Source: Plumapathes pennacea
Taxonomy: Eukaryota; Cnidaria; Anthozoa; Antipatharia; Myriopathidae
NCBI GenBank assembly: GCA_964036295.1
Contig: OZ038464.1
Location: 1,492,501-1,556,500 of the forward strand
DNA length: 64,000 bases
Direction: 5' to 3'
Part shown: piece by piece, positions 1 through 64,000 of the stretch
Position numbering within the stretch: position 1 is the first letter of the stretch
Layout: every line of letters starts with the position of its first letter
Notes under the pieces: generated by a model
Told to the model about the DNA's origin: nothing
Database searches by the model: none
The model's input: the letters and a program-made list of their open reading frames with translations, nothing else
Program-made: the position numbers and the translations under genes

Positions 1-31
1 AGCTTGTAAAGGTACGAGCTTTTCTCTGTAA
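1..31 (+). CDS. C-terminal tail of an upstream paralogue (gene A), partial
   Basis: The first 31 bases read A-C-K-G-T-S-F-S-L-stop. This matches almost residue for residue the end of the alternative last exon of gene B, which reads A-R-K-G-T-S-F-S-L-stop and ends at 36319. The DNA after both stops is also nearly identical for kilobases. I infer that the window opens on the last codons of another tandem copy of the PDZ-ankyrin-ROC-COR-Death gene. The rest of that gene lies outside the window, so nothing can be said about its integrity. Confidence 0.6.
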   Translation, partial: ACKGTSFSL

Positions 32-953
32 AGTAGTACAATGTACTGTTTACCTACCGATCAGATTTGGGTTATAACAAGTAAAGTAACGTTGGTATTC
101 ACTCATGTTGGCACAAGCACCGTTTTCTATGGTCAGCACTATATATATATATCACATGGTAAACTGTTTCCCAAATGTATGTGCAAGGGCGCAATCTTCT
201 TGAGATTTTCTGCCCTCCCTAGTATAGCCCAACATATTCAATTTTGCTCCTAAAATTGCTTGCTGTTGACCCTGTCACGAGGAAAACGGTAAATCTGTAA
301 AATTCAGTGGCGGAATTTCAGAGCTTGGCTTTATGTTTTGACATGGACAACAAGAGACTAGGCGAAGGCATTCACTCTTGTTGTGTAGTTAGTCTATAAT
401 ATTTAAAATTTTAAGAAAGATTTTGTGCTTTGTAGCTCATCAGAATGTGAGGATGATGTATCGGCAAGCCAATAGTACCAAAAATATTTAGAAGTTAAGA
501 CTTAAATTAGTTTAAACTAGTTTCATTCTAATTCTTCTATCCGTTTGTTAGGAATCGTAGAGTTTGACAACACGAGAGTTAAGAGTTAGCTATATCTAGT
601 TTGCCCTGCTGCGTTGCATATCTGTCGCAGTGCTGCCTGAGAATATTTGGCCATTTGCATGCCTGTAGTTTAAGTTTAAGTCGCCCTTGTTGTACACGAA
701 GGTAAGCTGTAGAATCAAAAACTACGTGCACTACACTCACTACGCAGTGTTACGAGAAAGGTGTTCCTTTTAGCGCGTGCGTTTATTAGTTTCGTCAGTT
801 AGTCTGTGTAGACCGACTAAGTCTTTAAAAGAGTCACATCACAGGTAGTGATGCAGTCACGAGCGTTCTCATGCCCATATAGATTATCAGAACGCCATTA
901 TATTGTCACTAAACACGGTAAAAAGGAATAGGTCAGCAAGCGAGGTGACACTA

Positions 954-1186
954 CTAATGCCGTGTTTACACGATACACATTTTCCTCGGTGAAAGCATTT
1001 ACTTTACTGCAGTAAAAGTACGACTCGTCTAGACAATTCACAATACCGTGGGAATTGTGTTTCAGAACAATAGAAAATTTGCCGTAGTAAATGCCAATTT
1101 ACCATCTTGCAGGGCATGGTAAATGCAAATTTATCGCGGTAATTTTTTTTTTGCTGCGGTAAATGTCTCTCGTGTAAACACTGCAT
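954..1186. mobile_element. MITE with 17-bp terminal inverted repeats
   Basis: The ends form an inverted repeat: ATGCCGTGTTTACACGA on the left and its complement, with one mismatch, on the right. The paralogous stretch near 37230 lacks the roughly 230 bp entirely and reads straight through, so the insertion is younger than the duplication, or was lost there. There is no coding capacity. The target duplication is short and ambiguous, so the superfamily is not assigned. Confidence 0.7.
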
Positions 1187-1256
1187 AAGATTAAGTTATA
1201 ATATTTTTAAATTAAGGTCAGCTTAGCGAACCACACAGTCAAAAATACCAGAGTAA

Positions 1257-1520
1257 TGGCCTGGCAAAACGAGGACACATTGTGGCGGCAACATTGTGTC
1301 CTTCAATGTTTCCAGGGTGGCAAAACGTGCGGCAACATTGTTGCGTTCCGCGTGGACACATTAAATGTTTCTAAAGTTTTGCAGAAACATTTTTTGTGTC
1401 CAGGACACCAATTTGTGTCCGCAACAAAAGTTTCGCGCGTGGCAAAACGGGGCAACATTTGGGAAACATGCGCGCGCTAGCAATGCTGCCGCCACAATGT
1501 GTCCTCGTTTTGCCAGGCCT
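1257..1520. mobile_element. Harbinger-like MITE with TAA target duplication
   Basis: A 264-bp element with roughly 40-bp terminal inverted repeats beginning GGCCTGGCAAAACGAGG. It is flanked by TAA at 1254-1256 and 1521-1523. The paralogous empty site at 37293-37300 carries a single TAA. A three-base TAA/TWA target is typical of PIF/Harbinger elements. The short ORFs inside it on both strands are by-products of the repeats. Confidence 0.8.
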
Positions 1521-1574
1521 TAAGCGAGATCTGTATTCGCGTACTAGAAATAGCAACCGTCCAACTTGTATGAC

Positions 1575-1580
1575 AATAAA
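1575..1580 (+). terminator. Possible polyadenylation signal AATAAA (gene A)
   Basis: An AATAAA hexamer conserved at the equivalent place in the other copy (37340-37345), about 1 kb beyond the stop codon at 36319. It could be the poly(A) signal of a long 3' UTR. No transcript evidence is available and such hexamers are common in AT-rich DNA. Confidence 0.25.
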
Positions 1581-1959
1581 CGTTTAATTTGCAACTATAC
1601 ATGCTCGGGTGTATTAGTTGTTCGTGAAATGAAGTCACGCGCAGCAGTTTACAAACCTTGGCGAGCTGCAAGTTTTGTTGTCGCGATGCCGGTGTAACAG
1701 GCTGTTTTGTATTCCTGGCCAGAACGTCCGCCCGGACATATTCTGGCACAAACTAAAATGTCCCCCTATCCAAATTTATCAAATTTTCAGTTCAAATTAT
1801 TCCGAACAAGAGAGATGGGTAAACTGTCATTGTTTAGCAAACGAACTCACCGAATCAAACGATTTTGTCAATTGTGCGAAGAATCAGCTTTGTGATATTT
1901 TAAAGTATGATAGACTTTATTTTAAGTTATATGTAACATGTTCATGCAATACTACTTAA

Positions 1960-2162
1960 CCCTTTCACTCCCAAGCTCATAATACAGATTCTCCTAACCT
2001 TTTCGGAGGAAGATGTATGAGTGATATAGTGAGAATTGATAGTTAAATCAGCTTTCATCTGAGCAAGGTATCAAAAGCCAAGTTCTCCTTACTGTATGAT
2101 ATATTTGTGCTGCCAAAATTGAAGGAGAAAATTGAACTTGATCACTCTTGGGAGTGAAAGGG
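1960..2162. mobile_element. TTAA-flanked MITE (piggyBac type)
   Basis: A 203-bp element with inverted ends CCCTTTCACTCCCAAG and complement, flanked by TTAA at 1956-1959 and 2163-2166. The paralogous position near 37726 has one TTAA and no element. TTAA duplication is the signature of piggyBac-like (also Kolobok) transposition. It is non-coding. Confidence 0.8.
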
Positions 2163-2764
2163 TTAAAGGAGTGTGTTACGCATCTGATTAGAGACGTTCC
2201 TGCAAAAATATACTTGGGTGGTCAAGTAAGCTTAAACTTGTGTTCTTGAAAGTATTGCTCGTAGCCTCATACAAATTATTTGTTGAAGTGATTGTGGCTC
2301 TTTTTGACCTGGCTACAGGTTGACAGTAAGGCTCTGGGTTATAGGAAACCTCTTTTACCTTTATATTTTATTTATTCTGTTTTTTGTTATTCAGTTAGTT
2401 TTCGCGGGACGTAATAATACACTAATGATCTGTGAAACATCTCAGCGAATGACATTATTTAGTACTTAACCGTAAGTGAACCAAGGCCACAGATTGTCAT
2501 CATGATGGGTGCGATTTTGTTCAAAATGTGCTGTCCGCTTAAGCTATAATATCACTAAAAATATTTTCCCTAGTTAAATCGAATTTTATCATATTATTGC
2601 TTAGTGATAACTGCAACGTTTCTCAAAAGTTTATAGGAGTCGTATAAAAGCCAAAATAGTTATGATCCAAAGATTGTCATGGACGAGTGCGCTAAATGAA
2701 ACTCCGGAGTGACCTTAAGCGCATGGCTTTTTTGAGCATTTTTAGAGTAACGGCCATTTATATA

Positions 2765-4264
2765 CTAGAAATACGATAATCGCATATACCCCCTCACTCT
2801 GCCATTGATGGGACTTTTACTTTGGTAACTCCCAATAAGAGTAGCCTTTGTTTTACCGAAATGTTGACTCAATCTTTTCTTCGAACTTAAGTGCTACACG
2901 CAAAGGAAGGAGAAAAAGAATGGTGTGTGTTATACTTTTGCGTTGAAAAAAGAATCGATTGCGTGACGAAGTACGTATTTCCCACGGTCGGCACGTCAAA
3001 TTAATTCATACAGTCTGCCAAGCACGTTCTCGAAATTTAATACTCAAAGTTTGAAGTTGGTCGACCGTCGTAGTACGGGAAAAAAGGAACACTGATTTTC
3101 CAATTTTGAATTCATAGGCAGTACAATTAAATAGGCTTCCTGTGCGATTTGTTTTTACTACCGCATGCACCAGACTCAGGCATGCATATTTAATAGGCTC
3201 GAATTGTTTTGTATGTGAACCCACTCAAAACAGCAAGATTTCTCCCAGAATCAAAGCAAAACTTGAACAGTTTACTTCAAATTATACACGGGCTTCAGAC
3301 CCAGTAATACTTCTAAGGGCTTGTGAACGATTCTCGCTGCAATCACCGCGTGTCAGATTACAGAAAAATAAGACATCTGACTAAGTCATTCAAGACTCCA
3401 AGTTCCGATTGCTCTGAGCGAATACGGTAGCCGAAACTGGCGACAGAAGCGTAGTAAAACAATACTTCGAGGGAAAATGATCAGCATACAGATTTTAATA
3501 CATTCTTGAAGTGATCGAGTTACAAAATATATATTTGTCACGGTGATTGTTCGATTTCCACTGACTAACCTTTGTTGCTTGTCCTTTCTAAATAAGTATC
3601 TGAGTTTAACACAAAACGGCGTCTGAAGCTCCCGATTTGCTTTCAAGCGCTGTTCCCCTTGCGGAGTTGTCTGTGTTACCCGCTTCTGTTCATGTCGCTT
3701 TTGGTCGGCATTCATGCGCTGTTGTCTTAATTTGCGGAGTCTTCTCTTCGGCCCGCTTTTTCTCCTGAAGTTTCCGATTTGCGTTCAAGCGCTGTTCTCT
3801 TTGCGGATTTGTCTGCGTTACCCGTTTCCGTTCATGTCGCTTTCGATCGGCATTCATGCGCTGTTGTTCGCTCGTTTCACAATTTCGCCTTGCTCGTGCA
3901 TGTTCCCTTCTCATTTGAAGACGAGCTTCGCGAGACTGTTGTGTTTCAAGTTTTTCAGTTAACTTTTCCATTTTCGTGAACGCAGCTACAATATATTGTT
4001 ACTTCGTTCAAATCTAAATGCTTCGTTCAAATCTAATTTCTCTAAGTTATTCCGAGTAAAACAACAGGGCACACGTGATCGATCCGGCCTTTGTTATTGG
4101 TTAGCGGGGTAACCGCGCCTAAAGTCGTACGCCAGACAGACTGACTGACTGACAGACAACGTTAAATTTCGAGATGGCGACAGGCTTGGAGTCCCCAAGT
4201 AGGCGGTATAATATTACTGCATTAGTGTCGTGAGTATTTCCCTCACTTCGTTCGGGGATTATCT
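2765..4264 (-). mobile_element. Non-autonomous Helitron-like element, copy 1
   Basis: This repeat recurs at 13941-15494, 41511-42946 (with 44914-44980), 51090-51529 (opposite strand) and 60065-60280. Read on the minus strand, it ends in a small palindrome CGATTATCG followed by TATTTCTAG and then T. That fits a Helitron 3' end (short hairpin, CTRR, insertion before T), although the hairpin is unusually small. It carries a charged repetitive ORF on the minus strand (3386-3971). The 5' end is not defined: shared sequence fades near 4264. Confidence 0.5.
3386..3971 (-). pseudogene. Charged repetitive ORF of the Helitron-like element, broken
   Basis: Two overlapping minus-strand frames (3690-3971 and 3386-3715) encode one Arg/Lys/Gln/Glu-rich polypeptide. 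It is built of repeating blocks such as REARLQMRRE, QRMNADRKRHEQKR and REQRLNANRKLQEKKRAEEK, so a frameshift has split it. Similar charged blocks occur at the N-terminus of some animal Helitron helicase proteins; that comparison is from memory. The same ORF is intact in one frame at 14706-15194. No helicase or Rep domain is present, so this is a remnant. Confidence 0.5.
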
Positions 4265-4968
4265 CTCTTAGGCGCGTTAGATAGTAAGATAGACGTACAG
4301 TTCTTAAATATTTTTGTATCCCTTTTACATAAAGCTCCGTGCCTAACTGGCGGCATTGATTTTTGTATCTAACATAAACTTGTCCTAAACGTACAATGCC
4401 TATTTTAGTCACAGAGCTCGCTCTTTTAATCAACACATCTTTTTGTCCGAAAGCACTTTTGCAGGGCCGTAGCTAGCGGGGCAGTCCCCCACCCCCCCAT
4501 CGAAGGCATCGAAAATTGTTTTAAATTGTTTTAAAATAAGTACATATTGTCGGTTTATTTATTTGCACAACCAATAAACGAGCTGTTTGAGATTTTTTCC
4601 TAGAAAATTACTGGATTTTATATGGCTTGTTAGCACATTGTTTAGGAGAAAATGATCGTGGCAAAATTCAGTCCCCTCCCCCCTCCCCCTCTCTTCACTT
4701 CGCTCTTTCCCTCCCTTCCCCTCCCTGGGTGTGTCGATCAGTTTTGCACGTGACCAGTTCAAAACAGTGGCCATGATGCGTGCGGCAGTTGCAGCTTTGA
4801 GGTAGGGAGTCCTGTCTGTGCTTTATACAGTACTTTTGTATTTATTCCATTCAAATATTTATCCTCGAGGGTAATTCCGTCAAATGTACTCAATTGTGGT
4901 TAAAATAAAAGTCCAATTAGTTGAAATACCTTCAATGCCAGCCTTAATAAAATCGTATTTCGCTCACG
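4265..4968. other. Intergenic stretch without recognised gene
   Basis: It includes a C-rich run near 4486 and a purine/pyrimidine-biased stretch near 4670-4730. The part at 4790-4880 is homologous to 45269-45360 and marks where the segmental duplication resumes. The minus-strand ORFs at 4119-4436 and 4559-4774 are of biased composition and not conserved in the other copy, so they are not called as genes. Confidence 0.5.
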
Positions 4969-5580
4969 TTCAATGCACTTTTTTTGTGCGATACGATTGG
5001 CGGAGTTTGATGCGATTTGGAACACGCGTGAAAGCTACCGGCAATTTCCTGGCTATCTCGGTATGACTTGATGTGGATTTGTAGGTTTGTGCATGTTTTT
5101 TGACCGTTTTTCGGGCCGTGAAAAGGATTTCCGGTCTGGCCGCCATGTTTGGAGCAACAAATCGTACGTGGGGGGTACCCCGGGGCGCTCTTCGCTTGAT
5201 TCAAAGAGTCACTGCTGGTCAGCAGTTTAACAGAAACTAGAGGAAAACATGACAGACGGCAGCGCTGGAACTGCGAGTGAAAATAATCTTTTTCTATCCG
5301 TTTGAATTTGTGTAATTTTGAACTAGTGACATTGAATTAGTGACTCGTTGACCAAAGGGCTGCCCCGGTGTAACCCACACGTACGATTTGTTTCTCCCAA
5401 ACATGGCGGCCAAACCCGAAATCCTTTCTACGGCCCGCAAAACGGCCAAAAACGTGCACAAACCTACAAAGCCACATCAAGTCATACCGAGATAGCAACG
5501 AAACCACCCAGTAGCTTTCACGCGTGCTCCAAATCGCATCGAACTCCCCCAATCCCATCGCACGAACAAAGTGCATCGAA
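4969..5580. mobile_element. Fold-back element with roughly 220-bp inverted arms
   Basis: Bases 4969-5192 and 5357-5580 are inverted copies of each other, divergent but clear, separated by a 164-bp spacer. Both arms contain a CATGGCGGCC-like motif. The two similar peptides predicted from opposite strands (both with HGGQT and SFHACSKSH) are a consequence of the inverted repeat, not two genes. The element is absent from the equivalent part of the second duplication copy (45360-46040). Confidence 0.65.
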
Positions 5581-6029
5581 CATCGCCCCAGCGGGCCGGG
5601 AAAACAGCAAAAAAGGTAGCTTAACTTACCTTTCAAATACTCTGAAAGTAGACTCCTTAAATTTTAGGTTTTGGGTAATTGGAAATTTGACTCATTACTC
5701 ATGACTCGTGACTCATTCGACTCACTGATACTTTAGTCTCATTTTATTGATCAACTAATTGGACTTTCATTTTAACCTGCAAATTTGACCTGCAAATTTA
5801 AGCTGCAGATGTACTCATTCAGATACTTGGCTGCAAATTATAATGTAAAACACAGCTACTGTGTATGGTGTTACTGCATGGCATAAATATATAGTGTAGA
5901 TCTTGAAAATTGCATGAGTTTAATTACTTTTTGTTTTTTATATAAATGTTATATTTTTCCCTGTTCTGTTTTTGTTTGCTTGGAGACATTAGATTGTGAA
6001 AGCTACTCTAAACTTGGAGATGAAACTCG

Positions 6030-6140
6030 GTTATGTATGTATGTGTGTATGTGTAATGTGTGTGTATGTATAACACCTATAGTATATATAATGTGTATTG
6101 TATGTATCTATGTATTTATGTATGTACGTATGTATGTTAG
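6030..6140. repeat. TATG/TGTG-rich microsatellite
   Basis: Imperfect runs of TATG, TGTG and GTAT. The Cys/Val/Tyr-rich ORF read across it is a by-product of the repeat. Confidence 0.7.
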
Positions 6141-6365
6141 GCTGAAGTAAACTTTGCAATGTCGCTCTCGGTAGACTCAGGATGTGATGCTGCATGCTTT
6201 GATTTTTACAAGTAACAAATATGAGCTAAGGGGGATGTCAGCTCTAACGAGCGCTGTTTGAACGCTACCATTCAGTTATGAAGGTCGTCCCAAAAATCTG
6301 GAACGTCCTCCTAACATTTATTATGACACTCTCTGAAAAATTCAACCCTGAAGTTAAAGGTTCAT

Positions 6366-6742
6366 AGCACATTTATGAAAGGCATTCAATCATTCACGGT
6401 GTTATACTGTTTAACTACCTTGTGTCTCCACTCTTCGGATCTTTACACACGGCTAAGTGGACCAAGCATTTCGTGAGAGGTGGTTTGAGTGGCGAAGACA
6501 CCATGCACATAGCACATTTATGAAAGGCATTCAATCATTCACGGTGTTATATCATGTGCACTCTTATAGTGACGTAACTAGTTAGCCATGAGTTGTAATC
6601 TTCATGCGGGCTCGGAACCCAGGTAATTACTAAATGGCTTCTGTTTAAACCTTGTGTCTCCACTCTTCGGATCTTTACACAAGGCTATAAGTGGATCAAG
6701 CATTTCGTGAGAGGTGGTTTGAGCGGCAAAGACACCATGCAC
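6366..6742 (+). repeat. Interleaved direct duplication
   Basis: Two segments each occur twice in direct orientation: about 40 bp at 6366-6405 and 6511-6550, and about 92 bp at 6417-6508 and 6649-6742. The order is a-b-a-b with about 100 bp of unrelated sequence before the last copy. This suggests a local tandem duplication of a roughly 145-bp block followed by an insertion. Function unknown. Confidence 0.7.
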
Positions 6743-7145
6743 TCAGGTGGTTTGGGGAATGCATCCCCTTAAAAATTTAATATCTAGATTTCCTGAAACA
6801 CCATTTCATGCATTTTGAGGCTGTTCTTTTGAACATAATGTGAGTGATCAAATCCAAACCATACATTTTGCAAAATTAACTTAAAGATTGGGTCATTGAG
6901 TATCATCCTCCAAGGGGCACTGCTCAGCCTAAACTACTGCATCAAAAACCATGGACATAATGATTAAATTGCAAGTGCCATAGGTGGAAGCTGGCTAGGG
7001 GGTCCAGGGGCAATGGTCTCTTAGAAGATTTTTGAAATTTGGCTCTCTGAAATGTCATTTCCTGCACACCTTCTTGAAAATACAAGAAGGCTTCCAATAG
7101 AACATCCCAAGGATTAATAAAATGTCTTATTGAATATTAAATATT

Positions 7146-7259
7146 TTAAATTATCAAGTTGATGTAACATATTGTATGGTTGTGTGTTGAGTGTGTCACT
7201 CTAATATTTTTTTGTGCAATAGGCCCTGCAATACTGTAATGTGATGTCACCAGACCAAC
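7146..7259 (+). promoter_or_regulatory. Conserved 5' flank of gene B
   Basis: About 100 bp directly before the ATG are conserved with 46650-46747 before gene C, including TGTATGGTTGTGTGTTGAG and the final ACCAGACCAAC-ATG. The stretch probably contains 5' UTR and perhaps core promoter, but no TATA box is seen. A 5' non-coding exon further upstream cannot be excluded. Confidence 0.4.
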
Positions 7260-7495
7260 ATGGCAGATGACAAGGAACAGACTGTGACAGTGAGGGAGGT
7301 TCAACTTAAAGAAAAAGCAGGAGACCATTTTTGGTACTCTGACAGGTATGGTTTTACCATTGATGGACCCAGAACAAAACAGTTCCAATTGACAGATGGA
7401 AGGGTCTGCAGGCTGCTGTGGTATGTTTCCGGAGTGGAAAAGGATGGCCCTGCAGAAATGGAAGGCATTTTACCTGGGGACTGTATCCTTGAAAT
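7260..7495 (+). CDS. Gene B exon 1: start and first part of PDZ domain
   Basis: Starts MADDKEQ; the same start is conserved in gene C. The exon contains the carboxylate-binding-loop equivalent (YGFTI) and the core V-x-K-x-GPA-x5-GI-x-PGD-CIL of a PDZ domain. PDZ domains bind C-terminal peptides of partner proteins. The donor is GTAAGT and the exon ends in phase 2. Exon length differs by one codon from gene C (236 against 233 bp), with the difference in the divergent stretch at residues 16-28. Confidence 0.88.
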
Positions 7496-10400
7496 GTAAG
7501 TACTATATATATATATACTAGGGGGACCCCCGTAAAATACGGGGATTGGATTTCTTTTTTCTAGCCCTAACATCAAAATCTCTCTGTAGTACATAACCAC
7601 TCGACTGTACCACTCGGTGAATTGCTGATCGATCGACATCAAAAGCTATTTCGAAATTCTTTTCTTTCTTTTCTCCTTTTTGAATTCAATTTTGAGCATC
7701 TCAAATGCAGTTTACCGCGTCAAAGTACAAACGTCCCTGCAGTGCATGTACCACTCGATCATACTCGACTCGTCGAACCACTGAGCGTCCGACATCAAAA
7801 TCTTCCCGTTTTTTGAACATGTGGCAGCATCAGCCCCTTATCCAAACGCCTGACAGCTAAAATTCTATTTCTACACTAAGACGGAATTCTCACCTTCAGT
7901 ATTCGCGTCCTCGGAAATGCTACGGTCGAGAAGATTTCTGACTTGCTTGTTTGCTTGCTTGATTCAATTTGAATTGACAATATGGTAATTATGACTAACG
8001 ACTACGCGAGCATTGGTTGCGTCAGAAATTCAAACACATCTAATTACCGGTTTAATTTGTTGCGTCACAAATCGAAATTAACAATTTGTTACACACACAC
8101 ACACACACATGAGCCGCGGTCAGCGGTTGCTAAGCGTATTATATAGAGATACAGGTATACTGGTATTTCAACAGAAACCCCCTGTCCTTTATTGAGGAGA
8201 TCAGAGTGCAGTTAATGCAAAAGTAATCTTGATGCATGGTTTATTATCAATGTTAAAATACTTTTTAATTTATGAAAGTTTCCAACCATCCCGATTTTGC
8301 TTGAAAATCCCGATGCAACCTCTGAAAATCCCAATTTTGAGGATCAATTTGCTCCCACGAACAACTGGCCCAGAATGTTTTCATCAAATTTTCATAATAC
8401 TTGTCATACGAAGAAACAAAATACTAATCCAGGCAAAGTCTGAGAGTGCTGGAAATGGTGTTTCAGGGCCTCCAGATTTCAAAATGTTCTGGGGGAGCAT
8501 GCCCCCAGACCCCTCTAGAGGCCTTCGGCGCTCAGTACAGTTTCCCTACAATTTTGATCCCGATTTGGCAAGATCAATAGGTTGGACACTCTGTGTTATT
8601 AGTATCAAAAACACTGATCTCAATGCAGGGTTGTCAGTAGAAGTTAAAGTAGGTGTATGATAGTAGCTGGGTCAGCCAGTATAACTTTACTGAGATTGTG
8701 TAGCTTAAACTTTGGCAGAAACTACAAATTTTAGGTTATGTTTTTTGTAGTTCTTGAACAAATATTTGGTCCATAAAACAGATTGTCATCATCACAGTCA
8801 CTGTCTTAATCAGAGTCTGCTTCTCAGCTAAAAGCATCCAACAGTCAGGTTCAGGGAAGCACTGGCAGTTTCTACTTGTTATCCGGAATCAGTTGAATGA
8901 AATCTGAATGAAGCTACACTAAACACACAAATCAGCTTACAAAGTCTCCATATTAGTGTGACATTGAAGAGTTCAATTTTCAATGGTCGCTATGTACTCT
9001 TACCCTAATTGTTTGTAATTATTTGTTTAATTGCAAGCTCTGTATCAGGCTCAGCAAAGCTTTCATTTTGAAGATCAGGAGAGATGTTCAATGTGCAAAC
9101 TTTTTAGATTGCAAGGATTAAAAAAATGTAAACAAAAATTACAATGATAATGTAATCATAATGATCATAAGTTTTCTTTGAATCTTGCATTAACATGACT
9201 TCTTGTAGCTGCAGAATTATGAAGTCAAAAATTTTATGTAACATTATACTTTTACCAATAGAAGGAGGTACGTTATGTTTGTGTTCCATTTTATTTAGTT
9301 ATTATACAACTAGCAACTAGCATGTAACCCTTTGGCTGCTGCTTTCTATGGACAGCCCTCTGAATGTTTACTTTTGCTCAAAAATACCTTTCAGGGAATC
9401 TAGGCTACTGTATGAAACCTTGCTCGAACCCCCCTTCATCAAATCCCAATGGATCTTCCCCAGACTGTTATTCCCGAGCCTGGGGGGGGGGGGTTGGGGG
9501 GGTACTAAATTGTCACACATCTTGCTGAAATGTAGGTTGTTAATTGAAACGTTAATGCTGGCTTTCTGCTTTGACTGTTTTTGTCAGAGGTGGTAAGAAT
9601 GTGGAGGGTGCTAGTCCGGAGGATATAAATCTACGTGTCAATGGGTGGTACACGGACAAACTGGTGCTGGTCGTTATCTCTGATAGCCACTATCAGGTAA
9701 AGTGATAGACACATGTAATTTGGAGTAGTAGTCCCTGTTAAAAATAGGTTTGATCTGTGTTGGCAAGGCAGTCAAGCATAGAATGTGTCAATGTAAGGCT
9801 GATGTGGGTATTTATGCTAAACACTGTAAAAAGATACAGGTATGTTGCCTGATGTTTTTAGTTCTCTTTGTCACAGCAGAGACAAGGGACTAACACTTCA
9901 AACGTTAACCAACACATTCTTTACAGCATTGATAATTATAACCGACATAAGCCTAACCCTTGCATTGATACATTCAAAGTAATATTTTTATTTTACCTTT
10001 TGTGTTTAGTATACTTATCTGGAAAATGAGTTTGAGGATAAAATGATGGCCTTCTTGATGGTCCCTTGGAAATACCATCCAATTTAAAAATCATAGGTGA
10101 TTACATGTAGATTCACCAGCACTGCTCCTGCTACTATAAGTGAATCTTAAGCAAATCTTCTTCAGTAGCATAAGTCAGATGACATTGTTACAGTAGTTGG
10201 AGCCAATCAAAGTGGTTTTTGGGAATTTTAAAACAAGGACGTGCTGCCCTGTGCCACGGTGTTACATACATGCTAGATTTACTACATTTAGGGCTGCAAC
10301 TTGTTTCGGCTGTCACGGCTGCGCAAGTACATGTATTTTGTTCAGCAAAAACTTATTTTGGGAAATTTGATTCAGCCTTTTTGGTACATTAGGTTTTTAG

Positions 10401-13400
10401 AAACTGAACACACCTTGAGAAACGCAAAAATGCTGTAAAAATGCGTGGATTTTATCATACAGGAATGTATTTTGACACATCTATAAGTTGTCGAAACGTG
10501 TTTGTATAATTCTAATCTCACGTTTTCTGCTGCCAAAAAAAAAACACTCTGAAGGGCTTTCACAAATGTTTTATACACTTGTTGTGTAAAATATATCAGT
10601 CTCTTTACGTGCCCAAAACGTGACATGTCGGTTCGGCTCACCTTTAAATATGACTTCATTAGAAAATTGTATAAAGCTAAAAATTCAGAGATTCCACTAG
10701 GCCGGTGCATGTTGGTATTTACTGATAAGATACCGGACTGCCGGATAAAAATCTATTTTCTGTACCAATTCGTACGTTGTTTGTGAAATATAATACGACA
10801 AACGTTTGTAGAATAAATTCACTGCTTCATAGATATTTTAACTCTGAAATTTGCGACTTTCCCAAAATACAAGCAGGCTCACACAACGCTACCCTGGTCC
10901 CAGAGGTTTTGTGCTTTGCTAGTGATTTGCGCGCGAAAATGCTGAATACGTATGAACAAAAAAGGTCGCAAGTATAACTTACGCATCGCATGTAAAAGTT
11001 ACGCGTAGTATTTCGCTCAAGATAGTATGCGTAAGTCATTGTTTCGATGCTTACTGTAAGTGATACTTACGAACATTTCTGTTTCTACGCAAGTTTAGTG
11101 AATAACGGTCCCAGCTGTTTTTACGAACGTGATAACCCCTGAAACGAAACAATCAAATTGCCACGAAGCGACATTTTCGGAAACCAGTGATTTTAGCAAT
11201 TATGGAAACGCCCGCAATATTTGGCCCTAATTGGACTACTGTCTTCGCTATTTATATTAATCAAACAGAACTTCACTTGACGCATACTTCACGATTGCGT
11301 TTACGCGCGAAAAAGCACATCAACTTCTTTAAAGTGAGTTCAGAATAAAACACTGGTTCAAAAAACGTTTATGCATCTAACAAATAAGCTGTTGATTGCT
11401 GAAGAGAAATCCTGAATTTTCGTATGCCGCAAACACTCACATAAGTTATGGGCTACAATAAGTTGCAATATTGTTGAGACGTTAATGATAAATTTCGCGT
11501 TCGTTCCCTTCGCTTTAACTGAAATTGCGCTCAATCTGATCATTCCCCCCCCCCCCCTTTTTCAATGTTGATCCTGTAATACTGTGTAACGGATTTGGGG
11601 GCTCAAACAGCATCGCAATAGGGGGGAGGGGAGGGGAGAAGAAAAGCAAACAAGTCCAAAATCGAAAAACAGGGCTAAAATGATATAAGTGTCTCAACTG
11701 TTATTTGTAGGTTGAAACATTTTGTCTTTTAAGACTTGTTTTTGTGCAACACGCACACAAGGTAGCGGCAGTTCGGCTAGTTGTGGTTTTAGCGAATTTT
11801 ATAAAAGCTGCAATAAACCATTTGTAAGAAAGGTTAAATTTCTTTACTGCAGTCTTGGCAGTTTCACAGCTAAAATAAAGTTGTTCAACAATTTTTGATG
11901 TACGCAATGTGTTGCGTTTGGCGAAATTCCAGTTTTAAACTGCCTTTGCTTGTACCCTAAACATAAATAATTTAGTAAATAAATAAATGAAATTTTATAA
12001 TTTTTTAGTGTGGTCGTGTCTGTCAAATATCTTTCTAACTGAACAAATCCATGGTAAAACGCGTAAGTCGTGTTTGACTTTAGCTTCGAAACCTCGTCGT
12101 GATTTTCAAACACTTGCAAAGTAGAAAGCAAAGTCAAAAAGGTACAGAAAACAGAGAAGGGAAAAAAAGAACGCATATTCGCTTTCCAAATTTGAACGTG
12201 AACACTTTTGAACAGCATCGGCAAATTTGAGTATGACAGAATCTTATTGGGAAAAACTGCTTATTTTAGAAACCACGTGTAAAGTAAAATATCTTGAAAA
12301 TATAGTAATTATAACTCTTTGGATCAGTGGGCTTTCAGGTCTTAAAGATAAAATGAATCAAATATCTCAAAGTTACAACCTATGAAAAGCTCAGTGGTCC
12401 TGCATGAGTCAAAGAGACATTGCTTTGAACTTTGTGGCCGTGCAGGAATATTTTCTTTTGAAGTTTATAAAAGTACCTCAGTCACGCCTTGACTATTTAG
12501 ACAGCAACTACTCCACGTTTGTCGTAGGTTTGCCTTTTATGTAGATCCTTAACTTTTTTTTTTCTTTCAGCCAAGTCCACATCAGCAACTTTACAATGCT
12601 GCAGTTGATGGAGATCTTGAGGCCGTGAACAACGCACTCGAAGGAGGAGCTGACATAAACGTACACGTTGGTTTAGTAAGTACATGCAGTTTATTTGTCA
12701 GAAAACTTAAGGTTCGGATCAAAGTTTGATCCTGTTTAAGTTTGTTTAAAGCCAAAGAAACATTAAAAATAGTTTTCTATTTGCGAGTTACTTAGAGAGA
12801 CTAAAGAAGAGCAACAAAATGCCTTTTGGGAGGGGGCGGGGAAATCCGCGTCCGAGCGGACATTTTACCTGTCATTGTGCACTGATATGCAGTGTAGTAG
12901 TCAGGAGTATTACATGTGCAGAAAACGTTCATAAATCAGTTCTTCACAAGTTCGACTTCTCAGTGGATTTGGATTTGAAGGAGCAGTGTCATAACACACA
13001 TGCATGTTTGAAGGGCAAGTGTTTGGGCTGTCAAGCACGCTTTCGTAATGTGTGCTGATTTATTCTGGAAGGATAATTAACCAACGAGGCGCCGCGCCGA
13101 GTTGGTTATTTATCATTTCATATTCGGCATCTAGAAGTGTACTTTAGAAGGAATGGGCTAGAGTAATTTGTGATTCAGAAAGTCGGGCTTGCCGTACTGA
13201 TCTTAATTGACGTAAAAGAAAGACCGGAAGACGACTTAACTTCCGATTCAAAATAAAATGATCACAAGATTACTGCAAGTATGACAACTTTGCGAACGGG
13301 CTGAATGAATCGAGTGAAGAAAGCATTTTCATGGAAATTACCTGACACAAACACTCTCGGAAGAAGTTTACAAAAATATCTTCAGGCGATGAACCAAAAT

Positions 13401-15538
13401 TATTGAAACCGACAACTTACTGGCTGTGCTGAGAACTGAACCTGGAGATGCTAAAATATCAACAAGGAAAATTGACGAAGAAAACTATATCAGGGTCTAT
13501 ATACAGAGTCGGCGGTGGTGGAAAACTGTTTACATTGCGGAGGCGAACCCAAGAAAGCAATCGACCCAATGCCTGGTTGTATTGACTTGAGCGAAGGTGC
13601 TGTCTTGTCCCCTTTGCTGATGTGTAAAAATACTTGAGGCATGCAATTAATTCTTCTTTGCTCATTCTTCAAATTTTGTAAATGTCTCACCGAGGACTTG
13701 CAAGCCACTCTGAAAAGGTTGTGAAATCTGAAAAATCTTCCCCAGCAGTACTTCGTCGCTTATGCGTTCATTGACCATATTTGTCCACAGAAAGGTTATG
13801 ACCTATCAAATATTTCCTTCCGCGTGTGATTGGTGGAATTGTGACACGTGACCGAACAACGTCCGCTCAGCGAGTAAACCCCCGCCTAGCGAACTATTGC
13901 TCCTTATTGACAATATCGAACACAGTTCTATTTATTTTAGTAGAAATACGATAATCGCAGATACCCCCTCACTCTGCCATTGATGGGACTTTTACTTTGG
14001 TAACTCCCAACAAGAGTAGCCTTTGTTTTACCGAAATGTTGACTCGATTTTTTCTTCGAAGTCAAGTGCTACACGCAAAGGAAGGAGAAAAAGAATGGTG
14101 TGTGTTATACTTTTGCGTTGAAAAAAGAATCGATTGCGTGACGAAGTACGTATTTCCCACGGTCGGCACGTCAAATTAATTCATGCAGTCTGCCAAGCAC
14201 GTTCTCAAAATTTAATACTCAAAGTTTGAAGTTGGTCGGCCGTCGTAGTACGGGAAAAAAGGAACACTGATTTTCCAATTTTGAATTCATAGGCAGTACA
14301 ATTAAATAGGCTTCCTGTGCGATTTGTTTTTACTCTGGACTGCATGCACCAGATTCAGACATGCATATTTAATAGGCTCGAATTGTTTTGTATGTGAACC
14401 CACTCAAAACAGCAAGATTTTCCCCAGAATCAAAGCAAAACTTGAACAGTTTACTTCAAATTATACACGGGCTTCAGACCCAGTAATACTTCTAAGGGCT
14501 TGTGAACGATTCTCGCTGCAATCACCGCGTGTCAGATTACAGAAAAATAAGACATCTGACTAAATCATTCAAGACTCCAAGTTCCGATTGCTCTGAGCGA
14601 ATACGGTAGCCGAAACTGGCGACAGAAGCGTAGTAAAACAATACTTCGAGGGAAAATGATCAGCATACAGATTTTAATACATTCTTGAAGTGATCAAGTT
14701 ACAAGCTATACGGGATACAATATATTTGTCACGGTGATTGTTCGGTTTCCACTGACTAACCTTTGTTGCTTGTCCTTTCTAAATAAGTATCTGAGTTTAA
14801 CACAAAACGGCGTCTGAAGCTCCCGATTTGCTTTCAAGCGCTGTTCCCTTTGCGGAGTTGTCTGTGTTACCCGCTTCTGTTCATGTCGCTTTTGGTCGGC
14901 ATTCATGCGCTGTTGTCTTTGCGGAGTCTTCTCTTCGGCCCGCTTTTTCTCCTGAAGGTCCCGATTCGCTTTCAAGCGCTGTTCTTTTTGCGGAGTTGTC
15001 TGTGTTGTCCGCTTCTGTTCATGTCGCTTTTGGTCGGCATTCATGCGCTGTTGTCTTTGCGGAGTCTTCTCTTCGGTCCGCTTTTGCTCTTGAAGTGCCT
15101 GTTCGCTTCTCTTTTGAAGACGAGCTTCGCGAGACCGTTCTGTTTCAAGTTTTCTAGCTTTCAAATTCATTTTCGTGAACGCAGTTACGTACAATTGTTG
15201 CTTCGTTCAAATCTTTCTCAAAAACATGGCGGTGACGCTAGTCGATAATGATTACGTCATTGCCTTATTTGGACATTGCCTTAGGCACCTGGCCTAAAAA
15301 GGTCGCATCAAACAAACACACACACAAACAAATACACGAACATTAGATTTCGAGATGGCGACGCGCTTGGAGTCTTCAGATGAGCCGACTATGCTGCATT
15401 AGCGTCGTAAATATTTCCCTCACTTTGTTCGGGGAAAATCACAATAGACAATACGAGATGACTACCGAGTATGACATCAATTCATTGGTCGAAGAAGTCG
15501 TTTCAGAAAGTACTAAAACACAGCCTCTGCGCTATTAT

Positions 15539-15606
<68 letters not shown>

Positions 15607-18600
15607 GATAATGATAATGATAATGATAATGATAATGATAATGATAATGATAATGATAATGATAATGATAATGATAATGATAATGATAATGATAATGATA
15701 ATGATAATGATAATGATAATGATAATGATAATGATAATGATAATGATAATGATAATGATAATGATAATGATAATGATAATGATAATGATAATGATAATGA
15801 TAATGATAATGATAATGATAATGATAATGATAATGATAATGATAATGATAATGATAATGATAATGATAATGATAATGATAATGATAATGATAATGATAAT
15901 GATAATGATAATGATAATGATAATGATAATGATAATGATAATGATAATGATAATGATAATGATAATGATAATGATAATGATAATGATAATGATAATGATA
16001 ATGATAATGATAATGATAATGATAATGATAATGATAATGATAATGATAATGATAATGATAATGATAATGATAATGATAATGATAATGATAATGATAATGA
16101 TAATGATAATGATAATGATAATGATAATGATAATGATAATGATAATGATAATGATAATGATAATGATAATGATAATGATAATGATAATGATAATGATAAT
16201 GATAATGATAATGATAATGATAATGATAATGATAATGATAATGATAATGATAATGATAATGATAATGATAATGATAATGATAATGATAATGATAATGATA
16301 ATGATAATGATAATGATAATGATAATGATAATGATAATGATAATGATAATGATAATGATAATGATAATGATAATGATAATGATAATGATAATGATAATAG
16401 ACGTTTATTTATACACGGTGGTAGGCGACCGCAGCATACAAAGCTGATGTGGCCATGTGATAAAATCTGTACATCAGGAATTAAAATTGGACTTAAGCCA
16501 ACTAGTTGCATTGCCAGTTGGATATCTAACTAACTACCGATGTTTAATATACTGTCAGTAATGTCTTAAAATCGAATTAATAATTGAAAACGCATAAATT
16601 TAAAATGGTTAAGTTGCATAGGTACGTAATTGAGTTAGGTGTATGTGTGTGTAAGTGGGTAGCGTAGGTATGGAAATTGTATAAGATAATATAATATAAA
16701 GTATTGCCTAAAAGGTAACTGAGTAAAGGATAAGTTGAATGAGCGCTCTTTGCTTCAACTGTACACAAACTCTTCGCTAATCCTTGTGTTTGGTTTTAGG
16801 GGTATGCTGTTTATGTGCTTTTTTACTAGTTTCTTGAAACAGGAGTGTGGTTTTTCCTGAAGGGGCTCTTCTAAGTAGTTCCTTAGTACTGATGACCTGT
16901 ATGTGATTGCCTTACGATGGGAGTTCGTGCGTGGTTGCGGGATGACTAGCTCGTTTTTACCTCTTAGAATGTTTAAAACTCCTTTGAGTGAGTTTACTAT
17001 AGATGGTTTCCGAATGTACTGACTTACGCACAATGTTGGTAGCTTATATTTGTATTGCCAAAACAGTTTGTTCCATTGTACTCTTTCGAGGACGTCAGTG
17101 CTGGAAGTGTTCCAATCAATCTCGTAAATTATCTTGGCTGCCCTTACGTGCATTTTCTCAAGGTCTTGGAATATACCAGAGGAGTATACCGTACGTGATT
17201 GACGGCAGGATCACTGCCGGTTGAAGTAGAATGTTACGAGAGCACTGGCTGGTAGGAATTCTAGAGATTTTAGCAGGTTGAGCTTCTTAGCATATAACTT
17301 GATTGAGTCCTGGAGGTGCGTTGTCCAGTTCAATTAATTGTCGGTGCTGATGCCAAGACATTTTGTTAATTTGACAAATTTAATGGCATTGTTGTCAATC
17401 TTTAATTTTTGAATTGGGCTGACAAGTCTCTTTGCTGATAATAGCATAGCTTCGCACTTTTTAGGGCGTAGTGTCATTGCGTGTTTTACACACCATTCAT
17501 CTATGAGGGCTAGGGCAATATTAGATGCTGCTATGGCGTAGTCGACGTTGTTGGCTATGCAGTATAGGGTGGTATCGTCTGCGAACATCTCAATGCTTGA
17601 AGGTGTCAGGGATGTCGCTGGTGTACGGGCTGAACTAAATTGGGCCCAAGACTGATCCCTGTGGTACTCCACAGGTGACGTTGGTGGTCTGGGATTTGCC
17701 ATCGCCTACAGTGGCAAACTGTGTCCAATCGGATAGGTAGTCGGTCAGCCACTGCCATAAGTGCCCTATGATTCCATAGCCTTGTAACATTTGCGACAAG
17801 ATGACGTGTGAGACAGAGTCAAAGGCCTTTCGGAAATCGATGAATACTGCGTTTTGATTGTCCAGAGCAGAGCGCCACTGTTCGGTCATATATACTAGTT
17901 GTGATTCAGTTGAGTGGCCTTTCTTGTATGCCCACTGATGTGGGCTAAAAAGATTGTGTGCGTGCCATGTGGTCGGTGATCTTGTCAGAAATGCATCTGT
18001 CCATTATTTTGTTTGGGATGCTTAGCAACGGAAGAGGCCGGTAGTGTTTTCTCTCCGTGATGTCTCCCTTTTTGTGAGTTGTTTTAAGGCGAGCGCGTTT
18101 CCAAGTAAAGGGGATGGTCGCTTCAACCAAGCTTTGGTTGTAGGCTTTAGGACCTAATTTCGGAAGTCTAGGGGAGATTCCGTCCGGTCCAGTGACTTTA
18201 TGGGGATTTAGGGCTTCCAAGTGTTTTTGTACCCCCTCTAGAGTGATTGTCATGGTCAATAGTTTTTGTCTCTTTGGTGTATAATGACTGGGGAGGATTA
18301 GATGGCACAGAGAGTCGTGCTGTCTGTCTTTCGCCTATACTGGCAAATTATAGGTTTAGTAGTTCAGCCTTTTCCGTGTCACTGGTTGCCAGAGTCCCGT
18401 CGTCTCTTCTTATTGTTGGTGCCAGGGGATCGTTGCTAGAATATACTGCATTCTTTAATAGTTTCCAGAAGCTCTTTGTGTCTTGCGCTTTCTCAAATTG
18501 GGCTGCGAAATATTTCTCTTTGGCACTTTAGTTTGTATGTGACTTTGTTTCTAATGGTTCTATATCTACGTCTCTTTTCTTCATTCTTTGATCATTGTCT

Positions 18601-21600
18601 GTTGCTTTCTATTTCATTACATAAAATTGTAATTATGCTAATATTCGCAGCGTTGTCAAGCACGCTCTCTTAATACGTACTGATATGTGTAGCATCAGCA
18701 GTAATACATGTGCAGCAAATGGTCATAAATGAGTTTTTCACACATTTGACTTCTCACTGGATTCGTCACGCTAGTTTGTTTTTTGAAAGGATGAGTGCAT
18801 TCCACTGCATCTGGCTTCACGTTACGGACATTTGGAGGTTGTGACAAAGCTAATCGATGCTGGAGCCGATGTGAACTCAAAGAGAAAGGTAGATAGTAGA
18901 CGTGTTAGTACGTTGAAGCTCTGAAAGTTTTGATCATTGTCTGTTGCTTCCTATTTCATTACATTAAGTTTTAATTGTGCTAATATTCGTAGCGTTGTGT
19001 AAGACAAGCAGTGTCATTACATGTACGTGCGTCTCTTTCTTTTTTCTATCAATCGCAGAGGTGGATGTTTGAAGGCCAAGTGTTAGGGCTGTCAAGCACG
19101 CTCTCTTAATACGTACTGATATGTGTAGCATCAGCAGTAATACATGTACAGCAAATGGTCATGAATTAGTTTTTCACACATTTGACTTCTCACTGCATTC
19201 ATCACGCTGGCTTGTTTTTTGAAAGAGTGAGTGCATTCCACTGCATCTGGCTTCACGTTACGGACATCTGGAGGTTGTGACAAAGTTAGTCGATGCTGGA
19301 GCTGATGTGAACTCAAAGAGAAAGGTAGATAGTAGACGTATTAGTACGTTGAAGCTCTGAAAGTTTTGATCATTGTTTGTTGCTTCCTATTTCATTACAT
19401 TAAGTTTTAATTGTGCTAATATTCGTAGCGTTGTGTAAGACAAGCAGTGTCATTACATGTACGTGCGTCTCTTTTTTTTCTATCAATCGCAGAGGTGGAT
19501 GTTTGAAGGCCAAGTGTTAGGGCTGTCAAGCACGCTCTCTTAATATGTACTGATATGTGTAGCTTGTAATAATACATGTGCAGCAAATGGTCATGAATGA
19601 GATTTTCACAGATTTGACTTCTCACTGCATTGGTCACGCTGGTTTGTTTTTTGAAAGGATGAGTGGATTCCACTTCATCTTGCTTCAGAGAACGGACATC
19701 TGGAGGTTGTGACAAAGTTAATCGATGCTGGAGCCGAGGTGAACTCCAAGGAAAAGGTGGATAGTGGACGTGTTAGCACGTTGAAATTCTAAAAGTTTTG
19801 ATCATTGTCTGTTGCTTTCTATTTCATTAGATAAAGTTGTATGTGTGCTAATTTTCGTAGCGTTGGTTATAAAAGCAGTGTCATTAGGTGCACATGCGTC
19901 TCTTTCTTTTATTTTTTATTAATCGCAGACGTGTACTGATGTGTGAAGGCCAAGTGTTCCGGCTATCGAGCACGCTTCCTTAATACGTACTGATATGTGT
20001 AGCATCAGCAGTAATACCTGTTCAGCAAATTGTCATGAATGAGTTCTTCACAGATTTGACTTCTCACTGCATTCGTCACGCTGGTTTGTTTTTTGAAAGA
20101 ATGAGCGCATTCCACTTCATCTGGCTTCAGAGAACGGACATCTGGAGGTTGTGACAAAGTTAATCGATGCTGGAGCCGTTGTGAACTCCAAGGAGAAGGT
20201 ACAGATAGTGGACGTGTTAGTACGTTGAAATTCTAAAAGTTTTGATCTTTTTCTGTTGCTTTCTATTTCATTAGATAAAGTTGTATGTGTGCTAATTTTC
20301 GTAGCGTTGGTTATAAAAGCAGTGTCATTAGGTGCACATGCGTCTCTTTCTTTCATTTTTTATTAATCGCAGACGTGTACTGATGTGTGAAGGCCAAGTG
20401 TTCCGGCTATCGAGCACGCTTCCTTAATACGTACTGATATGTGTAGCATCAGCAGTAATACATGTGCAGCAAATGGTCATGAATGAGTTATTTGACTTCT
20501 CACTGCATTCGTCACGCTGGTTTGTATTTTTGAAAGAATGAGCGCATTCCACTTCATCTGGCTTCAGAGAACGGACCTCTGGAGGTTGTGACAAAGTTAA
20601 TCGATGCTGGAGCGGACGTGAATTCAAAGGATGAGGTAGATAGTGGACGTGTTAGTACGTTGAAATTCTAAAAGCGTTGATCATTGTCTGTTGCTTTCTA
20701 TTTCATTGCATAAAGTTGTATAATTTTCGTAGCGTTGGTTAGAAAAGCAGTGTCATTAGATGCATATGCGTCTCTTTTTTTTCATTAATCGCAGACGTGT
20801 ATGTTTGAAGGCCAAGTGTTCGGGCTGTCAAGCACGCTTTCTTAATACGTACTGTACTGCTATGTGTAGCATCAGCAGTAATACATGTGCAGCAAATGGT
20901 CATGAATGAGTTCTTCACAGATTTGAGTTTTCACTGAATTTGTCACGCTGGTTTGTTTTTTGAAAGGATGAGTGGACTCCACTTCATCTGGCTTCTCGTT
21001 TCGGATATCTGGAGGTTGTGACAAAGTTAATCGATGCTGGGGCCGACGTGAACTCAAAGGATGAGGTAGATAGTGGACGTGTTAGTACGTTGAAATTCTA
21101 AAAGCGTTGATCATTGTCTGTTGCCTTCTATTTCATTACATAAAGTTGTATATGTGCTAATTTTCGTAGCGTTGGTTAAAAAAGCAGTGTCATTAGATGC
21201 ACATGCGTCTCTTTCTTTTTTTTTCATTAATCGCAGACGTGTATGTTTGAAGGCCAAGTGTTCGGGCTATCAAGCACGCTTCCTTAATACGTACTGTACT
21301 GCTATGTGTAGCATCGGCAGTAATACATGTTCAGCAAATGGTCAAGAATGAGTTCTTCACAGATTTGAGTTTTCACTGAATTTGCCACGCTGGTTTGTTT
21401 TTTGAAAGAATGAGTGGATTCCACTGCATCTGGCTTCATTCAACGGACATCTGGAGGTTGTGACAAAGTTAATCGATGCTGGAGCCGGTGTGAACTCCAA
21501 GGAAAAGGTAGATAGTGGACGTGTTAGTACGTTGAAATTCTAAAAGTTTTGATCATTTTCTGTTGCTTTCTATTTCATTACATAAAGTTGTATGTGTGCT

Positions 21601-24600
21601 AATTTTCGTAGCGTTGGTTAAAAAAGCAGTGTAATTAGATACACATGCGTCTCTTTTTTTTATTAATCGCAGACGTGTATGTATGAAGGCCAAGTGTTCG
21701 GGCTGTCAAGCACGCTTCCTTAATACGTACTGATATGTGTAGCATCAGCAGTAATACATGTGCAGCAAATGGTCATGAATGAGTTCTTCACACATCTGAC
21801 TTCTCATGGCCCCAAATGGCGAGTTCCAAGTCATCACAGATTTGTCGGACTACCGAGCCGATAATATTTTTGTACTTCAGATATGTTGATCTGAAAAAGT
21901 GTCTCCGAGTTTTAGCTCGCGAATCGAGAATTGATTTGCGAGGTATTGTAATCACTTTGCTTCCCTACTTCCCTCTGTTGTCAACAATGGATTTTCAAAT
22001 AAAGCAGTTGCGGTTTTCCAAATCTGGTCATGATCAAGGTCGCGTTGACAATATGTGTCGTGATAACGCAGTTCAAAAACAACAAGTCGTCGTAGTTGTT
22101 GCGAAATGAATTGCCAGTCGATCTCCTGCATTTCAGAACCATTATCACCGAGGTTTTGGTAAGTTCTCGGTTGTTAGAGAAGCGTAGGTCAGTTTAAAAA
22201 CAATCACCGTCGTGACAGCCTGGAGCGACGTCAGCTTGTCGAAATATTTCTATCGCTTGATTATATTTGCTTTGCTTCGCTTAATTTTTGCCAGCAATAA
22301 AAAGTACTGTACACAACTGGAAGAAGAAGAAATCCAAAATGAATTTGACCAAAACCGCAAGTAGATGTCAACAAGTGTACGAGATTTCACTTATTCAACT
22401 TGGAACTTGGCCAAAACAAGGAAGGCGCGTCTTCTTTAGGCACGTTTGGATGCCGCCCAGGCTGGAGTATCATGGCCCTCTGATAAATTTGTAGATGTCG
22501 AAGATAAGCTGTGCATGATATGAGCAATGAAGTCACAGATAGACTTTTTTCTTTGCGACTCCGGGCAATGAAGAATTGTAAATTCTCCCATTCGGGCGCC
22601 ACACTAAGTATTATAAATTTTCACTTTCTGCCTCCTTGTGTGAGGGTTTTCAAAACCGAGACTAAATTAAATACGCGGTTCAGCGAAAGTGGAGGCCCGC
22701 GGAACCTATACCTAAAATTGAGCAAATTTCACAATATGGCCTGTGAGCCAGTTCTATTATAAAATACGTACTCCCACAAAAAGTACTTTTTTACAAATTC
22801 TCGAGCTTACACCTGCCGTGCTGCTTTGATTGATATTTTGTTTGGTTTGGAAAATATTTAAAATAAAAGTCGGGCGACGTGTTTGATGGGGAATATTTTT
22901 ACGGCAAATGAAATAACTCGGGTTCTAAAACGAAAACAAAAAATCGGAGACACTTGTTAGTTAACATATCGGTTTATACTTATGCAAAATTTTAACCCAA
23001 TCCGTTAAAACCGCACGCTTGCACTGGAACTCCAAGAAAACGATATAAAACGCGTTTTTCCAGGTGCAGAAAAAATCGCGCCTGAAGATTTTCGGCGTCC
23101 CAACGGTGTTTGTTGACATAAGCAGCTGATCTGTCAGCCAGATGTCACTTTGATTCGCTTTGATGTAAAGCAGCGTCGTGTAATCTAGCCCAAGACTTTT
23201 TCCTTCAGTGGTATTTTCACTCAACAAAGTGATTTTCTTCATGGGTTCACCATGCCGAATCACACACACAATACTTGTGTTTTGCCAGATTTCACGTGAT
23301 ATGTCGGTGTTGCATGATACGCATAAGTTTACGAGTGATGACAGGTCGCGACAGGGGCCATTCTGATCGAAATTTTTCTTCGAGTCAATTTCTCGCAGAA
23401 TAAAGCAGAAAATCGAAAAAGGACAATGAATTTGGGCAGATATATTGAAAATAGATGACAAAACAGAAAAAAATATACTTTTGAAAAAACTTTGCACCGG
23501 AACGTGCGCTGATACCTTAAGGCTGGAACCAGAAATGGTGCAGTTTGCGAACGCAACAATTGTGTAAGTTCTGGTGACAGCAAAGAACGTAATTCATTGA
23601 ACAGAGTGTTCGATTTCCTTTTTTTTCTGGAAACAATAAGCACTTTAATATGCAGGCCCTAGCCTGGGGTATAACTTGGTATGATTTTTTATGACGAGTG
23701 GGACGTCGAGTAATGGTGCATTCCCTCCCTCCCCCGCGCTTTGATTTCTCCACGTTTGTCAGTTTGTCCTCCATCTCGTGTAGGATACTTGATATTATTA
23801 TGACTTGCATTTAACTACTATATTGATTTCTCTTTCGTTTTTGCTTTTTCTTTATTATTTTCTTTTAGTCGGGAAAGACTCCACTCGATTTGGCTGTACA
23901 CAATAAACAGTTTGAGATTGTGAACACACTCATGGATGCTGGAGCTGACCTGAACTCTAAGGTAAATATTATATTTAAAAATAGTTTTCTTGGATTCCAT
24001 GCTTGGCCATGGAGTTTAATTTTTTAAAAGCACAACTTATTTTACTTAGACTAATGTCCGTCATAATTAAATGCTAGTCCCTGTGAAACTAGTTTTACTC
24101 TGCGTTGGCGAAGAGATAAGACGTAGAATATGTCACCCTAAGGTTGATGTGGATGAGCGTGACGCCGTAAAGGCCGTTTAAGCGGACGGTTCGAGCGTTA
24201 GCTGTCTGAGGAAGGGCTAATGCTCCACACGTTAGCAACCTTTACGCTGTTGATCACATCCTTGTCAACATCAGGATGACAGATATTATGCGTTGCAATG
24301 TCATTACAGTGAACAGAAATGTAAATTGTGTGCCATGAGCATATTTCATATCGATTCGGGAAAAAATTTTCAGGGAGCGCGCTTTGATATAACGCATAAT
24401 AAATTTTGCACATAAGCAATCTGTTGTTCTGGGCTTCTAATTCTTCGAATACTTTGCTCGCAAATTTTAAATGTAGTTATGTGGTCACTTTCCATTGGGA
24501 GGAAAGGGGTTGGATTATCAGAATCTTCATTTACACAAAGAATTTTAACTGGGTCTTCTTTACACACACCAAACATTTTGGATTCAATGTTTATGCAGTT

Positions 24601-27600
24601 GTGTATCCTTGAACGTACACCCATGGTTATTACGATTAGTAAGTCATTGAGGTAAACAACAACAGTCTTCCTGGAGACTCCTCACTGCAAGTTTTTTTTG
24701 ACCACGAAACGAAGTAACGTGGCAAATGGTTTGAAGCCAGGAGGATCTGTCGTCTTCAGAAATACTGTTGGTAACTGACTTTGTGACCAGCTGCACTGAC
24801 TGACTTATTATTATTATTTCGTTCGGGCTTCATTCACTCCTTTCACCTACCCCACTTTTGACCAGTGCGACGTATTTAAATGTAAGTCTGTTAAGTTCAA
24901 ACTACCATATAGTGAAGTCAAAATTGGCGGTGCTACGTTTTCGATTTTAAAGGCCTTTTCTCAAAATAGGTCATCTATTAAAGAGGGAGGAGGATTACAT
25001 ATTAGCAAATTATGCTGTTTTTTACAACGATCTCACTGTACATCTCTGTTCGTCTAGGTATTTCAGAGTGAACCAGGTGATGGTGGTTTTGGTCCCATAT
25101 TTGGTTCAAATTCTAATCTTGATCCTGCACCCGAGGATGCAATGGGTAAACATGGAACTTATCTTAATTAAAAAACGATATAAACGACATGAGTTGTAGT
25201 AAAACATATTCATTTTGTGTTGGTGTGTATGGGGGAGTTGTTGATATGCTGGCCATTTTCTGTTGCAGTCCTTGTTTAAGTATAAGTGCGAGGCAGCTTT
25301 GAGTTTTAGCATGATAAATTTACTAGAAACGCGGTCAGAGATATGATGGAAATATTACCACACTCGCGCATGCATTGGGATTTCTATGAGAATGATGTTG
25401 GAGGGAGAAAAAGCTGCATACTTTTTGTGCCGTAAGATATATAGCCAATGCTTCTGATTCATTGGGCAGTTAATAACACTGGGGTTGTAGCTAGAAATTA
25501 TGCGAGAAAACAAGCATGTAATTTATTGTGAATAGGCTACTTCCACACCCATCAACAGTAGCTTATAATTTTGGTTGGTACATAATTACATTGCAAGTTA
25601 GGCCCTATTTATTTGAGAAAACGTTGACCCAGGGGGCCCGAGTCACCCTTCTCCCTAAGCCAAGTTTACCAAGCATTTATAAGGAAAAATGTTGTCCCAG
25701 GTAAACCGGGTCAAAGCTGGCCCTATCGATTTGGAGACTGGAAAGAATTTTTAAAACATCAATTTATAAAGCCCACGGATGGCAGACCGAAGAAACTTGT
25801 GTTTTCGATTAAGCCAAAATTTTTGTTTTTGGACCGGAGCGGAACAGACTTCCGTATACTCGAGTGGTCCCTCTCTTCCCCCCCCCCCCCCTCCCCCCAT
25901 GCCAAAGTGTTCACATGAAAAAAAGTTGACCCACTACCCAGGGTCACCCTGTTCCCCGAGACAAGTTGTGATTTGTCGTGTAAATGCTCGCTTCGATTTA
26001 TAAAAAAAATGTATGAGTAGTTGGCGTGCCCGGGTGACTCGGGGAGGAGGGTGACTCGGGTCCCCGGGCCGACTTTTTCTTATATATAGATTTCTCTGCT
26101 CTGATCGTCAAATAGCCTGCCAAAACATCTCAGGCGCATAAGTGTATTTTCGTGCTTCGTAAAATTAAGTCTATATCTAACACAACAGTATCATGCCAAA
26201 CTTATTTGTACTGAGATTGGTGTCACTGCCTGCAAAACATTTGTATGTGTGCGTAATTCTTGTATTTTCGGTGTGAAATCAAGCTGACAACACCAACCTG
26301 GAAAGTTACTGTAGTAAACACCAAAGAAAATGGATTAAACGAAGGTTATTATTTTATACTAGCTGGGTTTTACGATAGTTCTGTTGTTTCCAGGTCAGGT
26401 TAAGTGATAAAAGTTTCAGAGTAACACTAATGTTGATAAATGACGTGATTGTTTGCATTACACAGTTCCCATTGAAATTATGGCCCGTGGTCCGGACGCT
26501 CTCGCAGCCTATCGGAAAGCACTGAAAGAAGGCCAAGCGTATGACCGCCGCGTACCAGTAATGATTGTTGGTCAGGACAGAGCTGGTAAGACCAGCTTGA
26601 AAAAATCCCTGAAAGGGGAAAGGTTTGACCCAAACGAATGTAGTACCGTGGGGATTGAAGTTGATCCAACACTGTGCCATTTGACGACTGAAGTTTGGAG
26701 TGTGGAGTCCCCTGGCGTGACGATAGCAACAGAAGAAAAGTTCGAACATCTTACTGCAAAGCTTTTGGGGCAAATGCTTATAGAGAATCAGTATCACCCT
26801 GTCCCACACAGGGAAGAACGACATCGTGGCGAATCAGTAGCTCAGAAAACCACGTTTACTACATCTAGTGCTGATGAATGCGCCGAGGCGTCTGAGAGCT
26901 CAGACTCTGCAGCATGCATCCCAGAGCAACGTTCCAATTTTCTAGAACCCAGTTCTCAGGAAAACCCCACTTTGCCACAAAGGAGTCCAGAGCAACTATC
27001 CAATTTTCCAGAACGCAGTTCTGAGGAAATCCCCACTTTGCCACAAAGGAATCCAGAGAAACTTTCCACGTCGCTGGAAAGTAATCCAGAAGCAGTTCGC
27101 AATATCCCAGAGGAAATAATACAGATATTAGCGCATGCTGAGGAAACTGACTTGGAAAGTGATGATGACGTTGAACTTGTTCTGTGGGACTTTGCTGGTC
27201 AATCAGTGTTTTACACCACCCATGTACTGTTCCTGTCAAGAATAGCCATCTATATCTTGACTTATGACCTTAGCAAAGAACTTCGTGATAAGGCAGTACC
27301 TCTTGTAAAGCGTGACATGTATGAACGGGTGCTAACAGACGACAAATGTGAAACCACTAATATGGATTACATCCATTATTGGCTTTCATCAATTCACGCG
27401 TTTAGCTCTCATTCAAAAACCCTAAGTAATGAATCAGAGCATCTCCCGCCTAAGATTCCACCAGTTTTCCTTGTGGGCACCCACGCTGACAAGTGCAGCA
27501 GACCAAGGGAAGTTGCCATGGAAGTTATGTCTGACTTGAAAGGCAAGTCTTATGAGGAGCACGTGGTGGGTAAAGTCTTCACAGTGAACAACACGCGATC

Positions 27601-30600
27601 TGGAAGAGAAGAAGGTGAAGATGAGGGGATCAAGAAACTGCGGCCTGAAGTACTTGAAACAGCACGGGAGTTGCCTCATGTGAAGGAACTATTTCCTGTT
27701 AGGTGAGGTTTCGTGTTTCTTGCCTTGTTTGCTTTTATTGTCACTGTTGCTGTTATAGCAGGACTCAATTTTTCTGGTGACGGTTATTTTAACGCGGGGC
27801 GCACTATTTAAAGGAGACACCATACGGGAAGGTTTTTTGATATTTTATTATGTTGTATTTAAAATATATACAAAATGGCGAACAACAGATTCAGCGCGGC
27901 AGCCTATTTTCAAATCGCGCGCTACTCTCTTTAGTCGCCTCGGGTTTTGACCAACTGAAGGATACTTCTTTTTTGTGATGGCACTGTAATGGACTTTAAG
28001 CAGGACATTTCTTGCTTCAGTCTCTTGAGGTCGGCAATTTATTGTTTGTGCAGGTATACCTCAAAACAAAATAAATTGTAGTTAGAAGATGAAAATCGTT
28101 TTACGGTTCAGTCAGTGTAATATTGACTCAATTCGGTCTCAACCGAGCAACGAAATTTGCGATCGAGGAGTTCGACAAGATTTGATTTCTGATTATTGTC
28201 GTGTGCTCTTGCTGGGGAAATCACAATGGCTGTTTGAACCATTGTTCCGTAAAACGAGCATTTGCTATATAAATAGCACATGTGTGATTGATAAATCACT
28301 ATATACTGTAGAAGAGATGGACACTTTGGTTTTGACCTTGAAGATATTAAATGACAGAAATACAGAAGGATAAGTGAATTGTAAGATCGAGTAAAATAGA
28401 TTATAGCATGAGTATTAAAAGATCAGTATGCTGTAATATTGCCTTAGGCCTGTTTCAAACTCCGAACTTCACATGCGTCGAATACAATGTAAATTAGTTG
28501 AAACAAAATATATCTTGCTCAGTTGCATTGTATTTGACGCATGTGAAGTTCGACGTTTAAAATAGGCTTAATTAAGAGCGAGCGAGTAGGTCGCCGTCAA
28601 TACGTCTAGTGCAAATCATTTCTCATAAAATATTTTTTCGTTTTTATGCAAAACAAGATAATTTTCATAATAGATGTTTCTCATTAGGTCTCGTAAGTGG
28701 CCTATTTGCACACTAGCAGATAATAATTTACTGGATATTATTAAATAGGTCGTCAATGACCAGACACTCAGGAGTTTGTCTGCAATGATAGGAAAGGATC
28801 ATTGTGATTTTATTTAAAGGTGGTTGCGCCTTGAGAAATCTTTGAAGAGCTTGAAAGTTGGTGGCACAAGCTTCACAACCCTCGACATTGTCAGGAAGAA
28901 AGCACAGGTGGTTTTTGACGTAAGAGAAGAGAACGACTTCAGAACAGTGGTAAACTTCCTACATGACCGCCACGCAGTACTGCATTTCAGTAAACCGCCA
29001 GAACTAGACCGACTCGTGGTGCTGGATCACCAGTGGTTGATCGATGTTTTCAAGAAGGTGATCACTGTCCAGCCGTTGGAATGCCAAGAGAGAGCATTCA
29101 GAAAACATTGGGAGGAATTGGAAAGTGAAGGCATCTTGCGTCTTGAGTTGGCGAAGCATGTGTGGAAAGACCTCGTCCCATTAACAGAGACAGTCACTAG
29201 CCTTCTGCTTATGTTAGAGAAGTTCAGCCTGACTTGTCGCTGGATCCAACCAGATGGATCAAAGGTACTATCCGTTCTCCCCTTGTTAATCGCTTTACGT
29301 GCGATTTAACAACGGTTTACGTGCACACAACTTCTAATACACTCACACGCACAAGGACACGAGCATGGTGCATGTCTTCTCACTACATTGTTTCTTTGAT
29401 TTACAATGATGCTACTTATACAGTGGAATCCCGATTTTTCAGATTTTTGGAGGTTCGAAAAATCGGGATTCCACTGTACACCTAGTGTGGTCAGCATCAA
29501 AACAGAAAGGGTCACAATTCTCATGTTTTCAGGTATATTTGGTGCCTTCCATGCTGATGTCCGAAGCAGACTCTAAGATTCTGGATTTGATATCATCAGC
29601 CGAGATTCCAGCTCTCATTGTGCGGTTTGCAAATCAGTACCTCCCTGTTGGACTGTTTCCACGTCTGGTTACGCGCTGTGTAAATTGGTGTTCAGAGAAA
29701 TGGTCTGTCAGGAAGCAGCCCAAGTTATGTAGGAACTACGCGCGCTTCTTCTTGGGCACTGATGGAGCTTACCAGGTGATCCTGGCCAAAGGACTGAATG
29801 TGATCTCTGTCAGCGTGATCAGAGGAGAGAAAGTGGTGGAGAAGTGTGATGCTGATCGCTTGGCACACGAAAGGTAATCCATCAATGTCCTTGGCAGAAG
29901 TTAATTGTAATGGAATTAATCTCAATGATCATAAGCGGTTGTATATGTCACTAAATACCATTTGTTTTCCTCAGTCAGTCTAACCGTAATGTGTTTAGTA
30001 GATATTGAAATTTTCGCCGGAGTCTATTTTCGCGAATTTCACGGATTTTCTGACGATTCGCGAAAATAAACTCCGCGAAAAAAAAAAAATCCGCGAAAAT
30101 TTACACTATTTATTTGTTAAATTCGTCCCGCACTATATGTTACGTGTTTTCCAGGCCAACCACCTACTGTATACTGTAGCTTTGAGTTGTAATGTACGAC
30201 TTGTGACATTTTGTAAATTAGAGATAATCAGCAAGATGTGAGAAAAAGTGAAACCCTTATTGCTATGTACCAGTGCCGAACGTGAAATACCAGATAGAAA
30301 CTTTCCTGAGATTCGCGAAAATTTGTCCCCAACAGTAAAATCTGAAATCCAAATTCGCGAAAATTTCTTCCCGCGAAATGCAAAATATCAGCAATCCGGG
30401 AAATTAAACTCCCGCGAAAATTTCATGACACACGGTATTCCAGTCTCTCACAACATGAACAGATGTAAAGAAACTTTGGAACACTTTATGGCTTTTTTCC
30501 TCCTATAATGTGTTCAGTAATTGTTTTACTGTAACACTTGTGTGCTCCCTCATTTGAATGTGTCATTTTCAACTAAGAGACTCTTTTTCGATGTCTTTTT

Positions 30601-33600
30601 TTTTTCTTTTAATTAAGTTGTTCGGATTATGCGAGCCATTTACAACTACTCGCCAGTTCAAATGTTGTTCATAACAGTAATTTAAACTTAAAGGGGCTCG
30701 GTCATGAGTTACGCATGCGTCTTTTTAAAATAACACAGCGCGCATATTTAATGAGCTTCAACGGCGAATTCAATTTGTTTTGTATCTGAACCTCAAAACA
30801 GGTTAAAATTCCCCCAAAATCAAAGCAAAAACTGACGGGTTTACTTCAAAGTACATGTACCTTACATCGTTAGCTTCCGCGGCGCTCAAATCTAGCCTTA
30901 CTTTGAACAGAAAAAAGAAGTCGTCTGACTAAGCGATTAAGTTCCGACGCTACTGAGAGGAATGCACCAGCTGAAACTGTCGACAGAAAATTATTCATTG
31001 GGTTTGTGTAAAGTTCACTTGCCCATTGCGTAACAAGAACAGCAGGCTTCTATATTATTTTTGTTCAAGTGATACATTCAGTAATAAACACAAGAATATG
31101 GCTAGCATAACTTGCCGTCTCCAATGATTTCAAAACAAACAGGAGTCCTCATGCAACTTGCGAAAATTATCATTTCCATTGCAGCGCCCGTGACGAGCGA
31201 AACATTTCGGCAATGTCATTTAGAAACGGTGAAATTTGCCTTTGGCGACTGCTCAATTTCCACCGACTGAGCTTTGCTTTTCCTTCCTGATAATGTATCT
31301 CAGTTTTAAGACAAACGACGTGGCCTTATTTGTACTTTGTTGTGCTCGAGCTTCGCTTCGCTTCATCCGCCATTAATTAAACTCGAAAACGTTAGCCTCA
31401 CGTTTTCAAGTTTTGTGAACTGAGCTACCGCGCGTCACAGCTCATGACCGAGCCCCTTTAATGCCTCAGAAAGGAGTAAGATACCTAATGTTTTCCTAAC
31501 CTGTATAACTAAACCCTGTTCTGCTTTTGGTCAGGAGTTTGGCAACTTTCTGCCGTGCAGTGCTTGCTTTTGTAAAGTCTGCGTTACAAGAAATGCAAGA
31601 GGATCATCTTTGGATGAAGCTGATGCGTTACACCCTCTGTTTCACGTGTCTCGTTTGTTCAAAGGGCGGGGTCCAAGTCAGTGTCTGTCGTCTACACCGT
31701 GCTACGGGCTGTACGCGGGATCAGTGTCTTCATTACGTCACTGAAGATGAGCTTGTCCATGGCCCAGAAATTCTGGTTTGTTGTGAGTCAGACGATGCCA
31801 GTGAAACAACCATAATCAGAAAGCAGTTCACTCCTTGGTTTGAAGCGTTAGACGGCAAGGTTTGTGACACTTGTTTTTGAGTAACTAAGTTTTATAGTTC
31901 AAGTAATCTGTTCTTACTGAAAGTTTACTGCATTGCTCTCAGTGATAAGTGGCAAACTATACAGAATTATTTCGAACGAGGTTTAACCAGGCCCCCAGTT
32001 GTTCAAAGAGTGGATAGCGTTATCCACCGGATAAGTCCTTATTCAGCTGAGAAAATTAAGATTAAAGGTCAACACTTATAGCGATTTATCCGGTGAATAG
32101 CGCTATTCACTCTTTGAACAACCGGGCCCAGTACAATCGTTGTTAAACCTGCAAAAAATATAGGAGCAGCAATGTTGATCAGTACAATTCTTTGGTTTAG
32201 AGCTGACTTGGGTAGAGATCTATCGGAGCTGTTCTAAATGCTAGCGTGAACGTTTTTAAAACAATTTTGAACAAAATTTTCCCTGCAACAAGCAACACTT
32301 TGAGTCATTTTAGCTATTCCTATTCTCACCACGTCTCACCACTGCTTTGCCGAATTAGCTCGGCACGGCAGTGCGCGACGTTTGAAACGGACCTTAGGCC
32401 CAGTGTGCAGGTGCCGAACTTTTTATGAGCTGAACTCAATGCAAATAAACTCATAAAAAGATAACGTGGAATATGTGAATTATGCCATGACTTCAACGTA
32501 CAGTTTATCGCTCGTTACATCGTAGGTATACATACCATTCTGGCAAATGAGATCTTAGATTGCAGATTTTTTTCTCTCTCTCTCTCTGCTCAACAGCTCC
32601 TACTTCTGTCTACAAGGCTAACAAAACCTAGTATGTCTGTGTGTAACCTGACAGTCTGTGCATTTTGTACGTTGTTACCTGTGTATTTTTTACTTTAGAC
32701 ATTAATGAGTTAACGCCACTGTAACATTCCCATCATCACTTGCGCAGGTTAAAGTGGAAGCGGAGGGGGAGAAACTGGATGATGACTTGAGCCCACAGTC
32801 AGGTATTGATCCCCTGGCCTTCTATTTATTCCTGTGGTACCTTTGGAAACGCACGTCGAATTAGAATAAGTCAGCTCGGTCACAATAGGGAGAAAGAGAG
32901 GGAGGATAAGAGCAGGATAGCCTGCATTGTTTTCAGGTAAAATATTTACGGGAGCCGGACTGGGGTGAGGCAAAAGCGGCGGTTGGGAAAGGGGAGGCGG
33001 AGGTTTCGAGGAAAGTTTTGTAAAATTTTGAAAAAATATATAATGACTGTGGGAAAAATGTGATCCTGTCGTATGCCCCACTTGTACAAATGAGGTCATA
33101 ACGACTTTACATTTTGTTTGTTTCCCTTTTCTGGGGAAAAAATGGCACTTGAAAATAATTATGGCGCCATCTTGGATATTGTCATTGATCCTCAGCAAAG
33201 CCCCTCATGCGCCATAACCGATAAATTAGCCGGATCTTATAGAATTTACACCAGGCTATGTGATGATTGTGAAAGATTATCAATCTATATCAATGCAGCA
33301 AAAAGTCTGGGGAGTGGCTCCATCCACACACCATGGTGGAGGTATTACTTTGCTTGTATTTACATTTTACCATTTCTGCGCCGACTCTACGGTAATGATT
33401 TTGTAGGGGCAGCCAACAATGTACCAACCGTAGCCGAACTCAACCATTTGTCATGGGAGATCACTTGCTGTTGGGGATCTTTGGGGAGACAACTAGGCGT
33501 GGGGGAAGGAGCTCTACAGAACATTCTGAACAACAATGTACAATGGCCTGCTCCCAGACAAAAGGCGTTTGAAGTCCTGAGGGCATGGCGTGATAAGGGC

Positions 33601-35913
33601 AGCAACTCCACTTACCGTCAACTGGCACGGGCTCTTGAAGATGAGGGTCTGGGCCGCCTTGCCGAACAGTACTGCGGTCGACAGGTGACTTCAGTCATTT
33701 TTGTTATCTAGTAGTGATAGTTTGATGAATACTGGAAGGCTTACGTTCCTATTAATGCTGATTAATCTCTGCCCCTTATCTAAGTCGCATTTGGCGGCTG
33801 CAATCCATCACTTTCTTACTCTTACTTAACAAAACCAAAATGCACACAACGTGTCACACACGGTGGAACCATCTAAGTGAAAACCGCACACTTTGATATT
33901 TATTACACCTCAATCAAAGTGGAGTCATATGTCCCGTGAGCAAGGTGAGGACAACTTAGGAGAAACACTACTTTGCAAATATCGTAAAATAGCCTCTTAT
34001 AACGATCTATTGTAAAATATACGAGGATAATGTATGCGGTGACGGAGGAGGACTTGTTGTAACGTGGACATAAGAAAATGCTGTAATTCTACAATCACGG
34101 TAAAGTATTTTGAATGAAACCACAATAGCAATTATGCGGTAACTTCTGGACAACTTTGGTTGTTGAAGGGAACTTTCTGCTTTGTATGGGAGTGAGATAA
34201 AGGCTATACACGGGATGTTACTAAAATGGGAAATGAGATAAAAAAATCCGACAGAGCTAAGTCGCGTTGGGTTAGGTTTAGGGTTAAGTTTATGGTTAGA
34301 CATCAAAACAAAGTATCCTAATTTTCATAAGCACTAGGCCTCGTTGAAAGAGAATAAAATGGCCTATTGCATAAACAAAATGGTCCTTACTGGCCGAACT
34401 TTTGATTTCGGCAAGTGAACACTTTTGCGTGGGAACATTTGATAATATTGGAATTTTTGAGCTCAATTTTGCATATCTTGAGAAAGTCAAACTCTGCCGA
34501 ATACGCATTTAATAGCTTCCATCATCTTTTAAAGTCAAACTTTCGTCTGATTGCGTTTGTAGTGTTCAAAATGGTTCTTTGCTGATTTTCAAATTTTCGA
34601 AGTACTGCTGTATTTCTTGTCAACAAGTGCGTCACCAGCTGTCTTGTTGTCTTTCGAATGTATATATTTAATTCAACTGATTATCTATTATGGCCAGACG
34701 GATATAAGAGCTAGAATGTGTGTTCATGCAGTTTAGACGTCGCACAAGTGTCGCATCGAATAATATGCGTCAATTACTTCGTCCGAGTTGAGTTCGTCTT
34801 ATAAAGCGGGGTGTCATTAACATTGTCTAATTGGTGAAGCTAATATTAATTACGTTTCTCTGAAAGAAATTCGACAATTATGCGACGTATAAGATCAGAC
34901 CTCATAATACAGTACCTATTCAACTGAATGGGTGAGCTTCCAGCGGTCTCTTTGATTGCGTGGTTTTTGTCCATCTGTGTGTAGATAAATATGCACTTAC
35001 ACCCTTATCTCAATCTCACCGTCCTTTCCACAGGTTGTAGAAAATGTGAGACTCGAGGGACTGGAAAGGAACCCACAAGAAGGTATTTGTTATCCTTTTT
35101 TGTCTTTAATTTGTTAGCCTTTGGCGATTAAATCAGTCTCTTAAAGTGAATTTGAGTGACGAGCTCATCAAGGCTGTACGCTCCGCTAAATTGTTAGGAC
35201 TTCACCTTGACAACAATTTATCATGGAATAACCATGTCGATCGTCTCAATCGGAAACTTTCGAAGATCATCATCCAGCCTGTGATGGATTATGGGGGCGA
35301 TGCATCATGCCTACATGCTACGACTCCAGAATCATGCTGCAAGAATCATAATGGACGATTGAAGCTTGGGAAAAATTAAACATGATTTCTAACACGCATG
35401 AAACTTAGGCCTTGGCCAAACGAGATGCAAATTGAGATGCAAGTTTCGACTTGACAGTAAACTTGTATCGCCTTACAAGAGGGTGGCCAAACAAGATGCA
35501 AGTCGATGCAAGCTTATGCAAGTTTTGTAAAACCGTTTTCTACTTTTTACGGTTCTGACTCAGAATCCGAGTCAGATGCCTCGCTTGAGCTGGAACTTAA
35601 TGAGTAGGCTTTTACTTTTTTTTTTTTTTTTTTTTTCCGGTTTAGAATTGCCTTTGCTTACACGCTCTTCGCTCTTTTAAGGTGAAAAAAGACGCAAGTC
35701 GATGCAAGTTCGTGCAAAATGGTGGCCAAACGAAACACAAGTCCGCGCAAGTTTGAAAACTTGCATCGACTTGCGTCGACTTGCATCTCGTTTGGCCAGG
35801 GATTTTAAAGCACATGCAGTCAGACGAATAATGATGTTTTTATAATTGAAGATGCCTCGAGTAACGCCAATGGGGAGGCTGCTGCAGAACCCCAACCCAT
35901 CATAATCCCCTGA
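7260..35913 (+). CDS. Gene B: PDZ-ankyrin-ROC-COR-Death domain protein (20 coding exons)
   Basis: Joined from exons 7260-7495, 9588-9696, 12571-12675, 18790-18888, 19226-19324, 19658-19756, 20100-20198, 20537-20635, 20967-21065, 21409-21507, 23869-23961, 25058-25145, 26466-27702, 28820-29264, 29533-29873, 31535-31859, 32748-32802, 33407-33684, 35034-35082 and 35852-35913. All junctions are GT-AG and phases agree, giving 1371 codons plus TGA. Order: PDZ (about 15-115), nine ankyrin repeats (116-412), linker (413-475), ROC GTPase (about 476-850), COR (854-1116), Cys/His cluster (within 1116-1224), Death domain (1243-1335), short tail. ROC-COR proteins are large GTPases; DAPK1 shares ankyrin-ROC-COR-Death but starts with a kinase. 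I infer a cytoplasmic signalling scaffold in cell death or innate immunity. An alternative last exon adds a hydrophobic tail. Confidence 0.85.
7505..8155. mobile_element. Insertion in intron 1 of gene B, unclassified
   Basis: Gene C reads directly from the donor into the sequence that in gene B resumes at about 8152 (CTGGTATTTCAACA). So roughly 650 bp were inserted here or lost there. The insert begins with a TATATATA run and CTAGGGGGACCCCC, and contains an (AC)n run at about 8091-8109. No ORF with recognisable similarity, and no class assigned. The rest of intron 1 (8156-9587) has no gene; 8450-8530 resembles dispersed repeat sequence. Confidence 0.5.
9588..9696 (+). CDS. Gene B exon 2: C-terminal part of PDZ domain
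   Basis: Completes the PDZ domain: G-G-K-N-V-E-G-A-S followed by a helix and the final strand LVLVVIS. Splicing to exon 1 restores ILEIGGKNV, the usual IL-x-I-x-G-x-x-V stretch of PDZ domains. Enters in phase 2 and leaves in phase 0. The start is fixed by the TTTTTGTCAG acceptor and the gene C equivalent. Confidence 0.88.
9697..12570 (+). other. Gene B intron 2
   Basis: 2.87 kb here against 741 bp in gene C. The two introns match at both ends (to about 9770 and from about 11960), so the middle of roughly 2.1 kb is missing from C or was added to B. It contains C-rich and G-rich runs near 11546 and 11620 and no supportable coding region. Confidence 0.6.
12571..12675 (+). CDS. Gene B exon 3: first ankyrin repeat
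   Basis: 35 codons, phase 0 at both ends, beginning PSPHQQLYNAA. It contains the second-helix and loop part of a capping ankyrin repeat (GDLEAVNNALEGGADIN). It is almost identical to the gene C exon at 49972-50076, with one amino-acid difference (V/A in the first helix). Confidence 0.88.
12800..13060 (+). repeat. Decayed relic of an ankyrin-array unit
   Basis: This stretch contains the same ordered landmarks as the intron part of the array units: CAGTGTCAT, ATGTTTGAAGG, GGGCTGTCAAGCACGC, TGTGCTGATATG and the GACTTCTCA before the exon. The exon itself is not recognisable. The paralogous relic is at 50240-50500. It suggests the array once extended to exon 3, or began from a unit here. Confidence 0.55.
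13061..13906 (+). other. Intron 3 sequence without recognised feature
   Basis: Partly conserved with 50500-51030 in gene C. The minus-strand ORFs at 13459-13708 are not conserved between the two copies and have no recognisable domain. Confidence 0.5.
13941..15494 (-). mobile_element. Non-autonomous Helitron-like element, copy 2
   Basis: Closely similar to copy 1 (2765-4264). Gene C lacks it at the corresponding site: C reads CTCCTTATTGAAGTCG, whereas here the same two halves lie at about 13900 and 15494. The insertion is therefore specific to gene B, and the outer limits may be 13907-15494. It carries the intact charged ORF at 14706-15194. Confidence 0.55.
14706..15194 (-). CDS. Charged tandem-repeat ORF of the Helitron-like element
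   Basis: A 162-residue minus-strand frame starting MYVTAFTKMNLK. After REARLQKRSEQALQEQKR come two near-identical blocks of about 44 residues, each containing QRMNADQKRHEQKR, TTPQ-x-EQRLKANR and LQEKKRAEEKTPQ. Predicted to be a highly charged helix or coiled coil. It ends in about 40 residues unrelated to the repeat. It recurs, frameshifted, at 3386-3971 and 42129-42714, and truncated on the other strand at 51165-51374. Whether it is translated is unknown. It may be the N-terminal remnant of a Helitron helicase. Confidence 0.45.
   Translation of the reverse strand: MYVTAFTKMNLKARKLETERSREARLQKRSEQALQEQKRTEEKTPQRQQRMNADQKRHEQKRTTQTTPQKEQRLKANRDLQEKKRAEEKTPQRQQRMNADQKRHEQKRVTQTTPQREQRLKANRELQTPFCVKLRYLFRKDKQQRLVSGNRTITVTNILYPV
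15540..15582. repeat. (AAT)n microsatellite
   Basis: A run of AAT directly preceding the GATAAT array. The equivalent place in gene C (51079-51090) has only three units. Confidence 0.9.
15583..16398. repeat. Perfect (GATAAT)136 microsatellite
   Basis: 816 bp of uninterrupted GATAAT, exactly 136 copies. The long ORFs of alternating Ile-Met on plus and Leu-Ser on minus are frames of this repeat and not genes. It abuts the 3' end of a minus-strand LINE at 16399; short tandem tails at LINE 3' ends are well known, so the LINE tail may have seeded it. Real length may differ from the assembled length. Confidence 0.97.
16399..18545 (-). mobile_element. LINE (L2/CR1-like) reverse-transcriptase relic in gene B intron 3
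   Basis: Read on the minus strand from about 18540, successive fragments give an EN-RT linker, GPDGISPR, the RT block F-I-D-F-R-K-A-F-D-S-V, GVPQGSVLGP, the catalytic FADDTTLY, the thumb region with KCLGIS, and a C-terminal region with RAAKIIYEIDWNT. The order is right, but the frame changes between 18259-17945, 17889-17635, 17702-17334 and 17153-16755, so the element is dead. The 3' end holds TATAAATAAA and meets the GATAAT repeat. The 5' end is truncated near 18545. A related LINE sits at the same relative place in gene C. Confidence 0.85.
18790..18888 (+). CDS. Gene B ankyrin array exon 1
   Basis: One repeat with PLHLASRYGHLEVV and GADVNS, starting DECI and ending KRK. Variable positions: C at 3, R-Y at 11-12, D at 28. 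Confidence 0.9.
19226..19324 (+). CDS. Gene B ankyrin array exon 2
   Basis: Starts SECI, then PLHLASRYGHLEVV, a Val instead of Ile in LVDAGAD, and ends KRK. Closest to array exon 1, suggesting these two arose from each other. Confidence 0.9.
19658..19756 (+). CDS. Gene B ankyrin array exon 3
   Basis: Starts DEWI, has ASENGHLEVV and GAEVNSKEK. Trp at repeat position 3. The donor is GTGGAT rather than GTAGAT. Confidence 0.9.
20100..20198 (+). CDS. Gene B ankyrin array exon 4
   Basis: Starts NERI, has ASENGHLEVV and GAVVNSKEK. Val replaces the usual Asp/Glu at repeat position 28. The donor is GTACAG. Confidence 0.9.
20537..20635 (+). CDS. Gene B ankyrin array exon 5
   Basis: Starts NERI, has ASENGPLEVV and GADVNSKDE. 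Pro replaces the conserved His of the GHLEVV turn, an unusual change in an ankyrin repeat. Confidence 0.9.
20967..21065 (+). CDS. Gene B ankyrin array exon 6
   Basis: Starts DEWT, has TPLHLASRFGYLEVV and GADVNSKDE. It is the only unit with the canonical TPLH. Confidence 0.9.
21409..21507 (+). CDS. Gene B ankyrin array exon 7
   Basis: Starts NEWI, has ASFNGHLEVV and GAGVNSKEK, with Gly at position 28. It is the last full unit. The next unit's intron begins after it and is broken off near 21807, where unrelated sequence starts. Confidence 0.9.
21508..23868 (+). other. Intron after the gene B array
   Basis: To about 21806 it is an eighth array intron ending at the GACTTCTCA landmark without an exon. 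Bases 22120-22760 match 57770-58450, and 22600-23520 match 60690-61760, so the stretch is partly duplicated dispersed repeat. A 178-residue minus-strand ORF (22961-23497) has no recognisable domain and its equivalent in gene C is broken, so it is not called as a gene. Confidence 0.6.
23869..23961 (+). CDS. Gene B exon: last ankyrin repeat
   Basis: 31 codons, phase 0 both ends, starting SGKTPLDLA, with FEIVNTLMDAGADLNSK. It differs from the array units and its introns are unrelated to theirs, so it is an older, separate repeat. Gene C equivalent: 62410-62502. Confidence 0.9.
25058..25145 (+). CDS. Gene B exon: linker between ankyrin repeats and ROC
   Basis: 29 codons plus one base: a Gly/Pro/Asp/Asn-rich linker starting VFQSEPGDGGFG and ending PAPEDAM. 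Gene C differs at only two residues (I/N and N/D). A second AG lies nine bases downstream (TTTCAG at 25061-25066) and could give a three-residue-shorter form in the same frame. Confidence 0.8.
26466..27702 (+). CDS. Gene B exon: ROC GTPase domain
   Basis: A large exon (412 codons). After a helix (AAYRKALKEGQAYDRR) comes strand VMIVG and the P-loop GQDRAGKTS (G1, residues 477-485). Then come a Thr-Val-Gly-Ile switch I, DFAGQ (G3, residue 683 on), the strand IAIYILTYDLSKEL, and GTHADK (G4, residue 779 on) followed by a V-N-N-T-R-S-G stretch in the G5 position. These match ROC domains of ROCO GTPases, with an uninterrupted GTP-binding set. Between switch I and G3 lies an insert of over 100 residues, including three 22-residue tandem repeats (26921-27118). 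Enters in phase 1 and leaves in phase 2. The preceding intron (25146-26465) holds no gene. Confidence 0.9.
26921..27118 (+). repeat. 66-bp coding tandem repeat inside the ROC domain
   Basis: Three in-frame units starting at 26921, 26987 and 27053, each 66 bp (22 codons). Pattern: P-E-Q/K-x-S-x-x-x-E-x-S/N-x-E-x, then PTLPQR in the first two. The third is diverged. Rich in Pro, Glu, Ser and Asn, so probably a disordered loop on the GTPase surface. Confidence 0.85.
28443..28571. mobile_element. Small palindromic MITE in the ROC-COR intron
   Basis: Arms of about 45 bp (left GAACTTCACATGCGTCGAAT, right its near complement) around a short spacer. The flanking TTA on each side may be the target duplication. 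The rest of the intron (27703-28819) has no supportable gene. Confidence 0.7.
28820..29264 (+). CDS. Gene B exon: COR domain, first part
   Basis: Starts R-W-L-R-L-E-K across the junction, followed by V-N-F-L-H-D-R-H-A-V-L-H-F and LVVLDHQWLIDVFKKVI. This is the winged-helix-like half of COR, with the typical G-x-L-x-F and LDPQWL-type motifs in variant form. COR lies directly after ROC in ROCO proteins and mediates dimerisation. Phase 2 in, phase 0 out. The open frame beyond 29264 is intronic. Confidence 0.88.
29419..29479. mobile_element. Short perfect hairpin element in intron
   Basis: ACAGTGGAATCCCGATTTTT and its exact complement, separated by a loop of about 15 bases. Probably the remains of a MITE. 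Confidence 0.6.
29533..29873 (+). CDS. Gene B exon: COR domain, second part
   Basis: Begins VYLVPSMLM, the usual start of the second COR half (YLVPS), followed by LPVGLFPRLVTRC, also typical of COR. It continues with strands NYARFFLG and VISVSVIRGEKVVEK. Phase 0 in, phase 2 out. Confidence 0.88.
30008..30432. mobile_element. Repeat rich in CGCGAAAA motifs
   Basis: At least eight copies of TTCGCGAA/CCGCGAAAA-type motifs in both orientations, concentrated at the two ends. This looks like an inverted-repeat element with many subterminal motifs, the kind recognised by some transposases. The limits are approximate. The two ORFs crossing it are products of the repeat. Confidence 0.5.
30692..31458. 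mobile_element. TTAA-flanked transposon with AGGGGCTCGGTCATGAG ends
   Basis: 767 bp, terminal inverted repeats AGGGGCTCGGTCATGAG, flanked by TTAA at 30688-30691 and 31459-31462. The interior is a diverged relative of the right part of the Helitron-like elements (compare 30770-31340 with 3200-3610), so the two element families share internal sequence. Non-autonomous: no transposase ORF. Confidence 0.7.
31535..31859 (+). CDS. Gene B exon: post-COR Cys/His-rich region
   Basis: Starts by completing an Arg codon, then a helix (FCRAVLAFVKSALQEM), then a Cys/His cluster with the spacing C-x2-C-x2-C-x9-C-x2-H-x4-C-x4-C-x-H, which could bind zinc. It ends with a Trp-containing stretch (FTPWFEALDGK). 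Phase 2 in, phase 0 out. The cluster is suggestive, but I cannot name a family for it. Confidence 0.85.
31989..32129. mobile_element. MITE with GGCCC...TTGTTCAAAGAGTGGATAG ends
   Basis: Left arm TTGTTCAAAGAGTGGATAGC and right arm its near complement, roughly 45 bp each, around a 50-bp centre. It lies in the intron before the hinge exon. Bases 31860-31988 and 32130-32747 show no other feature. Confidence 0.75.
32748..32802 (+). CDS. Gene B exon: acidic hinge before the Death domain
   Basis: 18 codons plus one base, V-K-V-E-A-E-G-E-K-L-D-D-D-L-S-P-Q-S, hydrophilic. It is supported by the TTGCGCAG acceptor, a GTATTG donor and exact phase match with both neighbours. Small, so confidence is lower. 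Confidence 0.7.
33407..33684 (+). CDS. Gene B exon: Death domain
   Basis: Enters in phase 1. The frame shows six-helix Death-domain character: VAELNHLSWEI, WGSLGRQLGV, a short N-rich turn, PRQKAFEVLRAWRDK, YRQLARALEDEGLGRLAEQY. The Trp in LRAWRDK and the preceding basic helix are typical of the fold, which mediates homotypic assembly in apoptosis and immune signalling and closes DAPK1 in the same position. Upstream, the same frame is open for 96 codons with an ATG at 33118, but a good acceptor (TTTTGTAG) at 33399-33406 and phase agreement favour this start. Confidence 0.88.
33685..35033 (+). other. Intron after the Death-domain exon
   Basis: No coding region or clear mobile element recognised. 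A short degenerate stretch near 34268-34285 resembles TTAGGG but is too short to matter. Confidence 0.5.
35034..35082 (+). CDS. Gene B exon: C-terminal linker
   Basis: 16 codons plus one base, starting VVENVRLEGLERNPQE. Phase 1 at the donor GTATTT, which fits both the 35852 and the 36075 acceptors. Confidence 0.7.
35140..35380 (+). pseudogene. LINE reverse-transcriptase C-terminal fragment
   Basis: A plus-strand frame with KLLGLHLDNNLSWNNHVD, then I-I-Q-P-V-M-D-Y-G, matches the thumb and connection region of LINE reverse transcriptases (LG-x3-D-x2-L-x-W-x2-H). Short and lacking the catalytic palm, it is a dead insert within the intron. Confidence 0.7.
35411..35801. mobile_element. MITE with TTGGCCAAACGAGATGCAA ends
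   Basis: Terminal inverted repeats TTGGCCAAACGAGATGCAA and complement, with many internal copies of ATGCAAGT/ACTTGCAT motifs and a T-run at 35615-35637. Non-coding. Confidence 0.75.
35852..35913 (+). CDS. Gene B terminal exon (soluble form)
   Basis: In the frame set by the preceding phase-1 donor it reads D-A-S-S-N-A-N-G-E-A-A-A-E-P-Q-P and then TGA at 35911-35913. A second in-frame stop follows at 35929. A GTAAGA donor at 35943 would give a 91-bp exon that keeps phase 1, so it may be an alternative exon carrying stops rather than the true end in every transcript. Confidence 0.55.
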
Positions 35914-36074
35914 ACAGACCGTGAAGCGCCGTAAAACAGATGGTAAGATTAAAAGACTTTTTTCTGTTCAAGCGGATAAAAGGAGCGAAACGGAAACTAA
36001 GTTGTTGTTCGAGATTTATATGAACACTAATCATTATCTCTGTTAATTTGTGCAATGTTTGCTTTTATTCTTAG

Positions 36075-36319
36075 TTTCTTTGAGTCTCAGTGGTGGGGAG
36101 ACTGAGTCGGATCCATGCACGTCGACCAGTTGGCTCACAGAAACAGATCTGGCAAATCAGAAGGAAGAGAGAGCAGAACAGAAAGGCAAGGAGACACCAG
36201 CCAGCTTTGTCAGGAGCACGTTTGCTAAGGGATCTGCTCTTTGCTTAATGTTCCTGTCTTACTGTTTCTGTTCATCATCTATTACTACAGCTCGTAAAGG
36301 TACAAGCTTTTCTCTGTAA
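36075..36319 (+). CDS. Alternative last exon with hydrophobic tail
   Basis: Acceptor TTATTCTTAG ending at 36074. Phase 1, so it splices in frame from 35082, skipping 35852-35942. It encodes SLSLSGGETESD, an acidic and basic stretch (QKEERAEQKGKE), then a hydrophobic segment of about 18 residues (SALCLMFLSYCFCSSSI) and the tail ARKGTSFSL-stop. Full isoform 1432 codons. The hydrophobic segment near the C-terminus could act as a tail anchor. The same final residues at the window start (1-31) support coding use. A retained intron with its acceptor at 36290 is an alternative reading. Confidence 0.5.
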
Positions 36320-37339
36320 AGTAGTATAATGTACTGTTTACCTACCGATCAGATTTGGGTTATATTTACGATTCCCTCGTGGATAACAAGTAAAGTAACG
36401 TTGGTATTCACTCATGTTGGCACAAGCACCGTTTTCTATAGTCAGCACTATATATCACATGGTAAATTGTTTCCCAAACGTATGTGCAAGGGCGCAATCT
36501 TCTTGAGATTTTCTGCCCTTCCTAGTATAGCCCAACATATTCAATTTTGCTCCTAAAATTGCTTTCTGTTGACCCTGTCACAAGGAAAAGTAAATCTGTA
36601 AAATTCAGTGGCGGAATTTCAGAGCTTGGCTTTATGTTTTGACATGGACAACAAGAGACTAGGCGAAGGCATTCACTCTTGTTGTGTAGTTAGTCTATAA
36701 TACTTAAGATTTTAAGAAAGATTTGTGCTTTGTAGCTCAGCAGAATGTGAGGATGTTGTATCGGCAAGCCAATAGTAGCAAAAATATTTATAAGTTAAGA
36801 TTTAAATCATGATACTAGTTTCATGATTCTAATTCTTCTATCCCGTTTGTTAGGAATCGTAGAGTTTGACAACTCGAGAGTTAAGAGTTAGCTATATGTA
36901 GTTTGCCCTGCTGCGCTGCATATCTTTGGCCATTTACATGCCTGTAGTTTAAGTTTAAGTCGCCCTTGTTGTACACGAAGGCAGCTGTAGAATCAAAAAC
37001 TACGTGCACTTCACTCACTACGCAGTGTTACGAGAGAGGTGTTCCTTTTAGCGTGCGCTTATTAGTTTCGTCAGTTAGTCTGTGTAGACCGACTAAGTCT
37101 TTAAAAGAACCACATCACAGGTAGTGATGCAGTCACGAGCGTTCTCATGGCCTTACAGATTATCAGAACGCCATTATATTGTCACTAAATACGGTAAAAA
37201 GGAGTAGGTCAGCAAGCGAGGTGACACTAAGATTAAGTTATAATATTTTTAAATTAAGGTCAGCTTAGCAAACCACACAGTCAAAAATACCAGAGTAAGC
37301 GAGATCTGTATTCGCGTACTAGAAATAACTTGGTATGAC

Positions 37340-37345
37340 AATAAA
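37340..37345 (+). terminator. Possible polyadenylation signal of gene B
   Basis: AATAAA about 1 kb beyond the stop at 36319, conserved with 1575-1580. Unproven. Confidence 0.25.
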
Positions 37346-37783
37346 CGTTTAATTTGTAACTAAACATACTCAGGTATATTAGTCAGTTGTTCGTGACATG
37401 AAGTCATGCGCAGCAGTTTACGAACCTTGGCGAGCTGCAAGTTTTGTTGTCGCGATGCCGGTGTAACATGCTGTTTTGTATTCCTGGCCAGAACGTCTGC
37501 CCGGACATATTCTGGCCCAAACTGAAATGTCCCTCTCTCCAAATTTATCAAATTTTCAGTTCAAATTATTTCGAACAAGAGAGATGAGTAAACTGTCATT
37601 GTTTATCAAACGAACTCACCGAATCAAACGATTTTTCAATTGTGCGAAGAATCAACTTTGTGATATTTTAAAGTATGAGAGACTTTATTTCACGTTATAT
37701 GTAACATTTTTATGCAATACTACTTAAATGAGAGTAATATGCATCTGATTAAAGACTTTCCTGCAACTTGGGTGCTCAATTAA

Positions 37784-39362
37784 GGTGTTAGGACTGGCTC
37801 AGGGTCAAAAAATCAACTGCCCATATTACTTAACTACATTGATTATTATTATCATAAAGGATTAAATACGAAAGATGAAGACTATCTGATCACCAGATTT
37901 CTAGATATCTGCCGTTGAAGTTGGTTGCTACGTGTGCTATTTTTATACGCCATGCTGGAGCCAACGGAAATTATGGTCAGTGGCGCTCTCTGGGCATGCG
38001 TCGTGGCGTGTTTTCAGTGACGAACACGATATGTGTCCTCGATCATTCGTGTGATACGCGTGTCCACGAAAACAGTATGGCGGGGTTAGATTAAAAGGCC
38101 TTTCCGCCTTGGTTTTTGCCAGCTGAGGCCTTTCCCTACTGCTCCTCTTTCCATCCTCGCTTTGTGAGCTCTTAGCTGGAAATACAAAGAGAATGATCCT
38201 TCGCCAGACCCACGAAATTCATGCGCGGTTGAAGACCTTTGTTTGACATGCTCATATGAAGCTGAAGCATGTACATGAGCGCCGCTAGACTAAGTACGTA
38301 TTCAGAAATAGTAGCGATCATATAGAAATGTAGCAAGCAGCGACCCTGGCGCTCCTTACGGTCAGAGCAAAGGGAAAACCGGCCAAATGTCGGGAAAAAA
38401 AAGCTGAAACTGTTCTTACTATTCGGCGCATGTTTTTAATCAGCATTCGTTTAGTTTTCCATCACATCAAAGCTGGAAGGTCGTTTTCATATTTTGAAGC
38501 CTGCCGAGAATGTGAAGCATCTCCTTTATCTATTCAAGAACTAAATGTTTCCATTGTTGCGGGGGCAAAGGTTATTTCTTTCGTGAGATATCCGTAACAT
38601 GGCTTCGTGTTTCAAGCGTGAGATCCTCAATGCGCATGACTTGGAGTCGTTGCTATGCTTGACGTCATTTGTTTACGACGCCATGTTCATTGTCTTTGAC
38701 TGCCGACCAGTTGACGAAGTTGCTCGCTTCCGTTCGTGGTACAATCGACAAAAACTCGTTGAATATGTTGCACAGCGGTCTCTCAACAAAATATAAAGAT
38801 GGCGCTAGTTTGGGACAAGGCGAACGATTGCAATTCGGCAGAATGTTCTCAAAATTCTACTTCCTGTGGGGACTGTCATGGAAGAATTCTACGGCGAAAG
38901 AGTAATTTACAACCGATCTCGACAAAACTTGGGGCAATTGTGCAATACATCAATTAAAAAAAGGTGTAGGCAGCCCGGAGCACGAAGTGTACAGACGACT
39001 GAATCACGGCCGCCGAAAGGTGAGGCTAATGCTGAAAATTTCGGGAACATATTACAAAGCCAGATATTAATTTTCTTCTCCGGGCTGCCTACGTTTTTTA
39101 GAGACTAATGTACGTCACATATTGCAATTTGAATATGCCTTCAAAATTTTCTTGTCGAGGAGAAAATCCAGTATAGCTATAATTTGAGCCCGCGATTCAA
39201 GCGGCGATCCTGACGCATTGTTTGTGAAATTTGACACCTCTAATAAAAAATAATAAACTCTAACCTACACCGGTTAATGTGAGCACACCTTTTTTGTGTG
39301 TGACTAGCCAATAGTGAGTAAATTAGGGTTGAATACAACCTATTTTAGCCAGTCCTAATACC
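37784..39362. mobile_element. TTAA-flanked non-autonomous transposon, 1.58 kb
   Basis: Ends GGTGTTAGGACTGGCT (left) and the complement of GGTATTAGGACTGGCT (right), flanked by TTAA at 37780-37783 and 39363-39366. The paralogous site near 2226-2234 is empty. The TTAA target points to piggyBac or Kolobok. No transposase is recognised: internal ORFs of 60-80 codons have no known motif. Inside lies a smaller inverted repeat, about 38961-39099, with GTGTAGGCAGCCCGGAG-type arms, probably a MITE that landed in it. Confidence 0.78.
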
Positions 39363-39821
39363 TTAAGTTTAGACTTCTGTTCTTGAAAGTATTGCTCGTA
39401 GCCTCACAAATTATTTGTTGAAGTGATTTTGGCTCTTTTTGGGTGGCGGATCTGGCTACAGGTTGATAGTAAGGCTCTGGGTTATAGCAAATCTCTTTTA
39501 ACTTTTTTATTTTTTTTTTCAGTTAGTTTTTGTGGGACGTAATAGCACACTAATGATCTGTGAAACATTATTGACTGGTACATCTCAGCGAATGACACCA
39601 ATTAGTAAGCACTTAACCGTAAGTGAATCAAGGCCACAGATTGTCATCATGATACTATGTGGAGCTAAATATAAATACCAAGTTCAAATCAGAGAATTTC
39701 AGAGAGGATGAAAGTGTCCCCGCGAATTATTCACAAACTGCGCTGAGAAATGTCTACTTTACTTGAGCGAAGTGACTCCCCGTGCAAGAAAGGCGCGACT
39801 GACGAGGATTCCGTCATAGAG

Positions 39822-40077
39822 ACAATCCTGGCCAAAAGTCGTGGGACACTTAGCCTTTTATCTAAAAATTATGACACTTTCCCTCTTCCCGCCCCCCTCC
39901 CCCCTTACAATGTTGAATGAATGTGCTCAAAGTGCACTCCCTTTAAGCAACATTGTATGGGGGGGAGGGGGAGGACTAAGTTTCGGAAAAAGGAGCCGCT
40001 TTCGTTGTTCAACAAGGAGTGGTGGTGAAAACATAGCATTTTTTCAGAGTGTCCCACATACTTTTGGCCAGGATTGT
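39822..40077. mobile_element. MITE with ACAATCCTGGCCAAAAG ends
   Basis: Inverted repeats of about 30 bp at both ends (ACAATCCTGGCCAAAAGT). The ends resemble Tc1-like termini, but no clear TA duplication is visible. It contains G-rich and C-rich tracts. Confidence 0.7.
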
Positions 40078-40284
40078 AGTTGGCAAAATCAGTTTGAACT
40101 TTGTATAAACATTTTATGTATAATCCAGTAAACGCGACGCGGTTTATTATAACAAGTTTGAGTGTTCACAGCGAGTCAGTAAAAGTAACTATTAACAGAC
40201 GAGCTCCGAGTACCTATGCAGAGCACTGAAGCGAATTTTACACAAGCGAGGGAAGATAACACGCATAAATTGTGCATTCTTTAC

Positions 40285-40449
40285 CTCTTTTGGCTTATTT
40301 TTATCTTTGCCTTTTGCTTTGTCTTTTCCTCGGGATCCTCGTGCATCTTTTGTGGCTGCATCGTCGGCAACGCACAAGATCACCACAACTTCCACAACGA
40401 CAAAGAAGACGAACTTTCCGCGAACAGGGATGAAACCTTTAACCGCCAT
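40285..40449 (-). CDS. Candidate first exon with signal-peptide-like N-terminus, isolated
   Basis: On the minus strand an ATG in strong context (AAGATGGCGG) opens 55 codons: a basic start (MAVKGFIPVRGK), a hydrophobic core (FVFFVVVEVVVILCV), then a lysine-rich hydrophilic stretch (GKDKAKGKDKNKPKE). It ends exactly at a good donor (GAG-GTAAAG). This is what the first exon of a secreted-protein gene looks like. No downstream exon is recognised towards lower coordinates, so it is probably a captured or duplicated fragment. No family recognised. Confidence 0.35.
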
Positions 40450-41510
40450 CTTCCACTTTCTTCTTGAGCTGACAGGCAGAATAACCAGACCGTTCGCTTC
40501 AATCTGCACAATAAATAGCTGGGAGCAATTTTCACTAACCAATCAGCCTACTGGAATGGGACATGGGTCGAATTCTGCTCGCCGGCAATTTTAGACGCAA
40601 GATGGCGATGGATAGCTGTCCAAGACCTTTCACTAAACGTGGCATTAATTCTGCTTATCTGGTGTATTTGAACTGGGGATTGACAGGCGTGGTAGACCCG
40701 ATACGCGAAGACACGAAAAGAACAAGCGACAAAGTAGTTGAATTAAACGGTCCCTAATTTCACCTTGGCGCATTGGGTGTTCCTTTTAGGTGGTATTTAC
40801 GTAACATTTGGAGTCTGGGCAGAGGTTTTTGCACCCAGCAGGGTGTTTTCTTTTTTATTCGGCCGGAATGCACTTGACACAAGCGTGTCGCTTGACACCT
40901 TTCACGGAAGAAGTTGTCTAGCCTTTGAATTGGATTAAGACAAAGCTGATCGACCTTCGCTTAGGATTTCGTCGGAAGGATAGAAAGGATTTACGGAAAA
41001 GCGGCTTAGCTTTTTGAAGACGCAAAACCGGTTCACCTTCACAGCTTGTACAGTTTTTGAAGTAGGAGGATCAATTTTGTGTCTACTGCTTCGAAGAAGC
41101 GTAGCCACTATGTCATCGGGTGCGTAAGTAAGTAAGAATCAATAAATGGTCGCGCTTTCATATTCGGGACCAATGAAAGGAAGCACTGAATTGCCGATTG
41201 TGCACGAACTTCGCTATTGGTCGAGGAAACAATGACAGGGCGGCGAAGTCTGGTTCGTGACAAGCTCGTGATCACGACAAACCCATGAGGTCACAGCGTT
41301 TTTCCGTGTTGTCGGTGACATCGATACTGCCCAAATTGGGAACAGAACGACTTCCATATTTGGAATCCATTGTTGACAGCACCGGGACACATTCCAGTTG
41401 ACTGGATCGGATGAAGCTTCGCTTTTCATTACTTCGTGGTCATCGAGCCTCTGATTTCGTCGGGCATGCGCGTAAGACATTGGAGGGTCTGGGTACGAGA
41501 TTGGCATAAA
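40450..41510. other. Intergenic, no recognised gene
   Basis: Bases 41325-41395 are an inverted copy of about 57475-57560, a dispersed repeat of unknown type. The ORFs at 40563-40757 and 41214-41507 show no known domain. Confidence 0.4.
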
Positions 41511-42946
41511 CTAGAAATACGATAATCGCATATACCCCCTCACTCTGCCATTGATGGGACTTTTACTTTTGGTAACTCCCAATAAGAGTAGCCTTTGTTT
41601 TACCGAAATGTTGACTCAATCTTTTCTTCGAACTCAAGTGCTACACGCAAAGGAAGGAGAAAAAGGTGTGTGTTATACTTTTGCGTTGAAAAAAGAATCG
41701 ATTGCGTGACGAAGTACGTATTTCCCACGGTCGGCACGTCAAATTAATTCATACAGTCTGCCAAGCACGTTCTCGAAATTTAATACTCAAAGTTTGAAGT
41801 TGGTCGGCCGTCGTAGTACGGGAAAAAAGGAACACTGATTTTCTAATTTCGAATTCATAGGCAGTACAATTAAATAGGCTTCCTGTGCGATTTGTTTTTA
41901 CTACTGCATGCACCAGACTCAGGCATGCATATTTAATAGGCTCGAATTGTTTTGTATTTGAACCCACTCAAAACAGCAAAATTTCTCCCAGAATCAAAGC
42001 AAAACTTGAACAGTTTACTTCAAATTATACACGGGCTTCAGACCCAGTAATACTTCTAAGGGCTTGTGAACGATTTTCGCTGCAATCACCGCGTGTCAGA
42101 TTACAGAAAAATAAGACATCTGACTAAATTATTCAAGACTCCAAGTTCCGATTGCTCTGAGCAAATACGGTAGCCGAAACTGGCGACAGAAGCGTAGTAA
42201 AACAATACTTCGAGGGAAAATGATCAGCATACAGATTTTAATACATTCTTGAAGTGATCGAGTTACAAAATATATATTTGTCACGGTGATTGTTCGATTT
42301 CCACTGACTAACCTTTGTTGCTTGTCCTTTCTAAATAAGTATCTGAGTTTAACACAAAACGGCGTCTGAAGCTCCCGATTTGCTTTCAAGCACTGTTCCC
42401 TTTGCGGAGTTGTCTGTGTTTCCCGCTTCTGTTCATGTCGCTTTTGGTCGGCATTCATGCGCTGTTGTCTTAATTTGCGGAGTCTTCTCTTCGGCCCGCT
42501 TTTTCTCCTGAAGTTTCCGATTTGCGTTCAAGCGCTGTTCTCTTTGCGGAGTTGTCTGCATTACCCGTTTCTGTTCATGTCGCTTTCGATCGGCATTCAT
42601 GCGCTGTTGTTCGCTCGTTTCACGATTTCGCCTTGCTCGTGCCTGTTCCCTTCTCATTTGAAGACGAGCTTCGCGAGACTGTTGTGTTTCAAGTTTTTCA
42701 GTTAAGTTTTCCATTTTCGTGAACGCAGCTACAATATATTGTTGCTTCGTTCAAATCTAAATGCTTCGTTCAAATCTCATCTCTAAGTTATTCCGAGTAA
42801 AACAACAGGGCACACGTGATCGATCCGGCCTTTGTTATTGGTTAGCGGGGTAACCGCGCCAAAAGTCGTACGACAGACTGACTGACTGACTGACAGACAA
42901 CGTTAAATTTCGAGATGGCGACAGGCTTGGAGTCCCCAAGTAGGCG
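41511..42946 (-). mobile_element. Non-autonomous Helitron-like element, copy 3
   Basis: Closely similar to copy 1. On the minus strand it ends CGATTATCGTATTTCTAG before T. It continues at 44914-44980 beyond the palindromic insertion at 42947-44913. The charged ORF (42129-42714) is split by the same frameshift as in copy 1, so the break predates the segmental duplication. Confidence 0.5.
42129..42714 (-). pseudogene. Charged repetitive ORF, broken (element copy 3)
   Basis: Two overlapping minus-strand frames (42433-42714 and 42129-42458), collinear with 3386-3971 and differing at a few residues. Same repeat blocks as the intact ORF at 14706-15194. Confidence 0.5.
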
Positions 42947-43241
42947 AATCAGTGGCAATTTCCGGCAATTCTACTTTTTTGTTGAAACTCGAATTTGGAA
43001 TCACGAAAATAAAGGAAAAACCAATTCTTAGCGCTATTCTTTCTCGGGAAAGTTGAAATACCCCAATTATTTTCTACGTCGTTGTATTCGGTCTGCAACG
43101 TAAATATTCTCGACCTTTCTGAATACAAATCTCGATCTTTTCTGAGATTTGTTCCGGCCAGTAGTTTGGGGAAATGTCAGGCATTTTCTCACGTTTGTCT
43201 GTCGGTTCGTGTCTCGGAACAAGCCTTTCTCATGCTGTTCC

Positions 43242-44221
43242 AATCAGTGGCAATTTCCGGCAATTCTACTTTTTTGTTGAAACTTGAATTTGGAATAACG
43301 AAAATAAAGGAAAAACCAATTCTTAACGCTATTCTTTCTTGGGAAAGTTAAAATACCCCAATTATTTTCTACTTCGTTGTATAGACGGTCTGCAACGTAA
43401 ATATTCTCGACCTTTTCTGAATAAAAATCTCGTTCTTTTCTGAGATTTGTTCCGGCCAACAGGTTTGGGGAAATGTCAGACATTTTCTCACGTTTGTCTG
43501 TCGGTTCGTGTCTCGGAACGAGCCTTTCTCATGCGGTTCCCACGTGACTTTTCGTATAAAACAACTTCGGGCCACTTGCTCGCCGGGTTTTGGCGCGACG
43601 ACACGTGCACGGCAAAATGTCTTTTGTAAAAGATAAACGAAAGGGCAAACTGGTGAAGGTAAAAATATCAGACTTAACAGTTAAAAGCATTTCAATGATC
43701 TTTAAGTTGAATGCGATGAAAGGAGTTTACCTGGAAGATGAAATCGAAGGAGCGGTGATACTTAAAGATCATTGAAATGCTTTTAACTGTTAAGTCTGAT
43801 ATTTTTACCTTTACCAGTTTGCCCTTTCGTTTATCTTTTACAAAAGACATCTTGCCGTGCACGTGTCGTCGCGCCAAAACCCGGCGAGCAAGTGGCGCGA
43901 AGTTGTTTTATACGAAAAGTCACGTGGGAACAGCATGAGAAAGGCTTGTTCCGAGACACGAACCGACAGACAAACGTGAGAAAATGTCTGACATTTCCCC
44001 AAACTACTGGCCGGAACAAATCTCAGAAAAGATCGAGATTTTTATTCAGAAAGGTCGAGAATATTTACGTTGCAGACCGAATACAACGACGTAGAAAATA
44101 ATTGGGGTATTTCAACTTTCCCAAGAAAGAATAGCGCTAAGAATTGGTTTTTCCTTTATTTTCGTGATTCCAAATTCGAGTTTCAACAAAAAAGTAGAAT
44201 TGCCGGAAATTGCCACTGATT
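43242..44221. mobile_element. Inner palindromic element, 980 bp
   Basis: Left arm 43242-43706 and right arm 43761-44221 are near-perfect inverted copies of about 460 bp around a 54-bp loop. It is flanked by TGTTCC at 43236-43241 and 44222-44227. The uninterrupted arm elsewhere contains a single TGTTCC, so the inner copy transposed into the outer one with a 6-bp target duplication. Each arm carries CACGTG motifs, a TATAAAA box and a short ORF pointing to the centre. No transposase. Confidence 0.9.
43617..43775 (+). CDS. Small ORF in the palindromic element (left arm into right arm)
   Basis: 52 codons starting MSFVKDKRKGKLVKVK, continuing through the loop (YLEDEIEGAVIL) and stopping in the opposite arm. 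A TATAAAA at 43555-43561 lies about 60 bp upstream. The mirror ORF on the minus strand (43850 down to 43692) shares its first 39 residues. It could be a captured gene 5' end. No family recognised and expression unknown. Confidence 0.3.
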   Translation: MSFVKDKRKGKLVKVKISDLTVKSISMIFKLNAMKGVYLEDEIEGAVILKDH

Positions 44222-44996
44222 TGTTCCCACGTGACTTTACAAAAAGAAACAACTTCGCGCCACTTGCTCGCCGGGTTTTGGCGCGACGACACGTGCACGG
44301 CAAGATGTCTTTTGTAAAAGTTAAACGAAAGGGCAAACTGGTTAAGGTAAAAATATGAGACTTAACACTGAGTTAAAAGCATTTCAATCATCTTTAAGTT
44401 GAATGCGATGAAAGGAGTTTACCTGGAAGATGAAATCGAAGGAGCGGTGATACTTAAAGACCATTGAAATGCTTTTAACTGTTAAGTCTGATATTTTTAC
44501 CTTCACCAGTTTGCCCTTTCGTTTAAATTTTACAAAAGACATCTTGCCGTGCACGTGTCGTCGCGCCAAAACCCGGCGAGCAAGTGGCGCGAAGTTGTTT
44601 TTTTGTAAAGTCACGTGGGAACAGCATGAGAAAGGCTTGTTCCGAGACACGAACTGACAGACAAAACGTGAGAAAATGTCTGACATTTCCCCAAACTACT
44701 GGCCGGAACAAATCTCAGAAAGGATCGAGATTTTTATTCAGAAAGGTCAAGAATATTTACGTTGCAGACCGAATACAACGACGTAGAAAATAATTGGGGT
44801 ATTTCAACTTTCCCGAGAAAGAATAGCGCTAAGAATTGGTTTTTCCTTTATTTTCGTGATTCCAAATTCGAGTTTCAACAAAAAAGTAGAATTGCCGGAA
44901 ATTGCCACTGATTTGGCGGTATAATATTGCTGCATTAGTGTCGTGAGTATTTCCCTCACTTCGTTCGGGGATTATCTTTCAGACGTTGATTTCAAA

Positions 44997-45134
44997 ATGG
45001 CGGATGGGAAGAATTTATTCGATTCTATCGTATTGTGGAGAAGTTTAAGCTTGAAAGCCTCAAAGATTTGCAACGGCAAGCGTTGCAAAGAGTTCATTGA
45101 CGGGCAAGATGTCTTTGTGATTCAGCCAACGGGA
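44997..45134 (+). pseudogene. Fragment resembling a RecQ/DEAD-type helicase N-terminus
   Basis: The frame MADGKNLFDSIV ... CKEFIDGQDVFVIQPTG resembles the stretch leading into helicase motif I (a Q-x-E-A-type helix, GxDVFVxxPTG). It breaks off exactly where G-K-S should follow: the next residues are LLFNYV. Without the rest of the Walker A motif it cannot be active. A TTTCAG lies just upstream (44987-44992), so it may be a captured exon. Confidence 0.4.
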
Positions 45135-45559
45135 TTACTTTTTAACTACGTCACAGACACGGTTGGCAGCTCACGCGTCCAGCCGCAGCCGTCTCTTCTC
45201 GGGGAGGAACGAAGACCGGACTCGAGAGAGCGACGGAAATCGAGCCTACCATGATGAGGAAGTCGAAGCTTTGAGGTAGGGAGTCCTGTCTGCGCTTTAT
45301 ACCGTATTTTTGTATTTGTTCCAGTCAAGTATTTATCCTAGGGTAATTCCGTCAAATGTACTCAATCGTGTTGGTAAGAATCTGCGATCTTTCCAAGTAA
45401 ATATCACTTTGCTCCGATGGTAACGACACCCAATAATCCCACCAAAATCTCATGTTAATGCGATACAATTCTCTGTGGAATCGAAGCATAGGGCAACAGA
45501 AGTTATTCAGTTCTGTACTGTGGAGCCAAGAGATCGAATCAAAGCGTTTGTTAGATCAG

Positions 45560-45812
45560 CGCGCGTTGTCGTGTATTTGTTTGAGACGTAATATTTCAAG
45601 TCATTCGAAGCGTTTGCTCGGTCACCTCGTTTTAACAACAGTCGAAATCATCCGAAGCGTTTGTTCGATCAGCGCGCGTTGTCGTGTATTTGTTTGAGAC
45701 GTACTATTTCAAGTCATTCGAAGCGTTTGCTTGGTCACCTCGGGACTGTCAATTCGGGGCGAAACGAGTTTCAATTCGGTGCGAAACGACTTTCGATTCG
45801 GGGCGAAACGGC
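45560..45812 (+). repeat. Local direct repeats
   Basis: A block of about 70 bp containing GCGCGCGTTGTCGTGTATTTG occurs twice (about 45558-45629 and 45675-45744), in part a third time upstream. It is followed by three copies of a 17-bp GATTCGGGGCGAAACG-like unit at 45752-45812. Function unknown. Confidence 0.7.
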
Positions 45813-46649
45813 TGGTGCATATGCATAATTAGTAATGACGAAACACTCAGCTCATCTGTTCACAAGATCAGTTATGGTTAGTGCGTGTTCGATCTTTAGG
45901 ATCTTTCTGTATATAAAGTTTCGGTGGTATTTGCGGATATTATCCGTCGTTTGACTGACGACTTTGTATGTAGCTATTAAAACTCTGAAGATATGTTTAC
46001 TCTCCAACCTGTAATTAAAAACCTGCATGGACATTGCACTTTATGGGCTGTACTCATTCAGATACTTGGCTGCAAATTCTAGAACTCCTGCTCGATGGCT
46101 TTAGAACTTGAGACACTAAATGAAATCAAAATAATAATTTCAGGTTTTGTGATTTCTTAATCAATTATAATGTATACAGCTAGTGTGTATGGTGTTACTG
46201 CATGGCATAAATATATGTATAGTGTAGATTTTGAAAAACAGAGAGTGAGACTTCTGGTGCATGCTCAGTGGTCAGTGGTCAAAAAAGATGGCAGGAGTAC
46301 TTGTAGTCCTGTCCATACTGTTTGACCAAACTAGAAATTACTATAACTGCATGGCTATCTGGCTCGATTAGCCCTAAGACTATTCCGGATAGCCAGTACC
46401 TTAATACTAGTATCTACTACTATTAAGGTACTGGCTATGTAAATAGCCAACTGGTTAGCCTTCGACCAGTTGGGATTTTTAACAGATTAACATTGAGTTT
46501 AAAACACAGTCCCACCAGCTTTGCTGAATTACTTACCGTGTATAAATAAAGACACTTTACTTTTTTTTTTACTATTTTACCAGTAATCAACATTCACTAT
46601 TTTATACCAAGGTACAAATAAAAAAATTGTCTGTCTGTCTGTCTGTCTG
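45813..46649. other. Upstream region of gene C
   Basis: Bases 46045-46225 match 5810-5900 upstream of gene B. Bases 46400-46437 form a short hairpin (CAGTACCTTAATA and complement). A (TCTG)n run lies at 46629-46650. No gene recognised. Confidence 0.5.
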
Positions 46650-46747
46650 TAACATATTGTATGGTTGTGTGTTGAGTGTGTCACTCTGACATTTCTTTTT
46701 GCAATAAGGCTTGCAGTACCGAAGTCAGTGATGAGCACCAGACCAAC
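46650..46747 (+). promoter_or_regulatory. Conserved 5' flank of gene C
   Basis: Homologous to 7146-7259 before gene B, ending ACCAGACCAAC before the ATG. Probably 5' UTR with or without core promoter. Confidence 0.4.
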
Positions 46748-46980
46748 ATGGCAGATGACAAGGAACAGACTGGGACAGTGAGGGAGGTTCACCTAACATG
46801 TGAACCAGGAACTGAGCCATACTATATAAAGTTTGGTTTAACCATTGATGGACCAAGAACGAAACAGTTCAAATTGACAGATGGAAGGGTTTGCAGGCCC
46901 CTGTGGTATGTTTTTAGAGTGGAAAAGAATGGCCCTGCAGAAGGAGAAGGCATTGTGCCTGGGGACTGTATCCTTAAACT
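46748..46980 (+). CDS. Gene C exon 1: first part of PDZ domain
   Basis: MADDKEQTGTVREVHL, then a loop FGLTI in place of YGFTI, then V-E-K-N-GPA-EGEGI-VPGD-CIL. Phase 2 at the GTAAGT donor. Most differences from gene B lie in residues 16-28 and at the binding loop. Confidence 0.87.
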
Positions 46981-49900
46981 GTAAGTACGATACTGGTATT
47001 TCAACAAACTCCCTGTTCTTTATTGAGGAGATCAGCTTAAGGTGATTCCCTAGTTTTGCATTGCGCATCTTTAGTGTGCATAACACTTTTGAGATGGTGG
47101 ACATTGAGAACCACTGAAATTTCAAGATCGAAAGTTCTTCACACTCTTTACACAAATCAGTTTTATTTTCCGTCGTTCCTTGTGAGAACAACCCCCTTGA
47201 AAGTCCCCTCTCGGAAAGACGAATTTTGAAGTGACTACTCTCCTTTTCCTAACAAATGTGCAAAAACGAGCACGGTGACCCCCATTTTTTATTTCATAAT
47301 TTTGATAAGAACAGTGTATCCCCCAGTAAAACAGGAAAAACTAGGCAGGAATCTTTGAGCGGATTTTACGTAGTTGAAAGAAATGCTATGGATCGGGCCA
47401 CTTCCGTTGGTCAGTTAATAGGAAACTAATATCTTGATGCATGGTTATCAATGTTACAGTACTGTTATTAGTATGAAAAACAACGATTTGAATGTCAGTA
47501 GAAATTAGAGTAAGTGTAATTAATTGATGGGCCAGCCAGTAATTAGAGTAGGCAGCTTCTGAGCATAATATGCAACTCTTCTCTATAGAAGATCAGGAGA
47601 GTTGTTCAATGTGCAAACTTTTAGATTAGGAGCATTTAAACAATGTAAGCAAAAATTACAATAATAATGAGCATAAGTTTTCTACCAATCTTACATTAAC
47701 AGGATTTTTTGTAGCCGCAGAAATATGAAGTAAAATAATTCTATGTAACATTACACTTAAATTGCCAATAGAAGGAGGTATGTTATATCTTTTTCCTTTT
47801 TATTTAGTTTTAAATCTTTGGCATGAAGTAGCCAGCGCAATAATGTTTGACAACTAGTGGAAACCTGTCGCCTATCTGAATGTTTACTTTTGTTCAAAAG
47901 TACTTTTCAGGGGATCTAGACTACTGTATGAACCCCTACTCGAATCCCCTTCACCAAATCACAGTGGATCTCACCCAGACTGTTATTTCCGTACTTGGGA
48001 GGGTACTAAATTGTGACACTATCTTGTTTTTCGCACCAAGTTTTCATGAAGAGACTTTTTCCCAGGGCCAAGTTGTTTTCCTAGTGTGAGCTGCAGCATG
48101 GTGTTGCACTTTGAGTTCAAATACATATTTTCATAACCTTGTCAGGCATCAATATAGAATTTACAGGCAGTTTTTGCAAGATAATGACTCAAAATCGACA
48201 AGTATAACTGTATGATTCATTTAATCAGAATATATTACACAATGTGCTGGTAAGCTGAAGCCACAGAACAGGGCACAAAGGCCACGGTGGTAGCAGGCAT
48301 TACCCATTGATCTACCAAAAGAAAAAAAAAAGTGAGCCCAAGTAATAGCTGCCATGGACAGCTATTACTTGGGCTCACACTTTTTTTCTTGTGATAGATT
48401 AAGGGGTAATGCCCGCTACCACCGTGGCCTTTGTGCCCTATTCTGTGGCTTCAGCTTACCGGCACATTTTTAATGTCAACTTTTTTTGCATTAGTCTGAT
48501 GTTTCCCAAGTAGGAAAGACAAGAACAAATTACAAATTGCATTTTTCAATGACTAGAGTAAGATCCTTTTCCCCGTATTCTGCGAGGTCTCACTAAGTGG
48601 GAAGCAAAATTTTATGGGTACAGTACTGTACATGTATATGTCACAGAGTTACAGCACTGAGATTTACCGTTAGATCTGTGATAGTAAATGCACTGTCTGA
48701 ACAAAATGATTTTAGTTGTGCTACAAGTTGCATGTTGTTCAACGGAATGCCACAGATTCAGTTCTGTAAAGAAATAAACAACAAACTTACTTTTCATTAT
48801 TACTTCTCTTCACCCCTCTCCCAATACAGGGAATATACTGCTTCCTCTCTTTTTAATGTTGGCCTGCAGGCAGCAAGACATTGGGTGTTCATTTATTTAC
48901 AGTATTTCTAAGACTGTGGAGGGGAGGAGTAGGGATAAAAATTACCAAATTCTCTGTGGTTACTGTATGAACCAGATGTTTTTCTCCAAAGTTCTAATGG
49001 TTCATTGTACTGTACCACAAAAGTGAAAATAGTGAGGTGACTGAGGCAATATAGTCAAGTTGCTTAGGTTGTTAATAAAAATGCTATAATGCCAGCTTTC
49101 TGCTTTGACTCTTTTTGTCAGAGATGGTAAGAATATGGAGGATGCTAGTCTGGATGATGTATATCAATGTGTCCAGACGTGGTTTAAGAGCGAACTGGTG
49201 CTGGTCGTTATCTCTGATAGCCACTATCAGGTAAAGTGATTGACACATGTAATTTGGAGTACTAGTCCCTGTTAAAACTAGGTTTGATCTGTGTTGGCAA
49301 GGCAGTATATAATAGAAATAATATACAATATAAGTAAATAAATAAATAAAAATTAATTAATTGATTAATTAATTAATTAAATGAAATTCTATAATTTTTT
49401 AATGTGGTCGTGTCTGTCAATTATCTTTCTAATTGAACAGGTCCATAGTAAAACGAATAAGTCGTGTTTGACTTTAGCTCGTGATTTTGAAACACTTGCA
49501 AAGTAGAAAGCAAAATCAAAAGGGTACAGAAAACAGAGAAGGGAAAAAGAAGAACACATATTCGCTTTCCAGATTTGAACCTGAACACTTTTGAACAGCA
49601 TCGGCAAATTTGAGTATGACAGAATCTCATTGGGAAAAAAATGCTTATTTTAGAAACTACGTGTAAAGTAAATTGTCTTGAAAATCTAATAATCGCAACT
49701 CTTTGTATCAGCGGGCTTTCATGTCCTAAAGATAAAATGAATCAAATATCACAAAGTTACAACCTATGTTTAATGGTCCTTCATGAGTCAGAGACGTTGC
49801 TTTGAACTTTGTGGCCGTGCAAGAATATTTTTCTTTTGGAGTTTATGAAAGTACCTCAGTAACGCACTGTTTGTTCACGCCTCTTGACCTTACTAGCTAT

Positions 49901-52900
49901 TTAGATAGCAGCTACTCCAAATGTGTCGTTGGTTTGCCTTTTATGTAGATCTTTAACTTTTTTTCTCTCAGCCAAGTCCACATCAGCAACTTTACAATGC
50001 TGCAGCTGATGGAGATCTTGAGGCCGTGAACAACGCACTCGAAGGAGGAGCTGACATAAACGTACACGTTGGTTTAGTAAGTACATGTAGTTTATTTGTC
50101 AGAAAACGGGAGCTTCGGATAGAAGTTTGATCCTGTTTAAGTTTGTTTAAAGAAAAGTTTAAAATAGTTCAAAGAAACATTAAAAATAGTTTTCTATTTG
50201 CGAGGCATCTTAGTAACTTAGAGAGACTACAAAAGAACAACAAAATGCCTTTGGGGAGGGGGCGGGGGAAATCCGCGTCCGGGCGGACATTTTACCTGTC
50301 AATGTGCACTGATATGCAGTGTAGTAATCAGCAGTATTACATGTGCAGAAAACGTTCATAAATCAGTTCTTCACAGGTTCGACTCCTCAGTGGATTTGAA
50401 TTTGAAGGACCAGTGTTATAGCACAGGTGCATGTTTGAAGGGCAAGTGTTAGGGCTGTCAAGCACGCTCTCTTAATGTGTGCTGATATGTGTAGTAATTA
50501 ACAATTATTCTACGAGGGCGTGCCGAATATGGAATGATAATTAACCGAAAAGGCGCCACGCCAAGTGTACTCCAGAAGGAATAGGCTAGAGTAATTTGTG
50601 ATTCAGTACTGATTTTAATTGACGTAAAAAAAAAATAAAAAAAAACCGGAAGATGACTTAACTTCCGCTTCAAAATAAAATGATCATATGATTACTGCAA
50701 CTATGACAACGTCTTTGCGAATGGGCTGAATGAATCGAGTAAAGAAAGCATTTTCATGGAAATTACATGGCACAAACACTCGGAAGAAGTTTACAAAATA
50801 TCTTAAGGTGATGTACCAGAATTACTAAAAACTTGTGAAATCTGAAAAATCTTCCTCAGCAGTACTTCGTCGCTTATACGTTCAATGACCGTATTTGTCC
50901 ACAGAAAGGTTATGAGCTGTTATGACCCATCAAATATTTCCTTTCGCGCGTGTTTAGTGGAATTGTGACACGTGACCGAATGACGTCCGCTCAGCGAGTA
51001 AACCCCCGCCTGGCGAACAATTACTCCTTATTGAAGTCGTTTTAGGAAGTATCAAAAAACTTCACAGCCCCCGCGCCGTCATTTAATAATAATTATCGAT
51101 TAGCATCTCCGCCAGTGTTTTTACTGACATTCGGAAGAAAAAAAATATTTGAACGAAGCAAAAATTGTACGTAACTGCGTTCATGAAAATGAATTTGAAA
51201 ACTAGAAAACTTGAAACAGAACGGTCTCTCGAAGCTCATCTTCAAAAGAAAAGGGAACAGGCACTGGCGAGGCGAAATTGTGAAGAACAGCGCTTGAAAG
51301 CAAATGGGGAGCTTCAGATAACGTTTGCGTTGAGCTCAGATACTTATTCAGAAAGGACAAGCAACAAAGGTTAGTCAGTGGAAATCGAACAATCACCGTG
51401 ACAAATATATTCTACCCGTATCTTGTAACTCGATCACTTCAAGAATGTATTAGAATCTGTATGCTGGTCATTTTTCCTCGAAGTATTGTTTTAATACGCT
51501 TCTGTCGGTATCTACGATTATCGTATTTCTAGTAAATTATCTTGGCTGCCCTTACGTGCATTTTCTCAAGGTCTTGGAATATGGTCTTATCACTCAGGCA
51601 GGATCACTCCCGGTTGAAATAGAATGTTACGAGAGCAATGGTTGGAAGGAGTTCCAGAGATTTTAGCAGATTGAACTTGTTAGCATATAACTTGATTAAG
51701 TCCTGGAGGTGCGTTGTCCACTTCAATTTATTGTCAGTGCTGATGCCAAGGCATCTTGTTAATTTGACAAATTCGATGGCATTGTTGTTAATCTTTAATT
51801 TTTGAATGTGGGCCGACAAGTCTCTTTCCTGATAATAGCATAGCTTCGCATTTTGTAGCATGTAGTGTCATGGCGTGTTTTACACACCATTTATTTATGA
51901 GGGCTAGGGCATTATTAGATGCTGCGATAGCATAGTCGACGTTGTCGGCTATGCAGTATAGGGTGGTGTCGTCTGAGAACATCTCAATGCTTGCTTCCTC
52001 CAGGGAGGAGATGGTGTCAGGGAGGTCGTTGTTGTACGGGCTGAACAAAATTGGGCCCGAGACTGATCCCTGTGGTACTCCACAGGTGACGCTGGTGCTC
52101 TGGGATTTGCCCTCACCTACAGTGGCAAACTGTGTCCGATCGGATAGGTTGTCGGTGCCCCATGTTTCCATATCATTGCAACGTTTGCGGCAAGATGGCC
52201 TGTGAGACAGAGTCAAAGGCCTTTCAGAAATCGATGAATACTGCGAACACAACGTGGCGATTGTCCAGAGCAGAACACCACTGTTCGGTCTTATATACTA
52301 GTTGTAATTCAGTTGAGTGGCCCTCCTTGTATGCCCACTGATGTGGGCTAAAAAGATTGTGTCCGTGCCATGTGGTCGGTGATCTTGTCAGAAATGCATC
52401 TTTCCATTATTTTGTTTGGGATGCTTAGCAACGAGAGAGGCCGGTAGTTTTCTCTCTCCGTGATATATCCCTTTTTGTGATTTGTATTAAGGCGAGTGCG
52501 TTTCCAAGTAGAGGGAACGGTCACTTCAGCCAAGCTTTATTGAGTTTGTCACGCATGGTGACGGGAGGATAGGAACAGGACTGAAGTCCCAATTGACACC
52601 CATCTCCCTTGAGTAAAAGCACCGAGGGTGGTCACTGCCAGAGATTTGTTTACGTCTTCAGTGGCTCTTTTACGTCCCCCTGGAATCAGGTGTAGAAGTA
52701 TAGAGAGACGGGACCGCCATTTTTACGTAGTCATCCGAGCCACGTGAGGATCTTACCATTTGCTGATCGAAACAAGGGCAGCATCTTCTCCTCAGTTATT
52801 TTAAGCCCTGAGTGCGGGTCCGGCCGGGATTCGAACCCCCGACCTCCCGCACAAAAGACCGGCACTCAACCAACTGAGCCAACCGGCCGGCGGTTGCCGA

Positions 52901-54390
52901 GTGGGAATTCACCTTTCAGAACCACTCGGCTTTGGTTGTAGGCTTCAGTTAATGAGGGTACAATGGAAGGACCTGCTAATTTTGGGTGTCTAGGGGAGAT
53001 TCCGTCTGGTCCAGTGGCTTTATGGGGATTTAGGGCTTCCAAGTGTTTTTGTACCGCCTCTTGAGTGGTTGTCATGGTCAATAGTTGGTGTCACTTTGGT
53101 GTACAGTGACTGGGGAGGGTTAGATGGCACAGGGAGTCGGGCTGCCTGTCTTATGTCTATAGTGGCAAAATACAGGTTTAGCAGTTCAGCCTTTTCCGTG
53201 TCACTGGTGGCCAGAGTCCCGTCGTCTCTTATTGTTGGTGGCGGGGGATCGCTGCTAGAATATGCTGCTTTCTTTAATAGTTTCCAGAAGCTCTTTGTGT
53301 CTCGCGCTTTCTCAAATTGGGCTGCGAAGTATTTCTCTTTGGCATTTTGTAGCACAGATTCATCTTTTGTTTGAGTTTACCAGTTAGCCATGGGAGCGAA
53401 TGGCTTCTGACCTTAGTCCAGCGGGAAGGGGCGTTGTCGACACATATTTAGGAAAAGAGTTTTGTCCACGCTAAATATAAATCGCCTACGTTATCAAAAG
53501 CCTTAGACTGACCATGGAACGTTGTAACTCAATTTTGCGCTGCAAGAGGAAATATTTGAAGGATAGTAAAGATAATAAACTACTTGTACTACTTGTATAA
53601 CTACTATGTGAACTCCAAGGAAAAGGTAGATAGTGGACGTGTTAGTACGTTGAAGCTCTGAAAGTTTTGATCATTGTCTGTTGCTTTCTATTTTATTACA
53701 TAAAGTTGTAATTGTGCTAATATTCGCAGCGTTGGTTAATAGGAGCAGTGTCGTTAGATGCACATGCGTTTCTTTTTTTTTTTCTATGAATCGCAGACGT
53801 TCGTGTTTGAAGGCCGAGTGTTAGGGCTGTCAAGCATGCTCTCTTAATACGTAGAGATATGTGTAGCATTAGCAGTCATACATGTGCAGCAAATGGTCAT
53901 GAATGAGTTTCTCCCAGATTTGACTTCTCACTGCATTCGTCACGGTGTTTTTTTTTTTTTTTTTTTGAAAGAATGAATGGTTTCCACTGCATCTGGCTTC
54001 ACAGAACGGACATCTGGAGGTTGTGACTAAGTTAATCGATGCTGGAGCCGAGGTGAACTCCAAGGAAAAGGTAGATAGTGGACGTGTTAGTACGTTGAAG
54101 CTCTGAAAGTTTTGATCATTGTCTGTTGCTTTCTATTTTATTACATAAAGTTGTAATTGTGCTAATATTCGCAGCGTTGGTTAAAGGAGCAGTGTCGTTA
54201 GATGCTTATGCGTTTCTTTCTTTTTTTCTATCATTCGCAGACGTTCATGTGTGAAGGCCAAGTGTTAGTGCTGTCAAGCATGCTCTCTTAATACGTAGAG
54301 ATATGTGTATCATTAGCAGTCATACATGTGCAGCAAATGGTCATGAATAAGTTTTTTCCGGACTTGACTTCTCACTGCGTTCGTCACGGT

Positions 54391-54424
<34 letters not shown>

Positions 54425-55766
54425 AAAGGATGAATGGATTCCACTGCATGTGGCTTCACAGAAGGGACATCTGGAGGTTGTGACTAAGTTAATCGATGCT
54501 GGAGCCGAGGTGAACTCCAAGGCAAAGGTAGATAGTGGACGTGTTAGTATGTTGAAGCCCTGAAAGTTTTGATCATTGTTTGTTGTTTTCTCTTTCATTA
54601 GATAAAGTTGTAATTGTGCTAATATTCGCAGCGTTGGTTAAAGGAACAGTGTCGTTAGATGCTTATACGTTTCTTTTTTTTTTTCTATTAATCGCAGACG
54701 TTCATGTGTGAAGGCCAAGTGTTAGTGCTGTCAAGCATGCTCTCTTAATACGTAGAGATATGTGTATCATTAGCAGTCATACATGTGCAGCAAATGGTCA
54801 TGAATAAGTTTTTTCCGGACTGGACTTCTCACTGCATTCGTCACGGTGTTTTGTTTTTGTTTTTGTTTTTGTTTTTGTTTTTGGTTTTTTTGAAAGGATG
54901 AATGGATTCCACTGCATGTGGCTTCACAGAAGGGACATCTGGAGGTTGTGACTAAGTTAATCGATGCTGGAGCCGAGGTGAACTCCAAGGGAAAGGTAGA
55001 TAGTGGACGTGTTAGTATGTTGAAGCCCTGAAAGTTTTGATCATTGTTTGTTGTTTTCTCTTTCATTAGATAAAGTTGTAATGTTGCTAATATTCGCAGC
55101 GTTGGTTAAAGGAGCAGTGTCATTAGATGCACATGCGTTTTTTTTTTTTTTTTTGTATCAATCGCAGACGTTCATGTGTGAAGGCCAAGTGTTAGTGCTG
55201 TCAAGCATGCTCTCTTAATACGTAGAGATATGTGTATCATTAGCAGTCATACATGTGCAGCAAATGGTCATGAATAAGTTTTTTCCGGACTGGACTTCTC
55301 ACTGCATTCGTCACGGTGTTTTGTTTTTGTTTTTTGTTTTTTTTTTTTTAAGGATGAATGGATTCCACTGCATCTGGCTTCACAGAACGGACATCTGGAG
55401 GTTGTGACTAAGTTAATCGATGCTGGAGCCGAGGTGAACTCCAAGAAAAAGGTAGATAGTGGACGTGTTAGTACGTTGAAGCTCTGAAAATTTTGATCAT
55501 TGTCTGTTGCTTTCTATTTTATTACATAAAGTTGTAATTGTGCTAATATTCGCAGCGTTGGTTAAAGGAGCAGTGTCGTTAGATGCACATGCGTTTCTTT
55601 CTTTTTTTCTATCAATCGCAGACGTTCATGTATGAAGGCCAAGTGTTAGTGCTGTCAAGCATGCTCTCTTAATACGTAATGTGTATCATTAGCAGTCATA
55701 CATGTGCAGCAAATGGTCATGAATAAGTTTTTTCCGGACTGGACTTCTCACTGCATTCGTCACGGT

Positions 55767-55799
<33 letters not shown>

Positions 55800-56659
55800 A
55801 AAGAATGAATGGATTCCACTGCATCTGGCTTCACAGAACGGACATCTGGAGGTTGTGACTAAGTTAATCGATGCTGGAGCCGAGGTGAACTCCAAGGAAA
55901 AGGTAGATAGTGGACGTGTTAGTACGTTGAAGCTCTGAAAGTTTTGATCATTGTCTGTTGCTTTCTATTTTATTACATAAAGTTGTAATTGTGCTAATAT
56001 TCGCAGCGTTGGTTAAAGGAGCAGTGTCGTTAGATGCTTATGCGTTTCTTTTTTTTTCTATTAATCGCAGACGTTCATGTTTGAAGGCCAAGTGTTAGTG
56101 CTGTCAAGCATGCTCTCTTAATACGTAGAGATATGTGTATCATTAGCAGTCATACATGTGCAGCAAATGGTCATGAATAAGTTTTTTCCGGACTGGACTT
56201 CTCACTTCATTCGTCACGGTGTTTTTTTTTTTTTTGAAAGGATGAATGGATTCCACTGCATGTGGCTTCACAGAACGGACATCTGGAGGTTGTGAATAAG
56301 TTAATCGATGCTGGAGCCGAGGTGAACTCCAAGGCAAAGGTAGATAGTGGACGTGTTAGTACGTTGAAGCTCTGAAAGTTTTGATCATTGTCTGTTGCTT
56401 TCTATTTTATTACATAAAGTTGTAATTGTGCTAATATTCGCAGCGTTGGTTAAAGGAGCAGTGTCGTTAGATGCATATGCGTTTCTTTCTTTTTTTCTAT
56501 CAATCGCAGACGTTCATGTGTGAAGGCCAAGTGTTAGTGCTGTCAAGCATGCTCTCTTAATACGTAGAGATATGTGTATCATCAGCAGTCATACATGTGC
56601 AGCAAATGGTCACGAATAAGTTTTTTCCGCACTTGACTTCTCACTGCATTCGTCACGGT

Positions 56660-56691
<32 letters not shown>

Positions 56692-59600
56692 AAAGAATGA
56701 ATGGATTCCACTGCATCTGGCTTCACTGAAGGGACATCTGGAGGTTGTGACTAAGTTAATCGATGCTGGAGCCGAGGTGAACTCCAAGGAAAAGGTAGAT
56801 AGTGGACGTGTTGGTACATTGAAGCTCTGAAAGTTTTGATCATTGTCTGTTGCTTTCTATTTTATTACATAAAGTTGTAATTGTGCTAATATTCGCAGCG
56901 TTGGTTAAAGGAGGAGTGTCGTTAGATGCATATGCGTTTCTTTTTTTTTTTCTATTAATCGCAGACGTTCATGTTTGAAGGCCAAGTATTAGGGCTGTCA
57001 AGCATGCTCTCTTAATACGTAGAGATATGTGTAGCATTAGCAGTCATACATGTGCAACAAATGGTCATGAATGAGTTTTTCCCAGATTTGACCTCTACAT
57101 AAAGTTGTATGTGTAGTAATTTTCGTAGATCATTGTCTGTTGCTTTCTATTTCATTACATAAAGCTCTATGTGTTCTGATTTTCGTAGCGTTGGTTAAAG
57201 GAGCAGTGCCATTAGATAGAGATGCTCCTTGTTTTTTTCTATTAATAGCACACGTGTATGTTTGAAGGCCAAGTGTCAGGGCTGTCAAGGACGCTTTTTA
57301 ATGTGTATATATTTGATAGTGCACGTGTGTGGTAGTTTGTATAGGGTTGGTTTAAGGAGCAATGTTGCATTATTTCTCTTTCTGTTGGTTTTGCAAGAGT
57401 TGCAGGAAGTAATTTCACTTCATTTTTAAGCTCGCGAAGCGCAGCTTTATGTGATTAGTCTGCCTGAAATTTGCCCCGTGTCCCGGTGCTGTCAACAATG
57501 AATTCCAAATATGGAAGTCGTTCTGTTTCCAATTTGGGCAGTATCGAATTATGGACAACGCAACAAAGTCAAGAACGCGATTGTCGAAGTAGTTTTTGCG
57601 GTGGCACTTTTAAGGTCGGAGTCCCACCTTATTGCAGGCAAGACAGCGTCAGTTAGTCCGTCATGCTGTGTCAACAATTGACTTCCAAATTTGAGCATCA
57701 GGGTATATGCGTGAAGAAACGAAGAGATAGGAAGACGTTTTGTAGAGGTATTTTCATTTTTATCATTGTATTCCTGAATTGCCAGTTGATCTGTTACACT
57801 TCAAAACCATTATCACAGAGGTTTTGGTAAATTCTCAGTTGTTTGACAAGCGTAAGTCAAAGTTGAAAGACTCGTGACAGCCCGGAGTGACTTCAGCTTG
57901 TCAAAATATTTCTATCGTTTAATTATATTTGCTTTCTTCGCATAATTTTTGCCAGGAATGAAAAATACTGTACACAATTGTAAGAGGAAGAATTCGAAAA
58001 TGAACTTGACCAAAACCGCAAATGTCGACAAATGTATCAGATTTCAATTAAACTTATTCAACGTGAAACTCAGCCAAAAGAAGAAAGGCGTATTTTCTTT
58101 AAGCACGTATTTAGTTTGGATGCAGCCCAGGCTGGAGTATCATGCCTTCTGATGAACATGTAGATGTCGCAGATAACGCTGTGCATGATATGAGTAATGA
58201 AGTCACGGATAGACTTTTTTCTTTGCATCTGTCGTTCTGGTTCAAAGATTTGGCAGTGGAGAATTTTAAATTCTCCCATTTCAAGCACCCAAGTTTTATA
58301 ATTTCCACCCTCTGCCGCCTTGTAAATGAGGGTTCAGCAGTTCAGCGAAAGTGAAGGCCGCGGAAACGGATGCGAACTTTCACATACCTAAAACTGAGCA
58401 ATTTTTACGATTTGGCCTTGAGCCAGTTCTATCAAATACCTACTTCCGCAAAAGTACTTTTACAAATTCGCGAGCTTACAGTTGCCTTGCTGCTTTGATT
58501 AAAATGAAAATACTTTTGGTTCAACATGTTGCGCTTGTTTGAATTCCTTGTTGGGTGATGTTAGCTGAGGTTTGATTTTGGTCAAACTATTCACCCAACA
58601 TGCAACATTTCTGTTGTTTTCTGGTGAAGTGTGGCACAACATGTTGGGTTCGTTTGGATAGCTTAACGGAAAATTGTTGAATTTCTCACATGGGCACTAT
58701 TAGTTTAGTTACAAAGATGGCGGACAGCAAAGATTTATGTACATTTTTGAGGAGCGGAGTGCTTCTTTAAACGGAATTAGAGAAAGGTAGCAGAAAGTGG
58801 ACCAGAGAAAGTAGTCTGATAGTGAAGTATGGAAGTTGATTAAGTTGTTAGAAGAGTGATCGGCCTACAGGGCATGTCTTTAAAAGTCTATCATCTGAAA
58901 CATGAAAGAGAAGGCGTAAGAATAAATTTAAGAAAAGATATATATATATATAAGTATTGCACAGATCAAAGTTAAAATTGCATATTTAAGTGCGGAACTT
59001 GGGAGAATCTTATCTTATTCAGTGTTTTCTACAACAGTGTTGCATTCGATTGGACACATGATTTAACTTGTTGGACTAACAATATTGGACGATGTTGCGT
59101 TCGTTTGGACGGGCCTTTAGGTGACTCCGGTGTTTTATCGGGGGCACTCGTCCATGACAAACTTTGGATCATAACTCTTTTGGCGAATGTTATGACCTAA
59201 AGTAGACAAAAGGATCTAATTTGCGACCTGTTTAAGGTATCAGGAGACGTTCGTGACATGCTCGCGGTAAAACTGCAATAGCGCGCGTTCAATACAAGTA
59301 AACTTCACGAAGTTAGTGTCTTTTTGCAGCTTAGGGCCCGGTCGCACTAGGAAGTTTAGTCGATACCAACTTAGCATCGAGAGCAATACGACGGCTTCTT
59401 GAATGTTTGATAGCAACTTGCTCACATACATTTCTGGTGAAAAGCGCTGTTTGCACTTCAAATGATGCAATTGTCGATATTAAGGCTGGTTCACACGGTA
59501 AAGCAAGTGCAAACGCAAGAGAATGAAAACTTTTCCATTCTCTTGCGCTTGCGTTTGCGCTTGCGTTTGCGCTTGCGTTTGCGCTTGCTTCACAAATTTT

Positions 59601-62600
59601 ATCGTGTGAACCGGTCGCTTGCGCTTGCATTAGCGTTTGCGCTTGCGCTTGCTTTACTCGTGTGAACCAGGCTTTAGAGTCGTTAAGACTAAGTTTACAC
59701 GTTACCGGATCAATTTGGATCCGGTACAAAATCGTACCGAATAGGCCTTGCGTTTACACGGATCTCTTCTATCCGGACGAATTTTGTACCGCCTATCCGT
59801 ACAAGTTTTGTACCTGCAGAAACGCAGGTACAGTTCTGTACCTATACCGTTTACACCGTGTAAACGAACCCTCGGGAAGAAACGGTACCGTGTAAACACC
59901 GGTCTGGTTCGTACCGGATCCAAATTGATCCGGTACCGTGTAAACTTAGCCGTGTAAACTTAACTTAAAGTTACGAGTGCGACCGGATCCTTAATAAACA
60001 CAGATTCAGGAAAATACCTTTGTTTTCCGAAATTTTAAGCGTGCGCCGAGTTATAGGGATTACAGAAATACGATAATTGCAGATACCTCCTCGCTCTGCC
60101 ATTGATGGGACTTTTACTTTGGTACCCCCAACAAGAGTAGCCTTTGTTTTACCGAAATGTTGACTCAATCTTTTCTTCGAAGTCAAGTGCTACACGCAAA
60201 GGAAGGAGAAAAAGAATGGTGTGTGTTATACTTTTGCGTTGAAAAAAAAAAAAAGAATCGATTGCGTGACGAAGTACGTACTCAGAATCTTGGCGGTAAT
60301 TTGCTGCATTCAACTAAGGCTCAAAAGATTCATTGGTTTTTATATGGTTCTCCTCATATCGACTTTCAGACCAACGTAAACTTGTTCAAAGCAGTTCAAT
60401 CTTATATCATGCAGTCTGCACGATTTACATCTTAGCATTTTTAAATTATTAAAGTCATTAAATCATTAAAATGGTAATTTGCTTTATTATTATTTGATTT
60501 ATTTATTTTTTTTTTTTTTCCGAAAACTCTGTTTCTATTTTGTGTCAGATATAACGTTGCATGTATTAAATTTACATAAGCTCCCTCGATGAGCTTTAGC
60601 TCCTGGAGCAAATGTAACGCTCAAATATTGTTTAAATAATAATAATAATAAAAAATAAAAATAAAAATAAAAAAAAGTACGTATTTCCCAAGTATTATAA
60701 TTTTCACTTTCTGCCGCCTTGTGTGAGGGTTTTCAAGAGTGAGACTAAGGGCGCGTTCGATTGGGTCTATTCCGGAAGAGGAATAGCGATACTTATTGAT
60801 AACATATTTTGCTTTGGAGCTGAATAATGTCGAAATGTATTGGGAGCTGTTCGAAATGTCAACATGAAGGATTTGGAAACAATCCCGAAAAATATTCCCC
60901 CCCAGAACAAGCAAAATTTTGGGTCATTTTAGTTGTTCCTATTTCGGAATACGGTCAATCGAACGCACACTGAATTAAATACGCGGCTTAGCGAAAGTGG
61001 AGGCCCACGGAACCTATACCTAAAATTGAGCAAGTTTCACAATGTGGCCTATGAGCCAGTTCTATTTTAAAATACCTACTCCCGCAAAAAGTACTGTTTT
61101 ATAAATTTGCGAGCTTACAGCTGCTTTGCTGCTTTGATTGGTATTTTGTTTGGTTCGGGAAATATTTAAAATCAAAGTCGGGTGACGTTTTTGGCGGGGA
61201 ATATTTTTACGGCAAATGAAATAACTCGGGTTCTAAAACGAAAACAAAAAATCGAAGACACTTTGTTAGTTAACATATCGGTCGATACTTGTGCAAAATT
61301 TCAACCTAATCCGTTAAAACCCGCTTGCACTGGAACTCCAAGAAAACGCTGCAAAACGCGTTTTTTAGATGCAGAGAAAATTGCGCCTGAAGATTTTCGG
61401 CACCCCGACGGTTTTTGTTGACGTAAGCAGTTAAACTGTCAGCCAGAGGTCACTTTGATTCACTTTGATGTAAAGCAGCGTCGTGTAATCTAGCCCAAGA
61501 CTTCTTCCTTCGGTGGGTTTTTCGCTGAACAGTGATTTTCTTCGTTGTTTAGCTATGCCGAATCACATACGCAATGCTTGTGTTTTGCCAGATTTCACGC
61601 GGTATATCGGCGTTGCATAAGACGCATAAGTTGACGAGTGATGACAGGTCGCGACAGGGGCCACTTTGATCGAAATTTTCCTTCGAGCCAATTTCTCGCG
61701 GAATAAAGCAGAAAGTCGAAAAAGGACAATGAATTCGGGCGGATATATTGAAAATAAGTCACATTACAGATTTTTTTTTTTTTTTTTTTTGGAAAAGGCC
61801 CAGGTCAAACGACGTACTTCAGACGAGACGAACTAAATTGCAATTCAAGTTGACCGAAATTAATTAAGTTCGACTGTTGGGTCAAACGTCGAATTTAATC
61901 GTCGAAATTAATTCCTTCGAAACAAATTCAAAGTGTAGGGACCAATTTTTGGGGTCAGCGGGAGTTTACATTTAGTTTGACTTATGAAAAGATCGACGTT
62001 TGACCCCGAGACGATCTTCGGACGTTCTTCCCGTCTGCAACAGACGGAAAGAACGTCTTGGTCGATCCAGGTACAATCAGTCGAACTTAATTGAGTCAAA
62101 CGTCGATCTTATCATAAACTTAATTCGCTCAGTTTCGTTCGTCTCGTCTGAGGTACGTCGTTTGACCTGGGCCTAAGGCTGGACCCAAAACTGGTACAGC
62201 TTGCGAACGGAACAATTGTGTAAATTCTGGTGACATAATTGAGAACGTAATTAATTGAACAGAATGTTCAATTTCCTTTTTTTCTTTGGTTTCTCCACGT
62301 TTCTCAGTTTGTCCTCCTCCATCTCGTGCAGGATACTTGATGTTATTATGACTTGCATTTGACTTCTATATTGATCTCTTTCGTTTTTCGTTTTTTTGTT
62401 TTCTTGTAGTCGGGAAGGACTCCACTCGAGGTGGCTGTACACAGTGATCATCTTGAGATTGTGAACACACTCATAGATGCTGGAGCTGATCTAAACTGTG
62501 GGGTAAATACTTTATATTATATATGAAAAATAGTTTTCTTGGATTTCCATGCTTGTCCACGGAGTTTAATTTTTTAAAAGCACAACTTATTTTACTTAGA

Positions 62601-63357
62601 CTAATGTCCTTCATAATTATGCACACAAGCAATCTGTTGTTCTGGGCTTCTAATTCTTCGAATACTTTGCTCGCAAATTTTAAATGTAGTTATGTGGTCA
62701 CTTTCCATTGGGAGAAAAGGGGTTAGATTATCAGAATCTTCATTTACACAAAGAATTTTAACCGGGTCTTCTTTACACACCAAACATTTTGGATTCAATG
62801 TTTATGCAGTTGTGTATCCTTGAACGTACACTCATGGTTATTACGATTAGTAAGTCATTGAGGTAAACAACAACAGTCCTCCTGGAGACTCCTCACGGCA
62901 AGTTTTTTTTTGATGATGAAACAAAGTAAAGTGGCAAATGGTTTGAAGCCAGGAGTATCTGTCGTCTTCAGTAATACTGTTGATAACTGACTTTGTGACC
63001 AACTGCACTGACCGACTTATTATTATTTCGTTCAGACTTCATTCAACCCTTTCACCTACCCCACTTTTGACCAGTACGACGTATTTAAATGTAAGTTTGT
63101 TAAGTTCAAACTACCATATATAGTGAAGTCAAAATTGGCGGTGCTACGTTTTCGATTTTAAAGGCCTTTTCTCAAAATCAGCTCATCTATTAAAGAGGGG
63201 GGAGGATTGCATATTAGCAAATTATGCTCCTTCATACAAAGATCTAACTGTACATCTCTCTTCATCTAGGTATTTCAGAGTGAACCAGGTGATGGTGGTT
63301 TTGGTCCCAATTTTGGTTCAGATTCTAATCTTGATCCTGCACCCGAGGATGCAATGG
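46748..63357 (+). CDS. Gene C: paralogous PDZ-ankyrin(-ROC-COR-Death) gene, 5' part
   Basis: Exons 46748-46980, 49122-49230, 49972-50076, 53972-54070, 54429-54527, 54897-54995, 55353-55451, 55804-55902, 56241-56339, 56696-56794, 62410-62502 and 63270-63357 splice into an open frame of 440 codons plus one base. Content: PDZ, nine ankyrin repeats, linker. Exon order, phases and flanks match gene B. The ROC exon should follow but lies beyond the window, and the intron after 63357 carries a new insertion from about 63674. No stop or frameshift is seen in this part, so the gene looks functional as far as visible. The PDZ peptide-binding face and array residues differ from gene B, so partner specificity may differ (inference). 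Confidence 0.83.
48241..48470. mobile_element. Near-perfect 230-bp palindrome
   Basis: Two arms of about 110 bp meet at GCTGCCATGGACAGC near 48356, with nearly no unpaired loop. Arms contain GAAGCCACAGAA and AGTGAGCCCAAGTAATAGCT with complements. Probably a fold-back MITE in intron 1 of gene C. The rest of that intron (46981-48240, 48471-49121) has no supportable gene. Confidence 0.85.
49122..49230 (+). CDS. Gene C exon 2: C-terminal part of PDZ domain
   Basis: D-G-K-N-M-E-D-A-S-L-D-D-V then ELVLVVISDSHYQ. Same length, phases and acceptor as gene B exon 2. Confidence 0.87.
49972..50076 (+). CDS. Gene C exon 3: first ankyrin repeat
   Basis: 35 codons, one residue different from gene B (AADGDLEAV against AVDGDLEAV). 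Phase 0 at both ends. Confidence 0.88.
50240..50500 (+). repeat. Decayed relic of an ankyrin-array unit (gene C intron 3)
   Basis: Equivalent of 12800-13060, with the ordered array-intron landmarks (ATGTTTGAAGG, GGGCTGTCAAGCACGC, TCTTAATGTG, CTGATATGTGTAG) but no exon. Confidence 0.55.
51090..51529 (+). mobile_element. Helitron-like element, truncated copy on plus strand
   Basis: Opposite orientation to the other copies. Its 3' end reads CGATTATCGTATTTCTAG, followed by T of the LINE. It carries a shortened charged ORF (51165-51374: MYVTAFMKMNLK, EAHLQKKREQALARR), then the common 3' part. In gene B this place holds the LINE 3' end and the GATAAT repeat, so the insertion came with a deletion here. 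Confidence 0.55.
51530..53545 (-). mobile_element. LINE (L2/CR1-like) reverse-transcriptase relic in gene C intron 3
   Basis: Same family and position as 16399-18545. Minus-strand fragments: EN-RT linker (53540-53350), LWxLLKKAAYS, ATGPDGISPR (53081 on), GVPQGSVSGP and FSDDTTLYC (52252-51788), KCEAMLLS, CLGISTDNKLKWTTHL. The catalytic block is present as SDD rather than ADD and the frame is broken. The 3' end is cut by the Helitron-like element, and the body is interrupted by a SINE (52539-52928). Confidence 0.83.
52539..52928 (-). mobile_element. tRNA-derived SINE inside the LINE
   Basis: 390 bp absent from the gene B LINE, flanked by GCTTT at 52534-52538 and 52929-52933. On the minus strand it starts with a tRNA-like head: box A TGGCTCAGTTGG and box B GGTTCGAATCC in correct order and spacing (within 52825-52895). 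That head is followed by an unrelated body. Box A/B promote RNA polymerase III transcription. Confidence 0.75.
53606..53624 (+). pseudogene. Truncated ankyrin exon at the start of the gene C array
   Basis: Only the last 19 bases of an array exon (TGTGAACTCCAAGGAAAAG) followed by an intact donor and array intron. The 5' part of the exon and its acceptor are gone, replaced by LINE-side sequence. It marks the broken left edge of the array. Confidence 0.8.
53972..54070 (+). CDS. Gene C ankyrin array exon 1
   Basis: Starts NEWF, has ASQNGHLEVV and ends KEK. Phe at position 4 is unique in the array. Confidence 0.9.
54429..54527 (+). CDS. Gene C ankyrin array exon 2
   Basis: Starts DEWI, has PLHVASQKGHLEVV and ends KAK. 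Confidence 0.9.
54897..54995 (+). CDS. Gene C ankyrin array exon 3
   Basis: Starts DEWI, has PLHVASQKGHLEVV and ends KGK. It differs from exon 2 by one residue; preceded by a TTTTTG tract. Confidence 0.9.
55353..55451 (+). CDS. Gene C ankyrin array exon 4
   Basis: Starts DEWI, has ASQNGHLEVV and ends KKK. The acceptor is TTTAAG instead of TTGAAAG, so it may splice differently. Confidence 0.88.
55804..55902 (+). CDS. Gene C ankyrin array exon 5
   Basis: Starts NEWI, has ASQNGHLEVV and ends KEK. Preceded by about 31 T. Confidence 0.9.
56241..56339 (+). CDS. Gene C ankyrin array exon 6
   Basis: Starts DEWI, has PLHVASQNGHLEVVNK (Asn instead of Thr) and ends KAK. Confidence 0.9.
56696..56794 (+). 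CDS. Gene C ankyrin array exon 7
   Basis: Starts NEWI, has ASLKGHLEVV and ends KEK. Preceded by about 30 T. Confidence 0.9.
56795..57310 (+). repeat. Exon-less array remnants
   Basis: Array intron landmarks appear two and a half times (AAGTTGTA, TTTCGTAGCGTTGG, ATGTTTGAAGGCCAAGTG, GGGCTGTCAAG) without an ankyrin exon. The first jumps at about 57092 from the pre-exon landmark straight into the next intron, so an exon-containing piece was deleted. Confidence 0.75.
57311..59334. other. Gene C intron: dispersed repeats without recognised gene
   Basis: Bases 57475-57560 are an inverted copy of 41325-41395. Bases 57770-58450 match 22120-22760 in gene B. Bases 58520-59120 contain several CAACATGTTG-type motifs in both orientations, likely a degraded inverted-repeat element. 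A TA microsatellite lies at 58939-58951. Confidence 0.5.
59481..59680. mobile_element. MITE with GGCTGGTTCACACG ends and hexamer core
   Basis: Inverted ends TAAGGCTGGTTCACACG and complement. The interior is built from TTGCGC/TTGCGT hexamers, which read as Leu-Arg repeats on plus and Ala-Asn-Ala-Ser repeats on minus. Those ORFs are not genes. Confidence 0.75.
59690..59956. mobile_element. MITE with TTTACACGGTACCGGATC-type ends
   Basis: Left AAGTTTACACG-TACCGGATC and right complement, with TTTGGATCCGGTAC palindromes at each end and repeated GTACAAA/TTTGTAC and TTTACACGG motifs inside. Non-coding. Confidence 0.75.
60065..60280 (-). mobile_element. Helitron-like element, terminal fragment
   Basis: Matches 2770-2985 of copy 1. 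It continues for a few bases after the LINE insert (60675-60690), then stops at TTTCCCA, where gene B-like intron sequence resumes. Confidence 0.6.
60281..60674 (+). mobile_element. 5'-truncated LINE insertion with 9-bp target duplication
   Basis: Flanked by AAGTACGTA at 60272-60280 and 60675-60683. The uninterrupted site is seen in copies 1-3 of the host element. It encodes the end of a LINE ORF (KIHWFLYGSPHIDF, then FKAVQSYI and a stop at 60433-60435), then a 3' UTR with AGCTCCCTCGATGAGCTTTA and a tail of AAT/AAATA repeats. A T-run lies inside at 60507-60520. Confidence 0.8.
60749..60970. mobile_element. MITE with GGGCGCGTTCGATTG ends
   Basis: Inverted ends GCGTTCGATTG-type left and right, with second inverted motifs TATTCCGGAA/TTTCGGAATA. 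It interrupts a stretch that reads continuously in gene B (22663-22667). Confidence 0.65.
60971..61795. other. Gene C intron, conserved with gene B 22660-23500
   Basis: Conserved intronic sequence without an open frame shared by both copies. A T-run lies at 61771-61790. Confidence 0.5.
61796..62174. mobile_element. MITE with GGCCCAGGTCAAACGACGTAC ends
   Basis: 379 bp, terminal repeats AGGCCCAGGTCAAACGACGT and complement, plus several internal GTCAAACGTCGA motifs. Gene B lacks it (near 23520). Confidence 0.78.
62410..62502 (+). CDS. Gene C exon: last ankyrin repeat
   Basis: 31 codons: SGRTPLEVAVHSDHLEIV then LIDAGADLNCG. Phase 0 at both ends, GTAAAT donor as in gene B. Confidence 0.9.
63270..63357 (+). 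CDS. Gene C exon: linker before ROC
   Basis: VFQSEPGDGGFGPNFGSDS to PAPEDAM, two residues different from gene B. Phase 1 at GTAAGC. The same second AG nine bases into the exon is present. Confidence 0.8.
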
Positions 63358-63673
63358 GTAAGCATTGAACTTATCTTAATTAAAAAACGATATAAACGAC
63401 ATGGGTTGTAGTAAAATATATTCATTTTGTGTGGGTGTGTGTGGGGGAGTTGTTGGTATGCTGGCCATTTTCTGTTGCAGTCCTTGTTCAAGTATAAGTG
63501 CGAGGCAGCTTTGAGTTTTAGAATAATTAATTTACTAGAAACGCGGTCAGATGTGATGGAAATATTACCACACTCGCGCATGCATTGGGATTTCTGTGAG
63601 AATGATGTTGGAGGGAGAAGAAGCTTTTTGCGCCGTAACATATATAGCCAATGCTTCTGATTGATTGGGCAGT

Positions 63674-64000
63674 TTAAAGTGCACATAAGCCTTCAGAGGA
63701 TACATTTTTATACGAAATTAGGAAGTAATCTAAGCAATTTATGCCCAAAAGAAAGCCTTTCCGAAGCGTTCTTATATTTTTTTCACGCGTTTGAAATCGG
63801 AAATATAAAATTCAGACCGCGCAATGTAGGAGACTGGGACCTGTGACGTCAGAGGAGTGGCGCGTTTCGGCTCGGCACCTCTTCATAGCTCTTATTTATC
63901 AGGTTTGTGTACGTTTTTCTCGCTGTTTACCCGTGTTTTTGGACTCGTACGGCAATGGCGAGATCTAGAAGCGATGAAGAAAGCGGTATATCTGATATCT
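63674..64000 (+). mobile_element. 5' end of an inserted element in the gene C intron, partial
   Basis: Gene B and gene C introns are collinear up to GGGCAGTT (25466 and 63669) and then differ completely. Gene B has TTAA at the break and gene C has TTTAA followed by AGTGCACATAAGCC, so a TTAA-targeting transposon is likely. The right end is outside the window. Confidence 0.5.
63955..64000 (+). CDS. Start of an ORF in the inserted element, partial
   Basis: ATG in good context (GCAATGG) followed by ARSRSDEESGISDI to the window edge. The Ser/Asp/Glu-rich start is low complexity and no family can be named from 15 residues. Position within a probable TTAA-type insertion suggests a transposon-encoded protein. 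Confidence 0.35.
   Translation, partial: MARSRSDEESGISDI

Follow-up and report, generated by a model that had tools for sequence, protein, structure and literature searches.

One-repeat ankyrin exons in tandem arrays of a putative Roco-type gene cluster from the antipatharian Plumapathes pennacea

Can the ankyrin domain of a gene grow and shrink by whole repeats without loss of the reading frame, and if so, does the resulting variation serve a function? The question is raised by a window of 64,000 nucleotides from Plumapathes pennacea (C3:1492501-1556500), part of a 290 Mb assembly in 24 contigs, the one assembly analysed here. The reading that we favour, and hold with considerable confidence, is that a tandem array of exons, each equal to one repeat, encodes the ankyrin domain of a Roco-type gene, and that this array changes by unequal exchange, its exons being constrained and its face variable.

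The initial annotation had described seven phase-0 exons of 99 bp, each encoding one ankyrin repeat of 33 residues, and all seven were recovered at the positions that it had given (array B; Table 1). Every one of them is preceded by AG and followed by GT, is open, and begins and ends at a codon boundary; one exon per repeat, taken as a length of 3n bases with phase-0 ends, thus holds for 7/7. The unit of about 440 bp likewise agrees with the distances between exon starts, 430-442 bp. The Tandem Repeats Finder (TRF) detects the array independently, so it is no product of chance. When the ankyrin exons are joined by us into one peptide, this matches the Pfam Ank profile in eight stretches (228.5 bits against a cut-off of 21.1; E 3e-70) and Ank_2 with an E of 3.3e-91, and the closest solved structures are those of ankyrin-1/2 and of designed ankyrins; the fold is beyond doubt. 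Exons of 99 bp with one repeat each are also a feature of vertebrate ankyrin genes. The ankyrin region of gene B extends beyond the seven exons, with an N-capping exon of 105 bp and a terminal exon of 93 bp; the former is open and flanked by AG and GT in 4/4 paralogues. The N-capping exon is separated from the array by DNA that includes a nearly perfect microsatellite (window 15542-16398), in which the hexamer ATAATG is repeated about 143 times. Sequence close behind the N-capping exons may be the source of the unit intron, as a short piece of the array intron recurs there, a few hundred bases past these exons (window 13001-13059 and 50418-50494).

Table 1. Features of the ankyrin arrays and of the associated open frames. 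Positions refer to the window unless prefixed with C3.
Feature	Position	Strand	Description
N-capping ankyrin exon, gene B	12571..12675	+	105 bp, phase 0 at both ends, half repeat
Exon+intron tandem array, gene B	18654..21806	+	TRF: period 442, 7.2 copies, score 4584
Ankyrin exon B1	18790..18888	+	99 bp, AG/GT, open
Ankyrin exon B2	19226..19324	+	99 bp, AG/GT, open
Ankyrin exon B3	19658..19756	+	99 bp, AG/GT, open
Ankyrin exon B4	20100..20198	+	99 bp, AG/GT, open
Ankyrin exon B5	20537..20635	+	99 bp, AG/GT, open
Ankyrin exon B6	20967..21065	+	99 bp, AG/GT, open
Ankyrin exon B7	21409..21507	+	99 bp, AG/GT, open
Terminal ankyrin exon, gene B	23869..23961	+	93 bp, phase 0
Open frame with Roc GTPase domain	26444..27706	+	Pfam Roc E 3.6e-15; limits of the frame, not of an exon
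Open frame with COR-A domain	28818..29309	+	Pfam COR-A E 7.8e-12; frame limits
Open frame after COR-A	29410..29877	+	no match in Pfam; conserved among A-D
Open frame with Death domain	33094..33711	+	Pfam Death E 1.3e-7; frame limits
N-capping ankyrin exon, paralogue C	49972..50076	+	
Seven 99-bp ankyrin exons, paralogue C	53972..56794	+	starts 53972, 54429, 54897, 55353, 55804, 56241, 56696
Terminal ankyrin exon, paralogue C	62410..62502	+	93 bp
Array A	C3:1449677-1463374		outside the window; 28 ankyrin units
Third ankyrin array	C3:1163757-1169908	minus	at least 5 units, 1.5 kb each; upstream of a Roc-COR gene
Array Z	C3:2520941-2537163	minus	19 ankyrin units of about 800 bp

Downstream of array B, Roc and COR-A follow each other in successive open frames of the same strand, the order that characterizes Roco proteins. 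This group includes DAPK1 and LRRK2, and the DAPK1 type combines a kinase, ankyrin repeats, Roc-COR and a Death domain. Of these, the analysis covered ankyrin, Roc, COR-A and Death, matches to all of which lie along the locus of gene B. The frame after COR-A ends, in 4/4 copies, in what looks like a splice donor. Order, strand and the parallel copies suggest that the ankyrin exons and the Roc, COR-A and Death frames form one transcript, and the Death frame would then belong to the same gene as array B. We regard gene B as a predicted Roco-type gene with ankyrin repeats, a Roc GTPase, COR and, probably, a Death domain; its product may be a ligand-binding intracellular sensor. When six open frames were scanned with Pfam, matches were to Roc/Ras, COR-A, Death and, in one frame, RVT_1; NACHT, which with NB-ARC is one of the nucleotide-binding domains that define NLR receptors, was not among them. 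The Roc open frame contains an in-frame tandem repeat of 66 bp, i.e. 22 residues (window 26921-27068). Gene D carries this repeat with one copy less than the other three genes, so in-frame changes in length affect a further region of the protein as well.

Gene B is one of four tandem paralogues on one strand with the same exon and domain order, which share their flanking exons and contain 28 (A), 7 (B), 7 (C) and 5 (D) ankyrin units. Units were detected as open frames of at least 20 codons, truncated pieces at the array edges were not counted, and the regular spacing leaves no room for missed units. At C3:1483690-1484263, a lone terminal ankyrin exon is followed about 440 bp on by the last 14 residues of a Death frame; this fragment looks like the remnant of a deletion between genes A and B. 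Apart from this 14-residue remnant, no Death match at E<=0.01 was obtained for gene A, nor for gene D up to C3:1626500. A reverse transcriptase fragment (RVT_1) lies on the minus strand slightly upstream of array C (window 51788-52297), and similar 69-bp tandem repeats occur between genes at window 3642-3865, 14814-15095 and 42385-42608, the second of which is open on the minus strand.

The proposal that whole repeats are added or removed in frame is borne out by the different counts of the paralogues and by block duplications in array A that are more than 99% identical. Over 1.8 kb in each case, the block of units 15-18 is 99.4% identical to that of units 24-27, and units 19-22 match units 23-26 in 99.2% of positions. 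A18 does not differ from A27, nor A22 from A26, in the exon, the 135 bp before it or the 200 bp after it; over the whole unit, the two pairs show 4 and 9 differences, respectively. By peptide type, the units of array A succeed one another in irregular runs, each some four to five units long. Array Z, elsewhere on the same contig, has two unit types that alternate at one end, with pairs that are 0.6% and 1.4% different. In the phylogenetic tree of the units, 7/7 B units form one group (support 100/96), A28 pairs with D5, both of them terminal units (100/100), and the gene labels are clustered far beyond what shuffling gives; the label changes needed are four for A, two for C and three for D, whose units do not form one group. 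The stretch with an insertion after A5 was shortened in this tree and in the block comparison of A and omitted from the tests of variable sites, and it was retained in the figures for unit divergence, where it inflates the distances of A5 and slightly those of A.

Neighbouring units are homologous in register over both exons and introns, and, according to the model that we propose, unequal crossing-over or related repair could thereby add or remove blocks of one to several repeats, whose products would remain in frame because all ankyrin exons, both end exons included, are of phase 0. Selection holds each exon open and most of the framework fixed, residues of the presumed binding face differ between units, and sister genes would end up with solenoids that are unlike in length and surface. 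A conserved array edge with a turned-over interior is the expected leftover of such unequal exchange. Since exchange between exon-intron units explains the pattern among the paralogues, we consider it well supported that arrays have lengthened or shortened by whole repeats in the course of evolution. The pattern points to exchange between units as the cause; gene conversion could yield a similar grouping of units without a change in length. Unit number may continue to be polymorphic between individuals.

The units of array B are similar, but the term "near-identical" used in the initial annotation was too strong: exon pairs share on average 87.2% of positions (82.8-93.9) and full introns 90.5% (85.8-97.0). 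The introns had also been described as being as alike as the exons; in array B they are, if anything, more alike, with 60/300 variable intron columns versus 28/99 variable exon sites (Fisher p=0.09). Recent duplication is an apt description of the 28-unit neighbour and of B1 and B2, which are 3.5% different over exon and flanks and represent the sole close pair in B, but not of B3-B7, where differences over the same regions amount to 6.1-9.5% among these five units and to 11.3-13.0% relative to B1-B2. Divergence climbs with distance along the array: its mean is 7.0% for neighbours (lag 1), and the one pair at lag 6, that of the two ends, differs by 12.3%. Array B is thus older, and within it B1/B2 alone look fairly recent. 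Between B and A, units are 13-14% different in the intron flanks, and flanking blocks of the two genes are 76-93% identical, the top values including coding exons. B has therefore been evolving apart from about the time at which the genes split.

Among the 66 complete units of A-D and Z, from which the third array is left out, 66/66 have 33 open codons and 65/66 have AG and GT at the exon borders, the lone exception being A15, with AA in place of the acceptor AG. Not a single indel was seen in the exons, compared with 7.7 distinct ones expected from the gap rates of the introns (P=0.0004), an expectation that omits gaps in the last 45 intron alignment columns (poly-T) and introns with an insertion. 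For the remaining parts of the genes, Fisher tests of pS versus pN were applied to 7 of 35 paralogue comparisons, and pS exceeds pN in six of these (p 0.0002-0.023): four of Roc, one of COR-A and one of the next frame; for Death between B and C, the difference is not significant (0.20). Other comparisons speak against such constraint: COR gives pN/pS values of 1.30 for A-D and 1.10 for C-D, paralogue pairs of the terminal ankyrin exon either have a pN/pS of 0.83-2.50 or lack synonymous changes altogether, and synonymous changes are absent from the N-capping exon throughout. Constraint on the exons of the arrays is evident, and array B is real, looks functional and is expandable in frame.

Is the variation among repeats more than tolerated noise? 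We take the seven repeat positions that are randomised in designed ankyrin repeat proteins (DARPins) to be the putative binding contacts. In array B, residues vary at 10/33 positions, among them 5/7 DARPin positions (P=0.016); the corresponding P values are 0.35 for A, 0.15 for C, 0.09 for D, 0.13 for A-D pooled and 0.02 for Z. An account that we consider to have nearly an even chance is neutral turnover, by which unit number drifts, the length of the solenoid hardly matters, no repertoire arises, and selection only purges broken repeats. Exons that are kept open and free of indels speak for it; in addition, replacements in contact codons exceed the variable sites of introns in density in B (p=0.006), and in the other four of the five arrays this excess is not significant (A 0.45, C 0.43, D 0.09, Z 0.08). 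Furthermore, synonymous differences are also high in B (pS 0.194, pN/pS 0.56), and this pS lies above the intron divergence of 0.08-0.09, which speaks against a purely selective reading. Against neutral turnover stands the higher density of replacements in contact than in framework codons in B (p=0.005), Z (0.0009) and D (0.03), as well as in A-D pooled (0.002); the same comparison is not significant in A (0.11) and C (0.28), and B and Z survive correction for five arrays.

A recognition repertoire, in which recombination between units would create alleles with a different repeat number or binding face that are favoured in a putative death or immune sensor, is unlikely in our estimation. It would fit the concentration of variable residues and of replacements at contacts in B, the number of distinct repeat peptides, which is 7/7 in B (14/28 in A, 7/7 in C, 4/5 in D, 15/19 in Z), the within-array pN/pS of 1.35 in A (0.81 in D) and the array C without any synonymous difference, and the neighbouring Roc-COR and Death domains. 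The variation lies at the putative binding face; diversifying selection is not established. Rather less probable still is a splicing device, in which the symmetric exons would chiefly serve isoforms of differing length through the skipping of units. NLRP3 offers a precedent, as its LRR exons are outlined as short, frame-preserving and matched to solenoid modules, which are spliced in or out as a whole (PMC6642158). Every ankyrin exon here is of phase 0, which would permit the loss of whole units from transcripts, but this uniformity follows from duplication alone; in favour of such a device, A15 would need to be skipped or spliced otherwise, lacking its acceptor AG. The most far-reaching version, a family of Roco-Death sensors with a recombination-driven ankyrin VNTR – a germline-shuffled intracellular repertoire with a diversifying binding face – strikes us as improbable, and equally so its corollary that individuals, perhaps even cells, would differ in the number and mixture of units. 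That the array is dead or artefactual, i.e. a pseudogene cluster or a case of unit numbers made by misassembly in the one assembly, is very unlikely, since the lack of a recognisable Death exon in the searched DNA of A and D, the lost splice site of A15 and the partial relaxation of gene D are set against open, indel-free exons in all complete units, constraint on Roc, COR-A and the next frame, and the many differences that tell units within arrays apart.

The principle is already known from LPA kringle IV type 2 and the NLRP3 LRR exons; less usual are its occurrence in ankyrin exons of Roco-type genes and the range of array lengths found in a single cluster. As in NLRP3, short in-frame module exons occur in an intracellular sensor (a putative one here), but the modules are ankyrin repeats of a Roco-type gene instead of LRRs of an NLR, the DNA unit repeated in tandem comprises the intron as well as the exon, and the paralogues differ in length. 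LPA kringle IV type 2, described in outline as a coding VNTR whose units measure 5.6 kb and number 1-40 in an allele (PMC11462820), shares the tandem exon-intron unit, the single protein module per unit and the in-frame change in number; it is extracellular and its population polymorphism is established, whereas the change reported here is known from the comparison of paralogues alone. In the summary account of PMC1553488, domain-repeat proteins expand by internal tandem duplication of several domains per block; the arrays likewise gain repeats in multi-domain blocks, but, unlike the proteins as summarised there, their units retain introns whose homology is still recognisable, and the number of units is not the same in the four adjacent genes. 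With DARPins, which are outlined as having a fixed framework and varied surface positions between caps (PMC8683736, PMC8229355), the arrays share this design, DARPins being engineered. Gene B resembles the Roco proteins DAPK1 and LRRK2 in Roc followed by COR-A, together with ankyrin repeats and a Death frame, and differs from them in its long array of near-uniform ankyrin exons. Roc/COR immune candidates of sea anemones are reported in PMC5094078, some combined with LRR and TIR and others with kinase, Death and TIR, and that summary names no ankyrin array among them. Among titles and the beginnings of abstracts in the open-licence literature, we found no fitting precedent for one-repeat ankyrin exons that vary in number, nor one for ankyrin-Roc-COR-Death arrays, by which we do not claim their absence from print. 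A cluster with 28, 7, 7 and 5 repeat exons provides a clean natural test of whether the length and surface of an intracellular sensor solenoid evolve by recombination of whole exon-repeat units. If unit number varies in populations, which is easily genotyped with long reads, the locus would be an ankyrin counterpart of LPA kringle IV type 2 in a putative death or immune sensor.

One-repeat ankyrin exons also occur outside the four paralogues. A DNA search with the Roc-COR stretch revealed at least eight further Roc-COR places, on C3, C12 and C2, a lower bound because 40 of 775 candidates were scored; the 10 kb of 5' flank was examined for ankyrin at 3/8 of them. At C3:1155774-1160582, this flank contains five ankyrin matches about 1.5 kb apart (the third array), of which three are standard 99-bp exons; the two units nearest Roc have altered 3' parts, and the next GT would give exons of 102 and 105 bp, by which the frame would be kept. 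The flank at C3:6638639-6641612 has one weak ankyrin match and that at C3:1626609-1629003 none. Part of the unit of array Z matches a dispersed repeat on many contigs, and a Death domain lies about 22 kb beyond this array, which does not imply a shared gene. In array A, the intron that follows unit 5 is interrupted 75 bp past the exon by an insertion of about 1.5 kb, and array Z has one of about 1.7 kb at nearly the same place in the intron, about 71 bp past an exon.
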